A stretch of 64,000 bases of DNA, from IMG/VR virus record IMGVR_UViG_3300046692_000130, positions 30,595 to 94,594 of that record. One strand, written 5' to 3'. The position numbers were made by a program, and so were the translations under genes. The stretch comes from a virus. The notes under the pieces are model-generated. The model was not told the origin of the DNA and did not search any database. It worked only from the letters and a program-made list of their open reading frames with translations. This document shows positions 1 through 64,000 of the stretch, one piece after another. Within the stretch, counting starts at the first letter, position 1. Every line of letters begins with the position of its first letter.

Positions 1-2
1 GC

Positions 3-239
3 GAGATGGGACGTGAACGATTCGTTCCAACACAGAACGGAAGGATAGTCCCGAACAACAAGCTCGGCGGCGACTCGCACACGTACCACATCGACGCATC
101 TGGTAGCAGCAACCCTGCAGCCACAGAGGCGGCGGTTCATCGCGCTATGCAGAAGGCTTTGCCACACTCAGTCGCTGCAAGTGTGCAGACACAACATCAA
201 CAGAAACTCAGATCACCTGCAGGAGCACGGAGAGGCTAA
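3..239 (+). CDS. Tail tape measure protein, C-terminal end (partial)
   Basis: The frame is open from the window edge; only the last 78 residues are visible. The segment NNKLGGDSHTYHIDASG followed by a short helical Ala/His/Gln-rich tail ending in basic residues resembles the extreme C-terminus of siphovirus tape measure proteins, which set tail length and are threaded through the tail tube. The stop TAA shares one base with the ATG of the next gene, as is usual in tail operons. Position directly upstream of distal tail genes supports the call. The rest lies outside the window, so family size cannot be checked. Confidence 0.6.
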   Translation, partial: EMGRERFVPTQNGRIVPNNKLGGDSHTYHIDASGSSNPAATEAAVHRAMQKALPHSVAASVQTQHQQKLRSPAGARRG

Positions 240-865
240 TGGCAATAGTTGGACAGTTCAACGGCAACAAGATCATCTCCGTGCCGTCCTCGCCGGGATT
301 CAGAAGCATAGATTGGAACGCCACCGACATCGTCGGCGTAGGCACCAATACCTTCACCGGGCAACAGCAGGTTCAGTCGTGGCAGTCTGGCTTTCTTTCA
401 GGGACTGTCACGCTACCTGCTATGACACGGCAACAGGCGCGCACTTGGATCAGCTTCTTGCTGCAAGCCCAAGGCTCGTACAACGTCTTCCAGATCGGCG
501 ACAAGTTCTGCGTCAACCCTCTGGGCAGCGCGCTAGGCAGTCCCGTCACACTCGGCTTCGGCCAGTCTGGCTACACGCTGAACACGAACGGCTGGGATGC
601 ATCGGCACAGGGTGTGTTGCTGGCTGGCGACTACGTCCAGTTGGGCTACCGGCTGTACCGCTGTCTCGACGACGTCAATGCAGACGGCACCGGCAACGCA
701 AGCTTCTCGATCTGGCCACAGATAAGAGAGACGGTACCAAGTGGTACTCCTCTGATCACCACAAACACAAAAGGACTCTTCCGGTTGGCGTCGAACCAGC
801 GCTCGTGGAATGAGTCGTACATCCGCACCGTTGGACTCAGCTTCCACATCATTGAGGCGCTATAG
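239..865 (+). CDS. Distal tail (minor tail) protein
   Basis: A 208-aa protein between tape measure and hub genes, the place of lambda gpM/gpL-like distal tail proteins. It has a beta-rich N-terminal half (GTVTLPAMTRQQARTWISF) and the LAGDYVQLGYRLYRCLDD segment seen in many phage distal tail proteins. No enzymatic motif is visible. Its start overlaps the preceding stop (TAATG), so translation is probably coupled. The function is inferred from position and overall resemblance, not from a diagnostic motif. Confidence 0.55.
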   Translation: MAIVGQFNGNKIISVPSSPGFRSIDWNATDIVGVGTNTFTGQQQVQSWQSGFLSGTVTLPAMTRQQARTWISFLLQAQGSYNVFQIGDKFCVNPLGSALGSPVTLGFGQSGYTLNTNGWDASAQGVLLAGDYVQLGYRLYRCLDDVNADGTGNASFSIWPQIRETVPSGTPLITTNTKGLFRLASNQRSWNESYIRTVGLSFHIIEAL

Positions 866-1450
866 ATGCCACGTAAAGCAAGTGACGCATATGTAGCAGC
901 CCTCGCTGCACCTACGATGCTTCCGGTTCTATTCGTGGAATGCAACTTCGTCTCTGGCCCAGTGAACATCTGGACGGGCTTAGGGCAGACCACATGGAAT
1001 GGCAAGACGTGGATCGGCATGGGTTCGCTGCTCTCGATCTCAACTATTGAAGAGGGCGCTGACGTACAGGCGCGAGGAATTTCCCTCACGCTCTCGGGTA
1101 TTGACCTTGAACTACTTCAAGACACTTTGAACGAGTTTCAGGTTGGCTTGCCGGTAACGATCTGGCTGGGCCTGAGAGATCCTCAAACGAACAACCTCAT
1201 CCCTGACCCAGTGGTCAGCTTCTTGGGGCGCACCGACGAACCAACTATAGACATCGACGGGAAGAAAGCATCGATCACAGTCGCATGCGAGTCCCGGCTG
1301 ATGGATATGAACACCCCAGTTCCCTATCGCTACACGCAGGTGGATCAGCAATTGTTCTACCCCGGCGATCAAGGTTTCATGTGGGTCAACAGCATCCAGA
1401 GCATCCCCATCTACTGGGGGCAGACGAACACTACAGACGGTAACCCGTAA
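866..1450 (+). CDS. Minor tail protein, hub-associated
   Basis: A 194-aa protein starting directly at the previous stop. The fragments VNIWTGLGQTTWNGKTWIGMGSLLSIS and GISLTLSGIDLELL resemble the DUF2163-like minor tail proteins that sit between distal tail and tail-tip peptidase genes. It is all beta in appearance, with no membrane segment or signal peptide. The stop overlaps the ATG of the next gene by one base. It is probably a structural part of the tail-tip complex; the exact contact is unknown. Confidence 0.55.
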   Translation: MPRKASDAYVAALAAPTMLPVLFVECNFVSGPVNIWTGLGQTTWNGKTWIGMGSLLSISTIEEGADVQARGISLTLSGIDLELLQDTLNEFQVGLPVTIWLGLRDPQTNNLIPDPVVSFLGRTDEPTIDIDGKKASITVACESRLMDMNTPVPYRYTQVDQQLFYPGDQGFMWVNSIQSIPIYWGQTNTTDGNP

Positions 1451-1968
1451 TGAGACATTCCGACTGGGTTTCTGCGCTGGACGCTTACTTCACAACCCAC
1501 AAGGATGCACCTTTCAGCTACGACCAGTCGAAGGGTCTCGATTGTTGCACATTCGCATTTGGCGCAATCGAGGCCCAGACCGGTATCGACATCGGGAAGG
1601 CATTCAGGGGCAACTACAACACTCGCAAAGAATCACTCAGAGTCATACACGCTTACAGCGGCAAAGCATCGCTGGAGAGTGGGGTGGAAGCGCTCATGAA
1701 CGAGCATCGCTTCCCTGAGATCCCACTACTAAGAGCACAGCGCGGCGATGCCGTGCTTATTCGCAAAGGGCAAAGATATTCGTCTCTCGGGATCGTCGCA
1801 TTGAACGGACGAGAGATTCTCACTATTTCAAACAAAGGAATTTGGCGACTTCCGCTCACTAGCGGATTTCGTGCGTGGAGTCTATGTCAAAAACAGCAGC
1901 AGAGATCGGAATCGGCGCAGCCATGGTTGGCGCTGCCTTCTTCACAGGTGGTCTCTCACTCTCCCTGA
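1450..1968 (+). CDS. NlpC/P60-like (DUF6950-type) tail assembly protein
   Basis: 172 aa. The early GLDCCTFAFGAI segment (about residues 30-41) is the papain-like cysteine motif of phage tail-tip proteins of the DUF6950/NlpC-P60 group, and GDAVLIRKG near residue 100 matches the following strand. The usual catalytic His after the second strand is not obvious: the segment reads SSLGIVALNG. The protein may therefore be structural rather than an active peptidoglycan peptidase. The last 85 bases overlap the hub gene in another frame. Position before the gpJ-like hub equals lambda gpK. Confidence 0.6.
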   Translation: MRHSDWVSALDAYFTTHKDAPFSYDQSKGLDCCTFAFGAIEAQTGIDIGKAFRGNYNTRKESLRVIHAYSGKASLESGVEALMNEHRFPEIPLLRAQRGDAVLIRKGQRYSSLGIVALNGREILTISNKGIWRLPLTSGFRAWSLCQKQQQRSESAQPWLALPSSQVVSHSP

Positions 1969-4900
1969 CGGCCTTCGGTTCAGCATTCTCGCTGTCCGGT
2001 ACTGCCATCACATCATTCCTCGCTACAACCGGCGCTGGCTTCGTTATGTCAGGCGTTGGAACTCTTCTCGGTCAACGAGCGACTGGTGTACAGACGACGT
2101 CGCGCAACCCTCTCCATCCGTGGCAGGTAATTTACGGACGGACTAAGGTCGGCGGCAACATTGTCTATCTGGAGGAAGTAGGTTCGAACAACCGCATTCT
2201 CCTTCTCGTCATCGCGTTGGCATGTCATCCCTGTCAGGAAATCGAGCAGGTTTGGCTCAACAACAAAAAGCTCCAGATGCGGCTCAATACGAGCTTCAAC
2301 GATTCATCCAATCCCAACGGGTTCATGAATAGCTTCAACCCGCCTCAAGGTATCTGGAACATACAGACCATCAGCCGAGTCAACGACGTCGTTACAGTGA
2401 CGTTCGCGCAGAATCCGAACTCACTCTATACCGGCTTCAACGGCGAGACGCTATGGATTCGCAACACAATCGACAACGTCGGTGGCAACTCCTTCAACGG
2501 CTACTGGCCCGTGCAACAGACCGGCCCGAACTCTTTCACATTCACAGCAGGTGGCCCTCAAGGCGCTGGCCGTTCCTTCACAGGGACAATCAAGAGCACA
2601 TGGCCTGTCTATAACAACAACGTCACCACTGGCTTCTACCTCGGCAATCAGACACAAGCGTCTGGCATCGTTCTCGGCAACACCGCTGGGTACTGGACGA
2701 ATGATTGTCTGCTCAGTGGCAGAACGTACGTGACGATGAAGCTAGAGTATGACTCGTCACTCTTCAACGGCATGCCTGAGATCAGCTTCGTGGTCAAGGG
2801 TAAGAACGACATCTACGATCCACGCACCGGCACGACGGGCTATTCGAACAACCCAGCGCTTTGCATTGCTGACTACCTAGCGCATCCAGTGTTTGGCTTC
2901 GGCGCGCACTACGGTGCCGAGATCCCGATTGACGAACTCATCGCTGCAGCTAACGTCTGCGACGAACAGGTTCCGCTGGCTCTGGGAGGCACTGAGAACC
3001 GCTACTCCTGCGATGGGTACTTCGATGTGAGCGTACCGCGTGGAGACGTCCTGCAGAACCTCCTGACGTCGTGTGGTGGTCGCCTGACATACAACGGTGG
3101 TCAGTTCGTCATTCAACCTGCTGGCTGGTATCCCCCGGCCAACCTGATTGACATAGCTGACGGCGACTCTGGGCAGAAGATGCTTGTCTCTGATCAAGGC
3201 TTGGTCGTTCACCCATTCAACAATCCCCCGGCTCCGCAGTTCGTTCCTGACAGTAGCGGAACGGTCAAGGATCAGATGACGTTCATCATCGGCATGCTCA
3301 ATGCCTATGTAGCGACACAGAGCACCGTGGCGCTGTCCATGGCAAAGCTCTGCCTCGACGCCATCTTCCATACGATCTACCGCGACATGGTTCTGCCAGA
3401 CATCGTCGACGACACGCACATCTGGCCACCCCACTGGCTCTACAACGTCAAGCAGCCCATGCTGGACGCGAATGGCGACATCCTCCAAGTTGGGCAGAAC
3501 ATGGACAACGTCCCTGCGTTGCGCGGCCTGTCTCCTTCAAGTGGCGAGATCGACGCGACCGGCGACTCCTTCAACTGGTGCATGAGAGCCTACCTTCTGG
3601 CGGCTCAGGTACTGGACGGAGTATCACCTGTCTCTGATATCCATCACGGATACGGCGACGACTACGGCTTCGACTACGGCAACCCGGTACGGTTCGACCA
3701 GACAACACTCAGCTTCTGGCAGCACATGGCTCTTGCAACTATGCAGGAAGCTCGGTATGCCTACAACATCAGCAACCAACGTCAGTGGATCCGTCGATCG
3801 ATCAACAAAAATCCTTTCGCAATCACTGGCTCCTCTGCAACGTCAAACCTTGCTGTCGCTCCTGCAGTATCGTGCGATAGCTCGGGCAACATCGTGATCA
3901 CGTTCGTCAATCAGGTGATTACCAATGCGAATACTCGCTACAGTGTCACCGGCATCAACGACGCGTTCAACACTGGCGACTACACCATCTTCTCCTTCAT
4001 AGGCAACACGAAGGGCGACTCGTTCCAGATCCAATTGATCCTGAACGACGGCAGCACGGACTGGGTATTCACCACGACGGCACAGAGCGACAACGACTAC
4101 AACCTGCGCTTGAACAACACGGACTTCCTGAACGGTTCAGGGGAGCAGATGCCGTATGGCACACCTGTACACACTGCTACCGTGAATATCCCTGAGTCTC
4201 TTGGTGGTAACGAGAGCATCGTAATCAAGGGCGTTCGCCAGTATCCGAACAAGTCTGTACCTTATGGCAACGGTGGGGCAATCCCCTACACGGCGACATA
4301 CCAAGGCCCACTCCGCGAAGGTTCACGCCTCGGATGGGAAGGGCCAGTCTACATCGGCTACCAGAGTCCATGGGCAATCAAGCAGCTTGGCGACGAGAAC
4401 AACGTAGCAACGAACGTCCAGCTTCTGTATGACGCCCAGATGGCATGGGGCAGTACAACCCTCGCCATTCTCCAGCCAGATGTCATTCGCTTCGTGATCT
4501 CTGGAGCAAACCCCCAGACGATCAACGCACCCATCACCATTGATCGCAGTGGTAATGGTTCAGCGCAGATCACCCTCGACGGTCTCAACGAAGGTACTGA
4601 TTCGATCCAAGCGTTTCTGGATTCGAAGAGCCTGAGTTCGAACATCGCAAGGTATGCGTGGAATCCATTGTCTGGAGGCATCGGCCTCACGACCGTGAAC
4701 TCAACCACCATGGTTGCAGACGGATCAAGCTTCTTCCACGGACTGAGCGCAGTGATTGGGCAGCAGACCTTCAACAGTCTGATGTTCAACTCACACGAGC
4801 TTCCATTCGACTGGGGAGATCCACATGAGTCCCAGAACGTCGCTGACCCGATTCAGAACAATCCTCAGACTCCTGATGGTCTTTACGCTGGGGATATCCC

Positions 4901-6671
4901 GGTGCAAGGCTCGGGCGGTAGTCGCTCCATCAACATGGTCTTTACTGGTCAGTTCGTTGTCACGAGCGCTGGCCCAGTCAACTTCCAAGCCATTCTGAAC
5001 GCATCGTTTGTCATCGGTGTTCGTGGTGCTTCATACGTGAGCGGCCCTCAGCACTTTGGCCCAATCACAACCACGCCAATGACTGGCATCCAGAGCTTGG
5101 CTGGCTTCAACGAACCGGGCTACTGGCCGGGTGGTAATCAGGCGCACGAGTTCTTCACCCTGAACTTCCCTGCGCCGGGAGTCTACGACTACGAGATCTG
5201 CTTCACGGCTGGCAACTTCCACGAGAAGATGTTCTGCCTCATTGCAAATAACGCGATGATCAAGCAGGTACAGGCTCCTACAACAGCTACCGGTGACAAT
5301 CCAACTGGGCAGCTTGCTCTCGCACCTGTGAGCGGCGGCGGCTTTGTTGGTGGATCTCAGGACTACACGCTGACGGTTACTGGTGTCTCGGTACCGCCCG
5401 ACTCCGATACACACGGCACAGGGCCACTCGCTCCGGTCTTCTACTTCGACCAGCAAGACGTATCGCAGTTCGGCACAGTCAACACCTTCGGCTTCATTGG
5501 GGTGGACGACGCGTCGTGGGTCGGATACCAGTTGCGACCTCTCGTCGAGTTGACGTCACTGATGCGCGCATGCACCGGCTCAGAGAGCTACTACACACAG
5601 GCGTCAACCGTCGTGAATAAGTTGCTGTCTTGGTTCGATACGAACTGGACTGACACATACGGTGGGCCTCCGACACGCTTCACACAGACCGGCGCATCGA
5701 GGGACTACACCGATCCTCACGCTGTCGGATTACTGATGAGGGCAGTGCTCGACATGGACATGCTTCATCGTCCTAGCGGCAACGCCAGTGGCACCATGGA
5801 CGCAACTCTGCAGTCACTCTTCAACAAGTCAATGCTGTTCTTCAATCACTGGTTCCTTCAAGACGGGCCAATGAAGGGAACATTCTGCACGAACCCGACC
5901 GGCGCACAAGACTGGTTTGGCTTCTGGCATGGTGAACTGCTAACGACTTGCTCTCAGTTGTACAAGTGGGCGATCAACGCCAACATCAATGACCTCACGA
6001 CTGCATCCGAGGCATTGGCGTTCGTTTATGGATTGATCGACTTCGCAGTGGGCAACACGGCACACGTCGACCCAGATCTTGGCTACACAGTCACCGATCT
6101 GCGCGGCGGTATCAAGTGGAAGCCGAAGCTGCCGAAGCACAATCTGTACAACGGCGTGAAAGGCACATACGTCAGTGAAGCGAATCAGTGGCAGCAAAGT
6201 GACTTCCCGACGTACTGTCAGGACGCGCTACACGGCTACAGCAATGGCTCACCGGCTTATGACTATGACGCCAACTGGGAAGCAGACAAGCAGCGCTTGT
6301 TCAAGGATGTCCAGTTACCATTCACGACCTCTGTGAGCACGGCACAGCGCCTCGCGAAGATCGAACTCCTGCGAGTACGACAGCAGGGACGCGGTGTTCT
6401 GCAGGGCATGATGTCGATGTACAAGTCGACGCCTCTGGACGTGGTCATGGTCTCGTTCGCGCCATTCAATTGGCAGAACAAGATCGTTGAGATCGCGAAC
6501 ACGCGCTTGGTGCAGGAACGGTCAGACGATGGTGACGCAGTCTTTCTCGGAACAGAAGTAGATATCGCGGAGACATCCAAGAAGGTCTACGACTGGGACA
6601 CGAAGGAAGAGCTTTCAAGCCAAGGCTACTCATACCTCCCGAATCAACTCAACACATCACCCGATGCATAA
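1884..6671 (+). CDS. gpJ-like tail hub / host-specificity protein with very large insertion
   Basis: 1,595 aa. Start chosen at ATG 1884 because GGAG lies just upstream at 1877-1880; GTG 1875 would add three residues. Residues 1-450 match gpJ-type hubs: hydrophobic Gly-rich N-terminus, then RNPLHPWQVIYG and later YDPRTGTTGYSNNPALCIADYL. The C-terminus (about 1,470 onward, VSTAQRLAKIELLR to the end) is again typical hub. Between them lie about 1,000 residues with helical segments resembling alpha/alpha-toroid sugar-active enzymes (YGDDYGFDYGNPVRF; FIGVDDASWVGYQLRPLVEL) and a PA14-like beta region. Cell-surface glycan binding or cleavage is inferred. It overlaps the preceding gene by 85 bases. 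Confidence 0.75.
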   Translation: MSKTAAEIGIGAAMVGAAFFTGGLSLSLTAFGSAFSLSGTAITSFLATTGAGFVMSGVGTLLGQRATGVQTTSRNPLHPWQVIYGRTKVGGNIVYLEEVGSNNRILLLVIALACHPCQEIEQVWLNNKKLQMRLNTSFNDSSNPNGFMNSFNPPQGIWNIQTISRVNDVVTVTFAQNPNSLYTGFNGETLWIRNTIDNVGGNSFNGYWPVQQTGPNSFTFTAGGPQGAGRSFTGTIKSTWPVYNNNVTTGFYLGNQTQASGIVLGNTAGYWTNDCLLSGRTYVTMKLEYDSSLFNGMPEISFVVKGKNDIYDPRTGTTGYSNNPALCIADYLAHPVFGFGAHYGAEIPIDELIAAANVCDEQVPLALGGTENRYSCDGYFDVSVPRGDVLQNLLTSCGGRLTYNGGQFVIQPAGWYPPANLIDIADGDSGQKMLVSDQGLVVHPFNNPPAPQFVPDSSGTVKDQMTFIIGMLNAYVATQSTVALSMAKLCLDAIFHTIYRDMVLPDIVDDTHIWPPHWLYNVKQPMLDANGDILQVGQNMDNVPALRGLSPSSGEIDATGDSFNWCMRAYLLAAQVLDGVSPVSDIHHGYGDDYGFDYGNPVRFDQTTLSFWQHMALATMQEARYAYNISNQRQWIRRSINKNPFAITGSSATSNLAVAPAVSCDSSGNIVITFVNQVITNANTRYSVTGINDAFNTGDYTIFSFIGNTKGDSFQIQLILNDGSTDWVFTTTAQSDNDYNLRLNNTDFLNGSGEQMPYGTPVHTATVNIPESLGGNESIVIKGVRQYPNKSVPYGNGGAIPYTATYQGPLREGSRLGWEGPVYIGYQSPWAIKQLGDENNVATNVQLLYDAQMAWGSTTLAILQPDVIRFVISGANPQTINAPITIDRSGNGSAQITLDGLNEGTDSIQAFLDSKSLSSNIARYAWNPLSGGIGLTTVNSTTMVADGSSFFHGLSAVIGQQTFNSLMFNSHELPFDWGDPHESQNVADPIQNNPQTPDGLYAGDIPVQGSGGSRSINMVFTGQFVVTSAGPVNFQAILNASFVIGVRGASYVSGPQHFGPITTTPMTGIQSLAGFNEPGYWPGGNQAHEFFTLNFPAPGVYDYEICFTAGNFHEKMFCLIANNAMIKQVQAPTTATGDNPTGQLALAPVSGGGFVGGSQDYTLTVTGVSVPPDSDTHGTGPLAPVFYFDQQDVSQFGTVNTFGFIGVDDASWVGYQLRPLVELTSLMRACTGSESYYTQASTVVNKLLSWFDTNWTDTYGGPPTRFTQTGASRDYTDPHAVGLLMRAVLDMDMLHRPSGNASGTMDATLQSLFNKSMLFFNHWFLQDGPMKGTFCTNPTGAQDWFGFWHGELLTTCSQLYKWAINANINDLTTASEALAFVYGLIDFAVGNTAHVDPDLGYTVTDLRGGIKWKPKLPKHNLYNGVKGTYVSEANQWQQSDFPTYCQDALHGYSNGSPAYDYDANWEADKQRLFKDVQLPFTTSVSTAQRLAKIELLRVRQQGRGVLQGMMSMYKSTPLDVVMVSFAPFNWQNKIVEIANTRLVQERSDDGDAVFLGTEVDIAETSKKVYDWDTKEELSSQGYSYLPNQLNTSPDA

Positions 6672-6675
6672 CTTG

Positions 6676-6704
6676 GAGGGGCGCAGCGATGCGCTCCTCG
6701 CCTT
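6676..6704 (+). terminator. Terminator or attenuator after hub gene
   Basis: A 10-bp stem (6676-6685 with 6690-6699, one G-U pair) closes on the tetraloop GCGA and is followed by GCCTTTTG. It lies in the 43-base gap between the hub stop and the next ATG, so it may partly attenuate the fibre genes. Confidence 0.55.
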
Positions 6705-6714
6705 TTGAGGATTC

Positions 6715-7383
6715 ATGGCAACTTCAACTCCAAATCTTAGTCTCGTGCAACCTCCTGCGGGTACGGATGGTTGGGCTGGCTCGATGAACGATAACCTCGA
6801 CAAGCTCGATCAGGCTATCCAAGCCCTGCGCGCACAAGTCGCAACCACTGTACAAGGCCCACCGGGCGCAACGGGTGCTACTGGCCCGACCGGCCTCGTT
6901 TGGATGGGGCCATGGTCATCTGTGATCTCTTACCCCAAGAACGCAGGTGTGAGCTACAACGGTGCTTCCTACATCGCGCTCGGCCCCAACAGCGCAGTAC
7001 AACCAGACATCAACCCAAACACATGGGGAGTGCTAGCAGTTGGTGGTGTAGGTGGTGGCGACACGGTCGTCCCTCCGTCCCTCAACAACTTGCCCTTTAC
7101 TAGCAGCTTGACAGTGGACTTCTCTACCTTGAACGCCACGCAACGCGTCGTCGTTACAACTGACGTGAGCATCACCTTGACCGGCGCTGTAGCTGGGCAG
7201 GACTGCAAGCTCATCGTCGTCCAAGACAGCGTAGGTGGTCACCAGATCTCGGGCTGGGCATCGAACGTGCTCGGCGGTGCGCTGCTCCCATCTGGAGCCA
7301 CACCCAACACATCTGCGCTCTTCGTCTTCCACTACGACGGCACGAACTATCTCCTGTCGAACATCCCAATCGCTAATCAGTAA
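6715..7383 (+). CDS. Tail fibre/tip protein with collagen-like and carbohydrate-binding segments
   Basis: 222 aa. The N-terminal 40 residues have the short helix (NLDKLDQAIQALRAQV) that caps many phage fibres. Then comes a collagen-like stretch, GPPGATGATGPTG, about residues 55-67. Next is GPWSSVISYPKNAGVSYNGASYIAL, which resembles the CBM5/12-type aromatic carbohydrate-binding module found in fibre tips. The C-terminal part is beta-rich (LTVDFSTLNATQRVVVTTDVSITLTG), similar to trimeric fibre end domains. Likely a trimeric receptor-binding or attachment fibre; receptor unknown. Confidence 0.6.
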   Translation: MATSTPNLSLVQPPAGTDGWAGSMNDNLDKLDQAIQALRAQVATTVQGPPGATGATGPTGLVWMGPWSSVISYPKNAGVSYNGASYIALGPNSAVQPDINPNTWGVLAVGGVGGGDTVVPPSLNNLPFTSSLTVDFSTLNATQRVVVTTDVSITLTGAVAGQDCKLIVVQDSVGGHQISGWASNVLGGALLPSGATPNTSALFVFHYDGTNYLLSNIPIANQ

Positions 7384-7393
7384 AAGGATCACA

Positions 7394-10300
7394 ATGAAAC
7401 TTATGAAATACATTGCCAGCTTTTTGCTGGTGATGTTCGCACTCCTGCCTATGTCATTTGGACAGGCGAAACAGGTGGCCCCTGCTGGCGGTATCGATAC
7501 ACCGCAGATCAATCATCTGGTCATTTGTGATAACCATTACGCAAGTCTGCAGCAGTGCGTGAACGTCGCTGGCACGACGAGTAGTGTGTTGGTTCCCTAC
7601 GCCCAGCATCCGGGTGAAACCTATTCGAACCCTCACTCAGTTACCGTGCTCGACATTCGCCAGACACTGCCGTCCGGTGCGAATCCTGCCGGTACAATCT
7701 TTCAGGATCAACTCAACAATGGTAGCGGTGGTTTAGCGGCTGGAATCACGCACGGTGGCCCTAACAACCTCGACCTTCTGAACCCCGGTGCTATACAGGC
7801 GTTCCGTCTCAACTACGTCACACCGGGAACAGATACTCAAACGTATCCGCATCAGCACACGAACATCTACAACTCGTCGTCCTCGAAGCGGTACATGAGC
7901 AACGACGATATCACCCACACGATGCTGAACCTCTACATCCCAAGCGGTGGCAAGAACTACAGCAATCAGTATTCAGGTGGAGAATCGACAGCCTTTGAGA
8001 AGCCAAACCACGCCATCCTAACGCTGAACTCTCTCAAGCAAACCGAGGGACAGGGTGGTGGATACTTCGCTTCTCTTGTGAAGAATCTCGGCGTCGGCGA
8101 CACGATGATGAACACGCAGCAAGGTGTAGCGACAGGTGTGAGCGATGGTGACGACGAAGGTTTGAAGTTCTTTCGCGCCAACCTAATTCACAATCCTAGC
8201 CGCTTCGGAATGTCCATCACTTCGATTGCATCCGACTCCTATGGTAACTACGTGTTTCGTGGAACAAACACAGGCTCTTACAATGGTCTACCTTCTGAGG
8301 GACTGCCTGTCATCAATCTGTCGAAAGACTTAAATCCTTCGCAGACTGGAAACATTACTGACATTCGTGCGTATGCAGCCGACAATCGCTTTGCACAGGT
8401 GACGCCAGACACTGGCATCAACATCGCTACCCTCCTGGGTAATTCGACAGTAAGCTATACCACTTCTTCGATTGTGCCTAGCAATCTAAGTGCTGGTATC
8501 CTCACTGCCAAGAATGGTTCAGGTGGTTTGTCGAGCGCCACTGTGACAGTTACAAACGCAACCGGCTTCACTGCAAGTAGCACGATTCCGGTTTGTATTG
8601 GATCTGTGGCAGCAAACTACGAACAGACCTATATCTCAGCAGTCAATACCTCCACTAACACGCTGACCCTACAGTACGCTCGATATCAGCATGGCACGAA
8701 CGATATGGTGTCTCAGGGTGGAGCTTGTGGTTACGCTATCGCGATGAGCGCCGACGAGAAGGCTCCCGGCACTGTACCGGCCAACGATCTTGCAAGTCAG
8801 ACCACGACACTCCATAACGCTTACTACGTGATGGGTACGATCAGCGGAAACTTCATCGTCTACACGAACATGCATGCAAGTGCCGATGCCGTCCTTCATA
8901 CAGCGGCTTACACCAACACCACCCCGTTAGTGGCAGGGACGCTTACACCCTCAGTGGGTGGAGGGCAGCTTAATGGATTAGCGATCAATGGTGATGCCAA
9001 CTACTCCAACTACAGAGGAAATTTCGTAGGACAGACGACGCTTGCCTATCCTACGATCACCTTCAGTGGCGGGGGCTGCACAACTCAGCCGGTAGCAAGC
9101 GTGACGAGCTATGCCCGTCCAAGTGCTTCTCAGATCCTTCCCGTCATCACCATAACCAATCCCGGCGCAGGATGCAGTGGTTCACTCACTGCAACAATGC
9201 AAAGCAGCTACGCCAACCCGTATCACCTTTATCCTGCTACGGTCAGCTTCAAAGTAATTGACCCAAGCGCAGCCATCGATCCGAATACTGGTGAGCCTTC
9301 AGCCAGCGGCAACTACGTAATGACTGAGGCCGTCAATCCAGCGAACTGGGCGAACGGCGACACGCTCGAAATCAGTGGCTGGTGGAATCAGTACGCAGGG
9401 TCAAATGTGACGCTCGGTACTATCTACGGTGGGCAGAGCAACAACTTCAGTCTCAGACATGCTTTGCTCTTTGCTGGAGACTGGGCGGGTTCTGAACCTG
9501 TGGGCAATACCCTTAGCGGTATCGTCAACAGAACACCTTCCTCGCACTACTACAGCCCCAATGGCCCATCTCCCGGCGTTGCCTACGAACTGCCTCCAGA
9601 TGGTTTCGAGTTGGGCGGCATGATGAAGAATTCCATCTGGACATCAGATGCTCCAACTGATTCCGTGATGGCCGTAAGGTGCGTCAGTGGTGGATCCTTC
9701 TATGTGGATGCTCTTTCCCCCTGCAACTTTGGAGTGGCGCAGAGCTATCACATCTGGAAAGGCTTCACGGCTTCCAACATCGCGGCCTACGACAGCATCG
9801 ACTACAACAACGGCACGAGAACCATCACCTACAATGTGCCTAACTTTGTGTTCCAGAACGGCAACATCAGCTTTGGTTCAACGTCAGGATTTGGAACGAC
9901 ACCTAGTTTCCATACTGGCCTACAGATCAAGCATGACAACGGTGTGACCTTTGTGAATGACAACGGGCCAACGCAGATTATTCATATTTGCAATCCGTTG
10001 TTCTCTGCTTCGAATGTGCTTGGCGTAGGTGCTTGCCATCCGAGAGCGGGAGACACTGCCGACTACAACTTCGATGGTCGTTGGGATGCAGGTTATCTCA
10101 ATGCCAACGTAGCCTCTCGTACTCCTGCTTTGAGCGTGAGTCTTGCGCCTCCGGTGTTTTTGGGGTCAGCTACATGGAGTGGTACAGGCAGCGGCCATAA
10201 CTATCAGTTTGTCTTTGCTGCTATTAGCCCTCTTGGAATCATGGGGCCAATATCAGCGGATACTTTGGGCGTCTTCAATCAGGGCACTCTCGGCGGCGGC

Positions 10301-10984
10301 AACTCGATCACAATAAGCTGCAGCACGACGGCGGCACAAATCGGATACCCTTCAGGGACTACGATTGCTGCTTTGCTCCCTGACGGAGCAGGAAACTACA
10401 TCAACGAAGGCACCTGCGGTTCAGGTGGCACGATTACTGTAGACGGATCTCACACCACCAATGTTGTGCTTCCGACCCACGCCTACAACAGCTTCATCGG
10501 TGCGGGACAGTACAGGGTCGAGGCAAGTGGCGATATCTCGTTCCTACCATCGCAAACCACAGAGACAGGTGATACACACATAGCGAGAACAGGCGCGAAT
10601 GATGTATCAATCGGCTCAACCAAGGGCGCATCTGATGGCGCACTGCACGTCGGATCTCTGACCATCGGTGGCAACGCTGTATGTCAGTCAACCGGAACCA
10701 ATTGCCCATCGAGCGGTGGCGGTACCCCACTTGGCGGTACGGTGACTCTCACTTCCCCATCATCGGGAATCGAGGGAGGCATTTGTTGGAGCAACACTGT
10801 GACGGTAACCGGCGCAACAGTAGGACACGCTGTGGCTGTATCCACTGCTGACGGTAGCGACGGCAATGCATTCAGCATCGTGAAAGCGACCGTATCAGCG
10901 GCCAACACGATCAAGGTGCAGGAATGCGCGTATGCTACGGCACCGTTCGATCCGACTACAACCTACGCAGTGTCGACCTACTAA
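7394..10984 (+). CDS. Large tail spike / receptor-binding-like protein with Sec signal peptide
   Basis: 1,196 aa. ATG 7394 is preceded by AAAGGATCACA, a good ribosome site. Residues 1-25 form a classic Sec signal peptide: basic MKLMK, hydrophobic core, cleavage after FGQA. The body is rich in Asn, Gly, Ser and Thr with repeated beta-strand patterns (VTVTNATGFTASSTIPVC) and scattered cysteines, suggesting a beta-helix or spike domain. The C-terminus (GALHVGSLTIGGNAVC) resembles bacterial and phage adhesin tails. It follows the fibre gene by 10 bases. A signal peptide on a virion protein is unusual; it may instead be secreted from the infected or lysogenic cell. Confidence 0.55.
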   Translation: MKLMKYIASFLLVMFALLPMSFGQAKQVAPAGGIDTPQINHLVICDNHYASLQQCVNVAGTTSSVLVPYAQHPGETYSNPHSVTVLDIRQTLPSGANPAGTIFQDQLNNGSGGLAAGITHGGPNNLDLLNPGAIQAFRLNYVTPGTDTQTYPHQHTNIYNSSSSKRYMSNDDITHTMLNLYIPSGGKNYSNQYSGGESTAFEKPNHAILTLNSLKQTEGQGGGYFASLVKNLGVGDTMMNTQQGVATGVSDGDDEGLKFFRANLIHNPSRFGMSITSIASDSYGNYVFRGTNTGSYNGLPSEGLPVINLSKDLNPSQTGNITDIRAYAADNRFAQVTPDTGINIATLLGNSTVSYTTSSIVPSNLSAGILTAKNGSGGLSSATVTVTNATGFTASSTIPVCIGSVAANYEQTYISAVNTSTNTLTLQYARYQHGTNDMVSQGGACGYAIAMSADEKAPGTVPANDLASQTTTLHNAYYVMGTISGNFIVYTNMHASADAVLHTAAYTNTTPLVAGTLTPSVGGGQLNGLAINGDANYSNYRGNFVGQTTLAYPTITFSGGGCTTQPVASVTSYARPSASQILPVITITNPGAGCSGSLTATMQSSYANPYHLYPATVSFKVIDPSAAIDPNTGEPSASGNYVMTEAVNPANWANGDTLEISGWWNQYAGSNVTLGTIYGGQSNNFSLRHALLFAGDWAGSEPVGNTLSGIVNRTPSSHYYSPNGPSPGVAYELPPDGFELGGMMKNSIWTSDAPTDSVMAVRCVSGGSFYVDALSPCNFGVAQSYHIWKGFTASNIAAYDSIDYNNGTRTITYNVPNFVFQNGNISFGSTSGFGTTPSFHTGLQIKHDNGVTFVNDNGPTQIIHICNPLFSASNVLGVGACHPRAGDTADYNFDGRWDAGYLNANVASRTPALSVSLAPPVFLGSATWSGTGSGHNYQFVFAAISPLGIMGPISADTLGVFNQGTLGGGNSITISCSTTAAQIGYPSGTTIAALLPDGAGNYINEGTCGSGGTITVDGSHTTNVVLPTHAYNSFIGAGQYRVEASGDISFLPSQTTETGDTHIARTGANDVSIGSTKGASDGALHVGSLTIGGNAVCQSTGTNCPSSGGGTPLGGTVTLTSPSSGIEGGICWSNTVTVTGATVGHAVAVSTADGSDGNAFSIVKATVSAANTIKVQECAYATAPFDPTTTYAVSTY

Positions 10985-11001
10985 ACGACAACGAAACACG
11001 A

Positions 11002-11050
11002 GCACTGGGCGATCTTCACCAAAACAGCGGTGGGTCGCCCTTTGTGCTTC
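11002..11050 (+). terminator. Terminator after tail operon
   Basis: Interrupted stem: GCAC 11002 with GTGC 11044, GGGCGA 11007 with TCGCCC 11035, CACC 11017 with GGTG 11029, loop of 8 bases, then a short T-containing stretch. It follows the spike gene directly. The U-tract is weak. Confidence 0.4.
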
Positions 11051-11091
11051 ACAACACTACACGGGACTCCGTGACTCTGAGGTATTTTCTA

Positions 11092-11457
11092 ATGGCCATC
11101 CCAGCGCTTCAAATCACTGCAATCGCAGTGTCTGTCCTTGGCTTCTTGTTCGGCGGTGGGCTGCTCAAGTATTTGTCCAACCGTATTGAGGAGAAAGCGA
11201 TCATCAAGACGAAAGTCCTTGATCTTGAGAAGAGGGCAGACAAGCTCTCTGCGAAGATTCAGGCTCACGATACGACGATTGCTTTGCAGGGACAGAGTAT
11301 TGCTTCGCTCAGTGAGGCAATGAAGAAGCTCGACGATCTGCCCAAGATCCTTACTGCCTTGGGTGTGCTGGGCGAAAAGATCGCCTCAATCGAACGACAG
11401 TTGAATCGATTGGATGGGGTCAAGGGCGAACCAGACGACCCGTTTTGCCAGCGCTAA
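11092..11457 (+). CDS. Membrane-anchored coiled-coil protein
   Basis: 121 aa from ATG 11092; an upstream in-frame ATG at 10924 would overlap the spike gene and is less likely, and GAGG lies just before 11092. One N-terminal membrane segment (about residues 7-27, AIAVSVLGFLFGGGLLKYL) is followed by a charged heptad-type helix (EEKAIIKTKVLDLEKRADKL and on to about residue 105). The architecture resembles an inner-membrane spanin or a holin accessory, but no diagnostic motif is visible. It sits between tail genes and the lysis-like cluster. Confidence 0.5.
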   Translation: MAIPALQITAIAVSVLGFLFGGGLLKYLSNRIEEKAIIKTKVLDLEKRADKLSAKIQAHDTTIALQGQSIASLSEAMKKLDDLPKILTALGVLGEKIASIERQLNRLDGVKGEPDDPFCQR

Positions 11458-11475
11458 AAACCAGCATAAAAACTA

Positions 11476-11505
11476 TTGACTTCAGCGCGGACTGTGTTGT
11501 ACATT
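11476..11505 (+). promoter_or_regulatory. Rightward promoter of the dominant promoter family
   Basis: TTGACT at 11476-11481 and TACATT at 11500-11505 with 18-bp spacing. Immediately upstream is CCAGCATAAAAACTA, the same A-rich upstream element that precedes many leftward promoters in this window. It drives the metallophosphoesterase gene and what follows. Confidence 0.65.
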
Positions 11506-11548
11506 ACACATAGTCCTCGTTGCCTACCGGAAACGTGGAGATTGCATT

Positions 11549-12493
11549 TTGAAAACAGTGCGACCTCGGCTTACAGACGAACAGAAGTCTGTGATCCTTG
11601 CAAGCTTGCGTTATGGCGCTTCAAACCGTGCCATTGCGCGTGATCTAGCTGTCGATGAGAAGACTATTCGCCGCTTCAGGGCGTCTCTCGACGTAACAGA
11701 AAAACATGGACGGGAGGAGACCCTTGGGCAGTCGCATCTAAGCAACAACGCTGTAAAGCGCTTCATTGCAGTATCTGACATCCACTGGCCTTACGTCCAT
11801 AAACCCACCATCAAGCTCATCCTGAGTCTCCTTGGAGACATTCAGTTCGACGGGTTCGTCTTCCTCGGCGATCAGTTCGACAACTCCGTCATCAGCCACC
11901 ACAACAAGGGTAAGAACCTTCTCAAGCCGCGTGGTTCCTACTACGCAGAAGAGACGTCGTTCGACAAGGAATTCCTGCGCCCAGTTGAGCAGTTGATTGG
12001 CGACGGTAAGAAGATCTGGATCAAGGGAAACCACGATCACTGGGAGACCCAGTACGTCGAAGAGTTCCCTGAACTCGAAGGCAAGATCGAGCGCGACATC
12101 AGCCTCAAGCTGGAGGAGCGTGGTTGGGAAGTTGTTGAGTGTGGCAAGTCCTACACGTACGGCAAGCTTACCTATCTCCATGGTGAGACGCTGACCGGCG
12201 CACAACACGCTAAGAAGGCGCTGGAAGTCTTCTGCACCAACGTCCTGTACGGACACTTCCACAGCCCTCAGAGCGCGACCAAGGTGCTCCCACATAACCA
12301 GACACAGAAGTGGAGTGCATGGTGCAGCCCCATTGCTGGGGATTGCAACCCGTACTACATGCGTAACAAGCCGTCTGGCTGGGTGAATGGCTTCACGCTC
12401 ATCGAGTACACACGCAACGGAAACTTCAATCTCTACCCAATCATCACGAGCGGGAACGAGATCGCCTATGGAGGCAAGATCTACAAGGCATGA
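11549..12493 (+). CDS. Calcineurin-like metallophosphoesterase with N-terminal HTH
   Basis: 314 aa from TTG 11549, with GTGGAG 8 bases upstream. Residues 1-50 form a homeodomain-like helix-turn-helix (ASNRAIARDLAVDEKTIRRFR). Residues 72 onward carry the metallophosphoesterase motifs: SDIHW (D77, H79), GDQFD (G107-D108), GNHDHW (N161-H164), a later LHGE and GHFH near residue 235. The domain hydrolyses phosphoesters with two metal ions; DNA repair or RNA/cyclic-nucleotide substrates are all possible. The fused HTH suggests DNA targeting. It has its own promoter. Confidence 0.75.
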   Translation: MKTVRPRLTDEQKSVILASLRYGASNRAIARDLAVDEKTIRRFRASLDVTEKHGREETLGQSHLSNNAVKRFIAVSDIHWPYVHKPTIKLILSLLGDIQFDGFVFLGDQFDNSVISHHNKGKNLLKPRGSYYAEETSFDKEFLRPVEQLIGDGKKIWIKGNHDHWETQYVEEFPELEGKIERDISLKLEERGWEVVECGKSYTYGKLTYLHGETLTGAQHAKKALEVFCTNVLYGHFHSPQSATKVLPHNQTQKWSAWCSPIAGDCNPYYMRNKPSGWVNGFTLIEYTRNGNFNLYPIITSGNEIAYGGKIYKA

Positions 12494-12536
12494 CAAGCTA
12501 TACAGCCAGCAACATACTGGAGCGGATTCGCAAATA

Positions 12537-13187
12537 ATGCAACCCAGCCCCAAGACACCACTCATCATTGCATTCGGTTACAAGGCACAGTCGGGCAAGG
12601 GGGAAAGCGCTGAGACCATTCGGCGCTCCCGCTCGACCTTCAGTGGCCACATCGGTATCTTCAGCTTCGCTACGGCGCTCCGCGACGAGATCCATGGCGC
12701 TGTGCTCGATCTGATCGAGAAGACAGGTGTGACGCCACAGTTGGCCTTGCAGGAGCTTTGCTCCAAGTTTGGGGTCACCTACGACGAGAACGCCAAGGTC
12801 GACAAGCTCAACCCATGGGGCAAGCAACGCGCCCTCCAGCAGTACTGGGGAACTGAGTATCGGCGCGCACAAGATCCACAGTATTGGGTCAAGAAGCTGC
12901 ACACGTCCATCGCCGACAGTTGCGTTGATATCGCGCTGATCGACGACATGCGATTCCCTAACGAGTACGCATGGGCAGATACCAATGGCTACACCGTGAA
13001 GGTTGAACGTCGTGACTTCGCCGGTCTTGAAGGTGATGCAGCAATGCACTCATCGGAGACCAGCTTGGACGGCTATGACTTCGACTACTACATCTCTGCA
13101 GGTGCTGATGGCCTTGCAGAGTTGCGCGCACAGGCTCTGCATGTGTTCGACACCGTCCTTGAACTTTTCCAAACGAAAGAGAAGTAA
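12537..13187 (+). CDS. Deoxynucleoside monophosphate kinase-like P-loop protein
   Basis: 216 aa from ATG 12537. The P-loop GYKAQSGKGE lies at about residues 14-23. The central WGKQRALQQYWGTEYRRAQDPQYWVKKL and DDMRFPNEY are characteristic of phage dNMP kinases (T4 gp1-like and related), which phosphorylate dNMPs to dNDPs for DNA synthesis. This fits the ThyX and ribonucleotide reductase genes elsewhere in the window, though it lies on the opposite strand, in the late-looking block. It lies 43 bases after the phosphoesterase gene. Confidence 0.75.
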   Translation: MQPSPKTPLIIAFGYKAQSGKGESAETIRRSRSTFSGHIGIFSFATALRDEIHGAVLDLIEKTGVTPQLALQELCSKFGVTYDENAKVDKLNPWGKQRALQQYWGTEYRRAQDPQYWVKKLHTSIADSCVDIALIDDMRFPNEYAWADTNGYTVKVERRDFAGLEGDAAMHSSETSLDGYDFDYYISAGADGLAELRAQALHVFDTVLELFQTKEK

Positions 13188-13193
13188 CCAGCA

Positions 13194-13328
13194 ATGACTC
13201 AGACAGACCGGACGTACCGAGGAGGCACGTTCGCCGAACTCATCAAGCAGTATCACCACGACCGCATCACCACCGATCCACAGTACAAGGCTGCGGTTGA
13301 AGCTGCCAAAGGAAGTAATCGCAAGTGA
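13194..13328 (+). CDS. Small unknown protein, 44 aa
   Basis: ATG 13194, behind AGAAG. The product is hydrophilic (TYRGGTFAELIKQYHHDR), with no membrane segment or motif. The stop TGA overlaps the GTG start of the next gene (GTGA), so it looks like a coupled small gene of the same operon. Function unknown. Confidence 0.5.
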   Translation: MTQTDRTYRGGTFAELIKQYHHDRITTDPQYKAAVEAAKGSNRK

Positions 13329-13579
13329 TTCTCAACCCAATGGACGCGGTGCTCGTAGCCTACATCGCCCTTCTGAACGTCAACGCCCTCGTCATCTCTA
13401 TGAATCCACCCAAGAGTGAAGACGGCGTGTACGCGTTCTTTTACCGGTACACGAGGCAGATCACCAACACCGTCGACACGATCTTTGAACGTCGATACAA
13501 CCTCACCGTTCCCCACGCTGCCCTGCTCGATCCGAAGCCAGAACAGGTGGAAACCGAAAACCCTACTCAGGAGAAATAA
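13325..13579 (+). CDS. Small membrane protein, 84 aa
   Basis: GTG 13325 overlaps the preceding stop; AAAGGAAG lies upstream. An N-terminal hydrophobic segment (AVLVAYIALLNVNALVIS, about residues 8-25) is followed by a soluble Tyr/Arg-rich part and an acidic tail. Its position before a holin-like gene suggests a membrane role in lysis or superinfection, but the sequence alone does not show which. Confidence 0.5.
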   Translation: MILNPMDAVLVAYIALLNVNALVISMNPPKSEDGVYAFFYRYTRQITNTVDTIFERRYNLTVPHAALLDPKPEQVETENPTQEK

Positions 13580-13581
13580 TC

Positions 13582-13992
13582 TTGGCAAACAAGTTCGAAT
13601 CATTTTTGAAGAAGGTCGGCACTGTAACTGAGCATGGTCTGGAGAAGATCCTGCCCATCGCAATTCGTGCTGCGACCGTCGCTGTGCCTGTACTGGCAGT
13701 GTCTGGCAATGCACCGGCTGCAGCAGTCATTCAGACCATCATCGGCATCGTCGTTCAGACAGAGCAGAAGTATGCAGCCACTCCCGGCACCGGCCAGCAG
13801 AAGTTCGCTGAAGCTGTCGCTGTCGCCTCCCCGGCTGTCACCGCGCTGCTGTCCAACGCTGGCGTCACTGTCAACGCTACGACCGTCAACGCGTGGGTTC
13901 AGGTCGTTGTCGATGCCCTCAACATGGTACCGGCTGCTGAACTCGATGCTGCAATCGTCGCCGCTGGCGTCCAGACTGTGAAGGCTGCTTAG
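13582..13992 (+). CDS. Holin-like protein
   Basis: 136 aa from TTG 13582 with CAGGAG just upstream. It has a short amphipathic start, a hydrophobic stretch (ATVAVPVLAVSG then APAAAVIQTIIGIVVQ, about residues 30-62), then EQKYAATPGTGQQKFAEAVA. The arrangement resembles LLH-type (superfamily 6) phage holins, which form inner-membrane holes for endolysin. The endolysin itself is far away on the other strand (23,081-23,611). Holin assignment is an inference from composition and position. Confidence 0.5.
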   Translation: MANKFESFLKKVGTVTEHGLEKILPIAIRAATVAVPVLAVSGNAPAAAVIQTIIGIVVQTEQKYAATPGTGQQKFAEAVAVASPAVTALLSNAGVTVNATTVNAWVQVVVDALNMVPAAELDAAIVAAGVQTVKAA

Positions 13993-13995
13993 TCC

Positions 13996-14571
13996 ATGGC
14001 AACTCACATCGCAGACGTCGTGAGTAGTGGGTTGCCGTTGCTCACCAAGGAAGAGTTTGTTGCCCAGATCAAGGACGGTGACATGCTCTTCCTCGGTGGC
14101 GACTACCTGATCTCGCACCTGATTGAGAAGCGCACAGGATCGCCATGGAGCCACGTAGGCATGCTCTTCACTGAGCAGAACACCAAGGCTGTACTTTGCC
14201 TCGAAGCAGTGCATGAGGCTGGCATTCGCATAGGTAGCCTCGATCATTACATGAACCACTACAAGGGTACGGCCATCCTTGCGCGCATCCCCACGGCCAG
14301 CTATGAGCAGTTCAAGAAGGCACTCAACGTCGGCATCTTGAAGCTCGATGGCGGCTACGACACCAACCAGTTGCTCCAGATCGGCGCACAGGCCGTGCTG
14401 CCCTTTGTGAAGCCTACGTCAAGCGACGACTCTGCATTCTGCTCTGGCTTGATGGAGATAGTCTGGACGGCTGCAGGTGTGCAATTGAATCACAACGCCC
14501 ACGGCAACCTCTCCCCTGAAGAACTTTGGAACCAGCCCCTCGTCGTAGGGATCTGCGGTACCCAACTCTAA
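13996..14571 (+). CDS. YiiX/YebB-like permuted papain-fold protein
   Basis: 191 aa. The motifs run in permuted order for the NlpC/P60 superfamily: DGDMLFLGG then SPWSHVGMLF (His about residue 53), with the cysteine late in AFCSGLMEIVW (about residue 150). Members of this group are amidases or peptidases acting on lipids, peptides or peptidoglycan. Adjacent to membrane/holin-like genes, it could be a lytic or envelope-modifying factor. It is followed by a strong terminator, so it ends the operon. Confidence 0.65.
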   Translation: MATHIADVVSSGLPLLTKEEFVAQIKDGDMLFLGGDYLISHLIEKRTGSPWSHVGMLFTEQNTKAVLCLEAVHEAGIRIGSLDHYMNHYKGTAILARIPTASYEQFKKALNVGILKLDGGYDTNQLLQIGAQAVLPFVKPTSSDDSAFCSGLMEIVWTAAGVQLNHNAHGNLSPEELWNQPLVVGICGTQL

Positions 14572-14582
14572 TTTCATATCTC

Positions 14583-14618
14583 GCCCATCGTCCCTCACAC
14601 GGATGGTGGGCTTCTTTT
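14583..14618 (+). terminator. Strong intrinsic terminator
   Basis: An 11-bp stem (14583-14593 with 14601-14611, two G-U pairs), 7-base loop CTCACAC, then TTCTTTT. It closes the operon 11,549-14,571. It also shows that ATG 14603, inside the hairpin, is not the start of the next gene. Confidence 0.85.
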
Positions 14619-14635
14619 CCCGTTTAGGAGCCATT

Positions 14636-14893
14636 TTGTCAAAGCTTGAACTCGTCCAACCCACAACCCCAACCCCCAAACCAGACGACCATCTACTGAC
14701 CATGGATGAAGTCGCTACCATGCTAGGCGTCAGCATCAGCTTCGTGAAGAATCACTCGACACGCGTCAAGCCATTCATCCCTTCAGTGAAGTGGGGTGAC
14801 GAAGGAACACGGTCGACGCGCCGGTACCGCAAAGCCGACATCATGAAGTTCATCGAAGACCACTTGGAGAACCGGCCTCGCAAGACGGCATAG
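14636..14893 (+). CDS. Excisionase-like MerR/HTH_17 DNA-binding protein
   Basis: 85 aa from TTG 14636, with TAGGAG five bases upstream; the upstream ATG lies in a terminator. The segment LLTMDEVATMLGVSISFVKNH (about residues 20-40), followed by a wing with RRYRKADIMKFIEDH, is the classic helix-turn-helix of phage excisionases and recombination directionality factors. It is the gene directly before the integrase, which fits a role in prophage excision. It could also regulate the integrase promoter 20 bases downstream. Confidence 0.7.
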   Translation: MSKLELVQPTTPTPKPDDHLLTMDEVATMLGVSISFVKNHSTRVKPFIPSVKWGDEGTRSTRRYRKADIMKFIEDHLENRPRKTA

Positions 14894-14908
14894 GCAGCAT
14901 TTTGCTTG

Positions 14909-14938
14909 TTGCATTCATCATTGTTTGAGCGGTATAGT
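14909..14938 (+). promoter_or_regulatory. Integrase promoter
   Basis: TTGCAT 14909-14914, 18 bp, TATAGT 14933-14938, with CAGCATTTTGCTTG upstream, the family A-rich/CAGCA element. The expected start falls at about 14945, two bases before the integrase ATG, so the message would be essentially leaderless. Confidence 0.65.
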
Positions 14939-14946
14939 GAAACATT

Positions 14947-16158
14947 ATGACCAGAGCACGATTCCAAGAAGGATCGCTCCAGATCAAGGGCAAGGGCGCG
15001 AAGGCTGAGTACTTCACGCGGATCCGTGTCTATGACGACATAACTGGGAAGTCCACCCAGCCACGCATCTCGCTCGGCCTCGTCTCCAAGATGAGCAAGC
15101 GCGAAGCCCTGAAGAAGAGGGCAGAGATCATCGGAGAACGTCTTCACCAGTTGCCGAAGTCTGCGCCGACTGCCTCCATGCGTGGATCCACCACACTTGA
15201 GAACTTCTACCGTGAGCGCTTCCTGATCATGAAGTCTCATTGGAGCCAAGCCCAGCGCGACAGCTTCGCATACATCATGGACAGCTTCGTCCTGCCCCGG
15301 TTCGGCAAGTATGCCATCAGCGACATCGACAAGGTTCTGGTGCAGAGTCTTCTCAACTCTCTTGAGGAAAAGTACAGCAAGAGCACACTGACCCACGTAC
15401 GCACCAAGATGGTCGAAGTCTTCGAAGAGGCTGTCGAGCAGGACTACGCAGTAAAGAACCCCGCCGCGAAGACCAAGATCCCGGCTGGAGCGCGCCTACC
15501 AGAGCGGCCCGTCCTGACGTCTGAATGGCTCATGCAGATCATCGCCAAGGTCACCGACGCCCGGGACAAGGCAGTGTTCATGGTGGCCACCTTCTGCGCC
15601 CTACGTACCAGTGAGGCGTTCGGTCTTCCATGGGGCAACTTCCACCACGATGAAGCGACCGGCACCGGCTGGTTCCTGATCGACCAGATCGCGTACCGAG
15701 GCAAGCGCTACAAGCGCACCAAGAACGACGCCAGCAAGGCCCGGGTGCATATCAGCAAGAAGACGCTGGCGGCAATCCTCCAGTGGCAGAAGGAGTGCAA
15801 AGACACGAGTCCTGACGCTCTGATGTTCCCCAGCACGAACAAGAATGGCCGGTCGAAGAAAGGCGCGCCTATGTACCCACCTACGTGGCTCCAGAAGCGC
15901 CTACAACCGATTGCTGACTCTCTGGGTATCCCATTCAAGGTCAACTTCAGGGCGACCCGTAGGACGGCCATTACGCTGGTACAGGAGCAAGGATCCTCAC
16001 TGGCTTCGGCTCAGGGTATGGCTCGGCATGCATCGCCCAAGTCGACGTCCGAGATCTACACACAGATCGTGCCAGAGAACGTGAAGAAGGCAGTCAACGA
16101 CTATGAAGAGATGGTGTTTGCTGCGAAGCCTAAAGCCAAACTCACCCGAGTGAAATAG
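14947..16158 (+). CDS. int: Tyrosine recombinase integrase
   Basis: 403 aa. N-terminal arm-binding domain (1-70), SAM-like core-binding domain (about 75-190), catalytic domain after 190. Catalytic residues visible: Arg220 in CALRTSEAFGL, Arg338 in FRATRRTAIT (the usual His of HxxR is Arg335 here), His361 in GMARHASPK and nucleophile Tyr371 in SEIYTQ. It catalyses site-specific integration and excision of the phage. No ribosome site precedes the ATG, consistent with a leaderless message. The gene is followed by a terminator, then arm-type repeats and tRNA-Val, the expected attP context. Confidence 0.9.
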   Translation: MTRARFQEGSLQIKGKGAKAEYFTRIRVYDDITGKSTQPRISLGLVSKMSKREALKKRAEIIGERLHQLPKSAPTASMRGSTTLENFYRERFLIMKSHWSQAQRDSFAYIMDSFVLPRFGKYAISDIDKVLVQSLLNSLEEKYSKSTLTHVRTKMVEVFEEAVEQDYAVKNPAAKTKIPAGARLPERPVLTSEWLMQIIAKVTDARDKAVFMVATFCALRTSEAFGLPWGNFHHDEATGTGWFLIDQIAYRGKRYKRTKNDASKARVHISKKTLAAILQWQKECKDTSPDALMFPSTNKNGRSKKGAPMYPPTWLQKRLQPIADSLGIPFKVNFRATRRTAITLVQEQGSSLASAQGMARHASPKSTSEIYTQIVPENVKKAVNDYEEMVFAAKPKAKLTRVK

Positions 16159-16180
16159 AGCAACCAGATCTGTAGCAGAG

Positions 16181-16204
16181 GGTCACCTTCGGGTGGCCTT
16201 TTCT
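16181..16204 (+). terminator. Integrase terminator
   Basis: GGTCACC (16181-16187), UUCG-type tetraloop, GGTGGCC (16192-16198, one G-U pair), then TTTTCTG. A compact intrinsic terminator 23 bases after the integrase stop. Confidence 0.85.
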
Positions 16205-16216
16205 GTTGCCTAAATC

Positions 16217-16404
16217 GTGGCACAACAGTGGCACAATAAGGAGCACAATGGGGTACTTAGAGCACTTATAGCACTCAAAAACCCCAGTAAATACGCTATG
16301 CACCACGAATCGAACTGCCTTACAAGCAGAATTTCTGTGGCTGGAACCGCCTTAATTTGCAGTAAGATACAAAAATTGTGTGGCACAAAACGGCACAATA
16401 AGGA
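16217..16404. other. Candidate attP: arm-type repeats around a tRNA-anticodon-loop core
   Basis: Two pairs of direct repeats face each other. On the left, GTGGCACAA at 16217 and GTGGCACAATAAGGA at 16228; on the right, GTGGCACAA at 16380 and GGCACAATAAGGA at 16392. The units in each pair are 11 bp apart, about one helical turn, as expected for integrase arm sites. Between them, at 16316-16328, is TGCCTTACAAGCA, identical to 13 bp of the anticodon arm of the tRNA-Val at 16441-16453. Anticodon loops are common integration cores. The crossover site has not been shown. Confidence 0.6.
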
Positions 16405-16411
16405 AGTAAAC

Positions 16412-16488
16412 GGGCGGTTAGCTCAGTTGGTTAGAGCGGGTGCCTTACAAGCACTAGGTCGGGGGTTCGAATCCCTCACTGCCCACCA
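16412..16488 (+). tRNA. tRNA-Val (anticodon UAC), CCA encoded
   Basis: Complete cloverleaf: acceptor GGGCGGT pairing with ACTGCCC (one G-U), D arm GCTC/GAGC, anticodon arm GGTGC-CTTACAA-GCACT with anticodon TAC, T arm GGGGG-TTCGAAT-CCCTC (one G-U pair), and encoded ACCA 3' end. It reads valine codons GUA and GUG. It lies 8 bases after the right arm-type repeat of the candidate attP, so it may be a phage tRNA or part of a past or present integration site. Confidence 0.93.
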
Positions 16489-16768
16489 CAAACACCCCCG
16501 CCCCGCCCCCATGGCGACACACTGGGATCTCCTGAAAATAAAGTTCTCTGAGAGTGAAGGCTTGGGAACTGCTACGCCCGAGTGAAATAGGCGTGTCCGG
16601 TGTGATTTCTGTATCTTACTGATTTTAATTAACTTATGGGACACAAGTAGTATTCGCATGTCATTGCAAAAGAATGCACTTGTAGGAATCAAGAACGGTA
16701 TGGGATACTCGCTGCCATCTCACGGGCCGCGCTTCTAAATTGAGCTTTACAGAAGGGCACCAACTCTC
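16489..16768. other. Gene-free spacer between tRNA and Tat-protein gene
   Basis: 280 bases without a supported gene. It begins with a C-rich run, holds the second copy of the 14-bp integrase-end repeat (16577-16590), and is AT-rich from 16600 to 16660. A possible promoter is TTGTAG 16680-16685, 18 bp, GATACT 16704-16709, upstream of the next gene. The - strand frame across the tRNA is a tRNA-antisense artefact. Confidence 0.4.
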
Positions 16769-17617
16769 ATGAATCGTAGATCGTTCCTTACATCGGCAGG
16801 TGCTACTGCAGCCTGTCTTGCGACTGCTGGCGGGTCTACCTCCCGCAAGCTATTTGCCCAAGATGTTGACCCCGGCCTCCTCAATGCTTGTGTCGATAAC
16901 AACGCAATTGCTGCGGCCAACATGTACTACAACTCTGCAGGGGCCGGTGACTTCTACGGACTCGCATGGGCGAACTCAACCCTCGCACAGCATTGCAGGG
17001 ATACCGGAGTTGATGCCGCCTTCAACCAAACAGCCTTATGGCTCTCACCGGGTCAACTCAACCCAAGCCAAGTCGATGTAGCAGGGGTCACGGCCAACAT
17101 ACAACGGTTCTGCCCTGATCTTCAGGTGTCAGATATGCAGGACATCTTCAATCGGCTCCCGACTGATCCCGACTCGATTGCTTCAGGTCTTGCAACCGTG
17201 CAACAGTATGGCCTTTCCTCGATGCTAGATTCCTCCGCTGCTGGTTATTATGCGAAGGCAGGCTACCTCTCAGGTAACGGCGAACCCACTCCTATTGCAT
17301 ACAAGGGAACTCGCACTCCCTCATATCCCCGCGTCATCAACAAGGTTCATCGTCCGCAGATGAAGCCACATCTCCAGAAAGCGATGTACGCCTTTCGTCC
17401 TTTCATGACGATTACTCCAGAAGGTGGCGCACCACCTCACAAGCCGTATACCTGTGAGAGCGATAACAGGATGCAAGCGGCGTTCGGTACGTTCACATTC
17501 ATGGTCACCATAGTCTGTATGGCTGGTTGGGTTACAGGGCTGGTATGTGGCCCGGTCTTCGGTATAATCTCAGGCGTCTGGCTGATCGGTCATATCGCAG
17601 TTTGTGGCGGCGTATAA
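16769..17617 (+). CDS. Tat-exported protein with C-terminal hydrophobic Gly/Cys segment
   Basis: 282 aa. Residues 1-33 are a twin-arginine signal: RRSFL followed by an Ala/Thr-rich core ending at LFAQ. The mature part has a few cysteines and no recognised catalytic motif. The last 45 residues are hydrophobic and rich in Gly, Cys and Trp (FTFMVTIVCMAGWVTGLVCG and on), probably one or two membrane helices or a small bacteriocin-like hydrophobic domain. It sits beside the attachment region with a possible promoter of its own, typical of lysogenic-conversion genes. Function not recognised. Confidence 0.65.
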   Translation: MNRRSFLTSAGATAACLATAGGSTSRKLFAQDVDPGLLNACVDNNAIAAANMYYNSAGAGDFYGLAWANSTLAQHCRDTGVDAAFNQTALWLSPGQLNPSQVDVAGVTANIQRFCPDLQVSDMQDIFNRLPTDPDSIASGLATVQQYGLSSMLDSSAAGYYAKAGYLSGNGEPTPIAYKGTRTPSYPRVINKVHRPQMKPHLQKAMYAFRPFMTITPEGGAPPHKPYTCESDNRMQAAFGTFTFMVTIVCMAGWVTGLVCGPVFGIISGVWLIGHIAVCGGV

Positions 17618-17626
17618 GGAGAGTCT

Positions 17627-17845
17627 ATGGTCACTTTAGCGAACTTCGTAGCGCATCACGCTTTCTGGGTCAATGTGTGCATGGTCACGTTGATCATTGC
17701 CAATACCATCGGGATAACTCTGTACAAGAAGAGGCACTCCAACCAACTGCCACAGGGGAAGACAAAGGCCATCCTCATCATTGGATATGGCCTCGCTGCC
17801 GTCTTCGGTTGCTTTGTTGTAGGTGTCCTGTCGGCGCGCGGCTGA
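17627..17845 (+). CDS. Small two-helix membrane protein
   Basis: 72 aa, ATG 17627 with AAGGAG five to six bases upstream. Two membrane segments, about residues 13-32 (FWVNVCMVTLIIANTIGITL) and 48-68 (AILIIGYGLAAVFGCFVVG), flank a short basic loop. It lies 9 bases after the Tat-protein gene, so the two are co-transcribed and probably act together. It could be an immunity or anchoring partner, an inference from arrangement only. Confidence 0.6.
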   Translation: MVTLANFVAHHAFWVNVCMVTLIIANTIGITLYKKRHSNQLPQGKTKAILIIGYGLAAVFGCFVVGVLSARG

Positions 17846-17861
17846 TTTCAGGCAAGAAAAT

Positions 17862-17892
17862 GCCCCTTAGGATTGATCTCCTAAGGGGCTAA
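17862..17892. terminator. Bidirectional terminator between converging blocks
   Basis: A perfect 11-bp stem (17862-17872 with 17879-17889), 6-base loop, AAAA on the left and TAATTT on the right. It separates the rightward block ending at 17,845 from the leftward block ending at 17,918. Confidence 0.8.
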
Positions 17893-17917
17893 TTTGCGGT
17901 TATGTTTTGTGTGGAAT

Positions 17918-18127
17918 CTAGCCGACTTCTTCTCCCTCGTAAGCTCCCGGCAATACGGTGAACAAGTTCAGTCCCTTTTCTTTACGTTCAGCGTTAGCCT
18001 TAGTGACGCACGGCTCACAAACAGGTTGTCTCGTGCCGTCGATGCGAAGAGAAGGTACCAGATCAGGGTTGTAGTTGAAGACCTTACCACAGAGGACGCA
18101 GGGCGACATACAAGTCATGTACCCCAT
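17918..18127 (-). CDS. Small zinc-ribbon protein
   Basis: 69 aa from ATG 18127, two bases after the stop of the next upstream gene. CVLCGK and, about 25 residues later, CEPCV form two CxxC knuckles, a single structural zinc site. The Lys/Glu-rich C-terminal part is probably helical. It is the last gene of the leftward block, before the bidirectional terminator. Such proteins often bind nucleic acid or a host protein; the target is not evident. Confidence 0.6.
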   Translation of the reverse strand: MGYMTCMSPCVLCGKVFNYNPDLVPSLRIDGTRQPVCEPCVTKANAERKEKGLNLFTVLPGAYEGEEVG

Positions 18128-18129
18128 GG

Positions 18130-18384
18130 CTACGCCGCTACCTTCATCTGCTTTGAGATCCTGATGTGATCGCTGCCTCGTAACCAGTTCTCGCGAACGT
18201 CGCCGTTGGTGACCGTCTTGCCGTCTACCACGAGGTAGGTATCTCCGTCTGGGCCAAGAGAGTTGAGCCAGTCGGCGGTCGTCACGCCACTGCAGAAGCC
18301 CTTGTTCGCCCAGCGCGTTTGGCAACCGCCGCTACCGTTGACACCCTGCCCATCGTGTACAGCTTCGACCATGGTTGTCTTCAT
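18130..18384 (-). CDS. Small unknown protein with WLRGxxHIRIS tail
   Basis: 84 aa; ATGA overlap with hicB upstream. The N-terminal half is Gly/Cys-bearing (GSGGCQTRWANKGFC). The C-terminus ends NWLRGSDHIRIS plus a short basic tail. The same motif closes the 86-aa protein at 60,152-60,412, so the two are probably paralogues. No known function. It is co-transcribed with hicAB. Confidence 0.5.
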   Translation of the reverse strand: MKTTMVEAVHDGQGVNGSGGCQTRWANKGFCSGVTTADWLNSLGPDGDTYLVVDGKTVTNGDVRENWLRGSDHIRISKQMKVAA

Positions 18385-18599
18385 GCCGCCACCTCGATCA
18401 CTGATGCTTGAGACTTAGCTGCTGGGATCGGCTCACCGCTCCGCTTGGCTTCCTCGATCCAGATCTCGATTCCCTCACGCATGTTCTGCTGGGCCTCTTC
18501 CAGAGTCTCACCGCTGGCCACGACCACCGGAAGGTCTGGAACGTACCCGCCCCAACTTCCATCCGCAGCTTGCTCGAATACTGCCGTGTAGTTCGCCAT
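18381..18599 (-). CDS. hicB: HicB antitoxin
   Basis: 72 aa from ATG 18599. The segment YTAVFEQAADGSWGGYVPDLPVVVASGETLEEAQQNM is the HicB partial RNase-H-like fold that occupies the HicA active site. The C-terminal part is short (EVAA end) and no obvious DNA-binding HTH or ribbon-helix-helix is visible, so autoregulation by this protein is uncertain. The start overlaps the hicA stop by one base, giving the usual toxin-antitoxin coupling. Confidence 0.85.
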   Translation of the reverse strand: MANYTAVFEQAADGSWGGYVPDLPVVVASGETLEEAQQNMREGIEIWIEEAKRSGEPIPAAKSQASVIEVAA

Positions 18600-18787
18600 T
18601 ACCGTAACCCCGCTTGCTTCATGATACTGTTTGCCGTCCCGGGTGGCACGTCCGAACTTAGCTTGTGCGCGGCCACTACGACGATGCCCGACTTGGTCAC
18701 ATGCTTGTAGACCCGATGACTTCCCTTCGTGCGTTCTAACTGCCATCCATCCTCCTCCAAGAGCTTGATGATGTCACGGTATTTCAC
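18599..18787 (-). CDS. hicA: HicA mRNA interferase toxin
   Basis: 62 aa from GTG 18787. It has the dsRBD-like HicA fold pattern with the catalytic KGSHRVYKH motif (His about residue 23) and the later VVVAAHKLSSDVPPGTANSIMKQAG. HicA cleaves mRNA independently of ribosomes and is held inactive by HicB. A member of the shared promoter family lies upstream (18,817-18,845). On a temperate phage the pair may stabilise the prophage or block competing phages. Confidence 0.88.
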   Translation of the reverse strand: MKYRDIIKLLEEDGWQLERTKGSHRVYKHVTKSGIVVVAAHKLSSDVPPGTANSIMKQAGLR

Positions 18788-18816
18788 TTGGTGTCCCTCA
18801 CTGGCTTACATCCATT

Positions 18817-18845
18817 ACTCTACGGAACCATGTGGCAGAAGTCAA
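18817..18845 (-). promoter_or_regulatory. hicAB promoter
   Basis: TTGACT (18845-18840), 17 bp, TAGAGT (18822-18817). The word GGATGTAAG follows three to four bases after the -10, as in other members. Upstream is AGCGTAACAAGCAAAATAA, the shared A-rich element. Confidence 0.8.
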
Positions 18846-18905
18846 CAATTATTTTGCTTGTTACGCTAATTTTCTTTCTTGTCTGCATGTCTGCACAAAC
18901 ACAAA

Positions 18906-18927
18906 CGCCCCGGTCAAAGCCGAGGCG
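18906..18927 (-). terminator. Terminator of the 18,952-19,659 gene
   Basis: 8-bp stem CGCCTCGG/CCGGGGCG (one G-U pair) with a 6-base loop, followed on the - strand by TTTGTGTTTG. Confidence 0.75.
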
Positions 18928-18951
18928 AATGCGAGAGGGACTGACGAAGGT

Positions 18952-19659
18952 TTACGCTACATTCTTCCAACGTGGGCTGTAGCGACCGTAGAGCTTCTTG
19001 CGACCGGCTGGGCCAAGCTTACGCAGGGCGACGATGTTCTTCACGATCTCGGCCCGTTCGAATGAATCCTTACGACCGCCGTCCAAGTAACGAGCGATCT
19101 GGTCGTCGAGGATCCCGGCGAACTCCGTAGGACGAACATAGTGAACAGCATCGAGCAACCAGCCATGGCGGCGATTGACTTCGGCCTTGACAACCTTGTT
19201 CCGCGCCACAGAGCAGCTAGGGCAGAAGAGGCGTTCAGCTTTGTAGGCTGTGATAGCGGTGCCACACTCAGGGTTTGAGCAGACGGCAAGGTTGACGCCA
19301 AGCTGGCGAAGGATATCCAGATCGATCTTCCATGCTGAGTCGCCCATAGCTACCGACTTGAAGACGTTGTAGCAGCGGTTCTGCAGAGAGTGGGTAGCAG
19401 CCTTACCGGCGTTCTGCTTGGTGTCGTACTTGCTGATGGGCATACCGCCCCAGAGAGCGATGAAGTTATCCTCGACCACAACCCCGGGCAGAGAGACGGA
19501 GAACCATTCAGGGTGCTTGTCGCTGAAGGACACATACACCGGGTACTCACCGGCCTCGACCTCGACGTCCTGCCACCATGCAGCGCACTCGTAGCTGGCG
19601 TTGCGGAAGATTGCCTTCTCAGAAACCTTGAATGTGCCGACCTGAATGCTCTGGTTCAT
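18952..19659 (-). CDS. Unknown zinc-binding protein, 235 aa
   Basis: Residues 1-115 are beta-rich with many a Trp and Phe (ASYECAAWWQDVEVEAGEYPVYVSF). A four-cysteine site follows at about 128-152: CSNPEC then CPSCS. The C-terminal 80 residues are helical and basic (GRKKLYGRYSPRW). It has its own terminator. I do not recognise the family. The zinc site and basic C-terminus would suit nucleic-acid binding. Confidence 0.55.
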   Translation of the reverse strand: MNQSIQVGTFKVSEKAIFRNASYECAAWWQDVEVEAGEYPVYVSFSDKHPEWFSVSLPGVVVEDNFIALWGGMPISKYDTKQNAGKAATHSLQNRCYNVFKSVAMGDSAWKIDLDILRQLGVNLAVCSNPECGTAITAYKAERLFCPSCSVARNKVVKAEVNRRHGWLLDAVHYVRPTEFAGILDDQIARYLDGGRKDSFERAEIVKNIVALRKLGPAGRKKLYGRYSPRWKNVA

Positions 19660-19698
19660 TGCCTTATCCCCTTAGAAATAGTGTACTCAATCCTGCGT

Positions 19699-19953
19699 TT
19701 ACTTGATCAACGCCTCGACTGCCTCAACATCGACGGCCCAAGTTGTCTGCGTCCAAGTTCCTGAATCTGTGGTTACGTCGCCATGGACTATGACGATGCC
19801 CTTCTGTGCGAGTGACGACATCACACCTGCTAGTTGTCTCGGGTGTTCGACCGCCCCACGGCACTCCTGCACCAAGCCGAAGTCGTGGCCGTTGCCCTTG
19901 CTGCTCTTGAACAGCGCTACCAGAACCTTCTTCTCCATCGGTGTGATCGTCAT
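19699..19953 (-). CDS. Small winged-helix DNA-binding protein
   Basis: 84 aa, ATG 19953, preceded by GGAGATTACGAG. EKKVLVALFKSSKGNGHDFGLVQEC, then QLAGVMSSLAQKGIVIVHG and a beta hairpin with WTQTTWAVD, fits a MarR/phage-type winged helix. It is likely a regulator. It is transcribed from a family promoter 25 bases upstream, together with the 235-aa protein. Confidence 0.55.
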   Translation of the reverse strand: MTITPMEKKVLVALFKSSKGNGHDFGLVQECRGAVEHPRQLAGVMSSLAQKGIVIVHGDVTTDSGTWTQTTWAVDVEAVEALIK

Positions 19954-19977
19954 CTCGTAATCTCCTTTACATTTTCT

Positions 19978-20006
19978 AAGTTACAGAGGGATTCGGATCG
20001 TGTCAA
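19978..20006 (-). promoter_or_regulatory. Leftward family promoter
   Basis: TTGACA (20006-20001), 17 bp, TAACTT (19983-19978), followed by AATGTAA. Upstream to 20024 is AAGCATAAAAACTA, the conserved A-rich element. Confidence 0.8.
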
Positions 20007-20051
20007 TAGTTTTTATGCTTGTTTCTATAATTTTCTTTCTGACGCACAAAA

Positions 20052-20071
20052 GCCCCAGCCGAAGCCGGGGC
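20052..20071 (-). terminator. thyX terminator
   Basis: GCCCCGGC-TTCG-GCTGGGGC on the - strand, then TTTTGTG. 8-bp stem (one G-U) capped by a UUCG loop, 18 bases after the thyX stop. Confidence 0.88.
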
Positions 20072-20089
20072 AAATGTTGGGAGATGGGT

Positions 20090-20995
20090 TTAGCGCTGGG
20101 GATCCCCACCAGACTCGTGCCTGAAGTACTTGCGATACTGCTTCCAGCCACGGAAGTTCCCGATGTAGTCGGAGTCGACCATGGCCTCGGCCTGATGCTC
20201 AAACGGCGAAGCATGGATCGGCGCGGACTGAGACAGGCGCTGGCACAGGGCGAAGTCATCCTCGTACTTGGACAGCTTGTCAGATCCCACCAGTGTGTAC
20301 GAGGTACGGGCGCAACGTGCCGCCGAGACCGACCGTGCCTGATGCAGTGACAGCTTATCGACTTCATCGCTGGTCAGGAAGGGCAGATGCCACTCTCCCG
20401 GCTTCAGGATCTGATACTTCCACTTGCCGCCGTAGCCGAGACGGGCATGCATATCGAAGCCGTCCATGGTGGCCAGCGTCCCTTTTGCAATGCGGATCTC
20501 ACGCTCCATCTGCTTTGCCAGTTCACGGAAGTGAGGCTCGGCGTCAGAGTGATTCCTGAGGAGCAGAAGGTTCTCGACTTCAGTCACGCTGAAGACCTGA
20601 CGCACCCACGAGTACGGCTCCAGATAACGCCCAGCAATGCCCTTGTGGACGCCCAGCTTGGTCAAGAGGTAGGCAAGGGCCACCGGCGCGTAACGGAAGC
20701 CCCTAATGAGCGCTAATGCAGTCTTACGACGCCATCCGTCAAGCTCTGCCCCCGGGTTCATACCCTTCTGATTCTGGCCGATGAAGATCGGAATGTATGG
20801 ATCCTCGATCACGGCCTTGATCATCTTGGACGTCGGTATGGCCCGAGTGCTAGACGTGTTGCGCGAGGCAACCCGGTGCGTAAGAACCTCACCCAGCAGC
20901 GGTCGGGGATATGTCAGGACGAAGGTGTAGATCATGTCGCCGGTCGCACTGTTGCGCGAGGCGAGGTTGAGTTCTGCTTTGATTTGTGTGGTCAC
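20090..20995 (-). CDS. thyX: Flavin-dependent thymidylate synthase ThyX
   Basis: 301 aa from GTG 20995; an upstream ATG would overlap the neighbouring gene. The ThyX signature is present as THRVASRNTSSTR (about residues 39-51), the motif that binds FAD and dUMP. Later GKWKYQILKPGEWHLPF and the C-terminal GNFRGWKQYRKYF fit the family. It converts dUMP to dTMP using methylene-tetrahydrofolate, FAD and NADPH. It belongs with the ribonucleotide reductase and dNMP kinase genes in nucleotide supply. Confidence 0.92.
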   Translation of the reverse strand: MTTQIKAELNLASRNSATGDMIYTFVLTYPRPLLGEVLTHRVASRNTSSTRAIPTSKMIKAVIEDPYIPIFIGQNQKGMNPGAELDGWRRKTALALIRGFRYAPVALAYLLTKLGVHKGIAGRYLEPYSWVRQVFSVTEVENLLLLRNHSDAEPHFRELAKQMEREIRIAKGTLATMDGFDMHARLGYGGKWKYQILKPGEWHLPFLTSDEVDKLSLHQARSVSAARCARTSYTLVGSDKLSKYEDDFALCQRLSQSAPIHASPFEHQAEAMVDSDYIGNFRGWKQYRKYFRHESGGDPQR

Positions 20996-21008
20996 TGAAT
21001 GCTTTCTG

Positions 21009-21197
21009 TTAGAGGTATGTGAGATCGAGCGGGTGGCAAGGGACGGAGTGCTTGGTGCCATCGAACTTCACGTAGACGTAGTGGTCGTAACTTCGTCGAC
21101 GGGCGATGATGCCAGACATCTTTCCATTGGGGCCGATGACACGCTGTCCCGGGACTGGGTTGACGCCGTAGTGTTGCTTCACGTACTCGTATGCCAT
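21009..21197 (-). CDS. Small SH3-like unknown protein, 62 aa
   Basis: ATG 21197. The sequence is strand-rich: VNPVPGQRVIGPNGKMSGIIARRR then YDHYVYVKFDGTKHSVPCHPLDL, which looks like an SH3/KOW-type barrel common among small phage proteins. It ends 13 bases before the thyX start and is probably in the same transcript. No specific function. Confidence 0.5.
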   Translation of the reverse strand: MAYEYVKQHYGVNPVPGQRVIGPNGKMSGIIARRRSYDHYVYVKFDGTKHSVPCHPLDLTYL

Positions 21198-21200
21198 CGT

Positions 21201-21776
21201 CTATTGCCCATAGGCTGGCGCACAGGCGCTGGCAGCTTCGTAAGGATCGATCTCAGGCTTGTAGTGGTGAAGGATGTCACCAAGGTCGCAGTCGCTAATT
21301 GCCCAGCCTCTTGACGTGAACTTCAGCGCACGGCGCAAAGGACACAAGGTGCCACGATCCTTCTCGGCCTTCCTGAAGGTGAGCGTCTTGGTCGCGCAGT
21401 CGGTGTAGAAGCCTTCGAGGCAAAGACCGACGAAGCTCTCAGTCGCCTTGTCCCAGTGGATCTCCGCGCAACTCATGAGGTAGTCGAAAGACTTGATCAG
21501 ATCGAGACCGTCGATGAATGGCTTGTAGTAGACGTACTGGACGATGAGTCCGTTGAGATTGATTGTGAAGGAGAGGAAAGTCTTCTTGATCAGACTCCCA
21601 TGACTGGCATCTAGGGCAAGTCGCGCAGCTTGCTCCTCAGAGTGGCAGAAGATATCGATGTCTCGAATCTGCTCACCAGTGACTATGCTTCGTATCGCGC
21701 CACCGGCCAGTACGACGTCATCTTCTTTCATCTGTTGTAGAACGATCTCAGGTAGCGACCCAAGAACGATCTTCAT
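21201..21776 (-). CDS. Nucleotidyltransferase-like protein (pol-beta head fold)
   Basis: 191 aa, ATG 21776. LAGGAIRSIVTGEQIRDIDIFC (about residues 23-44) carries the GG and DxD motifs of the polymerase-beta-type nucleotidyltransferase head, as in CCA-adding enzymes and small phage homologues. The rest is too short for a full tRNA nucleotidyltransferase. It may add nucleotides to RNA or a small molecule. A second nucleotidyltransferase-like protein is at 49,511-50,476. Confidence 0.6.
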   Translation of the reverse strand: MKIVLGSLPEIVLQQMKEDDVVLAGGAIRSIVTGEQIRDIDIFCHSEEQAARLALDASHGSLIKKTFLSFTINLNGLIVQYVYYKPFIDGLDLIKSFDYLMSCAEIHWDKATESFVGLCLEGFYTDCATKTLTFRKAEKDRGTLCPLRRALKFTSRGWAISDCDLGDILHHYKPEIDPYEAASACAPAYGQ

Positions 21777-21783
21777 TGTGGTT

Positions 21784-22119
21784 TCAGTTAGCTGTGGAAC
21801 GGCAGTAATCCTTTCTGGTTGGTTGATAGCTCACGACGCCAAGACCATGGATGCCGAGATCCCGGGCGACCGCAGGAGTCATGTCGAGCACACGCCCATG
21901 GATGAACGGGCCTCGATCAGTGATCACTGCATACGTGCGCTGATGATTGATGGTGTTGTCGATCTGGATGCAAGTGCCAAGCGCATAACGCCGACTCGCT
22001 ACGCTATGGGCAGATGGGTTGTAACGATTCCCATTCGCCATGCGATGACCTACAAAGTGTGTGCTGTAGATTGACGCGATCCCTAACACAGCAACTGCTA
22101 CGGCTCTGTGCCTAAGCAA
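21784..22119 (-). CDS. RlpA-like double-psi beta-barrel protein with membrane anchor
   Basis: 111 aa from TTG 22119. Residues 5-22 are hydrophobic (signal or anchor). Residues 28-98 form the RlpA barrel: NGNRYNPSAHSVASRRYALGTCIQI and AVITDRGPFIHGRVLDMTPAVARDLG. RlpA cleaves naked glycan strands or binds peptidoglycan. Lying in the same stretch as the lysozyme, it is probably an envelope/lysis accessory. The terminal tail after the barrel is short. Confidence 0.75.
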   Translation of the reverse strand: MLRHRAVAVAVLGIASIYSTHFVGHRMANGNRYNPSAHSVASRRYALGTCIQIDNTINHQRTYAVITDRGPFIHGRVLDMTPAVARDLGIHGLGVVSYQPTRKDYCRSTAN

Positions 22120-22435
22120 ATGCCAGCGTTCCTTCTAGGAAGGTTGAGCGTGTATCGCGCTTGAGCGGTGCGTCATACCGGTGAACAAAGATCTTGGCTG
22201 CATGTTGCGCTTCTTCAACGATCTCTTCATCAGTGAACTTGATTCCAAGACTACGCTCGACGTACATCAACTCTTCAGTTGAGTGGAGCACTTCACCGTT
22301 CTGCCATAGAGCTACACGTAGCGAACCATGAGGGCTACGCAGGGACTCCATCGCAGCACGAAGAGCGTCGACGTAATTTTCATCGAATGACTGAGAGCAA
22401 CCAGTCTCATCAACAAGAACGATATCTTCAAGCAT
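22112..22435 (-). CDS. Unknown acidic protein, 107 aa
   Basis: ATG 22435 with GAAGGAA upstream; a longer frame upstream is less likely. The N-terminal part (MLEDIVLVDETGCSQSFDEN) and SLRVALWQNGEVLHSTEEL look like a small alpha/beta fold. No membrane segment or metal motif. It overlaps its neighbours by a few bases, so it is part of the same operon. Confidence 0.5.
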   Translation of the reverse strand: MLEDIVLVDETGCSQSFDENYVDALRAAMESLRSPHGSLRVALWQNGEVLHSTEELMYVERSLGIKFTDEEIVEEAQHAAKIFVHRYDAPLKRDTRSTFLEGTLAFA

Positions 22436-22661
22436 GTTCCTTCTCTTTCTTGGTTTCGGATTTTTCTTCGTAGAGTAGTGCTGGCTTGTCGTCGAAGTAC
22501 CACCAGACCATGAATGCTGCAGCATATTGCAAGTAGACCCTCGGGCAGATCTCAGCCTTAGCTGCCTTCTCTAGTGCTGATGTAACGCGGTAACGCCAAT
22601 AGTCTTCGTGATTTCTACTAACCTGCTCGGGGATGAGTCGGGGTAAGGGCGAATCAATCAT
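22428..22661 (-). CDS. Unknown small protein, 77 aa
   Basis: ATG 22661. Trp/Tyr-rich middle (HEDYWRYRVTSALEKAAKAE; AAFMVWWYFDDK) and a very charged Lys/Glu C-terminus. Probably helical. Overlaps the next gene by 8 bases. No recognised family. Confidence 0.45.
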   Translation of the reverse strand: MIDSPLPRLIPEQVSRNHEDYWRYRVTSALEKAAKAEICPRVYLQYAAAFMVWWYFDDKPALLYEEKSETKKEKEHA

Positions 22662-22672
22662 TAGCGGTTCAC

Positions 22673-22807
22673 TTACTCCTCGATCAGTTCAGCGGCTTCG
22701 TTGCACTCGGGGTGACTACATAGCACGATGTCTTCAGGATCAACATCGGGCCTATTGATCACCCGTTCGGTCTCGTGGCCCTCAGGACACTCATAAATTG
22801 CCAGCAC
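22673..22807 (-). CDS. Tiny cysteine-containing protein, 44 aa
   Basis: GTG 22807 with GTGAGGAA just upstream. The product has YECPEGHET near the start and LCSHPEC near the end, a probable zinc ribbon with Cys/His ligands. It overlaps the coiled-coil gene upstream by 17 bases and ends 12 bases before the 77-aa gene. Confidence 0.5.
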   Translation of the reverse strand: MLAIYECPEGHETERVINRPDVDPEDIVLCSHPECNEAAELIEE

Positions 22808-23084
22808 GGTTCCTCACCTTCTTGACACGTTGCAATGCTGATTCACGCTGCTCCAGACGACGTTGTAGCTGGTTATTCCTATCAGCCATACGTTGTAGCG
22901 CACAGGTCTTGCACTCGTTGTAGTATCCGAAGTCCATTTGCAGGAGGTGGATTGTGCAGTACCCGTTGCGTCGAAGCACCTTGAGATCGGCGCGCTGCTG
23001 TAGCCGTCTCTCGATGCGTTCAATCAAGCGGTTGGACAATACCAGCCCGACAATGGCAGAGATGATAAGAAGGCAACCAGTCAC
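22791..23084 (-). CDS. Membrane-anchored coiled-coil protein, spanin-like
   Basis: 97 aa. Residues 3-19 form a hydrophobic anchor (GCLLIISAIVGLVLSN). A long charged helix follows (RLIERIERRLQQRADL, RMADRNNQLQRRLEQRESALQRV), interrupted by a Cys/His segment (CTIHLLQMDFGYYNECKTC). The gene overlaps the lysozyme gene by four bases. Gene order lysozyme then anchored coiled coil matches endolysin/Rz arrangements, so an inner-membrane spanin role is plausible. The Cys/His insert is atypical for Rz. Confidence 0.5.
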   Translation of the reverse strand: MTGCLLIISAIVGLVLSNRLIERIERRLQQRADLKVLRRNGYCTIHLLQMDFGYYNECKTCALQRMADRNNQLQRRLEQRESALQRVKKVRNRAGNL

Positions 23085-23611
23085 AGTAGATCCTGAGTCC
23101 TTTCTGGGTAGTCGCGCTGCACACTTGCGCCTTCCTTGATCAAGCGGACAACGTCAAAGGCACGAGTCTTGACCTCACGGAACCATGCACTGTTGGTGAA
23201 CTGGGCAGCGGCCACGTTGTAGTTCTCTGCTTGGAGGGCAGCAATCGCCTTGTAGAAACCAGCGAACTTGGTAGCACCCATGTTGAAGACCATGTCGATC
23301 ACGGCAGCGCGCACAGGATCTGGGAGATGGTCAAAGTTCGAAACAGCGCCACGAGCACCTTTGATTGCGTCGGCCAGACTGGCTTGGAACAACGTGTCGA
23401 TTTGTGCGTCGTTGAGTGGAAGGTGACCACTGAGTACCCACTTGTATGTAAGGCCCAGTGCTTCGATCTTCTGCTGCGCGCCATCAGCCTTGAGATTGAA
23501 GCCGATGCCGATAGTGGGAATGCCCTTGGAGTCGAGATACATTGAAGACCGTCTGCCCTCGTGCTTTGCAATAAGGTCTTCTACAAACTTGGCGAATTCT
23601 GCAGGGTTCAA
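23081..23611 (-). CDS. Endolysin, T4-type lysozyme (GH24)
   Basis: 176 aa, ATG 23611. Catalytic triad spacing of T4 lysozyme is kept: Glu18 (KHEGRR), Asp27 (MYLDSKG) and Thr33 (IPTIGIGFN). The C-terminal lobe has FDHLPDPVRAAVIDMVFNMG and WFREVKTRAFDVVRLI. It cuts the MurNAc-GlcNAc bonds of peptidoglycan. There is no signal peptide, so it needs a holin. It lies in the leftward, early-looking block rather than with the tail genes. Confidence 0.9.
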   Translation of the reverse strand: MNPAEFAKFVEDLIAKHEGRRSSMYLDSKGIPTIGIGFNLKADGAQQKIEALGLTYKWVLSGHLPLNDAQIDTLFQASLADAIKGARGAVSNFDHLPDPVRAAVIDMVFNMGATKFAGFYKAIAALQAENYNVAAAQFTNSAWFREVKTRAFDVVRLIKEGASVQRDYPERTQDLL

Positions 23612-23620
23612 CTTTGTCCT

Positions 23621-23833
23621 TTACGTAGTTAGTCGGAACAGGTTTTCGAGTTCCATGATTTGCATGTCGGCAGACATCTTGAGCGCCGGTTCGCGCCGTT
23701 CGATATTGACCTCTTCGTCAGCAATGAATGCGTTCGTAAGTCGGCAATGGTGGCAGAGCACACCGTCTGCCTCGGTCTCGATCAGGTCGTTAGCATCACC
23801 GCATGAGCGGCACCTGTATTCGGGCCAGAGCAC
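23621..23833 (-). CDS. Small zinc-ribbon protein, 70 aa
   Basis: TTG or downstream start; frame as given begins at 23833, overlapping the upstream stop. CRSCGD and CHHCR form a CxxC...CxxC zinc ribbon at about residues 8-30. The C-terminal half is helical and acidic. Function unknown; ends just before the lysozyme start. Confidence 0.55.
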   Translation of the reverse strand: MLWPEYRCRSCGDANDLIETEADGVLCHHCRLTNAFIADEEVNIERREPALKMSADMQIMELENLFRLTT

Positions 23834-24396
23834 TACTCACCCTTGGCGACGAAGTGTTCGAAGCGCTCGATTGCAATGAGTCCCATGGCCCTGCGCTTGT
23901 GGTTGATACTGCGAGTAGACTTGGCACGGTCGCTTGGCCTCGCGAAGTCAGTGATAAGGTGGATCCGCTCCTCGTTGTTCACCTGCGTCTCAAGCTGCTC
24001 GTACGCGAACCGGAACCTCTGTGGCCAGTTATGTACGAAGAACAGGTTGCGAGTCACTTCCCACTTCAGTCCAAGCAGCGCCGATGCGAGATCCCCGGGA
24101 TCAGTGATCTTCTTCATGACACGCTTTGGAATACGCTGTGTCGACTCTGGCCACTTGGGCGCATCTTCCGTCTTCAGGAAGTCGTCCAACGACCCGCGCA
24201 TATAGGTCATCTTTGTCTGGAAGTCGACCGGGAACCCACATTCGACGTTGATGTTCCCAGCAATGCATGCTGTAGTGCCACACGAGTTGCCTTCGCGAAC
24301 CCAGCTATCCATGTCGATCAGTTGCGGAGCGGACTTCATGCGTTCCAGTACGCGCTTCAGAATGCTCTTTGCTTCCTTCTTCAATCTCACTGCCAT
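23833..24396 (-). CDS. Unknown protein with CGTTACIAGN motif
   Basis: 187 aa, ATG 24396. The segment MDSWVREGNSCGTTACIAGN (about residues 29-48) matches a motif common in phage and bacterial proteins of unknown function (W-x-Cys-Gly-Thr-x-x-Cys-Ile-Ala-Gly). The rest is basic and helical, with VTRNLFFVHNWPQRFRFAYEQL. No enzyme is assigned. The stop overlaps the next start. Confidence 0.55.
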   Translation of the reverse strand: MAVRLKKEAKSILKRVLERMKSAPQLIDMDSWVREGNSCGTTACIAGNINVECGFPVDFQTKMTYMRGSLDDFLKTEDAPKWPESTQRIPKRVMKKITDPGDLASALLGLKWEVTRNLFFVHNWPQRFRFAYEQLETQVNNEERIHLITDFARPSDRAKSTRSINHKRRAMGLIAIERFEHFVAKGE

Positions 24397-24442
24397 GTAA
24401 GTCTCCCCTCGGTCGTCGACCGGTTATTTGCTGTCTGTATCG

Positions 24443-24823
24443 TTAGAAGTCGCCGGTGTTGCTTCCGTCGTAACCTTCGTCCTCGCTGCCAAAGTCATCA
24501 GACTCGTCATCATCGAAGAATTGGTCGTACTCAGACTTGTAGTCCTCGTCGTCGTTGCCTTCGTCTTCGCCTGAAAGAACGTGTTCAGGTGCGTCGTCGT
24601 AGTCGTCCAGACTGGGCAGAGGCTTGCGGTGTGCAACGTCTGAGACGATTCCGAATCCGAACTTGCCTTCGTCCTGATAGACAGCTTCAATGTCGCTGTT
24701 TGCGCGCTTTACGAGACCGACTGACGCGTCATGGTGATTGTTGAGGATGAGCGCGACGTCGATGCCGGTTAGCTCAGAATCTTCGAAGAGTTGGTCGTGA
24801 TGTTGGCGGCAGAGTTGGTGCAT
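24443..24823 (-). CDS. Unknown protein with very acidic C-terminus
   Basis: 126 aa from ATG 24823, with GGAGTGA upstream and the stop of the regulator gene three bases away. The N-terminal part has His and Cys (MHQLCRQHHDQLFED) reminiscent of a small metal site. The final 50 residues are almost all Asp, Glu, Ser and Gly. Acidic tails of this kind occur in single-strand-binding and chaperone-like phage proteins. Function unknown. Confidence 0.5.
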   Translation of the reverse strand: MHQLCRQHHDQLFEDSELTGIDVALILNNHHDASVGLVKRANSDIEAVYQDEGKFGFGIVSDVAHRKPLPSLDDYDDAPEHVLSGEDEGNDDEDYKSEYDQFFDDDESDDFGSEDEGYDGSNTGDF

Positions 24824-24825
24824 TG

Positions 24826-25278
24826 CTATGCAGTCACTCCTACGCGTGAAATCATCCAACGTGCAGCCGGGGATCCCGAGTACACTGTGCTTCCAGTTCC
24901 TACACGCTCGATCTCACCAGCGTCGGCCATCTCAGAGATGCGCGCCGTAACGGTTGAGTAGCGCCATGCCGGGAATGCTGCCAGTACGTCTTCTGCCATG
25001 CAGCCGGGGTGGCTTGCGATGTAGTCCAGAATCTGCTGGCGCTTGCTGACCTTGGTCTTGTTGGCGATCTCATTCGCTGCGGTCGAGTTGGGCGTCGTGC
25101 TTACTGAGTCAACGACAAAGATGTGGGTAGGGGTCGTGCCGGTGAGAGGCTGATCGGCTTTGCTCTTGAAATTGTCGTACTGGGCCTGTTCGGACGGGGT
25201 AAGCTTGACTCCCAAGAAAACCTTCGTGCGAAGGATGGTTCCTAGTTCCTGCTGTGACGCGATTGCTGCTGGCGACAT
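24826..25278 (-). CDS. Winged-helix DNA-binding regulator
   Basis: 150 aa from ATG 25278, which has GGAGGAAC nine bases upstream; ATG 25311 lacks a site. The C-terminal 65 residues form a winged helix: SKRQQILDYIASHPGCMAEDVLAAF, then YSTVTARISEMADAGEIERVG. The N-terminal half is a linker-like region. It is the first gene after a strong family promoter, so it could control this gene block. Confidence 0.65.
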   Translation of the reverse strand: MSPAAIASQQELGTILRTKVFLGVKLTPSEQAQYDNFKSKADQPLTGTTPTHIFVVDSVSTTPNSTAANEIANKTKVSKRQQILDYIASHPGCMAEDVLAAFPAWRYSTVTARISEMADAGEIERVGTGSTVYSGSPAARWMISRVGVTA

Positions 25279-25328
25279 TCTGTGGGTGTTCCTCCATGAG
25301 TTGGTCAGCACTGCTCTGACCTGAAGTA

Positions 25329-25357
25329 ACTATAGCAAATTGTTTGACTGAATGCAA
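25329..25357 (-). promoter_or_regulatory. Leftward family promoter
   Basis: TTGCAT (25357-25352), 17 bp, TATAGT (25334-25329), preceded by AACCAGCATAAAAACTA. It starts the 24,826-25,278 regulator operon, directly after the nrdA terminator. Confidence 0.85.
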
Positions 25358-25391
25358 TAGTTTTTATGCTGGTTTTTCATGCAAAGTAAAA

Positions 25392-25427
25392 GCGGTGTCT
25401 ACAAGGTTTTGGCCCTGTAAACACCGC
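25392..25427 (-). terminator. nrdA terminator
   Basis: GCGGTGT pairs with ACACCGC, plus an inner TACA/TGTA helix; loop about 12 bases; TTTTACTTT follows on the - strand, 8 bases after the nrdA stop. Confidence 0.82.
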
Positions 25428-25434
25428 GTGTGAT

Positions 25435-27087
25435 TTATGCACTACAGGACGCGCAGTCAAGAAGTGAACGGCTCAACTCTTGCGCTGCATTGACACTGTA
25501 CTGGTAATAGAGACTCTTGACGCCAAGCTCGTGCGCCAGAAGGAACAGAGCATTGACATCCTTGATCGGATCCTTCGGCGAGATCATCAGATTCAGAGAC
25601 ACGCCCTGATCGATGAAGCGCTGGCGCGCACCGGCCTGAATGATCACTTCCTTAGGCGAGATCTCGGCAAACGTCTTGAAGACAGCCTTCTCATGATCAC
25701 TGAGGAAGTCCAGATGCTGAACGCTTCCCTTCTTGGACAGAATGCTATCCCAGACCTCAGGTGTGTTCCTGCCCATGGACTCAAGCAGCGCCTCCAAGTG
25801 GACGTTCTTGATCGTGAACTTACCCTTGGCGAGATCCTTGATGTAGTAGTTCGCCTTGTGTGGCTCGATACCCTCAGAGACCTGACCGAGAATGAACGCA
25901 GACGACTTGGTCGGCGCAATGGCCAATAGCGTCGTGTTACGGCGTCCGTAGCCCTTCAGATAGTAAGGCTCCCCAAAGATCTGTGCGAGGTCAGTAGAGG
26001 CAGCGTATGCCTGTTCCTTGATGGTCTTAGCGATCTCCACGTTGAGGAACTTAGCCTCCATGGATTCGAACGGAATCATCTTGCTCTGCAGGTAGCTGTG
26101 CCAGCCAAGCTGACCGATACCGAGAGCACGGTGACGCTTTGCGAACAGCACTGCGCGCTCAAGGAACCTGATGCCAGCCGCCTTCTCGATGAACTCCGAC
26201 ATGACTGCGTCGAGAAAGAAGGTCAGAAGCTCTACAGCGTCCGTATTCTTCCACGCGTCATAATGCAAAAGGTTCATGCTCGACAGGTCACAGACGAACG
26301 ACTCGGTCTCAGAGTCTGGCAGCATAATCTCGCTGCACAGATTCGAGTGAGTGATCTTCATGCCCTTGTCGCGATAGACATCAGGCGCGCCGTTGTTGGC
26401 GTTGTCGATGAAGAGGATGTATGGGTAGCCGACGTTGGCCCGTACCTCAAGCACCTTGGCCCAGATCTTGCGCTTCTCAGCATCACCGGCCTTCATCTCT
26501 GCCAGCCAGTAGTCTGGTACTGAGACGCCAAACGAGAGATCCTGTACCGGGCTTCCCTCGCTCCTGATTGTCAGGAACTCCATGATGTCGCCGTGATCGA
26601 TCGGCAAGTACGCGGCGAAGTTTCCACGGCGTGTGCGACCTTGTGAGACCACGTTGATCAGGTTGTCGAACAGGCGCATGAAGTGGACTGCACCTGAACT
26701 CTCACCGTTGTCAGTGATCGGTGCGCCACGCTTACGAAGCTCACCAAAATAGGCCGACGTACCGCCACCATACTTGGTCATGGCTCCGACTTCAGAGACT
26801 GTGTGAAGGATTGATTCAATCGTGTCGCCCATGTACGAGCCAAAGCACGATATGGGCAGACCACGGTTAGTGCCGAAGTTAGCCCAGATGGGTGTAGAGA
26901 GGGACACCCAGCCCTTCTGAATGATTGCCTTGAAGCGCGCTGCGAAGCCGGAGATCCCCAGCCTACGCTCTGCCTCTGAGCAGATGATGTCTACGCGCTC
27001 GTCAAGCGTCTGGCCGGGTAAAAGGTAGTCCCGGTCTAGGAATTGCTGGCTCATTTCTGTAAGCCAGACGTAATCTGTGTTGCTCAA
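25435..27087 (-). CDS. nrdA: Ribonucleoside-diphosphate reductase, alpha subunit (class I)
   Basis: 550 aa from TTG 27087 (GGAGAG upstream). Cysteines align with the class I set: Cys81 in PISCFGSYMGD and the FVCDLSSMNL cysteine (redox pair), the thiyl-radical Cys in HSNLCSEI, and a CASCSA C-terminal shuttle pair. It is shorter than the E. coli enzyme and lacks an N-terminal ATP-cone, so dATP feedback control is probably absent. It reduces NDPs to dNDPs with NrdB, encoded just upstream. Confidence 0.92.
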   Translation of the reverse strand: MSNTDYVWLTEMSQQFLDRDYLLPGQTLDERVDIICSEAERRLGISGFAARFKAIIQKGWVSLSTPIWANFGTNRGLPISCFGSYMGDTIESILHTVSEVGAMTKYGGGTSAYFGELRKRGAPITDNGESSGAVHFMRLFDNLINVVSQGRTRRGNFAAYLPIDHGDIMEFLTIRSEGSPVQDLSFGVSVPDYWLAEMKAGDAEKRKIWAKVLEVRANVGYPYILFIDNANNGAPDVYRDKGMKITHSNLCSEIMLPDSETESFVCDLSSMNLLHYDAWKNTDAVELLTFFLDAVMSEFIEKAAGIRFLERAVLFAKRHRALGIGQLGWHSYLQSKMIPFESMEAKFLNVEIAKTIKEQAYAASTDLAQIFGEPYYLKGYGRRNTTLLAIAPTKSSAFILGQVSEGIEPHKANYYIKDLAKGKFTIKNVHLEALLESMGRNTPEVWDSILSKKGSVQHLDFLSDHEKAVFKTFAEISPKEVIIQAGARQRFIDQGVSLNLMISPKDPIKDVNALFLLAHELGVKSLYYQYSVNAAQELSRSLLDCASCSA

Positions 27088-27095
27088 AAACTCTC

Positions 27096-27308
27096 CTATC
27101 CTTTGTTGCTGTAGATAACCTTGCCGTCGACTCGCGCTTCTTCCATATCCTCAGGGGCATACTGTGCAGCGAGGAACGCAGTTGCGTCATGGATGAGGCT
27201 CTGGACTTCTGTTAGTGGCTGGCCAGCTTTGATCGGTGGATCGTACTCGGCCTTCAGGGACAAGGTGCCATCTGGGTTCTCGGTGACTGTCAGTGTTGCT
27301 TTGCTCAA
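27096..27308 (-). CDS. Small protein between nrdA and nrdB
   Basis: 70 aa from TTG 27308, with AAGGAGA at the right distance and overlapping the end of nrdB only by spacing. The N-terminus is a beta hairpin (SKATLTVTENPDGTLSLKAEY); the C-terminal part is helical (SLIHDATAFLAAQYAPEDM). There is no CxxC, so it is not a glutaredoxin or thioredoxin. It may be a small reductase-associated factor; function unknown. Confidence 0.6.
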   Translation of the reverse strand: MSKATLTVTENPDGTLSLKAEYDPPIKAGQPLTEVQSLIHDATAFLAAQYAPEDMEEARVDGKVIYSNKG

Positions 27309-27318
27309 TACGTTCTCC

Positions 27319-28293
27319 TTAGAACAAATCGTCTGCAGTGAAGCTCTGCATCTTCTTGCTGTAGGCGACACTCTTCTTGTTGAAGAAGTCGTTGTTGACT
27401 TCGGTCTGAAGCTCTTCATCGAACCAGCGCAGAGTCTCCAGCTTGTCCTTGTCGACCTCGAATACCAACGGCGCGTCGATCAGCACCATGGACTCATTGA
27501 AGCGCTGCTTGATGAATTCCTTGACAGTTTCTTTGGGCAGGAACGGAAGCTCACCGGCCTCGAAGATCCAGTCGATGATCTGGCACTCAGCCTCGAATGC
27601 CTTCTTGGCGGCGCGGTGGATCGTCTTGTAGAAGTCCTCGTTGAACCACTCAGGGTTCTCGGTCTTGATGTACTTGACGATGGTCGCGCCGAGGAGAGCA
27701 TGAATTGTCTCTTCCTTCTGCGTGGCCTGTACGACGTTGTCAATGTCCTTCAGCAGATTGCGATGCTTGTTGAATGACTTGATGATTGCGAACTGGCTGA
27801 ACAGCGACACGTTCTCAATGAACATAGAGAAGAGCGTCAGCGTGAGTGCGTAGTTCTGGTTGCTGCTGTCGGCTGCACCTTTGAGGTACTTGGTCAGGTA
27901 ATCGACCCGGCCCTGAATGACAGGATTCTGGAGCAGCATGGTGAAGTCGTCGTTCAGGCCAAGCACCTGTAGGAGATGAGAGTAGGCGTCAGCGTGGCGT
28001 ACTTCGCTCTCGCCGAACGTCACACCCACCTGCTCAAACTCAGCCTTGGGGAACCTGTCGCCCAGCTTCGTCCAGAATCGCTTCACTGAGATCTCGATCT
28101 GTGAGATGGCCAGCAGAGTGTTCTTGATGGCATTGCGCTCGACCGCGTCCAGCTTGACATTGAAGTCCTGCAAGTCTGCAGTGAAGTTCCACTCCGAGAC
28201 CAGCCAGAAGCTGTGGTTGATTGCGTCTTTGAATGCGACTACATCTGGATATTCGAATGGCTTGAACGCCACTCGTTTGGTAAAGATACTCAA
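27319..28293 (-). CDS. nrdB: Ribonucleoside-diphosphate reductase, beta subunit (class I)
   Basis: 324 aa. Diiron ligands are visible: Glu67 (ISQIEISV), Glu97 and His100 (ESEVRH), a later ENVSLFSQF Glu and KEETIHA Glu/His. The radical Tyr104 sits four residues after His100, as in E. coli Tyr122. It generates the tyrosyl radical used by NrdA. Start codon is TTG 28293, unusually close (2 bases) to GGGAAG; an ATC codon at 28287-28285 would have better spacing, as for other genes here. It overlaps the kinase gene upstream. Confidence 0.92.
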   Translation of the reverse strand: MSIFTKRVAFKPFEYPDVVAFKDAINHSFWLVSEWNFTADLQDFNVKLDAVERNAIKNTLLAISQIEISVKRFWTKLGDRFPKAEFEQVGVTFGESEVRHADAYSHLLQVLGLNDDFTMLLQNPVIQGRVDYLTKYLKGAADSSNQNYALTLTLFSMFIENVSLFSQFAIIKSFNKHRNLLKDIDNVVQATQKEETIHALLGATIVKYIKTENPEWFNEDFYKTIHRAAKKAFEAECQIIDWIFEAGELPFLPKETVKEFIKQRFNESMVLIDAPLVFEVDKDKLETLRWFDEELQTEVNNDFFNKKSVAYSKKMQSFTADDLF

Positions 28294-28814
28294 GACTTCC
28301 CTTTCACGTAGTGGTTGTAGATGTACTCTGCCGCTTCTTCAGTGGGCAGCAAATGACTATGAGGCAGAAGCTTCCACCCGATGAGTAGAGAGAGAAGATC
28401 CGTGTCGATCCGTTTGGCTTCCTCTTTTGTCTGGCCACGTCCGACTGTCATGTAGGGACGGTCGCCACGTTTGAGGTAAAACAGAAGGTTGTCGTAGCTT
28501 TCCCAAACCTGCTTTACAAGTGGGAAGAAAGCGCGGTGGTAGTCGGATGACGCGTAGTTAGCACACAGCAAAAGTGGACTGTCACATATAGCCCAGTCCA
28601 CCTTGCCTTGAAGTCTTTGCAACCTTCGATTCTGTTTGGCGAGTACGTATAGTTGGTCGGACAGCACATTGCTGCGCTCTTCCCAGACCATGTCCTTCGC
28701 ATACTCGTTCACCAGTTCGACGTTGTATCCTGCCTTCTTCATCAGGACAAACAACTCAGCCGCTGTTGTGCTCTTACCTGCGCCCGGGCCAGCAATCAGG
28801 TTGATAACTTTCAT
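28290..28814 (-). CDS. P-loop ATPase/kinase (AAA_28, NadR-kinase-like)
   Basis: 174 aa. Walker A GPGAGKST at residues 9-16; a later DWAICDSPLLL segment acts as Walker B. The pattern matches the AAA_28/NadR C-terminal kinase group, some of which phosphorylate nicotinamide riboside. Given NadV and NadM genes in this phage, a role in NAD+ synthesis is possible but not shown by the sequence. ATGA overlap with recA upstream. Confidence 0.6.
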   Translation of the reverse strand: MKVINLIAGPGAGKSTTAAELFVLMKKAGYNVELVNEYAKDMVWEERSNVLSDQLYVLAKQNRRLQRLQGKVDWAICDSPLLLCANYASSDYHRAFFPLVKQVWESYDNLLFYLKRGDRPYMTVGRGQTKEEAKRIDTDLLSLLIGWKLLPHSHLLPTEEAAEYIYNHYVKGKS

Positions 28815-29830
28815 GCCGCCATCGCCGCCTTGATGTAGTCCTCAGACTTGCCCATCACCTTGAGCGTGGCAATCTTGGTCGCCCTGTAAGCTTCTACATC
28901 ATCGGTCAGCAACTGACGTACGCCAGCCTTGCCCATAATCGTGGTGCCGTCGAAGGTATAGTTCTTGCTGCTCTGCTTCCAGACGTTGCTCTTGATCGCG
29001 TACTGGGCGAGACTTGCGAAGTCGTCCAGACCATGGCCGAACATGAGATCTTCTTCGACCTCGCGGAACGGACTGGCAACCTTGTTCTTGATCGCCTTGA
29101 TCTTCGTCCTGTTGCCAGCGTTGACGTCGCCTTCCTTCACCTGTGCCAGACGACGAACGTCCAAGCGAACGGATGCGAAGAATGGAAGCGCACGGCCACC
29201 CGGCGTCGTCTCATTGGATCCGAACGTCACACCGATCTTCTCGCGAATCTGGTTGATGAAGCAGACGATGGTGCCGGTCTGGTTTGCAGCCGCTGTGATC
29301 TTACGCAGCGCCTTTGCCATCATGCGCGCCTGAAGTCCAACGTGAGCATCTTCCATCTCGCCATCGAGTTCTGCCTTCGGTGTAAGGGCAGCGACTGAGT
29401 CGACCACACAGATCCCAACACCACGACTGTGGATAAGATCGATAGTGGCCTGTAGTGCTTGCTCACCGTAGTCAGGCTGGCCGACGAGGAGGTTGTCGAC
29501 GTCTACACCCAGCGCATTGGCATAGGTGACGTCCAGTGCATGCTCTGCGTCGACGAAGGCTGCATTCTTGCCAAGCTTCTGGGCGCTGGCGATCAGGTGC
29601 AGGTTAGTGGTTGTCTTGCCCGATGAGGCTGGGCCAATCATCTCGACGACGCGCCCGTCTGGGACGCCTCCAATGCCGAGTACATGATGATCGATACCGA
29701 AGACACCGATTGGAATGTTGGGTAGGATCCGGTCGACCTTGTCGCCGAGGCGTTGGAAGTTCAGCCCCAGATCCTTCTTGATTTTCTTGACTGCTGCCTC
29801 TAGGGCTTCATTCTGTTCTTTCGTACTCAG
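28811..29830 (-). CDS. recA: RecA/UvsX-family recombinase
   Basis: 339 aa if initiation is at CTG 29830. No ATG, GTG or TTG fits in frame after the SD, and AAGGAG lies six bases upstream of CTG. The N-terminus then reads STKEQNEALEAAVKKIKKDLG, exactly where RecA proteins begin. Walker A is GPASSGKTT (66-74; Ala replaces the usual Glu), Walker B VCVVDSVAAL-like, and loop FINQIREKIGVTFGSNETTPGG. It pairs homologous DNA and may help repair and replication. CTG overlaps the preceding stop (CTGA). Confidence 0.9.
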   Translation of the reverse strand: MSTKEQNEALEAAVKKIKKDLGLNFQRLGDKVDRILPNIPIGVFGIDHHVLGIGGVPDGRVVEMIGPASSGKTTTNLHLIASAQKLGKNAAFVDAEHALDVTYANALGVDVDNLLVGQPDYGEQALQATIDLIHSRGVGICVVDSVAALTPKAELDGEMEDAHVGLQARMMAKALRKITAAANQTGTIVCFINQIREKIGVTFGSNETTPGGRALPFFASVRLDVRRLAQVKEGDVNAGNRTKIKAIKNKVASPFREVEEDLMFGHGLDDFASLAQYAIKSNVWKQSSKNYTFDGTTIMGKAGVRQLLTDDVEAYRATKIATLKVMGKSEDYIKAAMAA

Positions 29831-30294
29831 ATGAACTCCTTCGGTTCTTTTGGGCCAATCTCCACGACCACGCACTCGGACTGCTTACCCTGCATTGCGA
29901 GATGCGCCATCGGCAAAAGCCACTGGAGATTAGGGACGTGATTGAGGAGCGAGACTTCGCGCCAGTTGTGAATGCGAATTGGTTCGTCAGTCGGCGACTG
30001 CAACTGCTTCAACGGGCCTGTAGCGACAAAGAAGTAGACGCAGAAACCATCACCAACCAAGGTGCAGAACGGCTTCCAGTCACTTGTCTTCGTCTCGTAC
30101 CCAGTCTCCTCACGGAACTCGCGCACCATAGCGTCGACTGTTATCTCACCCGCTTCGACGTGACCGCCGACAGCGTTGAGCTTCCTCGCTTGCCACTCTG
30201 GGCGCTTCTTCCTGATGAGTGCAACACGGTTGCTCACTCCAGCTTCGAGTACATCGAACATGAACCCTGCAACGTATCTAATCGACGTCGCCAT
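29827..30294 (-). CDS. Nudix hydrolase
   Basis: 155 aa, ATG 30294. The Nudix box GGHVEAGE...REFREETGY is complete at about residues 43-65. Enzymes of this class hydrolyse nucleoside diphosphates linked to another group, such as oxidised dNTPs, ADP-ribose or NADH. Substrate not deducible. It is co-transcribed with recA; a second Nudix domain is fused to the NMN adenylyltransferase at 48,194-49,117. Confidence 0.85.
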   Translation of the reverse strand: MATSIRYVAGFMFDVLEAGVSNRVALIRKKRPEWQARKLNAVGGHVEAGEITVDAMVREFREETGYETKTSDWKPFCTLVGDGFCVYFFVATGPLKQLQSPTDEPIRIHNWREVSLLNHVPNLQWLLPMAHLAMQGKQSECVVVEIGPKEPKEFI

Positions 30295-30676
30295 TGACTA
30301 CCTCTCTTCCATGCGTAAGGGTGATTGTCTTGTCCTGCTCTGGCAGGTACTCTTTCCACGTCTTCGACCACGGGCCTCGTACCGAGAACACCCACGTCGT
30401 TCCCACACTCTTTACCTTGTGGAACATGTCTCGTGGCGTCTTGATCCATGCCAGAGAAGGCATGTACACATTTACGTACTGGCCTCGTGGGTACTCAATC
30501 AAACAACCTTTGAGCACCCATGACCGGGCGTTGAATGCGTGACTGTGGTATGCCTCGCGTGATCCATCAGCAAAGCGTAGAAACACGATGCTGAAGAGGC
30601 TCTTTGCTTCGATGAGGAAGTAGCCATGTACACGCGACTCTGGCCCACCGTCCTTCATACGTTTGAAGAGCTTCAA
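30278..30676 (-). CDS. Cupin-like phage protein
   Basis: 132 aa. FADGSREAYHSHAFNARSWVLKG (about residues 35-57) has the HxH-type cupin strand pair, and TPRDMFHKVKSVGTTW the second. This is a widely spread but uncharacterised phage protein; some cupins bind Fe(II). It overlaps both neighbours by a few bases. No specific reaction can be inferred. Confidence 0.6.
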   Translation of the reverse strand: MKLFKRMKDGGPESRVHGYFLIEAKSLFSIVFLRFADGSREAYHSHAFNARSWVLKGCLIEYPRGQYVNVYMPSLAWIKTPRDMFHKVKSVGTTWVFSVRGPWSKTWKEYLPEQDKTITLTHGREVVNGDVD

Positions 30677-31017
30677 GCGGCAGACTCCTCAGAAATGATT
30701 GCGTCGGCGTCTGTAACGTCTGCGAGGGTTTCCTTCTGCTCGATCAGAAACTCGCGGAGATGCTTCAGATGCTTGGCATACTTGACGCCCGTCTTCTGAC
30801 GAAGAAGGATCTCGCCGCCGTCAGTCTGCAGCACGAGCAGGTTCTGCTTAGTTGAGTCTGGGTTGGCCGTGAAGAATGTCAGCCAGCAGCCGGGACAGTT
30901 TGTGTTGGGAACAGTGATCGGGCTGATGCGGTGACCGCAGTTCAGTCCGTCGATGTTGTTACTGTTCGGGTAGATTCGGCACATCAGTTTTTCAGGCTTT
31001 GGGTTGTCTGGTGACAT
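30673..31017 (-). CDS. Unknown protein with cysteine pairs, 114 aa
   Basis: ATG 31017 is chosen because AAAGGA precedes it by ten bases; longer starts overlap the neighbour further. CRIYPN...LNCGHR and NTNCPGCW suggest a zinc site near residues 13-45. The C-terminal half is basic then acidic (KYAKHLKHLREFLIEQ). Unknown family. Confidence 0.5.
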   Translation of the reverse strand: MSPDNPKPEKLMCRIYPNSNNIDGLNCGHRISPITVPNTNCPGCWLTFFTANPDSTKQNLLVLQTDGGEILLRQKTGVKYAKHLKHLREFLIEQKETLADVTDADAIISEESAA

Positions 31018-31420
31018 TTCGTCGTACGTCCTTTGTGCAGACATAAGCTGCATATGGTGAGAGTTCAACATCAATGAAGCGCTGGCCCACGAGATCGCGA
31101 ACCTGTACGTCGTAGTCGGCGAACTCTGGCGGTACTGCGTCTAACTGACCGTAGTTGTGGTAGAACTCCACGAAGTAGCGCAGAAGATGAGGATGGCCTT
31201 GCAGTGCGCGACGTGCGTTCGTCTCTGTGTCGCAGACAAAGTCTGACTGTGATGGCCTGATCTTCGCCGTGCTACGCGTGTACGTGGCTTTACCGGCCTC
31301 GTTACCACGGTCGTACGCTATTGCTTGGATCCCGCCGCCAGCAGCTTTCATCTCCTGCCAGAGTGGAATGTTCTGTCTGAATGCTTTGTGTGCCTCTCGG
31401 CGCTCTGCCCTAGTTGGCAT
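30992..31420 (-). CDS. Unknown protein, 142 aa
   Basis: ATG 31420, with GGGAGCG upstream and 11-base overlap with the nuclease gene. N-terminal basic helix (PTRAERREAHKAFRQNIPLW), then DFVCDTETNARRALQGHPHLLRYF, a helical stretch with a faint resemblance to small sigma/anti-sigma or DNA-binding proteins. Not enough to name it. Confidence 0.5.
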   Translation of the reverse strand: MPTRAERREAHKAFRQNIPLWQEMKAAGGGIQAIAYDRGNEAGKATYTRSTAKIRPSQSDFVCDTETNARRALQGHPHLLRYFVEFYHNYGQLDAVPPEFADYDVQVRDLVGQRFIDVELSPYAAYVCTKDVRRNVTRQPKA

Positions 31421-31799
31421 TGGTGACGCTCCCGTTCTTGCGAAGCGCAACCAACTCTGTGACAAGGCCCATAAACTGTTCGAACTCCATCGTTACCTGA
31501 GTCATCTCTTTGTTCTTTCCATGGAAGAGAAGCTTGATGGTCGGTCGACTGACGTATTTGAGGAAGTGCTTCTTGAATGTGGTGAAGACGTTGAGTGCTT
31601 CTACTTGCTTGCACTCGATGTCGAAGTTGAAGATCTTACGGGCAGCGGGTGTCAGTATCACGTCCACGCCGGTCACGCCCATCGATGTTGATTTGATATC
31701 GTCCGGTTCAAGTTCGTAGAGCGCGCCGATCTCTCGCAGAGCATCGCGCACTTTGTCTTGGCACCGGCGACCTTTCGCCTTGGCGCTGCTGGTTCTGAT
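31410..31799 (-). CDS. PD-(D/E)xK endonuclease-like protein (Holliday-junction/RecU-like)
   Basis: 129 aa if initiation is ATC 31799, with AGGA eight bases upstream. The first ordinary start is GTG 31751, which lacks a ribosome site and would drop the conserved KGRRCQDKVRDALRE helix. The nuclease core follows: GVTGVDVILTPAARK and FDIECKQVE, with D...ExK metal ligands. Short phage enzymes of this type cut branched DNA. A 130-base gap with a CTGGGG/CCCCAG hairpin separates it from the gene upstream. Confidence 0.6.
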   Translation of the reverse strand: MRTSSAKAKGRRCQDKVRDALREIGALYELEPDDIKSTSMGVTGVDVILTPAARKIFNFDIECKQVEALNVFTTFKKHFLKYVSRPTIKLLFHGKNKEMTQVTMEFEQFMGLVTELVALRKNGSVTNAN

Positions 31800-31880
31800 A
31801 AGTCTTTTCCTATTTGGGGATTTGTCGCGCTGGGGGAAATGCTCACCCCAGCTAACGACGATGTGTTGCGAACTTCTGGG

Positions 31881-32120
31881 TTACGACCGAACGACTACTG
31901 GGTACCCGCGCCCAACCGTCTGGAATCCAAGTTCATGGTTCTCGTCGGTATGGGGCATGAGATGAAGTGTCCCATCGGTCTTGATGAGGAGAATGTCGCC
32001 GAATGGCTTGCGACTGCCGTTATCGTCTGCTGCGTAAAGCATGACCCCTTCATGCGTATTGCGAAGTGCGTAGTCGGTTACCTTGTTGCGCCTGAAACGC
32101 TTGAGAAGCTTCTTGAGCAT
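31881..32120 (-). CDS. Unknown small basic protein, 79 aa
   Basis: ATG 32120. The N-terminus is strongly basic and amphipathic (LKKLLKRFRRNK), then an SH3-like beta region (GVMLYAADDNGSRKPFGDILLIKTDGTLHLMPH). It is the first gene of the transcript from the promoter at 32,148-32,176. Function unknown. Confidence 0.5.
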   Translation of the reverse strand: MLKKLLKRFRRNKVTDYALRNTHEGVMLYAADDNGSRKPFGDILLIKTDGTLHLMPHTDENHELGFQTVGRGYPVVVRS

Positions 32121-32147
32121 TAGTTCCTTTCTGTTTGGGATGTCCTA

Positions 32148-32176
32148 ATAGTACGACAACTCTTTACCGAATGCAA
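32148..32176 (-). promoter_or_regulatory. Leftward family promoter
   Basis: TTGCAT (32176-32171), 17 bp, TACTAT (32153-32148). The upstream CCAGCATAAAAACTA overlaps the stop codon of the 32,183-32,440 gene, so the element is embedded in coding sequence. Confidence 0.82.
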
Positions 32177-32182
32177 TAGTTT

Positions 32183-32440
32183 TTATGCTGGTTCTGGAAC
32201 GATTTGTTCAAGCACTGGAAGTGGAGGCTTGCCTGTCGCTTCACGGTAGACATTGACGACCTTGTAGAGCCACTGGTTGTAGGCTTCGACAAACTTCAGT
32301 TCAGCGAACTCGGGCGTCTTATCCTTGACGCTAACCTCGCCGTCCTTGGAGCGAATGACGAACTCGCCATCCTCTTCCCACGACATGACAGCGATGGCCA
32401 TGGTCGCGCCGGTAACAAATTCTTTTACATTGGTGATCAA
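32183..32440 (-). CDS. Unknown small protein, 85 aa
   Basis: ATG 32440, ATGA overlap with the ligase gene. Beta-rich N-terminus (FVTGATMAIAVMSWEEDGEFVI), helical middle (AELKFVEAYNQWLYKVVNVY). Its stop TAA lies in the upstream element of the next promoter. No family recognised. Confidence 0.5.
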   Translation of the reverse strand: MITNVKEFVTGATMAIAVMSWEEDGEFVIRSKDGEVSVKDKTPEFAELKFVEAYNQWLYKVVNVYREATGKPPLPVLEQIVPEPA

Positions 32441-33579
32441 CTCATGTCCTCTTCTAACCGGATAGCATGTCCGATTGGTAAATTGGGCAGACCGTCTACG
32501 GTGCGACCGAAGAAGCGAACCGTCAGCTTCTGCCCCTTGTACTTGTTTGAGATCTTGAGAAGTTCGCGCCGGTCGTTGTGCGTACCACGGGGCCGAGTCT
32601 CAAACTCCAGATTGTTGGTATCGTTCCTGCACTTCCAGATGACGAGATCGGCTTCGACAGACCCGGGTTCACCACCACGAGAACCGATTATCTCGAATTC
32701 AGCGTCCTCGAATTCTTTGAGCTTCAGCAGATTGCGTGACCGTGCGCCCCACTCATACACACCGTTGTAGTCGCGCACGATGAGACCTTCATAGCCTTGT
32801 AGGACAAGTGTGTCGTGTTGCTTCTTGACCTCAATGGCGTTCAGAGCGATATCAGTCTCAACCATGAACACAATGCTCTGTGGAGACTCGGTCGACATGT
32901 ATGCGTCTTCCAGTTCGGCCTCGTCGAGTTCGCGCATACGCCTATACCACGCGTGGTCGTCTTCACCCTTGATCACTGGCATGTCGTAGACGTGGTACTG
33001 AAGCTTGTCAGTCTCGCCCGGGTAGAACTTCTTCGTGCGTGAGTTGATCCACTGCAGCGTCTTACCGTGCAGATAGATCTCACCATCGAACACACAGTTC
33101 TTGGGCAACTCCCTTTCAAGCTTCTTGTTGATGTGCTTGACCTCAGTCCATTCCTTACCACCACGCGAGATCAGGACTACGCGATCACCGTCCCACTTCG
33201 CCAACGCTCGAACACCGTCGAGCTTGTGCTGCGTATAGACCGGGTAGATGACCTTCTTCTCATTCTTGCTGAACTCATGCGCCAGCATAGGCAAGAACGG
33301 CTTCTCGACAGCGTCGTCAACCGTCAGCCGATACTTGCGCTCCAGCTTGTGCTTGTGCATCGCCTCTGCCTCGACCATGGCCTGTTCCTCAGGCGTCGTA
33401 GCATTAGCCTTGCCGACGTTCTTAGGCGTAGCGATCAGTCGCGCAACCTGCATCTTGCCGCCCTGCTTGCCATGGGTGGAGACGATAGTGTCGCCCTCGA
33501 CGTGAACCTGCCACTCCTGAATAGCGCCGGTCTTCGTCTTGTGATACAGCTTCGGCCATTTCTTGGTGACCTTACTCAT
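32437..33579 (-). CDS. ATP-dependent DNA ligase with N-terminal WGR domain
   Basis: 380 aa. Residues 12-85 look like a WGR domain (KTGAIQEWQVHVEGDTIVSTHGKQGG), which binds DNA. The ligase core has motif I KLDG at 119-122 in QHKLDGVRAL, FDGEIYLHG (motif III) and EGLIVRD (motif IV), LLKLK (motif V). It seals 3'-OH/5'-phosphate nicks. A C-terminal OB-like region contains NKYKGQKLTVRFFGRT. It sits just downstream of the primase-helicase operon. Confidence 0.88.
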   Translation of the reverse strand: MSKVTKKWPKLYHKTKTGAIQEWQVHVEGDTIVSTHGKQGGKMQVARLIATPKNVGKANATTPEEQAMVEAEAMHKHKLERKYRLTVDDAVEKPFLPMLAHEFSKNEKKVIYPVYTQHKLDGVRALAKWDGDRVVLISRGGKEWTEVKHINKKLERELPKNCVFDGEIYLHGKTLQWINSRTKKFYPGETDKLQYHVYDMPVIKGEDDHAWYRRMRELDEAELEDAYMSTESPQSIVFMVETDIALNAIEVKKQHDTLVLQGYEGLIVRDYNGVYEWGARSRNLLKLKEFEDAEFEIIGSRGGEPGSVEADLVIWKCRNDTNNLEFETRPRGTHNDRRELLKISNKYKGQKLTVRFFGRTVDGLPNLPIGHAIRLEEDMS

Positions 33580-33719
33580 TTCGATGTGTGCTTCTTTCTA
33601 ACCACGAATGGTTGTCTGTGGGCAGATGAGTGATAGCCATGCAGATCCCTGCGAATCTGAGGCGTGTGATCGTGTCCCGGGCTGACGACTAGCATCAGAG
33701 CCAGTAGCGAATGAATCAT
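33576..33719 (-). CDS. Tiny unknown protein, 47 aa
   Basis: ATG 33719 overlaps the upstream stop (ATGA) and its own stop overlaps the ligase ATG. Hydrophobic start (IHSLLALMLVV), then His/Arg-rich tail. Possibly a small secreted or membrane peptide; coupling on both sides is the main support. Confidence 0.4.
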   Translation of the reverse strand: MIHSLLALMLVVSPGHDHTPQIRRDLHGYHSSAHRQPFVVRKKHTSK

Positions 33720-33934
33720 GCTTTCTTCGTCCTTAGCTTCTGGAATTTTTCGATTGCTCCGAGATCGAGCATGCTGCCGGGGTGAACTATGTCCCATGTG
33801 CGCTTGCCGGTCGGATCCACGTCTGTATAGGTGATGTAGGGGCTACCGTTGACCACGAGCATGCATAGCCCAGTGAAGTTGGGGAGTGGAGTGGCCGACT
33901 CCCACTCCTTGATCTCCCCGTTCTCTACGTACAC
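33716..33934 (-). CDS. Unknown small protein, 72 aa
   Basis: ATG 33934. Beta-rich (LCMLVVNGSPYITYTDVDPTG), then a basic helix (LGAIEKFQKLRTKK). It lies 11 bases after the primase-helicase stop. Function unknown. Confidence 0.45.
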   Translation of the reverse strand: MYVENGEIKEWESATPLPNFTGLCMLVVNGSPYITYTDVDPTGKRTWDIVHPGSMLDLGAIEKFQKLRTKKA

Positions 33935-33945
33935 GTCTGGGCGAG

Positions 33946-35967
33946 TTAGAGATCTACTGATACTTCTTCCTCTACCGTCAGATCGTGTTCAGCGTCAGTC
34001 GGTGATGCCGTCTGCTGGCCCTCTGCTGCCTCAGGCTTCGTCGGTTGCGCCTCGGGTGATGTGTGGAACTTGATTCCATCCACCATGAGCACTGTGGGCG
34101 TCTTAGCCTTCTTTTCGTCGTCGGCCAGTTCACGGATCCACGACATGCTGCCTTCCATGTGCAACGTACACATACCACCCGGCGCGAAGCGACTGAGATC
34201 TACCCTGACAAACAACTTGGGCAGAAAGTTTTCGTTCGTGTCGAGATCGTCGACGTTCTCCAGATCCTTCTTGTTGAAGGTTGCTTCACGGATGCGATTG
34301 AGAACCAAGCACGAGTCGCAATCGTTGGCCGGTGCGCTGGATCCTTCCATGGCATTGGCAGTCGCCATCGCATTGTCGTCGAGACGCTTGGTCTGGCTGA
34401 TCAAGATGATGAGGATGTTCAGTTCCTTCGCCAGCACCTTCAGCTTCTTCGTCATGCGCGAGATGAATGTGTTGCGAGTCCCGGCCTCACGTCCCGGCAT
34501 AACCGAGTCGACCAGAAGCTGGAGGTTGTCGATGATGACTACCTTTGCTGCATACCTGCGAACCACTGCACGGATGCGGTCGAACGCATGGTTCTCGTCC
34601 TTGAGTGTGGCGTAGCCGAAGAGAAGATCTGCCGAACGCGATGAGTTGATCTCACGCGCCCTACGGTAGGTCTCCTGATTCATCAGGCTCTTGCCCGGGG
34701 TGTCGTCGGTCTTAGTGACGAACGATGCCCACTTGCGCGCCAGATCCTTTGGAGTCATCTCATAGCACTCGAAGAAGGTCGTCTTGTTCTTGACCTCGAC
34801 AAGATGATCTGCCCAGTTCAGAGCGAACGACGTCTTGCCGGTCTTCTGTGGGGCAGCAATGATGACGAGATGACCATCCTTAGCTGCGCCGAACTTAGCG
34901 TTGAGGCTTGGCCATGGAGTGTCGTACTCCCCGATGTTCGTGATGCCGTGCTCGGCTTCATACTCCAGTTCACCAAGCGCGTCATCCAGTCCAGTGACGT
35001 CTTCGACGTCGAATGGCCGGGAACATTTCAGCAGGATCTCCAAGTCATTGAGGCTGTTGCCAGCCATCAACCACTCATTGATGTCATTGCCCTTGGTGCG
35101 CTCCCCTTCCTTCTCCAACACCGGCGCGTTCAGATCGAACTCAGGAAGCAGGACGTTGTTGTACTTCTCGATGCCGAACCGACTAGCGAATTCCTTCGCG
35201 CCGTCCTGCCCAGCCTTGTCATTGTCGAACAGGATGTACTTGGTCTTGATGCCTTCGAGCTTCTTATCCCAAGTGACCTTCTTGCCCTCGCACCCGGGAA
35301 CGCCGACCACGTTTGTGACGCCAGCATTCAGCAGCGCGATACAGTCAGACTCACCCTCGACAAGAATCAGGTACTCCATGTCCTTGTGAATGCAGTTGAC
35401 GTTGTACAGAGGATTCTCGCGCCCGTTCGTCCCACGGAAGTCCTTCTTGAGTGGAGCTTCAGGATCGATGCTCTGAGGCAGCGTCCGGTACTTGACGAAG
35501 ATGCAATGCTCACCAACGAAGTATGGGAACATCAGCGCCGGTCGTCGACCGTAGTCACCGAAGCCACGCTCACCGAGACCCAGCTTCAGCTTCTTCACGA
35601 TCTCCAGTGAGAAGCCGCGTTCGTCATTCAGCCATTCCAGTACGTCATCCCGGCCCAGCAGCGCCTGATGTGCTGCCTCAATGTCTGGGATAGGCTCAGG
35701 TGCTTCCTTGGCCCTTACAGCGTCCTGACTCGAAGCCACGCCCGGGAGAGAGTCGCCCAGATGATTCTTCAGTGAGCGTTCATTGCCAGACTGCGCGCAT
35801 GAACCGCGCTTGCACTCATAGAGGTAGGAGTTGGCGTTGATGAAAAACTTCCAGCCATCGGAGAGGCAGAACGGGCAAGTCTCAAGGTTGCATTCGTCGC
35901 CGTTGTTCTTGTAGTTGAACCCTTTTGAGTCAAGGTACAGTTCAACTTTCGTTTTCTGCTCTGAAAT
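33946..35967 (-). CDS. Primase-helicase (T7 gp4-like: zinc ribbon, Toprim, RecA-like helicase)
   Basis: 673 aa if initiation is ATT 35967, with AAAGGGGGT seven bases upstream. From there the frame reads SEQKTKVELYLDSKGF and includes a zinc ribbon: C26, C31, C34, C52, C57. The first ordinary start, GTG 35739, would remove all of it. Toprim follows (LILVEGESDCIALLNAG, ILFDNDKAGQDG), then a DnaB-type helicase with Walker A IIAAPQKTGKTS and VVIIDNLQLL. The acidic C-terminus ends EEEVSVDL. It primes and unwinds DNA at the fork. Confidence 0.9.
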   Translation of the reverse strand: MSEQKTKVELYLDSKGFNYKNNGDECNLETCPFCLSDGWKFFINANSYLYECKRGSCAQSGNERSLKNHLGDSLPGVASSQDAVRAKEAPEPIPDIEAAHQALLGRDDVLEWLNDERGFSLEIVKKLKLGLGERGFGDYGRRPALMFPYFVGEHCIFVKYRTLPQSIDPEAPLKKDFRGTNGRENPLYNVNCIHKDMEYLILVEGESDCIALLNAGVTNVVGVPGCEGKKVTWDKKLEGIKTKYILFDNDKAGQDGAKEFASRFGIEKYNNVLLPEFDLNAPVLEKEGERTKGNDINEWLMAGNSLNDLEILLKCSRPFDVEDVTGLDDALGELEYEAEHGITNIGEYDTPWPSLNAKFGAAKDGHLVIIAAPQKTGKTSFALNWADHLVEVKNKTTFFECYEMTPKDLARKWASFVTKTDDTPGKSLMNQETYRRAREINSSRSADLLFGYATLKDENHAFDRIRAVVRRYAAKVVIIDNLQLLVDSVMPGREAGTRNTFISRMTKKLKVLAKELNILIILISQTKRLDDNAMATANAMEGSSAPANDCDSCLVLNRIREATFNKKDLENVDDLDTNENFLPKLFVRVDLSRFAPGGMCTLHMEGSMSWIRELADDEKKAKTPTVLMVDGIKFHTSPEAQPTKPEAAEGQQTASPTDAEHDLTVEEEVSVDL

Positions 35968-36020
35968 ACTGCGACCCCCTTTTATGTGATTGTGTTGTGT
36001 GTTGCTGCAGGAGAAGGTGA

Positions 36021-36302
36021 CTAGCGCTGGCGCTCTTTGATGAACGGCAACAGATGCTCGGTCAGGTAGTCGATGTGATGTTGCATCAGACCGCGCTCAC
36101 CACGACCAATGCTGCTCTCGTAAGTGAAGTTGGCCAGATGCTCACGAAGATCCTGCTCCAATGTTGTTGGCGCGTCCTTATGGCGCTTGAAGAACTTCGT
36201 AGTGGCCACTGCCAAGAGAATGGCGATGATACCGATGGCAAACACGGCAACCACAGCCAGCGCGGTGATGCCCTGAATGAATAGATAGAGTACGTAAAAC
36301 AT
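36021..36302 (-). CDS. Membrane protein, 93 aa
   Basis: ATG 36302, three bases after the helicase stop. Residues 3-36 span a long hydrophobic stretch (VLYLFIQGITALAVVAVFAIG and on), one or two helices. The cytosolic tail is helical and His/Glu-rich (MQHHIDYLTEHLLPFIKE). Its location between a helicase and the primase gene is odd; a membrane-tethered replication factor is possible. Confidence 0.55.
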   Translation of the reverse strand: MFYVLYLFIQGITALAVVAVFAIGIIAILLAVATTKFFKRHKDAPTTLEQDLREHLANFTYESSIGRGERGLMQHHIDYLTEHLLPFIKERQR

Positions 36303-36304
36303 GT

Positions 36305-37996
36305 CTAGCGTCTTCCTCCGAATTTCTCTGCAAGGAACTTGTGGGCATCGCCCTTCGTCATCTTGCTGATTACGTCTTGTGGAACCTTGAACCGCTTGAG
36401 TTGTGCGATCTGCGCGAGTGATGGCTTGCCCTTGTGCCACTGGGCCTCACGTCGCAACAGCGTCATGAACTCTTTGCCGTTCGTGGTGATGTTCATTTCT
36501 GCGTAGTCCAGCGCCTCTGGGAGACTGTGGAATCCGTCGCGGAGATACTTGCGTTGCTTGATGGATCCGAAGACTGAGTACTTGCCCAGAAGATCCTCAG
36601 CGATGGTCATTGACTCATTGCCGGGGAGGTACAGGGTGTATGCGCCTTCGAGCGTCTTGTGCCACTGCAGCTTGCTGTTGGCCTTTATCTCTTCGCAGAA
36701 GGTGACCTTCCAGAGATTGGCTTCCTGCAGGTATGCACCGAGATCCCCGATGCTCTGCAACTGTGTCAGGTCGATGTTTGGATTCAGCGCCTGTGCTTCC
36801 TTGATCTCTGCAACGGCGTCAGTGATCGACTTGCCATTCAGATCCATCTCAGGAGGCAGACCGAACAAGCTGGCCAGCGTCACGAGTGACATGCGCTTTG
36901 TTACGTCGACGCAATCAAGGATGAGGCAGTCTCGTTTGTCACCCGGTTTCAGCGTCCCATTACGGATAGCTTCAACAAGGTTGTCGATTCCCTCACCTAA
37001 CCTCAGGCCACGCCCGATGGCTTGGACGAACAGTGTCTGACTCTTGGTCGGTCGCGCCATGATTATGCACGAGACCCCGGGGTCGTCGTAGCCTGTCACC
37101 AACAACATTGCGTTGACAAGCACCTGTATGTCGCCGCGCTTGTGTGCCTTCAGCTTGCGCTCACGCTCTGGATCGTCGCCCCAGACAGCCTCAGCCGGTA
37201 CGCCAGCCTTCTGGAATTCGTGAGCCAGATCCTTAGCGTGTTGAATGCCGGTGACGAAGGCTATAGTGCGCCTCGTACTTGCATTCTCGATCCACGCCTT
37301 CACAATCATCTGATTGCGCCATGGCGTGTTGACCAGCTTCTCCAACTCAGCTACTGAGAAGTCGTTGCCGCTGGTAGCGACCTTTGACAGATCGACCTTA
37401 GTACTGACCTTGAAGCCACGGGGTGGACTCAACCAACCATCAAAGATTGCTTGCTGCGTCGTGTAGTTGTAGACAATCTGGTCATAGACCTGCCCCAGAG
37501 CCTTACCATCGGCGCGATCACCTGTAGCTGTAAATCCTGTCAGCAACGGTGCGTTTTTACTTACGACACTGTCCATGAGTCCGAAGTGATCGAACGTACG
37601 TATGAACGTGTCGGTGATACTGAGATGAGCTTCGTCTGCTGTGATGAGTTCGAAGTCACTCGGTAGAAAGTTTTTGATGCGTGAGGAACCGGCCCTGCCG
37701 ATTGTCGGAACACTAGCCACGATGATTTCTTCCGTCGTGGCGTGATGCGAAGCCATCTCTATGCCTACCGTGCGATCTGGATGCCAAACTCGCATCTTGT
37801 CGACCGTCTGCGTGGCCAGTTCCTCACTGTTGACTAGAACCATCACCCGTCGCTGGATTTCAAGGTATGAGGGAAGGTTTACGAAGACGACCGTCTTACC
37901 TGTCCCTGTGGGACTGATGAGTAGTTGCCGCCTAACCCCCTCCCTCTTCTCTTTGATGATTCGAAGCATGTCTAACTGGTATGGTCGTAGCCTCAA
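36305..37996 (-). CDS. SF2 DEAD/DEAH-box helicase (UvsW/RecG-like)
   Basis: 563 aa from TTG 37996. LRPYQ Q-like motif near the start, Walker A SPTGTGKT (28-35), DEAH in ITADEAHLS, TGFTATGDR (motif III), and QAIGRGLRLG (motif VI). The C-terminal 150 residues have no clear domain. Such phage helicases remodel forks and recombination intermediates. It fits with RecA, the junction-nuclease-like protein and the exonuclease in the same block. Confidence 0.88.
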   Translation of the reverse strand: MRLRPYQLDMLRIIKEKREGVRRQLLISPTGTGKTVVFVNLPSYLEIQRRVMVLVNSEELATQTVDKMRVWHPDRTVGIEMASHHATTEEIIVASVPTIGRAGSSRIKNFLPSDFELITADEAHLSITDTFIRTFDHFGLMDSVVSKNAPLLTGFTATGDRADGKALGQVYDQIVYNYTTQQAIFDGWLSPPRGFKVSTKVDLSKVATSGNDFSVAELEKLVNTPWRNQMIVKAWIENASTRRTIAFVTGIQHAKDLAHEFQKAGVPAEAVWGDDPERERKLKAHKRGDIQVLVNAMLLVTGYDDPGVSCIIMARPTKSQTLFVQAIGRGLRLGEGIDNLVEAIRNGTLKPGDKRDCLILDCVDVTKRMSLVTLASLFGLPPEMDLNGKSITDAVAEIKEAQALNPNIDLTQLQSIGDLGAYLQEANLWKVTFCEEIKANSKLQWHKTLEGAYTLYLPGNESMTIAEDLLGKYSVFGSIKQRKYLRDGFHSLPEALDYAEMNITTNGKEFMTLLRREAQWHKGKPSLAQIAQLKRFKVPQDVISKMTKGDAHKFLAEKFGGRR

Positions 37997-38230
37997 TTAG
38001 TCTTCGTCGTCCTCATCATCTCCAGCGACGACGTCCAAAGCCCACTCAAGCTTCTCCACGAGATCTTCGGCCTTATCTACAGAAAGCTTGATCAGCTTGC
38101 CTTCGATCTCGATAACAACCATCTCGTTGCTACCGGCATATACAGCCGTCTCAGTCTCTTCGTCGTGCATCAGTGCTGCATTGATGCGCGCCTCTGCTTC
38201 GCTTCCAGAAATTACTAGCTGCTTCGCCAT
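37997..38230 (-). CDS. Small acidic protein, 77 aa
   Basis: ATG 38230, inside the end of the HNH gene (16-base overlap). Beta strands (NEMVVIEIEGKLIKLSVDKAED), then a helix and a DDEDDED tail. Acidic tails often mimic DNA or dock SSB-like proteins. Unknown function. Confidence 0.5.
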   Translation of the reverse strand: MAKQLVISGSEAEARINAALMHDEETETAVYAGSNEMVVIEIEGKLIKLSVDKAEDLVEKLEWALDVVAGDDEDDED

Positions 38231-38562
38231 GTCCTTCTCCTCTGTATGTGTTTGGTCTTCTTGGTCGTGACGAACTTCAATCCGTCATCTGCGTTAGGGA
38301 ATCTGTTTGGATCACCACTTCGGTGCAGGATGATGAGAATCACTTTGGGGTGAACTCCATGAACCATGTCGTGGTGTTCTTGGCACAGACTCACAAGGTT
38401 GTGGCTGTAGTCGCCGCCGCCATTGCTACGGAACTGGATGTGGTGTGCCGATGTCGTTCTGCTCACGCATCCCGGCGCTCGGCATTTCCACTTATCTCGT
38501 TGTGCGACTCGCTTCGTCAGTGCTTTGTATTCGTCGTACGGAAGCTCGAATCGCGAAGCCAC
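38215..38562 (-). CDS. HNH endonuclease
   Basis: 115 aa. The HNH core is clear: CRAPGC zinc knuckle, SAHHIQFRSNGGGDYSHNLVSLC, then HHDMVHG. It is free-standing, without an intron nearby, and overlaps both neighbours. Likely nicks or cuts DNA, perhaps in genome processing or competition with other DNA. Confidence 0.85.
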   Translation of the reverse strand: MASRFELPYDEYKALTKRVAQRDKWKCRAPGCVSRTTSAHHIQFRSNGGGDYSHNLVSLCQEHHDMVHGVHPKVILIILHRSGDPNRFPNADDGLKFVTTKKTKHIQRRRTWRSS

Positions 38563-39371
38563 TAGTCCTCTTCGTACTCGCGCTCATCGTCGTCGTCATC
38601 GTCGGACATCAGAGGAAAGCCACTGGCCGTCCTGCTGTCATCTTCAGAAGAGTCTTCGAAGCTCCCGGCCTCACCCATCTCATCAGCGACGTTGTTTGGA
38701 TCTGAGAGGAAGTCTCCACAGATGCGCTCCAGCGCCATGGCGTCAGAGATGTCCTTGACCTCTTCTGTGACAGCGTCAATCGTGTTGCCAGAGAGCAGCT
38801 TGGCCAGATCGATCGCTCGGGCCACAACGTCCTTCGCATCACGACGTATGGGGAGGTTCAGCCATGTGAGTTGGTCGTCAGGATCCTCAGACTCACCCTT
38901 CAAGCGCTTGACGATCTCTTTGATCTCAGTGTGCGTCTTGTTCGGTGCGTCCTTCACCAACTGGCGCATGATGTCTGCCATCGACTCTTCTTTACCAGTG
39001 GCAGAATCAGTGATGGTTAGTGTGGGATCCAGAGTGAAGATCTCTTTCAGCTTCGTGATCTTCGCCTTCAGCTTGGCCTGTGTATCGACGCCGAGATACG
39101 CAGCCATCTTGTCTACTGCAATGAGGTAGTGAACCTGACGCGGCGACATGTCGATGTTCAGAGTCTTCACCCAGTCATCGAACGAAAGCTGCCCCAGTTC
39201 CTTCCAGTAGTTGTTGGTCTTGCTCTCGTTCAACAACTCAGCAAGCTCGAATGTTTCCAGTGTGGCCGTGTTGCCGATCTGGGCGATACGAGCATTGACA
39301 TAAGCAGGACGAGACATGTCTTCCTGCACTAATGCAGGTGGGTTGAGAATTACGGTGTTGAGTTCTTTCAC
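38562..39371 (-). CDS. Unknown protein, 269 aa, HTH-like segment and acidic tail
   Basis: GTG 39371 directly after the neighbour's stop; ATG 39317 is an alternative start with AGGA four bases upstream. Middle part: FDDWVKTLNIDMSPRQVHYLIAVDKM, resembling a DNA-binding helix-turn-helix. Extended Lys/Glu helices follow, and the last 45 residues are highly acidic (DDDDDDEREYEED). It may be a replication or partition accessory; no family recognised. Confidence 0.5.
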   Translation of the reverse strand: MKELNTVILNPPALVQEDMSRPAYVNARIAQIGNTATLETFELAELLNESKTNNYWKELGQLSFDDWVKTLNIDMSPRQVHYLIAVDKMAAYLGVDTQAKLKAKITKLKEIFTLDPTLTITDSATGKEESMADIMRQLVKDAPNKTHTEIKEIVKRLKGESEDPDDQLTWLNLPIRRDAKDVVARAIDLAKLLSGNTIDAVTEEVKDISDAMALERICGDFLSDPNNVADEMGEAGSFEDSSEDDSRTASGFPLMSDDDDDDEREYEED

Positions 39372-39372
39372 C

Positions 39373-39561
39373 CTACTTCGACCTCTTGGTCTGCTCGGCT
39401 TCCAATACCTCGACCACGATTGTGAGCAAGCCACCGATGACCGAGAGGATGAAGAAGATCACTGCAGGTGCAGCTACGAGCCACCATGAGATCGCTACAA
39501 TGCCGATTGCCTTCAGTACGAAGAGCACCAGTGATGTGACAACCCAAAGATTGATTTGCAT
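39373..39561 (-). CDS. Small membrane protein, 62 aa
   Basis: ATG 39561 with AAAGGT upstream. Two hydrophobic helices: residues 4-24 (LWVVTSLVLFVLKAIGIVAIS) and 27-49 (LVAAPAVIFFILSVIGGLLTI), then a basic tail. Function unknown. Confidence 0.55.
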   Translation of the reverse strand: MQINLWVVTSLVLFVLKAIGIVAISWWLVAAPAVIFFILSVIGGLLTIVVEVLEAEQTKRSK

Positions 39562-39717
39562 GTGTACCTTTCTGTTGTTGGTAAGGGATCTGAACGGGGA
39601 GCTACCCACACGCGTGTCTCTGGGACAGTGGCGACCGGCTTCTTGCGTGGGTCATTTTGTATTTCGAAAGCGGACTCCCCCGCTCACACGACTACAGGCT
39701 ATTTACTTCCTGTATCG
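39562..39717 (-). other. Spacer with degenerate promoter element
   Basis: 156 bases with no supported gene. Just after the 39,718 stop, the - strand reads TAACGATACAGGAAGTAAATAG, like the operator/upstream module of the family, but the following -35 is degenerate. A small hairpin, AGCGG (39669) with CCGCT (39680), lies inside. Confidence 0.4.
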
Positions 39718-40491
39718 TTAGATCTCGCTGGCGACGTCACCGGACTCGTCAAAGCCCGAATCGATCTCCTGCTCAATCTGATCCTTACGACGCACCAACT
39801 CCAGATACATCGGCCCAAACGCCTGTGCCTTCTCAGGAGTCATGGGAGCGACCTCAGGGAATTCGATGTTGTAGAACGCACCGTCTGACGACTTCACCGA
39901 CTTCATCGTTACGACGTAGTCGAAGATGTTCGGCATCTTGCCAGAGCGCGCCTGAACGATCTTGGCGTTGCGCGTGATCGCTTCCTTCAACCGCTTCGCT
40001 GCCCTCACACTCAGACCAGAGATCTTGATGTAGAAAGGCAGAGCAAGCGTCTCTTCGATGAAGAGAATGGAGAACGACTCCTTGCAAGTCGGCTTCTTCC
40101 CGGTCTTCGTCTTGGCGTTGTAGTTGTCCCACGAGGAATGACGGCATCCCTTGCAGTTCGGAGCTTCAGGAACCAGATCGTCACGATTGGTGATCGGCTT
40201 GATTCCGTCGAAGCTGCGACATGTGGCGAATTCACCGGCGACGTACTTCTCGCTTGGGTACTTATCCCGAACAACAGTCATCTTGATCGGCACCATCTTG
40301 ACTTCCTTGAAAGTCACGCCAGACAGCTTGTCAACGAACAGGCCCGGGAGTACCGAGTCAAGTCCAGTTGTCGTGGGCTGCTTGAGCACCATGGGTGTAG
40401 GCCGAATTGCCGCTGAGTCGTCGAGACCGAGACCACCAGTGGCGATCAGATCGTTGTCGTTGTTGTTCAGTACTACGAGTTCATTTGACAC
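39718..40491 (-). CDS. Putative single-strand DNA-binding-like protein
   Basis: 257 aa, ATG 40491. Has a four-cysteine-like knuckle (CKGCRHSSW and KPTCKESF), a Lys-rich middle and an acidic C-terminus (QIEQEIDSGFDESGDVASEI). The composition and location in a replication operon fit phage single-strand-binding proteins, but no OB-fold motif is certain. Alternative: unrelated structural protein of unknown role. Confidence 0.4.
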   Translation of the reverse strand: MSNELVVLNNNDNDLIATGGLGLDDSAAIRPTPMVLKQPTTTGLDSVLPGLFVDKLSGVTFKEVKMVPIKMTVVRDKYPSEKYVAGEFATCRSFDGIKPITNRDDLVPEAPNCKGCRHSSWDNYNAKTKTGKKPTCKESFSILFIEETLALPFYIKISGLSVRAAKRLKEAITRNAKIVQARSGKMPNIFDYVVTMKSVKSSDGAFYNIEFPEVAPMTPEKAQAFGPMYLELVRRKDQIEQEIDSGFDESGDVASEI

Positions 40492-40550
40492 TAAAAGTCC
40501 TTCTCTCTTCAGTTAGGTATTCTGTTTTGGTACATAGCGAGACGATGCTG

Positions 40551-40757
40551 CTATCCCGCTAATCTTGTTGTGAATTTGTCTTCGAACGTCGTCAGCGTGT
40601 TGTAGTGGCGACGAATGCGGTACGCTCGGCAAGGGCTGCCGTTGGGATGGTAGAGGTTGTTATCGTTTGGGAAGGATTCAACTCCCATGCCCCAGTTGCA
40701 GCAGATGCACTCAAGGCGAATACACTGCTCGATAACCTCATCGCAGTCAGCGGCCAT
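40551..40757 (-). CDS. Small cysteine-rich protein, 68 aa
   Basis: ATG 40757. LECICCNWGMG and a later SPCRAYRIRRHY give Cys-based metal potential, with a basic helical end. Sits between the exonuclease and the SSB-like gene. Function unknown. Confidence 0.5.
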   Translation of the reverse strand: MAADCDEVIEQCIRLECICCNWGMGVESFPNDNNLYHPNGSPCRAYRIRRHYNTLTTFEDKFTTRLAG

Positions 40758-40769
40758 TTAGTTGTTCCT

Positions 40770-42014
40770 TTAGGGTTTGAATGACTGCATCGCTGCCCAC
40801 ATGTCTTCGCGGGTCGCAGCCTTAGGTGTTGTTGGTTGAATTGGTTCGGAGGCAGGAGCAGGTAGCAGACCCTTGATGCGTGGCACCACGTTCGGATACG
40901 CCAGCAGCTTGGCTTCCTTCACCGGCATACCGCCAGCGCGAAGCTCTTTGTACTTCCTGTCTGCAGCTTCCTTGGCGAGACGCTTGTCTTCCTTCTTCTG
41001 CTTCGCTGCCAGCTTCTTCGCAGCTTTCTCTTCCTCAGCCTTGCGCTGCTTCTCAGCCTTCAGTGCAGCCCTGCGTTCGCGCTTGTCGGCACTACGACGC
41101 TCTTCAATCGACTTGAGACTGCGATACAGTTCCAGCGCAGCCACGAAGGCTCTTGTGTCGGCCTCTAACCACTCTGGCCCGAGGTACCATGGCTCGAAGT
41201 CACCATCCGTCTTACCGAGGCGCAGAATCCATCGATCTTGGATCTGCATGCCGGTCTCTTCGACCATGGCGAACAGATAGATCGCAGCCTGATAGGCGTA
41301 TGAGTCACTGAGATGGTTGCTCGATTTCCAGTCAGCGATAGACAGCCGATCCTTGAACGTCCTGCCCTGACAGCCTTTGCATTCAGGATCACCACACGAG
41401 TCAACGAGGCAGACACCATCAGTGGTGCCAGCTACATCGAACTTGCGTGAGTAGATCTTGCGCTCGGTGTAGATCCAGCGCACATTGTGCAGCTTCATCC
41501 ACTTCAAAGCGGCTTCGTAGCAGGACTGGGCCAGCAGGTTGTTGTATGGCCGGTAGTAGGTCGTGTTGACTACACCATGGTTGTGCTTGATGGCGTAGAT
41601 GATCTCGTCTTCGATGGCCTTGTGTGCGATGTGACCGATGTTGCCAGCCTCTTCCAATCGCTCACTGTGCTTGTTCTTGGCTTCATTCAGCCACATCTCA
41701 AACTGATCAGCAGTGAAGTGTCTGATCGTGCCATCGGGGTTGTAGATGTGGCCCCGAAGTGTCTCGACGCAGAGCTTGGTCGCCCAGCGCATCAGGACGT
41801 ACGACTTGTCGATTGCGGTGCCTAATACAGTCGTGACACCTGCAACGTCGACGCGCTCTCCTGCCTCATTGATGCGGAAATAAACGTGAGGGACGTCATC
41901 GTAAAATAGCTCGACTTGTCCGTTGTAAAGTTTGTAAGAGACGACCTCATTGGCCAGACTCTCAGTTGTCAGCGCTTGTGACATCCAGTCAGGCGCTTGC
42001 AATGCTGTGCTCAG
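40770..42014 (-). CDS. Cas4/RecB-type PD-(D/E)xK exonuclease
   Basis: 414 aa from CTG 42014 or 410 aa from TTG 42002. AGAGG precedes CTG closely, in a context (GGAGTCATCTGAG) nearly identical to the recA start. Nuclease motifs: GNIGHIAHKAIED (motif I), GTTDGVC (D), ADWKSSNHLSDSYAYQAAIYLF (DxK and Q). CxxC near the middle (DPECKGCQG) could be a partial Fe-S or zinc site. The C-terminal 140 residues form a charged Lys/Ala coiled coil. Processes DNA ends for recombination. Confidence 0.8.
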   Translation of the reverse strand: MSTALQAPDWMSQALTTESLANEVVSYKLYNGQVELFYDDVPHVYFRINEAGERVDVAGVTTVLGTAIDKSYVLMRWATKLCVETLRGHIYNPDGTIRHFTADQFEMWLNEAKNKHSERLEEAGNIGHIAHKAIEDEIIYAIKHNHGVVNTTYYRPYNNLLAQSCYEAALKWMKLHNVRWIYTERKIYSRKFDVAGTTDGVCLVDSCGDPECKGCQGRTFKDRLSIADWKSSNHLSDSYAYQAAIYLFAMVEETGMQIQDRWILRLGKTDGDFEPWYLGPEWLEADTRAFVAALELYRSLKSIEERRSADKRERRAALKAEKQRKAEEEKAAKKLAAKQKKEDKRLAKEAADRKYKELRAGGMPVKEAKLLAYPNVVPRIKGLLPAPASEPIQPTTPKAATREDMWAAMQSFKP

Positions 42015-42026
42015 ATGACTCCTCTC

Positions 42027-42233
42027 TTACTGCTCGAAAACTCCGACGATTGTTGGGGTATCGCTATCGATGTGATTGTTGCCGTCGAAGCTGATGTAGT
42101 CGTTGACCTTCATCCTGCGTCCATAGTCCAAGGCGTCCTCAAGTGAATCAGCTTCCACGATGACGCCGACGACGAGCTTGACGTTCGCTTGGATCTCGAA
42201 ATTCTTCTTCGGTGGTGGTGTGTTCTTTGCCAA
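42027..42233 (-). CDS. Small unknown protein, 68 aa
   Basis: ATG 42233, four bases after the RNA ligase stop. Strands and helix (FEIQANVKLVVGVIVEADSLEDALDYGRRM) like a small ferredoxin-like fold; no catalytic motif. Common type of phage hypothetical protein. Confidence 0.5.
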   Translation of the reverse strand: MAKNTPPPKKNFEIQANVKLVVGVIVEADSLEDALDYGRRMKVNDYISFDGNNHIDSDTPTIVGVFEQ

Positions 42234-42237
42234 TGGT

Positions 42238-43230
42238 TTAGTTGGTCTCCAGATAGTCGTTGCTGACGATCTTCAGATGGACGCGACCGAGGCGCGGAAC
42301 GTAGCGCTCACGGACAGGCTTCACAACGATGCCCTCGCGTATTTGGTTGATGGGGTTGGCCCCGCCGACGAGTGTGTTGCCATCGGCCAGACTGATGAGA
42401 AGGTCGTAGTCGAACGCGCCCTCAAACACAATCGGAGGCAGAAGTCCGTAAGGCTCAAACATCCGACGCATTTCGTCGAAGTCAGTCCACTGCTGGCCGA
42501 TCATCAGATCGAATGCAACGAACTTGTATTCGCCGTTGACTGCGCCATATCGCAGCGTCTGCACATTACCAAACACTTCGCCGTATAGGACAGCGCCCGG
42601 GAACGCAATGCAGAAAGCTTCGATCTGGGGATTCTGGGCCAAAGCCTTCCACCACCAGTTGTCGCCCTGCTCGACCCATTGGTTCTTGGATCCGACGTAC
42701 ATCTTCTGCTCAATTGGGTGGTACACGTAGCGCGCATTCGTGCCATGGATCTTCTCAGTGGCTACTACGGTCTCGCCCGGGTTGAACATGCGACTGTAGC
42801 GCAGCATGTTGTCTACGTCATACTTTGGCGCGTAGATGTTGGGTGGAGGAATATCGTCACGTACGTGCTCATTAGAGCCGCCAGACGGCGCTGGTTCGTA
42901 GTGCGTGACCCCGAAGTACTCGGCAACGTCGTCGCCCTCTACAGCGCCCTCTGGTGCCTTCAGCAACAGGCCCATGGACACGACGCCGCGAAGCTTTTTG
43001 ACTCTGATACGTTTGTTGCCTTTGAGGAATTCGAACTCAGGCCGGGAGGTATCCACGATGGAGTCAGGCTGCACATATGCAGCAAGCTCATCGTTCTGGA
43101 ACTGGCCCTTCTGGACACAGCAGGTGAAGCCGAAGATGTTCGCTATTTCAAGCTTGTCGGCGTTGGGGTGGGGTTCGATTACGACACGAACTACTTCTAC
43201 TTTGTGGGAATTGGGTACAGCTTCGTTCAG
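42238..43230 (-). CDS. RNA ligase (DRB0094/Rnl5-like) with N-terminal OB domain
   Basis: 330 aa if initiation is CTG 43230, with AAAGGA six bases upstream; upstream GTG and TTG in frame have no suitable site. The N-terminal HKVEVVRVVIEPHPNADKLEIANI segment is an OB/tRNA-binding-like domain. The nucleotidyltransferase core has motif I KIHGTNAR, then VLYGEVFG (III) and EGIVVKP (IV). It seals RNA breaks through an AMP-lysine intermediate. CTG overlaps the stop of a 29-codon upstream frame. Confidence 0.78.
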   Translation of the reverse strand: MNEAVPNSHKVEVVRVVIEPHPNADKLEIANIFGFTCCVQKGQFQNDELAAYVQPDSIVDTSRPEFEFLKGNKRIRVKKLRGVVSMGLLLKAPEGAVEGDDVAEYFGVTHYEPAPSGGSNEHVRDDIPPPNIYAPKYDVDNMLRYSRMFNPGETVVATEKIHGTNARYVYHPIEQKMYVGSKNQWVEQGDNWWWKALAQNPQIEAFCIAFPGAVLYGEVFGNVQTLRYGAVNGEYKFVAFDLMIGQQWTDFDEMRRMFEPYGLLPPIVFEGAFDYDLLISLADGNTLVGGANPINQIREGIVVKPVRERYVPRLGRVHLKIVSNDYLETN

Positions 43231-43351
43231 GCAGGATCCTTTCGACAAGGCTCCGCGCAGCCTGAGAGACACGCGTCGAAACGCATGTGCAATGGCGCGC
43301 ACGGATGCACATTCATGGTTGGGGAATCAGTTGTAAGTGGGTATGAAATCT

Positions 43352-43380
43352 ATAGTACGACACTTTCGCGCCGTTTGCAA
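43352..43380 (-). promoter_or_regulatory. Promoter of the RNA ligase operon
   Basis: TTGCAA (43380-43375), 17 bp, TACTAT (43357-43352), after AAATCAGCAAATAATCTA. It yields a leader of about 115 bases before the CTG start. Confidence 0.8.
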
Positions 43381-43430
43381 TAGATTATTTGCTGATTTCT
43401 GTGGAAAACTTTTGCCGGGGAGGGCTGGGT

Positions 43431-43862
43431 CTAACGGGGTGAGTTGAGGCGCGCCAGACCAGAGAGATCCACTGGGGGAGCGGACACGGCCTGACGGCAC
43501 CTACTGCCATGGACGGGGTGCTTGATGGTTTGTATCGTGCTGGGTCTGATTGGGAGCAGCGCTTCCCTCAGTGTCGGGATCTTGACATCCACAGACACCG
43601 AGGCAGAATAAGACGTCGTAGGCCGTGTCTGCGTTCTACGCTTCTCACGTCTCGCGCCTTCGGCCCCGCGCTCACCAAACAGGCCCAGCAAGCGTTGTAG
43701 GTTCATCAGGGCGTTCTTCCAGCCCCTGACGTCGCTTAGGGTACTTGGAACGACAAAGATCGCATTGTTCGGGAAACGCCAGACCTCATGCTTACGCTGC
43801 CGGTCGATCACAGCCTCATGCTGCTTCAGTATTTCCCGAACCTGCTTCTCATGCCTATCCAC
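43431..43862 (-). CDS. HicA-like fold protein with unrelated C-terminal tail
   Basis: 143 aa, ATG 43862. Residues 1-60 (QVREILKQHEAVIDRQRKHEVWRFPNNAIFVVPST) match the HicA/YcfA-like dsRBD fold, with His at the KHE site rather than the GSH of true HicA. The C-terminal 80 residues are Arg/Pro/Ser-rich and probably disordered. There is no HicB next to it. It may bind RNA without cutting it. Confidence 0.5.
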   Translation of the reverse strand: MDRHEKQVREILKQHEAVIDRQRKHEVWRFPNNAIFVVPSTLSDVRGWKNALMNLQRLLGLFGERGAEGARREKRRTQTRPTTSYSASVSVDVKIPTLREALLPIRPSTIQTIKHPVHGSRCRQAVSAPPVDLSGLARLNSPR

Positions 43863-44244
43863 GGTTCCCGACCTCCTCCAGCGATTTTTTGCCGTTGATC
43901 AAATCCAAGAACTTGTTGAGGTTTTGGGCGGCAACAGGATGCAACAGGCCCAAGACCTTCTCTGCCCTATCGTTCTTCAGATAGTAGTCAAATTCGCCGT
44001 TATGAATAGAGCAGCCGATGACTGCAAGGCGATTCTTGAACCAGTTCATCAGGTGCTCTTCCCGGGCCTGTACGCGCTCACGGATCAGCCGGTCGACTTC
44101 CTTCATGATCTCGCGGTTAGTCTCGATCTCATCGATCATTGCCTGTAGGCCGTTGCGGTCGACTGGGATCTCTGGGAACCGGTGCGACCTCATGATCGAC
44201 AGACGGTGTTTGCTCGTTGCTATTACTTCGTCCATTACTGGCAC
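43855..44244 (-). CDS. Unknown helical protein, 129 aa
   Basis: GTG 44244, with AAGGAG seven bases upstream. A long helix (GLQAMIDEIETNREIMKEVDRLIRERV) then LMNWFKNRLAVIGCSIHNGEF. It overlaps the HicA-like gene. No recognised motif. Confidence 0.5.
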   Translation of the reverse strand: MPVMDEVIATSKHRLSIMRSHRFPEIPVDRNGLQAMIDEIETNREIMKEVDRLIRERVQAREEHLMNWFKNRLAVIGCSIHNGEFDYYLKNDRAEKVLGLLHPVAAQNLNKFLDLINGKKSLEEVGNRG

Positions 44245-44284
44245 GTCATCGCTCCTTCTTAGGTTGTGCTTCGACTTCAGTTCT

Positions 44285-45454
44285 TCAGGCAGCTATAGCA
44301 TTCTGCGTCTGACTGGCGAACTCTGGCTCTTCAGACGTGGGCCTGACCATCGACCAGAGTGCCTTTGTCGTGTTCTTGCCATCAAGGATCATGAAGAGCA
44401 GACCACGCGCTTCAGGGAACTGGTTGGCGAACTCAACGAACTTCCTGCGCTCGATGTTTGCCCTCTCTGTAAGCCCGGGGAATGCCTTGCGCTGCTCACG
44501 GTCGAGACCAGCGAGTGGCAAGTCTCCAGTGAAGCCACCGAAAATCTGAACAGCGCCGTCGTAGATCGCCCTGCGCCGGTTATCAAACTCGACCGCCGTG
44601 TCCAAAGCCCACTGCTGGAAGTCCTGAGGCAGACCGTCAAGCTTGTCGGCCAGCGTCCCACCTTCACTCAGCAACTGCCAGATCGAGAGCGGAGTCCACT
44701 CTGTCACGATGCGATGCATCTTGACGTATGTATTGAACTTGATCTTGACCTTGAGCGGTGACTGGCCCGGGCGAAGCCATGTGGCGATATAGCCCTCTGC
44801 GTTGTCGCTATCCTCTTGCGTAGCGTCATAGAGAGACTTGCTGTGCAGTGGCTTGGCGTACTGCAGGTTGTTCAGGCGCGCCAGCTTCTCCACACGCTCT
44901 GGATCCATCTCTTCACCCGTCTCAATGTTGACGAGAGTGAGCAGCACGAGACCTTCCCAGTCATAGCGGACGACGACACGGTTGTCGTTGTAGACGATCT
45001 CCACCATGGGCGTCCAGCCGGTCGGCCAGATCGTAGCGCCATGGCTCTGCAGATAGTCGGTAGCCCACTCTGCCTGTTCAGACTCGAAGGATCCACGCGT
45101 AGCTACTGCCATCTCGCCATCAGTGGCGCGGTAGACCACACCGAGTGAGCCATCGAACTTCGTAGACATGATCGGCTTCTCTGTGGGCAGATTCTCCAAC
45201 AGAGTCTCAGGGTGACGTTCGTCGTTGAAGTTCCAGAACTTTGCGAACGGGCGCGCAACGATCTCAAGGGTATCGAGGTTGTAGATCAGACCACGGCACT
45301 GATTGGTGCAGTCATCGAATGATTGGAGGATAGTAGCAAGCTTGGAGTAGTTCAGAATTCCAAGTGGCTCAGTTGGGTGATGACGAAGGTTGAGGGTTTT
45401 ACCGCGTAGGTGGCAGTGGAATAAATCATTGTCAATCAAGTCAAACAATTTCAT
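44285..45454 (-). CDS. T4 Rnl1-family RNA ligase
   Basis: 389 aa, ATG 45454. N-terminal CRGLIYNLDTLEIVARPFAKFWNF and motif I STKFDGSLG (Lys near residue 99) are typical of T4 RNA ligase 1; motif IV EGYIATW and motif V KVKIKF also present. The helical C-terminal domain (ERRKFVEFANQF) is the tRNA-binding region. With polynucleotide kinase-phosphatase in the adjacent gene, it repairs tRNA cut by host anticodon nucleases. Confidence 0.88.
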   Translation of the reverse strand: MKLFDLIDNDLFHCHLRGKTLNLRHHPTEPLGILNYSKLATILQSFDDCTNQCRGLIYNLDTLEIVARPFAKFWNFNDERHPETLLENLPTEKPIMSTKFDGSLGVVYRATDGEMAVATRGSFESEQAEWATDYLQSHGATIWPTGWTPMVEIVYNDNRVVVRYDWEGLVLLTLVNIETGEEMDPERVEKLARLNNLQYAKPLHSKSLYDATQEDSDNAEGYIATWLRPGQSPLKVKIKFNTYVKMHRIVTEWTPLSIWQLLSEGGTLADKLDGLPQDFQQWALDTAVEFDNRRRAIYDGAVQIFGGFTGDLPLAGLDREQRKAFPGLTERANIERRKFVEFANQFPEARGLLFMILDGKNTTKALWSMVRPTSEEPEFASQTQNAIAA

Positions 45455-45455
45455 T

Positions 45456-46385
45456 TTAGAACTCCTCTATCTGGCCCCGTACTGCTATGACACGTACTCC
45501 GTTTTGCTTCCACATCCTGACGACCGATGGCCGGTCATCGAGGACAATGTTGATCTGGTCTTTAGGCAGATCGTTCAAGATCTCTGCCTTCACTTCAACG
45601 TCGTTTCGCTTATCGCCTCCCCTTCGCATGAAGATGTAGTCGTATTCCAGTTGTGCGGTGTAACGTAACCAGTCCATCGTTTCGAACTGGTAGGTATCGG
45701 GTCTCGCGGATACCACGCAAATTGTGTGAGTCTTCGACAACTCACGAACCCAGCGGACAACGAAGTCCACGGGCTTATCTAGGTGCATCAGGGAAAAATA
45801 CAGATCCCAGTTCTTCTTGGCCGTGCCTGTGCCGCCACATGCATTACATTCGTCCTTGAACAGCGCGCCATGTGGCGAACACTGTACGCATTCACCATTG
45901 ACATGGTGTTCGCGATGAGAGCCATCAGCCAGTGTGCCGTCGATGTCGACCAGAGCGATAGGCTTCTCACCGAAGTCGATCATCCCGGCCCTTAGGGCCA
46001 TTCGATGAATGATCGCCTTGCCGACTGGCCTCTCGCGCTTACCGTCGCGGTCTATGCAAGTCTGCAGTGTCGAGCCAGTCCTGACCATTTCGAACGTGGC
46101 GTTGTGATCGGTTGCCTGATGACGCCACATGTCCTCATGCGACTTCAGCAGATTCGTGTCGTCGACGATCACGTTGTGCTGATGCTTGATCAACACACTC
46201 GCAATGGCTTTCTCTACATCGACGACAATCCTCTCGCGCTTGCCAGTCCACTTCCCACCGAACAGCATCGCTCGGAGATCATCGCGATTGACCCGGCCAG
46301 CATTGCCGTGCCTCTGTGCTATCTCTCGCGCCCGGGTCGACTTCCCTGCTCCCGGGAGATCTCGAAGCATAATCAGCTTGCTCAT
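45456..46385 (-). CDS. pnkp: Polynucleotide kinase-3'-phosphatase (T4 Pnkp-like)
   Basis: 309 aa. Kinase Walker A LPGAGKST (10-17), VNRDDLRAML and DDTNL complete the 5'-kinase; the phosphatase begins at VDIDGTLAD, followed by SARPDTYQ and a DDRPSVVRMW end. A zinc-finger insert with CVQC and CNACGG lies inside the phosphatase domain, as in some phage homologues. It prepares 2',3'-cyclic phosphate/5'-OH ends for the RNA ligase encoded one base downstream. Confidence 0.9.
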   Translation of the reverse strand: MSKLIMLRDLPGAGKSTRAREIAQRHGNAGRVNRDDLRAMLFGGKWTGKRERIVVDVEKAIASVLIKHQHNVIVDDTNLLKSHEDMWRHQATDHNATFEMVRTGSTLQTCIDRDGKRERPVGKAIIHRMALRAGMIDFGEKPIALVDIDGTLADGSHREHHVNGECVQCSPHGALFKDECNACGGTGTAKKNWDLYFSLMHLDKPVDFVVRWVRELSKTHTICVVSARPDTYQFETMDWLRYTAQLEYDYIFMRRGGDKRNDVEVKAEILNDLPKDQINIVLDDRPSVVRMWKQNGVRVIAVRGQIEEF

Positions 46386-46672
46386 GCGTACTGGTGCTCC
46401 TTGATGACGCTGCCCAGACCGTAGGTGACGAGATTGTTGCGTCGGCGACGTCCTACAACCTGTTCGTCTGAGATCGCCCTGAAGCCGACCACAGCATGGT
46501 GACGGGGAGCATTACGGCGAGGAGCTTCAGTCGCCATGACGTCGTGCTGGTTCTGGCACTCTATGCAATGAATTGCGTTTGGCTTGGCTGTGAGGCGCTT
46601 TGCGCCAATCGGATTGCTGCAACTGACGCAATTCCGTTCCGTGGTGCTCTGTTGGATAGCTACGTTATTCAT
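46382..46672 (-). CDS. TraR/DksA-type zinc-finger protein
   Basis: 96 aa, ATG 46672. CVSCSNPIGAKRLTAKP then CIECQ gives the C4 zinc finger of DksA/TraR proteins, which enter the RNA polymerase secondary channel. The usual coiled-coil tip is short or absent, so mimicry of ppGpp action is uncertain. First gene after the family promoter at 46,722-46,751. Confidence 0.7.
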   Translation of the reverse strand: MNNVAIQQSTTERNCVSCSNPIGAKRLTAKPNAIHCIECQNQHDVMATEAPRRNAPRHHAVVGFRAISDEQVVGRRRRNNLVTYGLGSVIKEHQYA

Positions 46673-46721
46673 TGGCCCGTTTGATCCCTTTCGTCACTCT
46701 TTAGTACTTGTTACTGTCAGC

Positions 46722-46751
46722 ATAATAACTATTGTATCGTCTGAGAGTCAA
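46722..46751 (-). promoter_or_regulatory. Promoter of the TraR-Pnkp-Rnl operon
   Basis: TTGACT (46751-46746), 18 bp, TATTAT (46727-46722). AGACGATACAATAG lies within the spacer, a variant of the boundary dyad word. Confidence 0.6.
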
Positions 46752-46765
46752 GAAAAATGTTGCAC

Positions 46766-46812
46766 TTATTTGCAGTCAGATAGCTGCATTTATTTGCAGT
46801 CAGATAGCTGCA
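46766..46812 (-). repeat. Tandem 23-bp repeat at the end of nadV
   Basis: Two copies (46766-46788, 46790-46812), period 24, differing only at the junction base. Each contains TTGCAG...CTGCAA-type arms (6 bp, the left arm of the second copy starting A) around CTATCTGA. The right-hand copy holds the last codons and stop of nadV. It may act as a double hairpin after the operon. Confidence 0.8.
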
Positions 46813-48194
46813 AGTTCGCGTATCTCAGAGAGATACTGGAACCTAGTCAGATAACCATCGTTGAAAACAGTTTCAAGCTGGTCGCCCCACCTGTCTGCCC
46901 CCGGAACAGTCACATAACCAATACCGTTGACGTAAATCAGCGACTGCCGACCGCGCAATGAAGACTTGCCCGGGTCAGTGATCGGATCCTTGAAGACCTC
47001 GACCTCTTCGCCATTGATGACGGCTGCAGAGCACTTGATCGCAACCTTCTGAGTGTCGCGGTTAACCTTCTGGAGCAGACCGGCCCCCATGCCTACCACG
47101 ACGTTCTCTGTGCTCCATCCTGCAGCGGTGACGGCTTCCATCAGACTGCGAATGCTCTGGAGGTTCATGCCATCGCTCCAGATGATCCCTACGACCGGCG
47201 AGAGCACACGGTAGCCCTTGGAGTTCAGTCTGTAGCCAAAGCGGTGAGCAAGGGCCATCAGAAGCTCAGGAATGATCTTCACAAAGTCGCCAGAGTCTGG
47301 CCGAATTACAACCTTGCCCTTGCGCTTGAGGATCTGATCACGGAAGGTGCCGCCGATGATGTTGCTCGTGAAGTTGTAGACGTCGTAGCTGTCAGCAACC
47401 AGCGAGATGATCCCGGTTGGGAACTGCTTCAGGGCGTGACCCACCGCGTCTGCCTCATGGAACCTGCCCCAGCTTGTCGTTGTCGAATGCTCGGTCGCCG
47501 GTACGGAGTAACCAGAGATCTTCCCAGCGCCATAGAACTGGTTCAGCAATGCGTTCGCTGGCTTCGTATCCGTGCCAAGGAAGTTGATCAGATGAGCAGC
47601 ACCGCCGATGGCAGCTTGCTCGTCTGACGTCACGCCACGATAACCCATGTCGTGTAACTGGAACGGCAGAGCGTCCAGAGTGTCAGCGGTCTTCACAAGG
47701 TATTCCTTGAGCACCATCTTGACCTCACGCGAGAGCGTAGCGACGGCAGAGCCATACCACATGTGCTGCAGCTTGGTCTCGGCCCAGCCGGTCAGGAACG
47801 CGCACTCTGGATCCGTATTGCGAATCGTCATCATGACGTTTGAGACAGGCACGGGAATGCCTTCACGCACGGCCTTGATCTCAAGTGGCAGACGACCACC
47901 ATAGACGTTGACGATCCTCATCCACTTCTTTGTGGGATAGTTGAAGTTGCTGCCAGCGAAGTGTTCACGCGCTTCATCAGCGGCAGCGCTGACATCACCT
48001 GCAGTGACGACAGAGCCTTCAAAGTTTGCCTTCAGGGCGTACTGCAGACCGAACAGTGTGCTCGTGCTGAACTCGCCGCCCCGGGCAGAGTAATAGTCGT
48101 ATAGCTCGGTCGTCCCGGGCTTGTAGAAGTACGGATGTGAATCCTTGTAGCTATCCGTCTTTTGAAGTGTTGAGAGATGCAGTGGACGTGCCAT
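46800..48194 (-). CDS. nadV: Nicotinamide phosphoribosyltransferase (NAMPT/NadV)
   Basis: 464 aa from ATG 48194 (TAATG overlap with the adenylyltransferase gene). Family features: LQKTDSYKDSHPYFYKPGTTELYDYYSARGG start, RPDSGDFVKIIP, GIIWSDGMNLQSIRSL, and a C-terminal VFKDPITDPGKSSLRGRQSL. It makes NMN from nicotinamide and phosphoribosyl pyrophosphate. With the downstream NMN adenylyltransferase it forms a two-step route to NAD+, matching the phage NAD+ reconstitution pathway (NARP2). Confidence 0.92.
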   Translation of the reverse strand: MARPLHLSTLQKTDSYKDSHPYFYKPGTTELYDYYSARGGEFSTSTLFGLQYALKANFEGSVVTAGDVSAAADEAREHFAGSNFNYPTKKWMRIVNVYGGRLPLEIKAVREGIPVPVSNVMMTIRNTDPECAFLTGWAETKLQHMWYGSAVATLSREVKMVLKEYLVKTADTLDALPFQLHDMGYRGVTSDEQAAIGGAAHLINFLGTDTKPANALLNQFYGAGKISGYSVPATEHSTTTSWGRFHEADAVGHALKQFPTGIISLVADSYDVYNFTSNIIGGTFRDQILKRKGKVVIRPDSGDFVKIIPELLMALAHRFGYRLNSKGYRVLSPVVGIIWSDGMNLQSIRSLMEAVTAAGWSTENVVVGMGAGLLQKVNRDTQKVAIKCSAAVINGEEVEVFKDPITDPGKSSLRGRQSLIYVNGIGYVTVPGADRWGDQLETVFNDGYLTRFQYLSEIRELAAI

Positions 48195-49117
48195 TAGTTG
48201 GTGAGGATTCCCTTCGCGATGAGATGAAGCTTCAGCATGTCGAACAGGGGTTGGTGAGCAGGTTCGATGTTCTGGCGTGAGATTGCATCGACGTGGAACC
48301 ATCGCACTGCGCTCACGTCATCGTTTGCTTCGGCTGCGAGTGTTTCCTTTGCCCAACCGAGGAACATCACCGTCTTGATGACTTCAGGTGTGTTCTGGTA
48401 GCGCCAGTCCTTGATCAACGAGGATCCAACGTATTCGACACAGCGCAACTTGACGTTCGACTCTTCTTCAGCCTCGCGTATTGCATCAGTCTCGTAATCG
48501 AGGCTGGTACCTTCGGCGTGACCACCAACGAAGCGCCAGTTCTTCTCTCCCGGCTTCTGTGCCATCAGCAACGAGACGCCACGCTGACTACAGAATGCGA
48601 TTGCGACGTCGACTGTGGGGATGACACGAGAGAAGCTGTTGAGCATGCCATGGATCACGCCAGCGCGGAACGCTTCAGAGTTTGGCATCATGTTCATGAC
48701 CTTCTCGCGAAGCTTGGTCGCGGAGATGTCGGCGCTCACTTCGACCTGTATCTCTTCCGTCTTGTGTCTGCCCATGTAGTCAGCAATGAAGCTGTCGCGC
48801 CCACCGTAGAGCGTCACGGAGGCGAACTGGGCGATTTCATGAATCTTGTTGTCGAGATCCTTCGACCACTCCTCATTCGTCTTGCGATCAGTGATGGGTA
48901 GAAGAATGAACTCGGGGTATTGCTCCTGAATCATGCGACGACGCGCTTCGAAGGACAGCGGGTCATGCTTAGTTGGAGGAGTGGCTGGGCATCCGATGAA
49001 GACGATGACGCGATTGCCGTGGTTCTGCTTGACCGTCCTCAACAGTGCGATATGACCTTCAGTCAGAAAGTGTGTCTGGAAGCGTCCGACAACGACGCCA
49101 TAGCTTGGAGTGCTCAC
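48194..49117 (-). CDS. Bifunctional NMN adenylyltransferase-Nudix hydrolase
   Basis: 307 aa from GTG 49117 with AAAGGA upstream. N-terminal domain: GVVVGRFQTHFLTEGH (nucleotidyltransferase GH motif) and ISATKLR (the ISSTxxR site). C-terminal Nudix box: GGHAEGTS...REAEEES, slightly degenerate (spacing and final residues differ). It makes NAD+ from NMN and ATP; the Nudix half may hydrolyse ADP-ribose or NADH. Coupled to nadV by a one-base overlap. Confidence 0.88.
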   Translation of the reverse strand: MSTPSYGVVVGRFQTHFLTEGHIALLRTVKQNHGNRVIVFIGCPATPPTKHDPLSFEARRRMIQEQYPEFILLPITDRKTNEEWSKDLDNKIHEIAQFASVTLYGGRDSFIADYMGRHKTEEIQVEVSADISATKLREKVMNMMPNSEAFRAGVIHGMLNSFSRVIPTVDVAIAFCSQRGVSLLMAQKPGEKNWRFVGGHAEGTSLDYETDAIREAEEESNVKLRCVEYVGSSLIKDWRYQNTPEVIKTVMFLGWAKETLAAEANDDVSAVRWFHVDAISRQNIEPAHQPLFDMLKLHLIAKGILTN

Positions 49118-49164
49118 TTCGGATCCTTTGTGCTTGGGGTTTGGTGGTAGTAGGGGTTCGCAGT

Positions 49165-49275
49165 TTAGAGCAAGATGAAGATGAACGCGAGTAGCAGCCA
49201 GATGAACCAATGGTGCAGAATCAAAGCACCGAGGCCCAGTAGCCAGAGGATGATGAGGATCAATACGATCAGCAT
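49165..49275 (-). CDS. Single-helix membrane peptide, 36 aa
   Basis: ATG 49275 overlaps the stop of the upstream zinc-ribbon gene (TAATG). The product is almost wholly Leu/Ile/Trp/Phe (MLIVLILIILWLLGLGAL and on), a single spanning helix with a His pair in the middle. Possible membrane regulator or toxin-like peptide. Confidence 0.5.
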   Translation of the reverse strand: MLIVLILIILWLLGLGALILHHWFIWLLLAFIFILL

Positions 49276-49472
49276 TACGTTTTCTCTTTTCGTTTAGGTT
49301 GTCTCGGGGGTTTCACCCAGAGCAGAGGCTTCTTGTGACCACACTTGCACCGGAACTTCGGGTCGTAGTAGAGCGTCACCCACTTAGGTTGGCTCGTTGC
49401 TATCGACCCGCAGCCCGGGCAAGTGATCTTTCGTTCTGTAAGGACAACGGTCAAGTGGTTCACTGAATGCAT
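49275..49472 (-). CDS. Zinc-ribbon protein, 65 aa
   Basis: ATG 49472. CPGCGS and CKCGHKK form the ribbon at about residues 18-46, then a Pro/Lys/Arg tail. The ATG falls within ATGCAT, at the -35 position of a family-like promoter. If that promoter is used, translation would start at a later codon. Confidence 0.55.
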   Translation of the reverse strand: MHSVNHLTVVLTERKITCPGCGSIATSQPKWVTLYYDPKFRCKCGHKKPLLWVKPPRQPKRKEKT

Positions 49473-49510
49473 GAAATTTCATGCTGGTTAGTAGGCCAAA
49501 AAAAAAGGGA

Positions 49511-50476
49511 CTAGGCTGCTATTGTCCTCTCGATGCGCTTGATGCGCCCTTCAGATACCGCGCTAAGAAACTTGGCAACGTACGCTGGGTTGTACATAGC
49601 CATCACCGCAGGATAGCTCTCGACAGCGAACTCTCTGAACCATCCAGAGCACAACGTCGTGCCGATCCTCATCACTGCCCATTCGAATGCATCACGCGAT
49701 AACACTGGCCGTCCCATGTCGTACATCATCGGGACAATGCCACGCTCCAGTGCGATCACATACGCCTCTTCAAGCACAGCCTGTACACGCTCCTTCAACG
49801 TCAACTGGAAGAACATTGCCTTGGAGCATTTGACAGTGTTTCCCGGTTCCTTGAAGTACTCAAACATGGGCCTCTCGCGATGCGCCATGATCTCGTGCAT
49901 CTCGTCATGGATGAAGATCTTGTTCGACACGTTGTCGTTGAAGAACTCCGTCGACGACTTCATCAAGCTGGGCGTCTTCAGCTTGCCCAGACGCTTCTCC
50001 GTCTCTTGCTCACGCTGCTTGGTGATCTCGGCCAGTGCATCAGCGTCTCCCACCATGGTCTTGAGCAAGTGGTAGTCTTCCATGTGCTTCTTCCAATTGC
50101 GTGGATAGTAGCGGTGTGAGCGCTTCATTGAATACAGCATGTCTGGCGTTGCGTAGTGCGCCAACTGACTGTAGACGTGTCGCTCCCGGGGAAGCATTCG
50201 CTCTTTGGCCAACTGCATGTATGCAGCGTCCGAGGATCCCTTCTTGGCGACAGTGATCTCAAAGATCGACTTGTTCGCTTTGATGGTGTAGTGCGTGGGA
50301 CTCAGCATCTTGATTTCGTGATACTGGTCGTTAGCGGCTACATCCAAGAGAAGTGTCTGAAGCTCATCCTCATTGCAGAGGATGTCTGTGTCGACCGGCG
50401 AACGGAAGTCAGGAATGTTGCCGGTCGATCTGCTGAACAGTGAATATGCAAGGGCAGTAGAACCAATGATCAGCAA
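49511..50476 (-). CDS. Nucleotidyltransferase-fold protein (DUF7275-like)
   Basis: 321 aa. IIGSTALAYSLFSRS and later PVDTDILC carry the GS...DxD signature of pol-beta-type nucleotidyltransferases (residues 4-32). The rest is helical with several His and Glu. Similar large-phage proteins are of unknown role. A second, shorter nucleotidyltransferase is at 21,201-21,776. Confidence 0.55.
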   Translation of the reverse strand: MLIIGSTALAYSLFSRSTGNIPDFRSPVDTDILCNEDELQTLLLDVAANDQYHEIKMLSPTHYTIKANKSIFEITVAKKGSSDAAYMQLAKERMLPRERHVYSQLAHYATPDMLYSMKRSHRYYPRNWKKHMEDYHLLKTMVGDADALAEITKQREQETEKRLGKLKTPSLMKSSTEFFNDNVSNKIFIHDEMHEIMAHRERPMFEYFKEPGNTVKCSKAMFFQLTLKERVQAVLEEAYVIALERGIVPMMYDMGRPVLSRDAFEWAVMRIGTTLCSGWFREFAVESYPAVMAMYNPAYVAKFLSAVSEGRIKRIERTIAA

Positions 50477-50488
50477 GCGGTCTGACTC

Positions 50489-50758
50489 CTATTCGTCGTC
50501 TTCGTCGTCTTCGTTGTCGTCCTCATCGTCGTCGCCGTACGATTCCTCGTAGGACTCCTCGTAGGACTCGTCGTAGTCAGCATTTTCCTGATCCTGCAAC
50601 TGCTCCAGCGTGACACCGACTTCAATGTCCAGCCCAGCAGCCTTGGCTTCAGCAACGATGGCGGTGATCTGTTCGTGTGCGGTCTCGGCGGTCGTGTCTC
50701 CGTTTCGTACTTCCGTAATCAACATTTCAATTTTGCTCTGTGTGTCGGCGAGGTTCAA
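50489..50758 (-). CDS. Small protein with repetitive acidic tail, 89 aa
   Basis: TTG 50758. The N-terminal 60 residues are helical (SKIEMLITEVRNGDTTAETAHEQI). The tail has a repeated DESYEESYEES stretch and ends DDEDDE. It follows the structured RNA element (50,812-50,880). Function unknown. Confidence 0.5.
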   Translation of the reverse strand: MNLADTQSKIEMLITEVRNGDTTAETAHEQITAIVAEAKAAGLDIEVGVTLEQLQDQENADYDESYEESYEESYGDDDEDDNEDDEDDE

Positions 50759-50811
50759 AGTTGCGTGTTCCCTTTCGTGGTTTGTGTTTGTGGTTGTGTT
50801 GCTAATCGCGT

Positions 50812-50880
50812 CTGGAAGGCTGGCCCTGCGCCAACTACTCCGCGTTCGGCTGCACCCTTTCGGCCCTATGCAGCTTCCAG
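50812..50880 (-). ncRNA. Candidate structured leader RNA (three-way junction)
   Basis: On the - strand a closing helix CTGGAAG/CTTCCAG (7 bp) encloses two hairpins: CTGCA...TGCAG with an internal CC-GAAA-GG tetraloop, and TGGC-GCAGG-GCCA. It ends 54 bases before the TTG of the 89-aa gene. The fold is read by eye and could be a control element of that gene. Confidence 0.45.
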
Positions 50881-50907
50881 TAAATGTTTATCTGTATCGT
50901 CTGTGTT

Positions 50908-51087
50908 TCAAATCTTGATGGCGTTCACTAGCAGAAGGAGCACTCTCAATGACTCCTGTGTGGGCATACTCACAGTACAAACGTCTCCAGCCGCCCTCTC
51001 CCTCTGTTCTCCAGTGGCCTTGTTGGCTGGGAACCACCCCAGCTTCTCTTCGAGCGGGTTGGCCCCCGCACCTAGCCGATGGTTTAT
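50908..51087 (-). CDS. Unknown small protein, 59 aa, uncertain start
   Basis: The frame ends at 50908. The part after ATA 51087 reads as a normal protein (EEKLGWFPANKATGEQRERAAGDV). TTG 51141 is the first ordinary start. The ATA overlaps the stop of the 41-aa frame upstream (ATAA). Another frame across the same bases (50,888-51,205) is also open. Which is real is not certain. Confidence 0.35.
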   Translation of the reverse strand: MNHRLGAGANPLEEKLGWFPANKATGEQRERAAGDVCTVSMPTQESLRVLLLLVNAIKI

Positions 51088-51209
51088 GTCGGCTCGTCTC
51101 GTAGTGGTAAGTAGTAGTAGAACCACGCCAGTGCTCTGCAATCACTTTGCTGCGCCGTTCCCGCAAGGGCGAACCTTGTCGTACGGGTAACTTCGTATTG
51201 GCCATACAT
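51084..51209 (-). CDS. Possible small protein, 41 aa
   Basis: ATG 51209, in a third frame. Protein-like composition (MYGQYEVTRTTRFALAG; LAWFYYYLPLRDE). A TATAGT -10 at 51230-51225 would start about 9 bases before the ATG. No ribosome site. Support is weak. Confidence 0.3.
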   Translation of the reverse strand: MYGQYEVTRTTRFALAGTAQQSDCRALAWFYYYLPLRDEPT

Positions 51210-51252
51210 GCGTCGAGCCAATAGACTATAAAGCGCTGGCGTCATTCGACTA

Positions 51253-51522
51253 CTACTTCACTATCCTGTCTGCCACGTACTTCTTGTTCTCGCTGATGAC
51301 GTGGTCGATGTAGTAGCCGACCGCCATGTCGCTGGGATCCCAGAAGGGCAGCGAAGAGGAGTACCACCCGAACGCATTACCTTCTGTGAAGTACAGGTAG
51401 CCATTGCCACGAACCAAGCGCTCGTCAAGACCAGCCCTACGGAGATACTTGTTGATCGTCGCGCAGTTGTTCGTGTGGATCCCGCGTTCTTCCTCAGTCA
51501 CTGTGATTATCTGCTTAGGCAT
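51253..51522 (-). CDS. Unknown protein, 89 aa
   Basis: ATG 51522, 8-base overlap with the zinc-ribbon gene and GGAGA upstream. TEEERGIHTNNCATINKYLRRAGL, then LVRGNGYLYFTEGNAFGWYSSSL, a type of small alpha/beta protein frequent in phages. No catalytic motif. The stop is TAG. Confidence 0.5.
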   Translation of the reverse strand: MPKQIITVTEEERGIHTNNCATINKYLRRAGLDERLVRGNGYLYFTEGNAFGWYSSSLPFWDPSDMAVGYYIDHVISENKKYVADRIVK

Positions 51523-51736
51523 TGACGGTCTCCGTGATCTTGACGAACTCAGCAATGTAGATAACGCCTTCGAGCTTGGTCATCTTACGCGGTGACAGTT
51601 TGATCTGCCAACGGGTACCGCACTTGTTGCGCTTGCATTTGCGTGTGACGATCTGGATAGCCTCGACCATTGCGTCGATGGGAGCCAGCTTGCATTCACA
51701 TACTGGGCAAACGAACTTGAGTGGTTGTCCAAGCAT
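51515..51736 (-). CDS. Zinc-ribbon protein, 73 aa
   Basis: ATG 51736, six bases or so after a GAGG. CPVCECK and KCKRNKCG (about residues 10-40) form a zinc ribbon, with a basic middle part. First gene after the promoter at 51,758-51,786. Confidence 0.6.
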   Translation of the reverse strand: MLGQPLKFVCPVCECKLAPIDAMVEAIQIVTRKCKRNKCGTRWQIKLSPRKMTKLEGVIYIAEFVKITETVNA

Positions 51737-51757
51737 CCTTCGGGCCTCACTGTCATA

Positions 51758-51786
51758 ACAATACGGAAGTTTTGCCGAACCGTCAA
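51758..51786 (-). promoter_or_regulatory. Leftward family promoter
   Basis: TTGACG (51786-51781), 17 bp, TATTGT (51763-51758), preceded by AATGCAATAAAAAGC. Lies between the 51,811 gene and the zinc-ribbon gene. Confidence 0.8.
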
Positions 51787-51810
51787 GCTTTTTATTGCAT
51801 TACTACAGTT

Positions 51811-51990
51811 TTATTTTTGGTCGGAGTCTCGGGGTGCAACTTGCCTATTCCAGTGAAGCTGCTCCCTGAAGCAGTTGTTGGAGCAGACGCCCTGACCGAC
51901 TGCGTACTGGCGATAGCACCATGTGCATAGCCGCCGTCGCTGCTTTGGCCGTGCTCTGAATGCGTTCCTGATGCGATGTAGTAGGTTCAT
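51811..51990 (-). CDS. Small zinc-ribbon protein, 59 aa
   Basis: ATG 51990, two bases after the stop of the 190-aa gene (TAGCCATG junction). CTWCYRQYAVGQGVCSNNC gives a four-Cys zinc site; the flanks are Arg-rich (RIRNAFRARPKQRRR). Probably nucleic-acid binding. Confidence 0.5.
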   Translation of the reverse strand: MNLLHRIRNAFRARPKQRRRLCTWCYRQYAVGQGVCSNNCFREQLHWNRQVAPRDSDQK

Positions 51991-51992
51991 GG

Positions 51993-52565
51993 CTACGCCT
52001 CCTTGCGCTGCCTTTCTTCTGGGAAATAGGTCTGGTCGATCTCGCGGTCGATCAACGTCTGGAGATCGTCGCCGACCTTGTTCTTGTCGTAGTAGTACTC
52101 ATGCAAGGACGACCATGAGTGGACGCCCGTCTTGCGCTCACCGACGCGCAGGAAGGTCTTGATACCCAGACCGAGGCAGAGCAAGGTAACGAATTGGCCG
52201 AAGGTCTCAGGTCTTACCGGGAACCCCTCGCGCACCTTCTCGATCTTCCGCATGATGTACAGGTGAGCTTCTGCGGTTCTGGAATTGTTGACGTCTGCGT
52301 TGTCGATGTGTAGCTGCCACCCGTACACGCCACGGTCTTTGCGGTCGCGATTCCACTGGGCACGGAACCGTAGATTGTTGAACATCAGCCCAGTCGACGT
52401 ATAGTCGCTTATCCACTGGAGCTTATCGAGACCATCGGTGGTGTCGACGAAACGTAGGTTTATGACTCCGAAGTGATCCCCGCTGGTGCTGGTCAGGTCG
52501 AGCATGCTCTTGGGGTTTATGAGGAGTGCGATGTTCTTTACGTCGTACTTCTTAGGCTGTGCCAT
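51993..52565 (-). CDS. Unknown protein, 190 aa
   Basis: ATG 52565, with CGGAGATAAACCACC leader. Alpha/beta appearance (NIALLINPKSMLDL; GVINLRFVDTTDG), later helical segments with FPVRPETFGQFVTLLCLGLG. First gene after its own promoter. I do not recognise a family. Confidence 0.5.
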   Translation of the reverse strand: MAQPKKYDVKNIALLINPKSMLDLTSTSGDHFGVINLRFVDTTDGLDKLQWISDYTSTGLMFNNLRFRAQWNRDRKDRGVYGWQLHIDNADVNNSRTAEAHLYIMRKIEKVREGFPVRPETFGQFVTLLCLGLGIKTFLRVGERKTGVHSWSSLHEYYYDKNKVGDDLQTLIDREIDQTYFPEERQRKEA

Positions 52566-52608
52566 GGTGGTTTATCTCCGGTGCAGTATTGTTCTGCTTA
52601 CAAGAAAA

Positions 52609-52637
52609 ACAATACTGATTCCCGGGCGTGGCGTCAA
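52609..52637 (-). promoter_or_regulatory. Leftward family promoter
   Basis: TTGACG (52637-52632), 17 bp, TATTGT (52614-52609); TTGTAAG follows at the start region. A variant of the dyad (CTTTAGCGATACTG) and an A-rich element lie upstream. Confidence 0.85.
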
Positions 52638-52668
52638 CAAAATTCTTACAGTATCGCTAAAGATTTTT

Positions 52669-52869
52669 TTAGGCTGCGAGAGCGAAGACGAATTGCTGCT
52701 CGGGTTGCGACACATTCCACTGATTGATCAGTTGGTACGCCTCAAGCTGGGGCATACCGGCCAGCGTCGACGGTGGTAAGCCGACTGCTTTGAAGTGCGC
52801 TTCGTTGAAGGGGATCTCTGCGATCTCTCCGGTTGATATGGCGCGTCGTAGAAAATGCTTAGGTCTCAC
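52669..52869 (-). CDS. Unknown small protein, 66 aa
   Basis: GTG 52869 (GTGA overlap with the upstream gene). Short and helical (AHFKAVGLPPSTLAGMPQLEA). Unknown. Confidence 0.45.
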   Translation of the reverse strand: MRPKHFLRRAISTGEIAEIPFNEAHFKAVGLPPSTLAGMPQLEAYQLINQWNVSQPEQQFVFALAA

Positions 52870-53279
52870 TGCTCTGCTCCTATGCTAAGTTTTGCGTTGC
52901 TCTTACGTTTGGACTCGCGGAACTTCACACATCCACAATTCTCTCTATCCTCTCCCGGCTGTCCTGTCTTTTCCGGTTTAGCCAGTGAGTAAAAGATGCA
53001 ATCTTTCTGACTTCCTGCTGAGTGGTGGCCGAGAGTATGACCGCACACGCAGATACGATCCAAGCGTCCGTCAAAAGCGTATTGTCCGTTGCTCTCGCGC
53101 TTGCGTGTTCTCTCAATCATCTGCTGCAGGTATGCAAGCTGCTCCCTGCGTGTATTGCCGCCGCCCTTGGGGAATACGTGAACTCCATTGGGCAGGACTG
53201 CGAACTTCAGGACGCCGGTATAGGTAATGCCCAGCGCGCTGACTGCTTCGTCGAACTCGTCTCTGGTCAGATCCTTCAT
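52866..53279 (-). CDS. Unknown protein with cysteine/histidine cluster, 137 aa
   Basis: ATG 53279, overlapping both neighbours. CVCGHTLGHHSAGSQKDC then CGCVKF suggests a zinc-binding region near residues 78-118. N-terminal helical part (MKDLTRDEFDEAVSALG). Function unknown. Confidence 0.5.
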   Translation of the reverse strand: MKDLTRDEFDEAVSALGITYTGVLKFAVLPNGVHVFPKGGGNTRREQLAYLQQMIERTRKRESNGQYAFDGRLDRICVCGHTLGHHSAGSQKDCIFYSLAKPEKTGQPGEDRENCGCVKFRESKRKSNAKLSIGAEQ

Positions 53280-53806
53280 GGCCTTACCTCGCTGTCTTCA
53301 GGGTCAACGACGTAGTACGTTGGATTGCTTCGTGAGTGGTCGGGCGATACAAGCAGCTTGCCCGGGTTGGTCAGCGCGCACTCAAGCTCTATTGAGTTGC
53401 CAGTCTCGCACATGTTCCAGAGGAGGCTGACGCCGACATAGCGCTTGACCGCTGCCATGGAGGGCGCTGCCATAACGAATCGTGCTTGCCAAGTAGGTGA
53501 GTAGTTACGCGGATTGCGCCATTCGCCACCCCAGCCATAGACCTTCAGGTTCTTCTTCTCGACCAATGTGAGATCCGCGACGGTCGGCGCGAAGGAGTTG
53601 ACACCCGGGTAGCACCAACGGTCAGGTAGCGTCTCTGGGGTCATGCGAACCTGCCACTCACTCTCAGGTGTTGGCTTATTGGTAGGTTTGTCGTTGGCGT
53701 CTAACTCGTAGTTGATGTAGATCCGAGTGACGATACCCACGCATGGCCCCACATGACTTGCGCCGGGGTATGACACACGATCTCCGAGTTTGGGTGCTTT
53801 GTTCAC
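53276..53806 (-). CDS. Unknown protein, 176 aa
   Basis: ATG 53806. The first 70 residues look like an SH3/KOW-type barrel (LGDRVSYPGASHVGPCVGIVTRIYIN); the remainder has WGGEWRNPRNYSPTWQARFVMAAPSM. No catalytic motif. Overlaps neighbours by 4 bases. Confidence 0.5.
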   Translation of the reverse strand: MNKAPKLGDRVSYPGASHVGPCVGIVTRIYINYELDANDKPTNKPTPESEWQVRMTPETLPDRWCYPGVNSFAPTVADLTLVEKKNLKVYGWGGEWRNPRNYSPTWQARFVMAAPSMAAVKRYVGVSLLWNMCETGNSIELECALTNPGKLLVSPDHSRSNPTYYVVDPEDSEVRP

Positions 53807-54201
53807 TTCCCTGCTCCTTGACGCTGGATATAGTCTGTACTCGCGTATATGCGCTCTTTGATTCGGTCGGCGACCATCTCAGCGCTTCTCGCCTTCGCCT
53901 TGTTCTTGCGGTAGTCTGGCTCACCTTGTGTGCTCTCGGCCATGTCTGGCAGCATCTCACCTAAGCGCTCGGCCATGTCTTCGTAGAGGTACAACTTCAA
54001 CGTCGTACCCGTCTCGCGCATCTCATCCTGCGCGTCCTTCGTCTCTGCTAGATCGAGCGTCGGCCAGTAGGCCCACTCAAACGCGTCACGCTCCGTGGGA
54101 GTGAAAGCTACGAGAGGCTCCAGATCTTTCAGGATGGCCTCTGCCACTGTATCGGTAGGTACTTTCTTCGGAATCACTTGCCGATCACGAGTCTTAGCCA
54201 T
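53803..54201 (-). CDS. Unknown helical protein, 132 aa
   Basis: ATG 54201 with GGAGCG upstream; a longer start would precede this site. Mostly helical (VAEAILKDLEPL; MAERLGEMLPDM) with a basic Arg/Lys C-terminal region. No recognised domain. Confidence 0.5.
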   Translation of the reverse strand: MAKTRDRQVIPKKVPTDTVAEAILKDLEPLVAFTPTERDAFEWAYWPTLDLAETKDAQDEMRETGTTLKLYLYEDMAERLGEMLPDMAESTQGEPDYRKNKAKARSAEMVADRIKERIYASTDYIQRQGAGK

Positions 54202-54215
54202 GGTGCGCTCCGTTC

Positions 54216-54323
54216 CTATATCAACCAAAGAGTTATTGCTACGAGAACCACAAAGATTGCAAGGGTAATTGCAAATCCTTTCAGCAATTTCTTGGTTGGA
54301 ATTTCCTTCGATTCATTATTCAT
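54216..54323 (-). CDS. Single-helix membrane peptide, 35 aa
   Basis: ATG 54323, GGAGAG eight bases upstream. Basic N-terminus (NNESKEIPTKKLLKG) and one membrane helix (FAITLAIFVVLVAITLWLI). Transcribed in the 54,724-52,669 operon. Confidence 0.5.
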   Translation of the reverse strand: MNNESKEIPTKKLLKGFAITLAIFVVLVAITLWLI

Positions 54324-54400
54324 TTTAGCTGCTCTCCGTTTCGCAAAAAGAACCATGGCAATTCAGTAACTACATGTGAATCATTGGGAATCAGTGTTGC

Positions 54401-54724
54401 TTAGAAGTTGAGGTACAGGCCGGTCGCCACGGTGAAGGTGCGACGTAGATCTCCGACATAGACGCCCTCAGAGCGGCTGACGACGGTGTACTTGAGTCCG
54501 AGAACACATCCGAACTCGATGTCGTAGGTGTCCATGGCGTTGAGCACGATCTTGACGTAGTTGATTCTGTTCTTCGCGAAGTTCGAAGGCAGACGGAACA
54601 TCAGGAAGTCGCTGCCGCCTACGAAGTTCTTCGCGCCGGTCATAACGATGAGACGGCGACCGCCAAGCTGCTGGCGAATGGTCTCGGCTACGGTCAGGTC
54701 GGTCGTCATGCAATCTGCGCTCAT
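54401..54724 (-). CDS. Widespread phage hypothetical protein, 107 aa
   Basis: ATG 54724 with GGGAGTGA upstream. LTVAETIRQQLGGRRLIVMTGAKNFVGG, then FRLPSNFAKNRINYVKIVLNAMDTYDIEF, a sequence pattern frequent across phages and mobile elements, without known activity. First gene of its operon. Confidence 0.6.
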   Translation of the reverse strand: MSADCMTTDLTVAETIRQQLGGRRLIVMTGAKNFVGGSDFLMFRLPSNFAKNRINYVKIVLNAMDTYDIEFGCVLGLKYTVVSRSEGVYVGDLRRTFTVATGLYLNF

Positions 54725-54757
54725 CTGTTCACTCCCTCGAAATAACTTACATTTGCG

Positions 54758-54786
54758 ACTGTAGTTTACTGACTGCTTCATGTCAA
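54758..54786 (-). promoter_or_regulatory. Leftward family promoter
   Basis: TTGACA (54786-54781), 17 bp, TACAGT (54763-54758); CGCAAATGTAAG follows. Upstream: CTTTAGCGATACAG dyad, then GTAAGAAAAATG. Confidence 0.9.
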
Positions 54787-54823
54787 CATTTTTCTTACTG
54801 TATCGCTAAAGATTTTGCACGGA

Positions 54824-55042
54824 TTACTTCGACGCCAACTCGCCACACTCACGACATCTGGCACGTTGTGCTCCTGCGCTCCGCTGCCCCTTGTGGCCAC
54901 ACGAGAGCAGGACGGTATCGGTGTCAAACATCCCCTCGGCGAAGCGTAGGACGTCAACCACGTCGCGCAGTGGGCCTTTGTGTGTCTTGCCCTTCATTGG
55001 CGATGGTCGACCGCGCCTACGCTGGCCAAAGGTCTTAGTCAT
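54824..55042 (-). CDS. Small zinc-ribbon-like basic protein, 72 aa
   Basis: ATG 55042 (ATGA overlap). N-terminal basic (TKTFGQRRRGRPSPMKGKTH), then LLSCGHKGQ and CRECGE, a Cys/His zinc site. Its stop is followed within 20 bases by the dyad at the operon boundary. Confidence 0.5.
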   Translation of the reverse strand: MTKTFGQRRRGRPSPMKGKTHKGPLRDVVDVLRFAEGMFDTDTVLLSCGHKGQRSAGAQRARCRECGELASK

Positions 55043-55281
55043 TCCGTAACCGTCCATACTGACTTGCCAGTGAGTTCGAAGTAGATCCCCCGGGTCAGCA
55101 TGTTGATCCTGTCGAGATCTCTAGCCACGGGTTGTGTCCTCGTCATGCTAGGGTCGATCTCCTCAGCCCAGCCATTGGTCAGCTTGTAGGTCATAACTGC
55201 CCAGTGTGCGATCTCTTTCTTCTTGGCCTCACTGATACCGCCCTGAGGCTTGGCGGCAAGCGCTACGCGTGTCTTAGCCAT
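55039..55281 (-). CDS. Unknown small protein, 80 aa
   Basis: ATG 55281, 8-base overlap with the neighbour. Helical middle (SEAKKKEIAHWAVMTYKLTNGW) and RDLDRINMLTRGIYFELTGKS. No motif. Confidence 0.45.
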   Translation of the reverse strand: MAKTRVALAAKPQGGISEAKKKEIAHWAVMTYKLTNGWAEEIDPSMTRTQPVARDLDRINMLTRGIYFELTGKSVWTVTE

Positions 55282-55690
55282 AGACGACCTCACCGAACAG
55301 GGCAAGCTGCAGCATGACGTCGCCGGTAATCGCGTCAGCGTTCTCGTCGACAACATCCTTGAAGTGGTCGGGATACTTCTCAGCCATAAGCTGGAGACCA
55401 CGGTGGAGTGCAGCGAGATCGAGCTTGACCGGTTCGCGCTCTTCGTCTTCCTTGTCGCCGATCATGAGGTAGCCGCCCTCGTTCATCGGGTAGTCAAGGT
55501 GACGGAAGATCTCCGTCTCGTCAGAGCGATAGACCAGCGCAGGTGGCTCGTGGAACTCGGTGATGGTGTACCAGTAGTTGCTGCCGCCCTCTAAAGCGGT
55601 GCAAAGCAAGCTCTCGATGTCCTCGTTCTTGACGAGAACCTTAGTGGTGATCTCAACGCCCTGCTCTTTGATTGACTTGGTCTCTGCCAT
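55274..55690 (-). CDS. Common phage protein, 138 aa
   Basis: ATG 55690 with CGGAGATAAACC leader. VLVKNEDIESLLCTALEGGSNYWYTI then PMNEGGYLMIGDKEDEE and LQLALFGEVVYG are recurrent in phage genomes. No known function; probably an alpha/beta fold. Confidence 0.5.
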   Translation of the reverse strand: MAETKSIKEQGVEITTKVLVKNEDIESLLCTALEGGSNYWYTITEFHEPPALVYRSDETEIFRHLDYPMNEGGYLMIGDKEDEEREPVKLDLAALHRGLQLMAEKYPDHFKDVVDENADAITGDVMLQLALFGEVVYG

Positions 55691-55693
55691 GGT

Positions 55694-56119
55694 TTATCTC
55701 CGTTCCTGCTGTGCTGCGATGTACTGGCCGACCGTAAGTCTGCCGGTGGATATGGGTTTGGAAACTTCGGCATCCATCAATGCCAGAACCCGCTCTGGTG
55801 TGTAAGTGTTGCGCTCTGCATTATTCATGAGGCGCAGGATAGCGTCAGCGTCCGTGTTGATTTTGGAGATCGCTGCGTCCCATTCAGGTGTCGACATCAT
55901 GACCGACCAGCCGTTGCCGGTGATCGATACCATAGCGGATCCGTGACGCACGATACCTACACGCTGTGACATCGAACCGTAGTGGTTCCCGCCGCGCTCG
56001 ACCATGAAGGTGAACCAGAAGGCGACCAACTGGTCAGGAGCCAGCGACCAGTCGCACGTTGGTAGATCCGTCTGCGCGTACTTGCTTGACCCGTAATAGA
56101 TTGCTGCTTCAACCTTCAT
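55694..56119 (-). CDS. Unknown protein, 141 aa
   Basis: ATG 56119 with GGGGATCG upstream. YYGSSKYAQTDLPTCDWSLAPDQLVAFW then beta-rich SMSQRVGIVRHGSAMVSITGNGW. First gene of its operon. Unrecognised. Confidence 0.45.
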   Translation of the reverse strand: MKVEAAIYYGSSKYAQTDLPTCDWSLAPDQLVAFWFTFMVERGGNHYGSMSQRVGIVRHGSAMVSITGNGWSVMMSTPEWDAAISKINTDADAILRLMNNAERNTYTPERVLALMDAEVSKPISTGRLTVGQYIAAQQERR

Positions 56120-56158
56120 CGTGCGATCCCCGTGAACCAGAATTATCTTACATTCACG

Positions 56159-56187
56159 ACTGTACCGACCTTGTTGATGCGTGTCAA
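56159..56187 (-). promoter_or_regulatory. Leftward family promoter
   Basis: TTGACA (56187-56182), 17 bp, TACAGT (56164-56159), then CGTGAATGTAAG. Upstream GCATGAGAAATTTAG. Confidence 0.9.
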
Positions 56188-56241
56188 CTAAATTTCTCAT
56201 GCTTTGCAATTATTTTTGTGCCGTCTCCCGAACGATAAAAA

Positions 56242-56270
56242 GGCAGAGCGGCAACCAGCACCGTTCTGCC
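56242..56270 (-). terminator. Terminator after the DUF932-like gene
   Basis: GGCAGA/TCTGCC plus CGG/CCG arms (single mismatch between), 9-base loop, then TTTTTATCG on the - strand. Just before it the - strand reads CTCAAACGATACAG. Confidence 0.85.
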
Positions 56271-56286
56271 TGTATCGTTTGAGATT

Positions 56287-57147
56287 TTACGCGACAGCGG
56301 GAGTCGGGGTGTAGCCAGTCTTGATCTGTTCCATCTTCTCGGCCACGCGCCAGAGGATCTGGTTCAGCTTGACGTCCTGATCGATGCCCTTGACGGCGCG
56401 AGTGGTGACACGGCGCATGCGACGAGTGCGGTCGTTGTACTGGTCACCGGTGAGACCGCCACGGATGACATTTTCCTGAACGCGGTTGAGAGTCGTGTAG
56501 AGATCCATGTGCCGGTCGGCGCTACGGTTCATCTCAAGAAGTTGGATTGGACGGATGGGTGTGTTGATCTTGCCGTCTGCATCGGCGAACCGGGCAGTGT
56601 GTGCCTCTTCGGCCAGCACCATTGCCTCGGGGTGAGACAACTGGATCTGAGACCAGCGCTCAATCGCGCCCAGAGCCTTCTGGGACTCTTTGGCGATGCG
56701 AAGTGACCCTTCGATCACCTGATCGATCACGTTGCCCTTGTGAGGGACGTGTACGCTGCCCTGAAGGGACTCAGCGATCATTAGTCCGTTACCGCAGATC
56801 AGACGGAAGATCCCGGCCAGCAGACGGTAGGCACTGGTGCCATCGTGCGCGTTGATCATGACTACCTCGGGGAAGTTCTCGCCAGCTTTGGTCGGTACGA
56901 CCGTGTCGACGTGACGGAAGCGAATCATGTGCTTGGTATGGCCGATGCGCGACTTATCCCGGGTGCCTGATTGCTTGGCACTGTAGGGCAGGAAGCCAGC
57001 CTCTTCCATGGCGTTGATGAGATCGCCGGTAGATATGTGGGCGTAGAGATGTGACCGGCTGTCGTGTGGCGCAATGGCGAGGGCAGAGGGGGCTACTTGA
57101 CGGATCTGGTCGAGGGTCAGGGGCTGATTGCGATTGGCGAACAACAT
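56287..57147 (-). CDS. DUF932-family protein
   Basis: 286 aa, ATG 57147 with AAGGAGATAACGACC leader. NQPLTLDQIRQVAPSALA start, HDGTSAYRLLAGIFRLICGNGLMI middle and RIAKESQKALGAIERWS are typical of the DUF932 (phage/plasmid) family, whose role is unknown but often linked to replication or plasmid transfer. It ends in a good terminator. Confidence 0.75.
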   Translation of the reverse strand: MLFANRNQPLTLDQIRQVAPSALAIAPHDSRSHLYAHISTGDLINAMEEAGFLPYSAKQSGTRDKSRIGHTKHMIRFRHVDTVVPTKAGENFPEVVMINAHDGTSAYRLLAGIFRLICGNGLMIAESLQGSVHVPHKGNVIDQVIEGSLRIAKESQKALGAIERWSQIQLSHPEAMVLAEEAHTARFADADGKINTPIRPIQLLEMNRSADRHMDLYTTLNRVQENVIRGGLTGDQYNDRTRRMRRVTTRAVKGIDQDVKLNQILWRVAEKMEQIKTGYTPTPAVA

Positions 57148-57198
57148 GGTCGTTATCTCCTTGGGCTTGGTGTCAGTGGTTGTAGTCGGTGGGGTTGC

Positions 57199-57333
57199 TT
57201 AGTCTTTACGGCGAAAGAACGAACGGTACTCGCCGGGGTTTGCTTCACGCGCTTCCTTGAGCGTTTTGTAATCGGTGTCGCGCCACGTCGGTGCAGCCGT
57301 TGCAGTGTCAGATACAAGTCTCTGGATCTTCAT
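57199..57333 (-). CDS. Small unknown protein, 44 aa
   Basis: ATG 57333 after GGGAGAGAACGAC. Charged and soluble (RLVSDTATAAPTWRDTDYKT), basic end (SFFRRKD). First gene of the transcript containing the DUF932 gene. Confidence 0.5.
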   Translation of the reverse strand: MKIQRLVSDTATAAPTWRDTDYKTLKEAREANPGEYRSFFRRKD

Positions 57334-57467
57334 GTCGTTCTCTCCCTTAGGTGATCTGTGTAGGGTGGGTGGGGATATCTTCCCTAGTTACCTCCATTCA
57401 AGGAGGGGGTTTTCGGCCCGTTCCTCTGGGGTTCGCACCCAGCACCCTTCATCGCCCTACATTCAAA

Positions 57468-57496
57468 ACAATACCGAACATTGCCGACTACGTCAA
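57468..57496 (-). promoter_or_regulatory. Leftward family promoter
   Basis: TTGACG (57496-57491), 17 bp, TATTGT (57473-57468), then TTTTGAATGTA. CTTTAGCGATACAG dyad upstream. The leader to ATG 57333 is about 130 bases. Confidence 0.88.
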
Positions 57497-57523
57497 GCAT
57501 TTTTCTTGCTGTATCGCTAAAGA

Positions 57524-57715
57524 TTACTGCAGGGTCAAATCTAAGCCATATAGCTCGATCAGGCGCTTGGCCTCTTTGAGCGCTTCAGTGCGAGTTGTGC
57601 CGGGATACTGGTGCTGGAGATCGTTGGCCAGCCTCGCCTCATCGTTGATGATGTCGCAAAACTTGCCAAGGAACATCGGCTTATTGGGTAGCAGTACAAG
57701 CGTCAGGTTGGTCAT
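57524..57715 (-). CDS. Small unknown protein, 63 aa
   Basis: ATG 57715, next to the stop of the zinc-ribbon gene. TNLTLVLLPNKPMFLGKFCD, then helical (TTRTEALKEAKRLIELYG). The dyad follows the stop. Confidence 0.45.
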   Translation of the reverse strand: MTNLTLVLLPNKPMFLGKFCDIINDEARLANDLQHQYPGTTRTEALKEAKRLIELYGLDLTLQ

Positions 57716-57886
57716 CTAAGCCCTCGGTGTCTTTGATTTGGCCCCGCAGTCGGGACAGGTGAGTGTTGCGCCCGGGTGAACTTCGTTGACGTCCCACGCG
57801 TGTGGCCCTCCCGGTGATGGGATGATCGCGCTGCATGCTGGGCAGTAGATCTCAATGGCGATGACCTTCTTGATCGCCGTCTTCAA
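57716..57886 (-). CDS. Zinc-ribbon protein, 56 aa
   Basis: TTG 57886 overlaps the upstream stop (TTGA), with GGAGAAGG upstream. CPACSAI and CPDCGAK give a zinc ribbon. Stop TAG is directly followed by the next ATG. Confidence 0.55.
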   Translation of the reverse strand: MKTAIKKVIAIEIYCPACSAIIPSPGGPHAWDVNEVHPGATLTCPDCGAKSKTPRA

Positions 57887-58197
57887 TCGCTCACCTTCTC
57901 CATGCACTCACCACAAAACTGCCCCTCGGATTCAACAGGCAAATCACAGTCAGGGCATAAGTGAGTCTTGCAGTCCTTGCAGTTGCAGGGTACGGCGTTC
58001 CTGACGTGGTAGACGGCGTCTGTGACGTTCTCGACCGCATCGGCATGTAAGAGTCCGACTGGATCCGTGAACGACTTCCAGCCCTTGACGTAGCCGATGA
58101 AGATGGGGTTGTCCGACGACCGCTCATCGTTGTAGTCGGCGATGCGGCTGGCGTAGGGCTGCAGAGACTTCGGTAGTGTGCTGTGGAACTGTGCCAT
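57883..58197 (-). CDS. Zinc-binding protein, 104 aa
   Basis: ATG 58197. CNCKDC, CPDCD and CGEC near residues 70-100 suggest two linked zinc sites. The N-terminal half is Tyr/Asp-rich (SSDNPIFIGYVKGWKSFTDP). Unknown. Confidence 0.55.
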   Translation of the reverse strand: MAQFHSTLPKSLQPYASRIADYNDERSSDNPIFIGYVKGWKSFTDPVGLLHADAVENVTDAVYHVRNAVPCNCKDCKTHLCPDCDLPVESEGQFCGECMEKVSD

Positions 58198-58199
58198 GG

Positions 58200-58493
58200 T
58201 TAGTCATCATCCTCGTCTTCTTCGACTTCGTACTCCTCGGTGATCGGCTCGATGAAGCAGGTGTAGCCGCGTAGGCTGGCTGTACGCTTCTTGCGTAGTT
58301 CCTTCTCAAACGCATCCAGTTCAAGGTCAGGGATTGGCTCCGCTGTATCGCGAAACCTTCGATTGATATTTGACGCTGCATAATCCACGCATGCGCCCAC
58401 TGGGCTGACACACCACACAATCTTCTTGTCTGGGTTGTCTGGGTAGGTTGCCTTGAGTTCAAACGTCTTGACGATCTTGGTCTTCGTTGCCAT
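58200..58493 (-). CDS. Small protein with acidic tail, 97 aa
   Basis: ATG 58493. Beta strands (KTKIVKTFELKATYPDNPDKKIVWC), then helical, ending EEYEVEEDEDDD. Unknown. Confidence 0.45.
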   Translation of the reverse strand: MATKTKIVKTFELKATYPDNPDKKIVWCVSPVGACVDYAASNINRRFRDTAEPIPDLELDAFEKELRKKRTASLRGYTCFIEPITEEYEVEEDEDDD

Positions 58494-58495
58494 GG

Positions 58496-58681
58496 CTACT
58501 TGGCTCCCTCTTCAATCTTGTGAGTGCCTAGCTTGTCGAACCGGAATGGATTCGAGCAGGAGAGACAGAGTCGGGTTTTGATGTCGGTCGCAATCTGCTC
58601 CGTGTGTGCATCACAATAGGGGCAGAGCTTGGAGTTCTTTCCTCGGAGCGGCAAGCTTCCAATTGGTTTCTTAGGTGCCAT
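58496..58681 (-). CDS. Zinc-ribbon protein, 61 aa
   Basis: ATG 58681. LCPYCDAH and LCLSCSNP form the ribbon at residues 19-42; basic flanks. Stop precedes the next start by a few bases. Confidence 0.55.
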   Translation of the reverse strand: MAPKKPIGSLPLRGKNSKLCPYCDAHTEQIATDIKTRLCLSCSNPFRFDKLGTHKIEEGAK

Positions 58682-58691
58682 GGTCTGCCCC

Positions 58692-59069
58692 TTACTTTGA
58701 GAGTAGGTTGTTGGCCTTCAGGATCTCGAAGACGCTGTTGATGACGGAGTCCGGTACGCGCTTCCACTCTGTAAGGTCAACCTGACGGCGACGAACGGCG
58801 GTCTCTTTCTCTTGTGGAGTCTCTAGCCCACAAAACTTGCGCGCCTGTTCTTCTCCCTGATTGACTTCAGCCGTGACTGCTTTGCCATTCACGCGCTCTT
58901 TGAGCGTCCATACTTCGACGATGTCAAAGCGATGGTTGGGCAGCGACCGCTTACGGTTGGCACTGATAGCCCAGCGTAGTCCGTCAGCCGATACGAGTCG
59001 CCTCTTGGCTCCGTCTTGAGTGACTGAGGATGGGCCTCGCAAGCTTGATGTTTTGTACGCTACAGCCAT
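58692..59069 (-). CDS. Unknown protein, 125 aa
   Basis: ATG 59069 with CGGAGCTAACGAC leader. Basic N-terminal half, then helical (VDLTEWKRVPDSVINSVFEI). Possibly nucleic-acid binding; not recognised. Confidence 0.45.
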   Translation of the reverse strand: MAVAYKTSSLRGPSSVTQDGAKRRLVSADGLRWAISANRKRSLPNHRFDIVEVWTLKERVNGKAVTAEVNQGEEQARKFCGLETPQEKETAVRRRQVDLTEWKRVPDSVINSVFEILKANNLLSK

Positions 59070-59101
59070 GTCGTTAGCTCCGTCGTGCAGGTGTGCAGTT
59101 C

Positions 59102-59278
59102 TTAGGTCAGGTCTGAAAGCCAGATGATTACATGCCCGGGATGCTGCGCCTTGATCATCGTGCGCCCTTCGTCGTCGGTCATGGTGGCAGGGATGGTGAA
59201 CGTCTTCCAGAACGTCTCGCGGGTCGCCAAGTTTTCTAGTTCTACGTTCCACGTCTGCTGTTGCTGCTCGGCTATCAT
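59102..59278 (-). CDS. Small unknown protein, 58 aa
   Basis: ATG 59278 with CCGGAGATAGCGAC leader. Gln-rich start (AEQQQQTWNVELENL), then TMTDDEGRTMIKAQHPGHVI. Unknown. Confidence 0.5.
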   Translation of the reverse strand: MIAEQQQQTWNVELENLATRETFWKTFTIPATMTDDEGRTMIKAQHPGHVIIWLSDLT

Positions 59279-59307
59279 GTCGCTATCTCCGGTGGTGCAG
59301 GTATGGG

Positions 59308-59526
59308 TTATACGAGGTTCCGCATCGCGTAGTCGAGCACTGTTGAGTAGTCGCCCTCGACAACCTTCAGACCGCGCTTGGTCATCTTGGTGACGTAGTA
59401 GATGGTCTTGCCTTCACGGCAGAGTTCACCGACCAGAGCATGAGCCTTGTCCAGCTTGTCAGAGTAGCGGTCGTTTGCACGTTCGCGGCGTCCTTCGTTG
59501 ATCTCTAGCTGGCGGTCGATGTTCAT
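59308..59526 (-). CDS. Small unknown protein, 72 aa
   Basis: ATG 59526 with CGGAGCCAACGAC leader. Basic N-terminal helix (RQLEINEGRRERANDRYS), then HALVGELCREGKTIYYV. First gene of the transcript from 59,590. Confidence 0.5.
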   Translation of the reverse strand: MNIDRQLEINEGRRERANDRYSDKLDKAHALVGELCREGKTIYYVTKMTKRGLKVVEGDYSTVLDYAMRNLV

Positions 59527-59561
59527 GTCGTTGGCTCCGTGTGAACTTGCTTACATTCACA

Positions 59562-59590
59562 ACAGTATAGAAACCGTCTCGACGTGTCAA
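59562..59590 (-). promoter_or_regulatory. Leftward family promoter
   Basis: TTGACA (59590-59585), 17 bp, TACTGT (59567-59562), then TGTGAATGTAAG. Upstream AGCAAAGTTTTTG. Confidence 0.9.
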
Positions 59591-59613
59591 CAAAAACTTT
59601 GCTGATTCAGTAA

Positions 59614-59742
59614 TTATTTTTGCTTGTCGTGGATAGGATGACTCTGGGTCTTATTGCATGCTATGCAAGTAGGTGCAGACAATCTTGAAGTCCACATTAG
59701 AGGGGGTTTGAACGCATGTGGCTTTGTCTTCCAATAGCCCAT
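59614..59742 (-). CDS. Tiny unknown protein, 42 aa
   Basis: ATG 59742 after GAGGAATGAACC, overlapping nothing but abutting the 64-aa gene. Basic, with CIAC. Ends in the A-rich element of the next promoter. Confidence 0.4.
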   Translation of the reverse strand: MGYWKTKPHAFKPPLMWTSRLSAPTCIACNKTQSHPIHDKQK

Positions 59743-59745
59743 GGT

Positions 59746-59940
59746 TCATTCCTCGCCCAGATACTTCAGGTCAAACGATTCAACCTGATCCTCGGTGAGT
59801 CGTTCAGGGTAAGCGATGGATCCGAAGTCGTAACGGCTCCAGTTCTCTTTATGGATGCCCTTGGCGCTCTCGGGGATGAATCCCTTTGGCACGGTGGCAA
59901 AGCCGAACGGGCGTAGCGTCAGTTGGTACCGGTGCGCCAT
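59746..59940 (-). CDS. Small unknown protein, 64 aa
   Basis: ATG 59940, adjacent to the next gene's stop. RYQLTLRPFGFATVPKGFIP then acidic (TEDQVESFDLKYLGEE). Unknown. Confidence 0.45.
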   Translation of the reverse strand: MAHRYQLTLRPFGFATVPKGFIPESAKGIHKENWSRYDFGSIAYPERLTEDQVESFDLKYLGEE

Positions 59941-60152
59941 TACAGCGTCACCTGCACGGGTGTGCTATGGCCGTCGCGCCCGGTGTACCATGCTGCTTTG
60001 ATCTCGTTCTTGTGGTCGGCGCTAAGGCAGTGGCGTAGATGATCGAAGCAGAGCGCTTTAGTCTCCGCTGCCCCATGGATGATCTTGCCGTCCTTCATGT
60101 AGATCTCAAACCGAATCCTGTCCTTCTTAGCCTCTACCATGGTCATCGCCAT
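59940..60152 (-). CDS. Small unknown protein, 70 aa
   Basis: ATG 60152 (TGATG overlap with the upstream stop); GTG 60155 is possible. Strands (RIRFEIYMKDGKIIHGAAET) and CFDHLRHC. Unknown. Confidence 0.45.
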   Translation of the reverse strand: MAMTMVEAKKDRIRFEIYMKDGKIIHGAAETKALCFDHLRHCLSADHKNEIKAAWYTGRDGHSTPVQVTL

Positions 60153-60412
60153 CACTTTGTCTCCTGTGCAGAGATCCTAATATGCTCGTCTCCGCGTAGC
60201 CAAGTTACTTCACAATCCCGGGCGTACAAGACACCGGTAGTAGTTGCGGTTGGGTCGTCCATGAAGATTGTGTAGATGAAGTCGTCGCGGTCGTCACGGC
60301 GCACCCGGCGAACTGTGCCAAGTCCGAACTGTGTCGAAACACGCGCACCGGTTCTCGGGTGGTCTGGTACAGGGATAGGATCGGTGCTGGGTGTATTTAT
60401 TGGCATGTTCAT
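60152..60412 (-). CDS. Small protein with WLRGxxHIRIS tail, 86 aa
   Basis: SH3-like body (TGARVSTQFGLGTVRRVRRDD; YARDCEVTWLRG) and C-terminal HIRIS as in 18,130-18,384. Probably a paralogue; no known function. Confidence 0.5.
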   Translation of the reverse strand: MNMPINTPSTDPIPVPDHPRTGARVSTQFGLGTVRRVRRDDRDDFIYTIFMDDPTATTTGVLYARDCEVTWLRGDEHIRISAQETK

Positions 60413-60436
60413 TCTCCAAATTCAGGGTTTTGGTGA

Positions 60437-60688
60437 CTACTCACCGTGTGCTGGTACGCCACCGAACGACTCAATCACTACGTCGAGCAGCAACAGGATC
60501 GCGATCATGACAGCGTCCGGTAGGAACTTGAACCACGATGTGAGGATCTTCAGGATCCCTACTCGGTGGCTGGCCATGTGGATGCCGTGCTCTGCAGCCT
60601 TGTGGAAGAAGTGGTGAAAGGCGGGACGAGCGAAGACCACGCCATAGCGGAGAGCGAATACGCCGATTACTTCGATGTAGTGATGCAT
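60437..60688 (-). CDS. Membrane protein, 83 aa
   Basis: ATG 60688. His/Phe-rich first part (FARPAFHHFFHKAAEHG), then a membrane helix (LPDAVMIAILLLLDVVI). First gene from the 60,775-60,803 promoter. Confidence 0.5.
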   Translation of the reverse strand: MHHYIEVIGVFALRYGVVFARPAFHHFFHKAAEHGIHMASHRVGILKILTSWFKFLPDAVMIAILLLLDVVIESFGGVPAHGE

Positions 60689-60729
60689 GTCATTGACCTC
60701 GTGCCAGTATGGTTTTATCTGTATCGTTT

Positions 60730-60759
60730 GAGATCGACTGCGCCTCTAAGCTCGATCTC
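60730..60759 (-). repeat. Perfect 8-bp inverted repeat in a leader
   Basis: GAGATCGA/TCGATCTC with a 14-base loop, in the 5' leader of the membrane protein gene. No T tract, so not a plain terminator; a degenerate operator/promoter word (AAACGATACAG) follows. Confidence 0.6.
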
Positions 60760-60774
60760 CCTGCTACATTCACT

Positions 60775-60803
60775 ACGCTATAGATCGATTGCGATACTGT
60801 CAA
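60775..60803 (-). promoter_or_regulatory. Leftward family promoter
   Basis: TTGACA (60803-60798), 17 bp, TAGCGT (60780-60775), then AGTGAATGTAG. CTTCAGCGATACAG dyad upstream, then GTAAGAAAATAG. Confidence 0.88.
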
Positions 60804-60832
60804 CTATTTTCTTACTGTATCGCTGAAGATTC

Positions 60833-61084
60833 TTAGTGTGTCATTCGACGACGCAACTCACCGCGTAACTGTTGCACGAGTCTCGCTGCCTCACGCACGT
60901 CGTGGATAGCGGCTTTGCGATCCTCAGGTGACGCTGCAGCAATCTGCTCGACTAGCGGCACGAACGAGTTCAGGTCACGCTCTACAGTGTCGGCCAATAC
61001 TACGATGGATCGGTTGTCCAGAGTCTCAAGTGGGTACTTCTCAATCCACTCACGCGTTGTGATTACCGTTGGTATAAACGACAT
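60833..61084 (-). CDS. Unknown helical protein, 83 aa
   Basis: ATG 61084. TVITTREWIEKYPLETLDNRS then helical (EDRKAAIHDVREAARLVQQL) with basic end. Second gene of the rightmost operon. Confidence 0.5.
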   Translation of the reverse strand: MSFIPTVITTREWIEKYPLETLDNRSIVVLADTVERDLNSFVPLVEQIAAASPEDRKAAIHDVREAARLVQQLRGELRRRMTH

Positions 61085-61121
61085 GTTGCCTCCGAAAATG
61101 ATTGTGTTGAATCGTTAGCGC

Positions 61122-62036
61122 CTAAGCGGCGATGAAGTATGGTCGGGATGCGAAGCCGAACTTGGGATCCTCATCGGACGGCCTCACGGTCGCCTTGAAC
61201 GTGATTGTTGTACCGCGCTCACTCGGAGCACCAGAGGGCAGCGTCGACCACACCATGAAGCCTTCAGTGGCCTTGACGAGCATCTTGGTGACCATGCCGA
61301 ATGCAGTCTCACGCGTATCCACCTTGACGATGGTGCCGGTGACGGTGATACGACCTGAGGGGCAGGGGGCAGCAGCTTCACGCTCTGCTTCGCGCTGGGC
61401 CTTGATCTCAGGCATGCGCTTGACCTTCTCTACGAGAGATCCGAGGTAGCTCTGGGCGCGCTCACTGATGCTGCCGAACTTGACCAGCTTCAGGACGATG
61501 TCGTTGACGATGCGCGCTGGCTCCTGATCGCGATACTGCTGGCGCATGATGCGAAGCTCTTCCTCGGTGGGGTTCTCTCTGCCCACGAAGAGCGCTGGCG
61601 CGTTCTGGTAGTCCTGAGAGATCTGCCATGCATCGGCCAGACCAATCTCCGCGAGTAGCGCCTGTGCCTTGGCCTTACCAGCCTTGGCTTCGAGTGCCTT
61701 GCTCACTTCCTTACGGAACGTGTTGATGTCGGCGTGGGCCATGTCCATCTTCTCGGCGCAGTCCTCACCCGTACGGATGTAGGTGTTGCTGGGCGCATGG
61801 TGGAAGAGGATCGTGTACATGGCGTTCGCGTTCCCGCAGACGTGGCAGTTGCCGCCATGGGAGTGTGTGGAGTACGCGCCACCTGTCTGGTACATGTGGT
61901 CTTGGATCCGCTTGCGCTGTGCAGCGATGAACATTGAAGCTCCGAGATCTCCGTCCAGCTTGACGTGCTCGTAGGCAACGAACTGGTAGTCCTGAGGGTT
62001 GATCGCTGATGGCCGGTGAATGTCGGTGCGCTTCAT
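61122..62036 (-). CDS. Phage protein with zinc knuckle and C-terminal OB-like domain
   Basis: 304 aa, ATG 62036 with AGGAGATC leader. GGNCHVCGNANAMYTILFH and GEDCAEKM (about residues 61-96) make a probable zinc site. Residues 220-300 (GRITVTGTIVKVDTRETAFG; GTTITFKATVR) look like an OB fold. It is the first gene leftward of the control region. Nucleic-acid binding is likely but unproven. Confidence 0.6.
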   Translation of the reverse strand: MKRTDIHRPSAINPQDYQFVAYEHVKLDGDLGASMFIAAQRKRIQDHMYQTGGAYSTHSHGGNCHVCGNANAMYTILFHHAPSNTYIRTGEDCAEKMDMAHADINTFRKEVSKALEAKAGKAKAQALLAEIGLADAWQISQDYQNAPALFVGRENPTEEELRIMRQQYRDQEPARIVNDIVLKLVKFGSISERAQSYLGSLVEKVKRMPEIKAQREAEREAAAPCPSGRITVTGTIVKVDTRETAFGMVTKMLVKATEGFMVWSTLPSGAPSERGTTITFKATVRPSDEDPKFGFASRPYFIAA

Positions 62037-62062
62037 GTCTGATCTCCTTGCTTACATTCCCA

Positions 62063-62091
62063 ACGGTATAGAAGTTGTCCGTCCGCGTCAA
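62063..62091 (-). promoter_or_regulatory. Leftward family promoter, first in the block
   Basis: TTGACG (62091-62086), 17 bp, TACCGT (62068-62063), then TGGGAATGTAAG. A-rich element with two CAGCA/ATGCAT words upstream. Confidence 0.88.
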
Positions 62092-62152
62092 CTATTTTCT
62101 TTATGCAATGCATGTTTTTTCTTGCTGGTCTAAATTTGCATCTAAACCTGTC

Positions 62153-62302
62153 ATGGAGATGGAAGAGACCGACATCGAGGTCATCACCGAGGATCTATGC
62201 GCGATGTATGGGTGTGAGCGTTGCCCGGGCCACGTCACGAGCGACGATGGTACGCCGGTGTTTTGTACGCATGAGTGCCACAGAGTGGACGCCGACGCCT
62301 AG
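62153..62302 (+). CDS. Small zinc-binding protein, + strand, 49 aa
   Basis: ATG 62153. CAMYGCERCPGH and CTHECH give a Cys/His zinc site; the start is acidic (MEMEETDIEVITED). No good ribosome site. It opposes the direction of all neighbours. Confidence 0.4.
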   Translation: MEMEETDIEVITEDLCAMYGCERCPGHVTSDDGTPVFCTHECHRVDADA

Positions 62303-62402
62303 CAAAAGAAAACCCCCTCGGCACGTATGCACGAAGAGGTGTAACGAATGAACGTAAAGTTTGTAGTTCTCGGAGATAACTAACCATGGCTGGTTAGCAA
62401 TC
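62303..62402 (-). ncRNA. Candidate small RNA with anti-Shine-Dalgarno segment
   Basis: From a promoter at 62,409-62,437 to a hairpin CCUCUU/GAGGGG followed by UUUUCUUUU. Near the 5' end are a CUAACC/GGUUAG hairpin (62380-62397) and UUAUCUCCG (62379-62371), complementary to the CGGAGAUAA ribosome leaders of several genes here. No convincing coding frame. Confidence 0.45.
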
Positions 62403-62408
62403 GAATAC

Positions 62409-62437
62409 AGATTAGCAAGCCGCGTACACGCAGTCAA
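62409..62437 (-). promoter_or_regulatory. Promoter of the candidate small RNA
   Basis: TTGACT (62437-62432), 17 bp, TAATCT (62414-62409). Family-like, without the GAATGTAAG word. Confidence 0.7.
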
Positions 62438-62472
62438 TAGAATTCGTCATGCATGCAATAGTTCTTTTGACG

Positions 62473-62521
62473 GGGTGGGGGTCGAAAAAATCGATCCTGA
62501 AAAATGCCCACCCTATTTTTT
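62473..62521 (+). terminator. Rightward terminator
   Basis: GGGTGGG (62473-62479) with CCCACCC (62507-62513), large internal A-rich loop, then TATTTTTTTT. It may serve the + strand zinc gene. Confidence 0.6.
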
Positions 62522-62544
62522 TCAGCCAGCGCCGGGGAAAGTTG

Positions 62545-62871
62545 TCAGGAACTTTGTTGGAAAGTTTGTCGAGATCTCTGGAGCAAATTGTCTGGCGTTG
62601 TCTGTCGAATTGCTGGCCAAGTTTGTTGGAAGTTGTCGCGCAGATCTGCAGCCAGTTGCGTCCGAACTTCTCTGGTAATTTCACCGAGAGTTCGTGTGCC
62701 ATCGTGACCGGCGCGCCTATCGATTGCTCGGGCCAGTTGCCGGGTGATGTTCAATTCACTTCCCTGTTCACGTTGCACGAACATGCTGACTGAATGAACA
62801 CGACGACCGGCTGCGCTTTGCTCTGCTCCATGTAACTCGGTCTGGTCGACAAGCTCGTGACGCTGGGCCAT
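62545..62871 (-). CDS. Possible Gln/Arg-rich protein, 108 aa
   Basis: ATG 62871 in an open frame that reaches 62973. Helical Gln-rich C-terminus (QLAADLRDNFQQTW; RQTFQQSS). No good ribosome site or domain; two 45-base near-repeats underlie it, so it may not be coding. Confidence 0.3.
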   Translation of the reverse strand: MAQRHELVDQTELHGAEQSAAGRRVHSVSMFVQREQGSELNITRQLARAIDRRAGHDGTRTLGEITREVRTQLAADLRDNFQQTWPAIRQTTPDNLLQRSRQTFQQSS

Positions 62872-62973
62872 GACATTACTCTCGGCGCGGATCTCGATCT
62901 GGTTGTCGGTCGACGTCGCGATGCGTTGCGCGCCCAATCGCGTGACCGTTCCAAAGACTGTGAGGCAGAACAT

Positions 62974-63430
62974 AGCGAAGCGTGTTGAGACCTATGCTGG
63001 CCAGTGCCATGGATCTTCGCCCGGGATCTCTACCGGCATTCGCCAGCGTTGCTAGTCTGTGGGTGATTCTGTGATCGACGATCCTTATACGCCAGCGCCG
63101 GGTAAAGCGGCACCGGCCCGAGGCTTATAGGGATCTCTCGGGAAAGCATGCTTATACACCGCTTATAAATGGGTGTTACAGACTCGTTACAGCCTCGTCC
63201 ACCCTTATTTCGCTAAGTTGTTGATATTCAATGGCTTACGACTATACCGGTACCGTGTCCGTTGCGTCTGGCCCGATTTTGGTAAGTCTTTGATAATCAT
63301 AGACTTAGGCGATATCGGCGTAAGTCTAGCGCTATCAATACTTTGCCTGTAAGTATCAGAAAACAAAAGCATTGCAAAATCTCCGAATTCACAAAAGCGC
63401 TAAATACCTGTAAAGCATTGAAACATCTAA
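62974..63430. other. Gene-free control region with inverted repeats
   Basis: No supported gene. CTTATA occurs at 63084, 63124, 63150 and 63164. A perfect dyad TAAGTCT/AGACTTA spans 63283-63307 with a TTGATAATCAT centre, and a further half-site TAAGTCTA is at 63321. AT-rich from 63200 to 63430. Compatible with a replication origin or operator. Confidence 0.45.
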
Positions 63431-64000
63431 ACTTAGCTCTGGCCGTTGCTCTGGCCCGTCCGTGTAGCGCTTGGCGCGTCCGTCTGGCCCGTGTGGCCGT
63501 CTGGCGTCCGTTATGTCTGGCCGTCTGGCCCGTTGCTCTGGCCCGTCTGGCGTCGAATCTTGGCCCGTCTGGCCGTCCGTTTACGTCTGGCGCTGGCCCG
63601 TTGCTGGCCGTCTGGCGCTGCAGGTATGCGCGTCTACAGACGCCATGGTCTGGCGCGATCTCTGGCCCGTGTAGCGCTGCAGGTATGCGCGTCTGTACGC
63701 TGGCCCGTCTGGCGCGTATGCGTCGACGCTGGCGCGTATCTTGGCGCGATCTCTGGCCCGTCTATGTCTGGCCGTCCGTTATGTCTGGCGCGATCTCTGG
63801 CGCGTCTTTGTTTGCATCTATTGAAACGGTAAACGCATGCGAGACTTGCCCGTCAAGTAAAAACTTTGCTGGCGCTGGCGTATATGCGTCGACGCTGTCC
63901 CGTTGCTGGCCCGTGTGGCGTCCGTGTGGCGTCCGTTATGCTCTGGCCCGTCCGTCTACGCTGGCGCGTCTCTGGCCCGTTGTGGCGATCTCTGGCCCGT
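63431..64000. repeat. Short-word repeat array running off the window
   Basis: Made from a few words: CTGGCCCGT (12 exact copies between 63451 and 64000), CTGGCGCG, CTGGCCGTC, GCGATCTCTGGC. A longer 21-bp unit occurs at 63615-63635 and 63674-63694, and TATGCGTCGACGCTG at two sites. No believable protein on either strand. Confidence 0.7.
63828..63856 (-). promoter_or_regulatory. Possible leftward promoter inside the repeat array
   Basis: TTGACG (63856-63851), 17 bp, TTTACC (63833-63828), preceded by CAGCAAAGTTTTTAC like the 59,590 promoter. The -10 is weak. Confidence 0.45.

Follow-up and report, generated by a model that had tools for sequence, protein, structure and literature searches.

A 'dialect island' in the genome of a soil phage: two non-coding arms and the genes between them share one small vocabulary of short DNA words

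What is an array of short, shuffled words doing at the very end of a phage sequence, and how far does it reach? The array closes a stretch of 64,000 nucleotides (hereafter the window), positions 30595-94594 of the 94,594-bp virus record IMGVR_UViG_3300046692_000130, so that the end of the window is also the end of the record. This single metagenomic record, the basis for all that is said of the island described below, belongs to a tailed soil phage related to phages of Acidobacteriota, and it encodes a terminase, portal, tyrosine integrase, RecA, DnaB-like primase-helicase, ribonucleotide reductase and family A DNA polymerase. The closest phage records to the polymerase are Tunturi_4 (33%) and Tunturi_3 (30%), phages isolated on the Acidobacteriota host Tunturiibacter (PMC11924767). 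Elsewhere in the genome, a tRNA-Val (window 16412-16488) directly downstream of the tyrosine integrase gene (14947-16158) marks a possible attachment site; tRNA-Asn is found at record 15426 and tRNA-Trp at 15566. Window 42238-48302 brings together a NAMPT-like nicotinamide phosphoribosyltransferase, a PNKP-like kinase-phosphatase and two RNA ligases, a set for RNA repair that may also serve NAD salvage.

The initial annotation counted twelve exact copies of CTGGCCCGT in window 63431-64000, and the count is confirmed (Table 1); the whole window holds 13 copies on the plus strand and none on the minus strand. Repeated 9-mers in this interval number 203 vs 4.1±2.7 in 500 dinucleotide shuffles, in which the top 9-mer reaches at most 3 copies vs 12 observed, and outside the island the best 570-bp window of the record has 19 repeated 9-mers. 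The word array is real. Its words are CTGGCCCGT, CTGGCGCG(AT), CTGGCCGT, CGTCCGT and GCGATCTCTGG, among others, with TGGC on the plus strand once per ~16 bp. They had been said to fill almost all of the 570 bp; the array is indeed dense, but is interrupted by ~62 bp of ordinary, AT-richer sequence. Word spacings are irregular (5-72 bp), the spacers are themselves repetitive, and Tandem Repeats Finder (TRF) returned weak, conflicting periods of 8-44 (64-77% matches in the longer rows), besides short local runs. A CRISPR array was rejected on the spacings and repetitive spacers, and a tandem repeat or satellite on the TRF result. An Rfam scan of the window matched only a tRNA elsewhere and nothing in the array, and open reading frames across it look like by-products of its A-poverty. 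The annotation's negative statements (no regular period, no protein, no likeness to CRISPR, satellites, scattered Chi-like sites or a gene) all hold.

The annotation placed the array at the window edge and proposed inspecting the sequence beyond. The array does reach position 64000, but it also continues across the record junction, and a second arm with the same words on the opposite strand lies ~3 kb further on. The array in the window is the left arm of a ~4.3-kb 'dialect island'. The arms are non-coding, inward-facing and strand-pure (AT skew of three left-arm blocks -0.34 to -0.70, of the right arm ~+0.5), and they bracket two promoter-gene-terminator units. The two promoter-like sites sit in a 46-bp repeat (80% identical) and the two terminators lie in a 56-bp repeat (93% identical); a search of the window and of record 1-20000 found no further copy of the promoter consensus. 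Vocabulary edges are sharp, near record 94.0k and 3.77k. The left flank lacks the vocabulary and holds two weak resemblances to AAGTTATTGATTCTA (near window 63213-63229 and 63282-63298; by eye, with more than 3 mismatches, below scan tolerance), and the left-neighbour gene is at background for the dialect (z 2.0 and 0.2). Subterminal repeats of DNA transposons and iterons of plasmid origins are short motifs with irregular spacing, oppositely oriented at transposon ends. The island shares these traits, but has no fixed unit and no transposase- or initiator-like family among its three genes, in which a defence-family scan also found no match; possible transposon ends were inspected by eye only.

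The last 230 bases of the record repeat its first 230 with one mismatch, so the map either closes at ~94.36 kb or has terminally redundant ends; the overlap may reflect circularity or assembly breakage at a repeat. The record ends within the array itself, as might be expected of an assembly or sequencing artefact. We consider an artefact extremely unlikely, however, because the overlap repeats an identical ~230-bp word order together with ~60 bp of non-array sequence at both ends, and because comparable regions occur in separately assembled relatives, including the deposited complete genomes of two isolates; moreover, the genes between the arms encode coherent proteins.

Table 1. Coordinates of the island, its surroundings and related elements (window, positions in the 64,000-nt stretch; record, positions in the virus record)
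Feature	Coordinates	Strand	Remarks
Left-neighbour gene	window 61122..62036	-	304 aa; without a Pfam family; nearest sizeable gene on the island's left side
Left flank	window 62303..63436		apparently non-coding
Left arm, window part	window 63437..64000	+	with record 231-352 totals ~686 bp
CTGGCCCGT copies	window 63451, 63484, 63525, 63538, 63593, 63662	+	exact matches
CTGGCCCGT copies	window 63700, 63753, 63906, 63943, 63972, 63992	+	exact matches
Terminal overlap	window 63771..64000		equals record 1-230, one mismatch; includes non-array sequence
Word-free interruption	window 63807..63868		within terminal overlap; read directly
Left arm, full	record 94030-94594 + 231-352	+	across the record junction
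Terminator after gene 1	record 375-350	-	predicted
Gene 1	record 1092-400	-	DUF7227/GP88
Promoter-like site upstream of gene 1	record 1362-1332	-	predicted
Terminator after gene 2	record 1470-1443	-	predicted
Gene 2	record 1798-1523	-	no family matched
Gene 3	record 2817-1852	-	321 aa, Cys-rich; no family and no phage homologue found
Promoter-like site upstream of gene 3	record 2888-2858	-	predicted
Right arm	record 3270-3765	-	left-arm words
AAGTTATTGATTCTA-like element	record 3850; also Tunturi_3, L029, G008 and Tunturi_4 early region		sites with 0-1 mismatches carry weight

An order-4 Markov model built from the right arm predicts the 9-mer repeats of the left arm (276 observed vs 251±23), with 12-mers at 137 observed vs 97±21 predicted, whereas orders 1-2 fail on left-arm repeats. 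Words are shared between the arms as they are within them, at all word lengths and with no distance trend (LR/sqrt(LL*RR)=1.01; near/far=1.13). Colinear homology between the arms is absent (score 107 vs 108±22 in order-4 simulations), and an inverted duplication of one arm was rejected on this ground; structured RNA or DNA and known non-coding RNA were rejected because folding is no stronger than in shuffles (z +1.6, +0.1 and -0.45 for RNA, +0.4 for DNA) and an Rfam search of the island gave no match. The vocabulary is a 5-mer-level language of many words, not copies of one site, and it is uniform over the island irrespective of distance. With no colinear copy, distance dependence, excess folding or regular period, readings as a fixed site, CRISPR, tandem repeat or local slippage fit poorly.

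One rival reading is ordinary cryptic simplicity, arising through local replication slippage. Cryptically simple DNA consists of scrambled short motifs without a period, and the island is like it in its local word enrichment, its over-represented scrambled motifs and its reach into coding DNA. The island is much stronger, however, shows no distance dependence, and keeps one common vocabulary in arms ~3 kb apart on opposite strands. Simulated slippage gives near/far ratios of 112-184 and almost no arm-to-arm sharing, against the observed 1.13 and full sharing, which makes ordinary cryptic simplicity a very improbable explanation.

The dialect does not stop at the arms. Synonymous codons were shuffled within each gene, which preserves protein and codon usage, and against this background the three island genes have 84 repeated 9-mers vs 14.2±4.9 and 184 repeated 8-mers vs 49.2±8.8, whereas 8-mers of four control gene sets give z of ~0.9 to 3.8. 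Their enriched words are arm words (GCCAG/CTGGC, CGTCCGT, GCGCTGG, GTCGACG), found on both strands, and CTGGC/GCCAG ranks with the top enriched 5-mers. The arm model gives genes 1 and 3 a raised likelihood (z 5.3 and 8.7 on the plus strand, 6.7 and 5.2 on the minus strand) vs z of 2.9 or less in two control genes. Island coding sequences use the arm vocabulary, more weakly than the arms do. This coding result rests on the chosen-gene test; a genome-wide synonymous-shuffle scan and an ORF-based non-coding scan are both rough, because overlapping chance ORFs were left in.

Do the words answer to a protein? The arms could be an array for a fast-coevolving DNA-binding protein of phage or host, serving partition, regulation or nucleoprotein structure, with many bound copies of a short core, for instance CTGGC(N0-2)CGT, flanking an accessory module, protein and core both being phage-specific. 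In the 1,181 bp of the arms, taken in the same orientation, TGGC occurs 73 times and GCCA 5 times, and 73 of the 77 TGG run on into C; this strand-pure core, the inward-facing arms around two transcription units, the prominence of CTGGC/GCCAG in the genes and, in a relative, two gene-flanking arrays built on a GCGGCCC core all speak for such an array. An array for a single protein would have one core and free spacers, but here the spacers hold more repeated words: with the TGGC core removed, 8-mers still number 90 vs 7.8±4.5, among them words unrelated to the core (GTCCGT, CGTTGC, GCGATCT). Spacing is irregular, helical phasing of the TGGC core is weak at best, words occur on both strands within genes, and a candidate protein is lacking. 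We hold a protein-coevolved array to be doubtful but credible. The annotation's simpler suggestions, a partition site or a decoy for a DNA-binding protein, are weak because each needs one fixed site, whereas this is a many-word language that does not stop at gene borders. In cluster A mycobacteriophages, stoperators (e.g. PMC9283540) are one site spread genome-wide and bound by the immunity repressor. Compared by that description, the island is like them in having many short asymmetric sites in a phage genome and unlike them in packing many different words into one place and reaching genes.

Among the polymerase relatives whose records extend downstream of the DNA polymerase gene, several carry, at 3-11 kb from it, a long stretch that is non-coding or wordy (Tunturi_3, Tunturi_4, L036 (GCGGCCCG), L018, L023, L024, L017, L029, L020 and L031), and L019 and L022 have no such stretch there; genes in relatives were called by simple ORF rules. 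Vocabularies differ between these stretches and their strength varies, some being weak. The long region of Tunturi_3 and Tunturi_4, 8-11 kb downstream of the homologous polymerase, has repeated words of its own like the island, but it differs in vocabulary, has no annotated genes inside and is less repetitive; the terms noncoding and non-coding are absent from the main text of PMC11924767. The L036 record has two arrays in one vocabulary ~7 kb apart, and the genes between them are enriched up to ~8-fold in it. Under a crude ORF filter, 25 of 145 non-coding windows in the relatives' regions reach z>=6; other viral loci, 0.92 Mb in all, give 1 of 23 and have far fewer long non-coding stretches. 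Two further records looked wordy too, the unrelated contig L054 and L306, a DUF7227 neighbour.

A AAGTTATTGATTCTA-like element, possibly an operator or promoter element, occurs in or beside several wordy stretches and in early regulatory gaps. Shuffled 90-kb genomes give 3-6 matches each at scan tolerance, so only sites with 0-1 mismatches carry weight (Table 1). Scrambled-word non-coding stretches also lie near DUF7227 genes of unrelated viruses, at L306 ~1300-1650 (AACCGGAC...) and L307 ~4400-4550 (CACTCCAC...). The minus strand of Tunturi_4 (L012) has four Twister-P5 ribozyme matches in or beside early-gene gaps (8350-8410, 9935-9992, 12166-12227 and 13093-13150; 48-62 bits, above the Rfam gathering score), and L072, the record of L036, has a permuted tmRNA match at 10627-10819 (79 bits, Rfam RF04321).

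The shared place bears on the annotation's proposal of an origin, packaging site or terminal region, in which the words would be initiator, terminase or primase sites. A record end inside the array with a 230-bp overlap, strand-switched arms and, in the early half, a long non-coding region with similarly placed counterparts in relatives would suit this. Support for an origin is nevertheless wanting, as cumulative GC-skew extremes lie off the island, though skew here largely follows gene strand; in addition, a one-base difference separates the terminal copies, the words reach into genes and change from relative to relative, and no initiator gene was recognised adjoining the island. Such a region is improbable. 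Overall, the annotation's interpretation is partly supported.

The vocabulary itself was sought elsewhere. Exact-pattern scans of viral and genome collections gave no other sequence with it among the matches listed, and most pattern matches in other viruses were pentapeptide or collagen-like coding repeats, rejected as an explanation since the arms are non-coding. A host- or plasmid-derived vocabulary was likewise rejected: blastn against phages and plasmids found no match, and the genome scan gave 79 scattered single matches. Gene 3, gene 1 and the left-neighbour gene also served as queries for homologues, and nothing recovered with them carried the dialect. These searches bear on whether the ~4.3 kb was imported as a module from a replicon whose entire genome bears this oligonucleotide signature. 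The sharp edges would fit, as would the promoter found nowhere else in the sequence searched and gene 1, which none of the polymerase relatives searched carries and which is closest (59% aa) to Tunturi_1/2, with their different backbone. Yet no donor appeared among the matches listed, no known genome is so extreme, and the relatives hold private vocabularies at a similar place, so that import would need one donor each; we judge it unlikely.

We tentatively infer that the island is produced by replication-linked short-patch rewriting. It would be rewritten where it stands as the phage replicates or recombines, through numerous short template switches at ~4-5-base microhomologies between island copies. 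Switching would conserve 5-mer statistics while scrambling order, let the text drift to a small word pool particular to the lineage, and extend into coding DNA where the protein tolerates change. On this model the words themselves would do little or nothing that is sequence-specific, and the working parts would be the island genes, promoters and terminators, plus the nearby AAGTTATTGATTCTA element. Simulated global switching with 4-base microhomology gives shared, order-4-like text with cross-arm statistics qualitatively similar to those observed; copying of ~12-base patches was rejected, as simulations left too many 12-mers. Counting against rewriting, no simulation matched the observed repetitiveness (few settings were explored), the almost perfectly strand-pure arms call for extra assumptions, the island boundaries are sharp, coding-sequence rewriting this intense is costly, and we know of no such process in a phage. 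Because simulations fall below the observed strength, rewriting stays tentative, with the protein-coevolved array and then the imported module given less credence.

The firm result is the island-wide DNA-level language, on which the rewriting, protein-array and import readings agree; what is solid is the feature, not the mechanism. In some phages, and we offer this only as a possibility, continual rewriting or some form of maintenance may keep a genome segment, arms and synonymous sites included, in a small private DNA-level vocabulary by a mechanism not yet described; the vocabulary would be lineage-specific and the chromosomal place similar. Tunturi_3 and Tunturi_4 are isolated, their hosts are cultured and they have comparable regions, so experiments are possible. 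Here a phage segment, genes and intergenic DNA together, is written in a small private word set, and relatives use other words at a similar place. If a copying or mutational process is responsible, the dialect would be a natural readout of phage DNA copying and a new force on codon choice; if selection is, a single recognition system would govern the whole segment, and every phage would have an alphabet of its own. In both cases the island is a warning that synonymous choice and local word statistics in phage genomes can have a non-translational cause.
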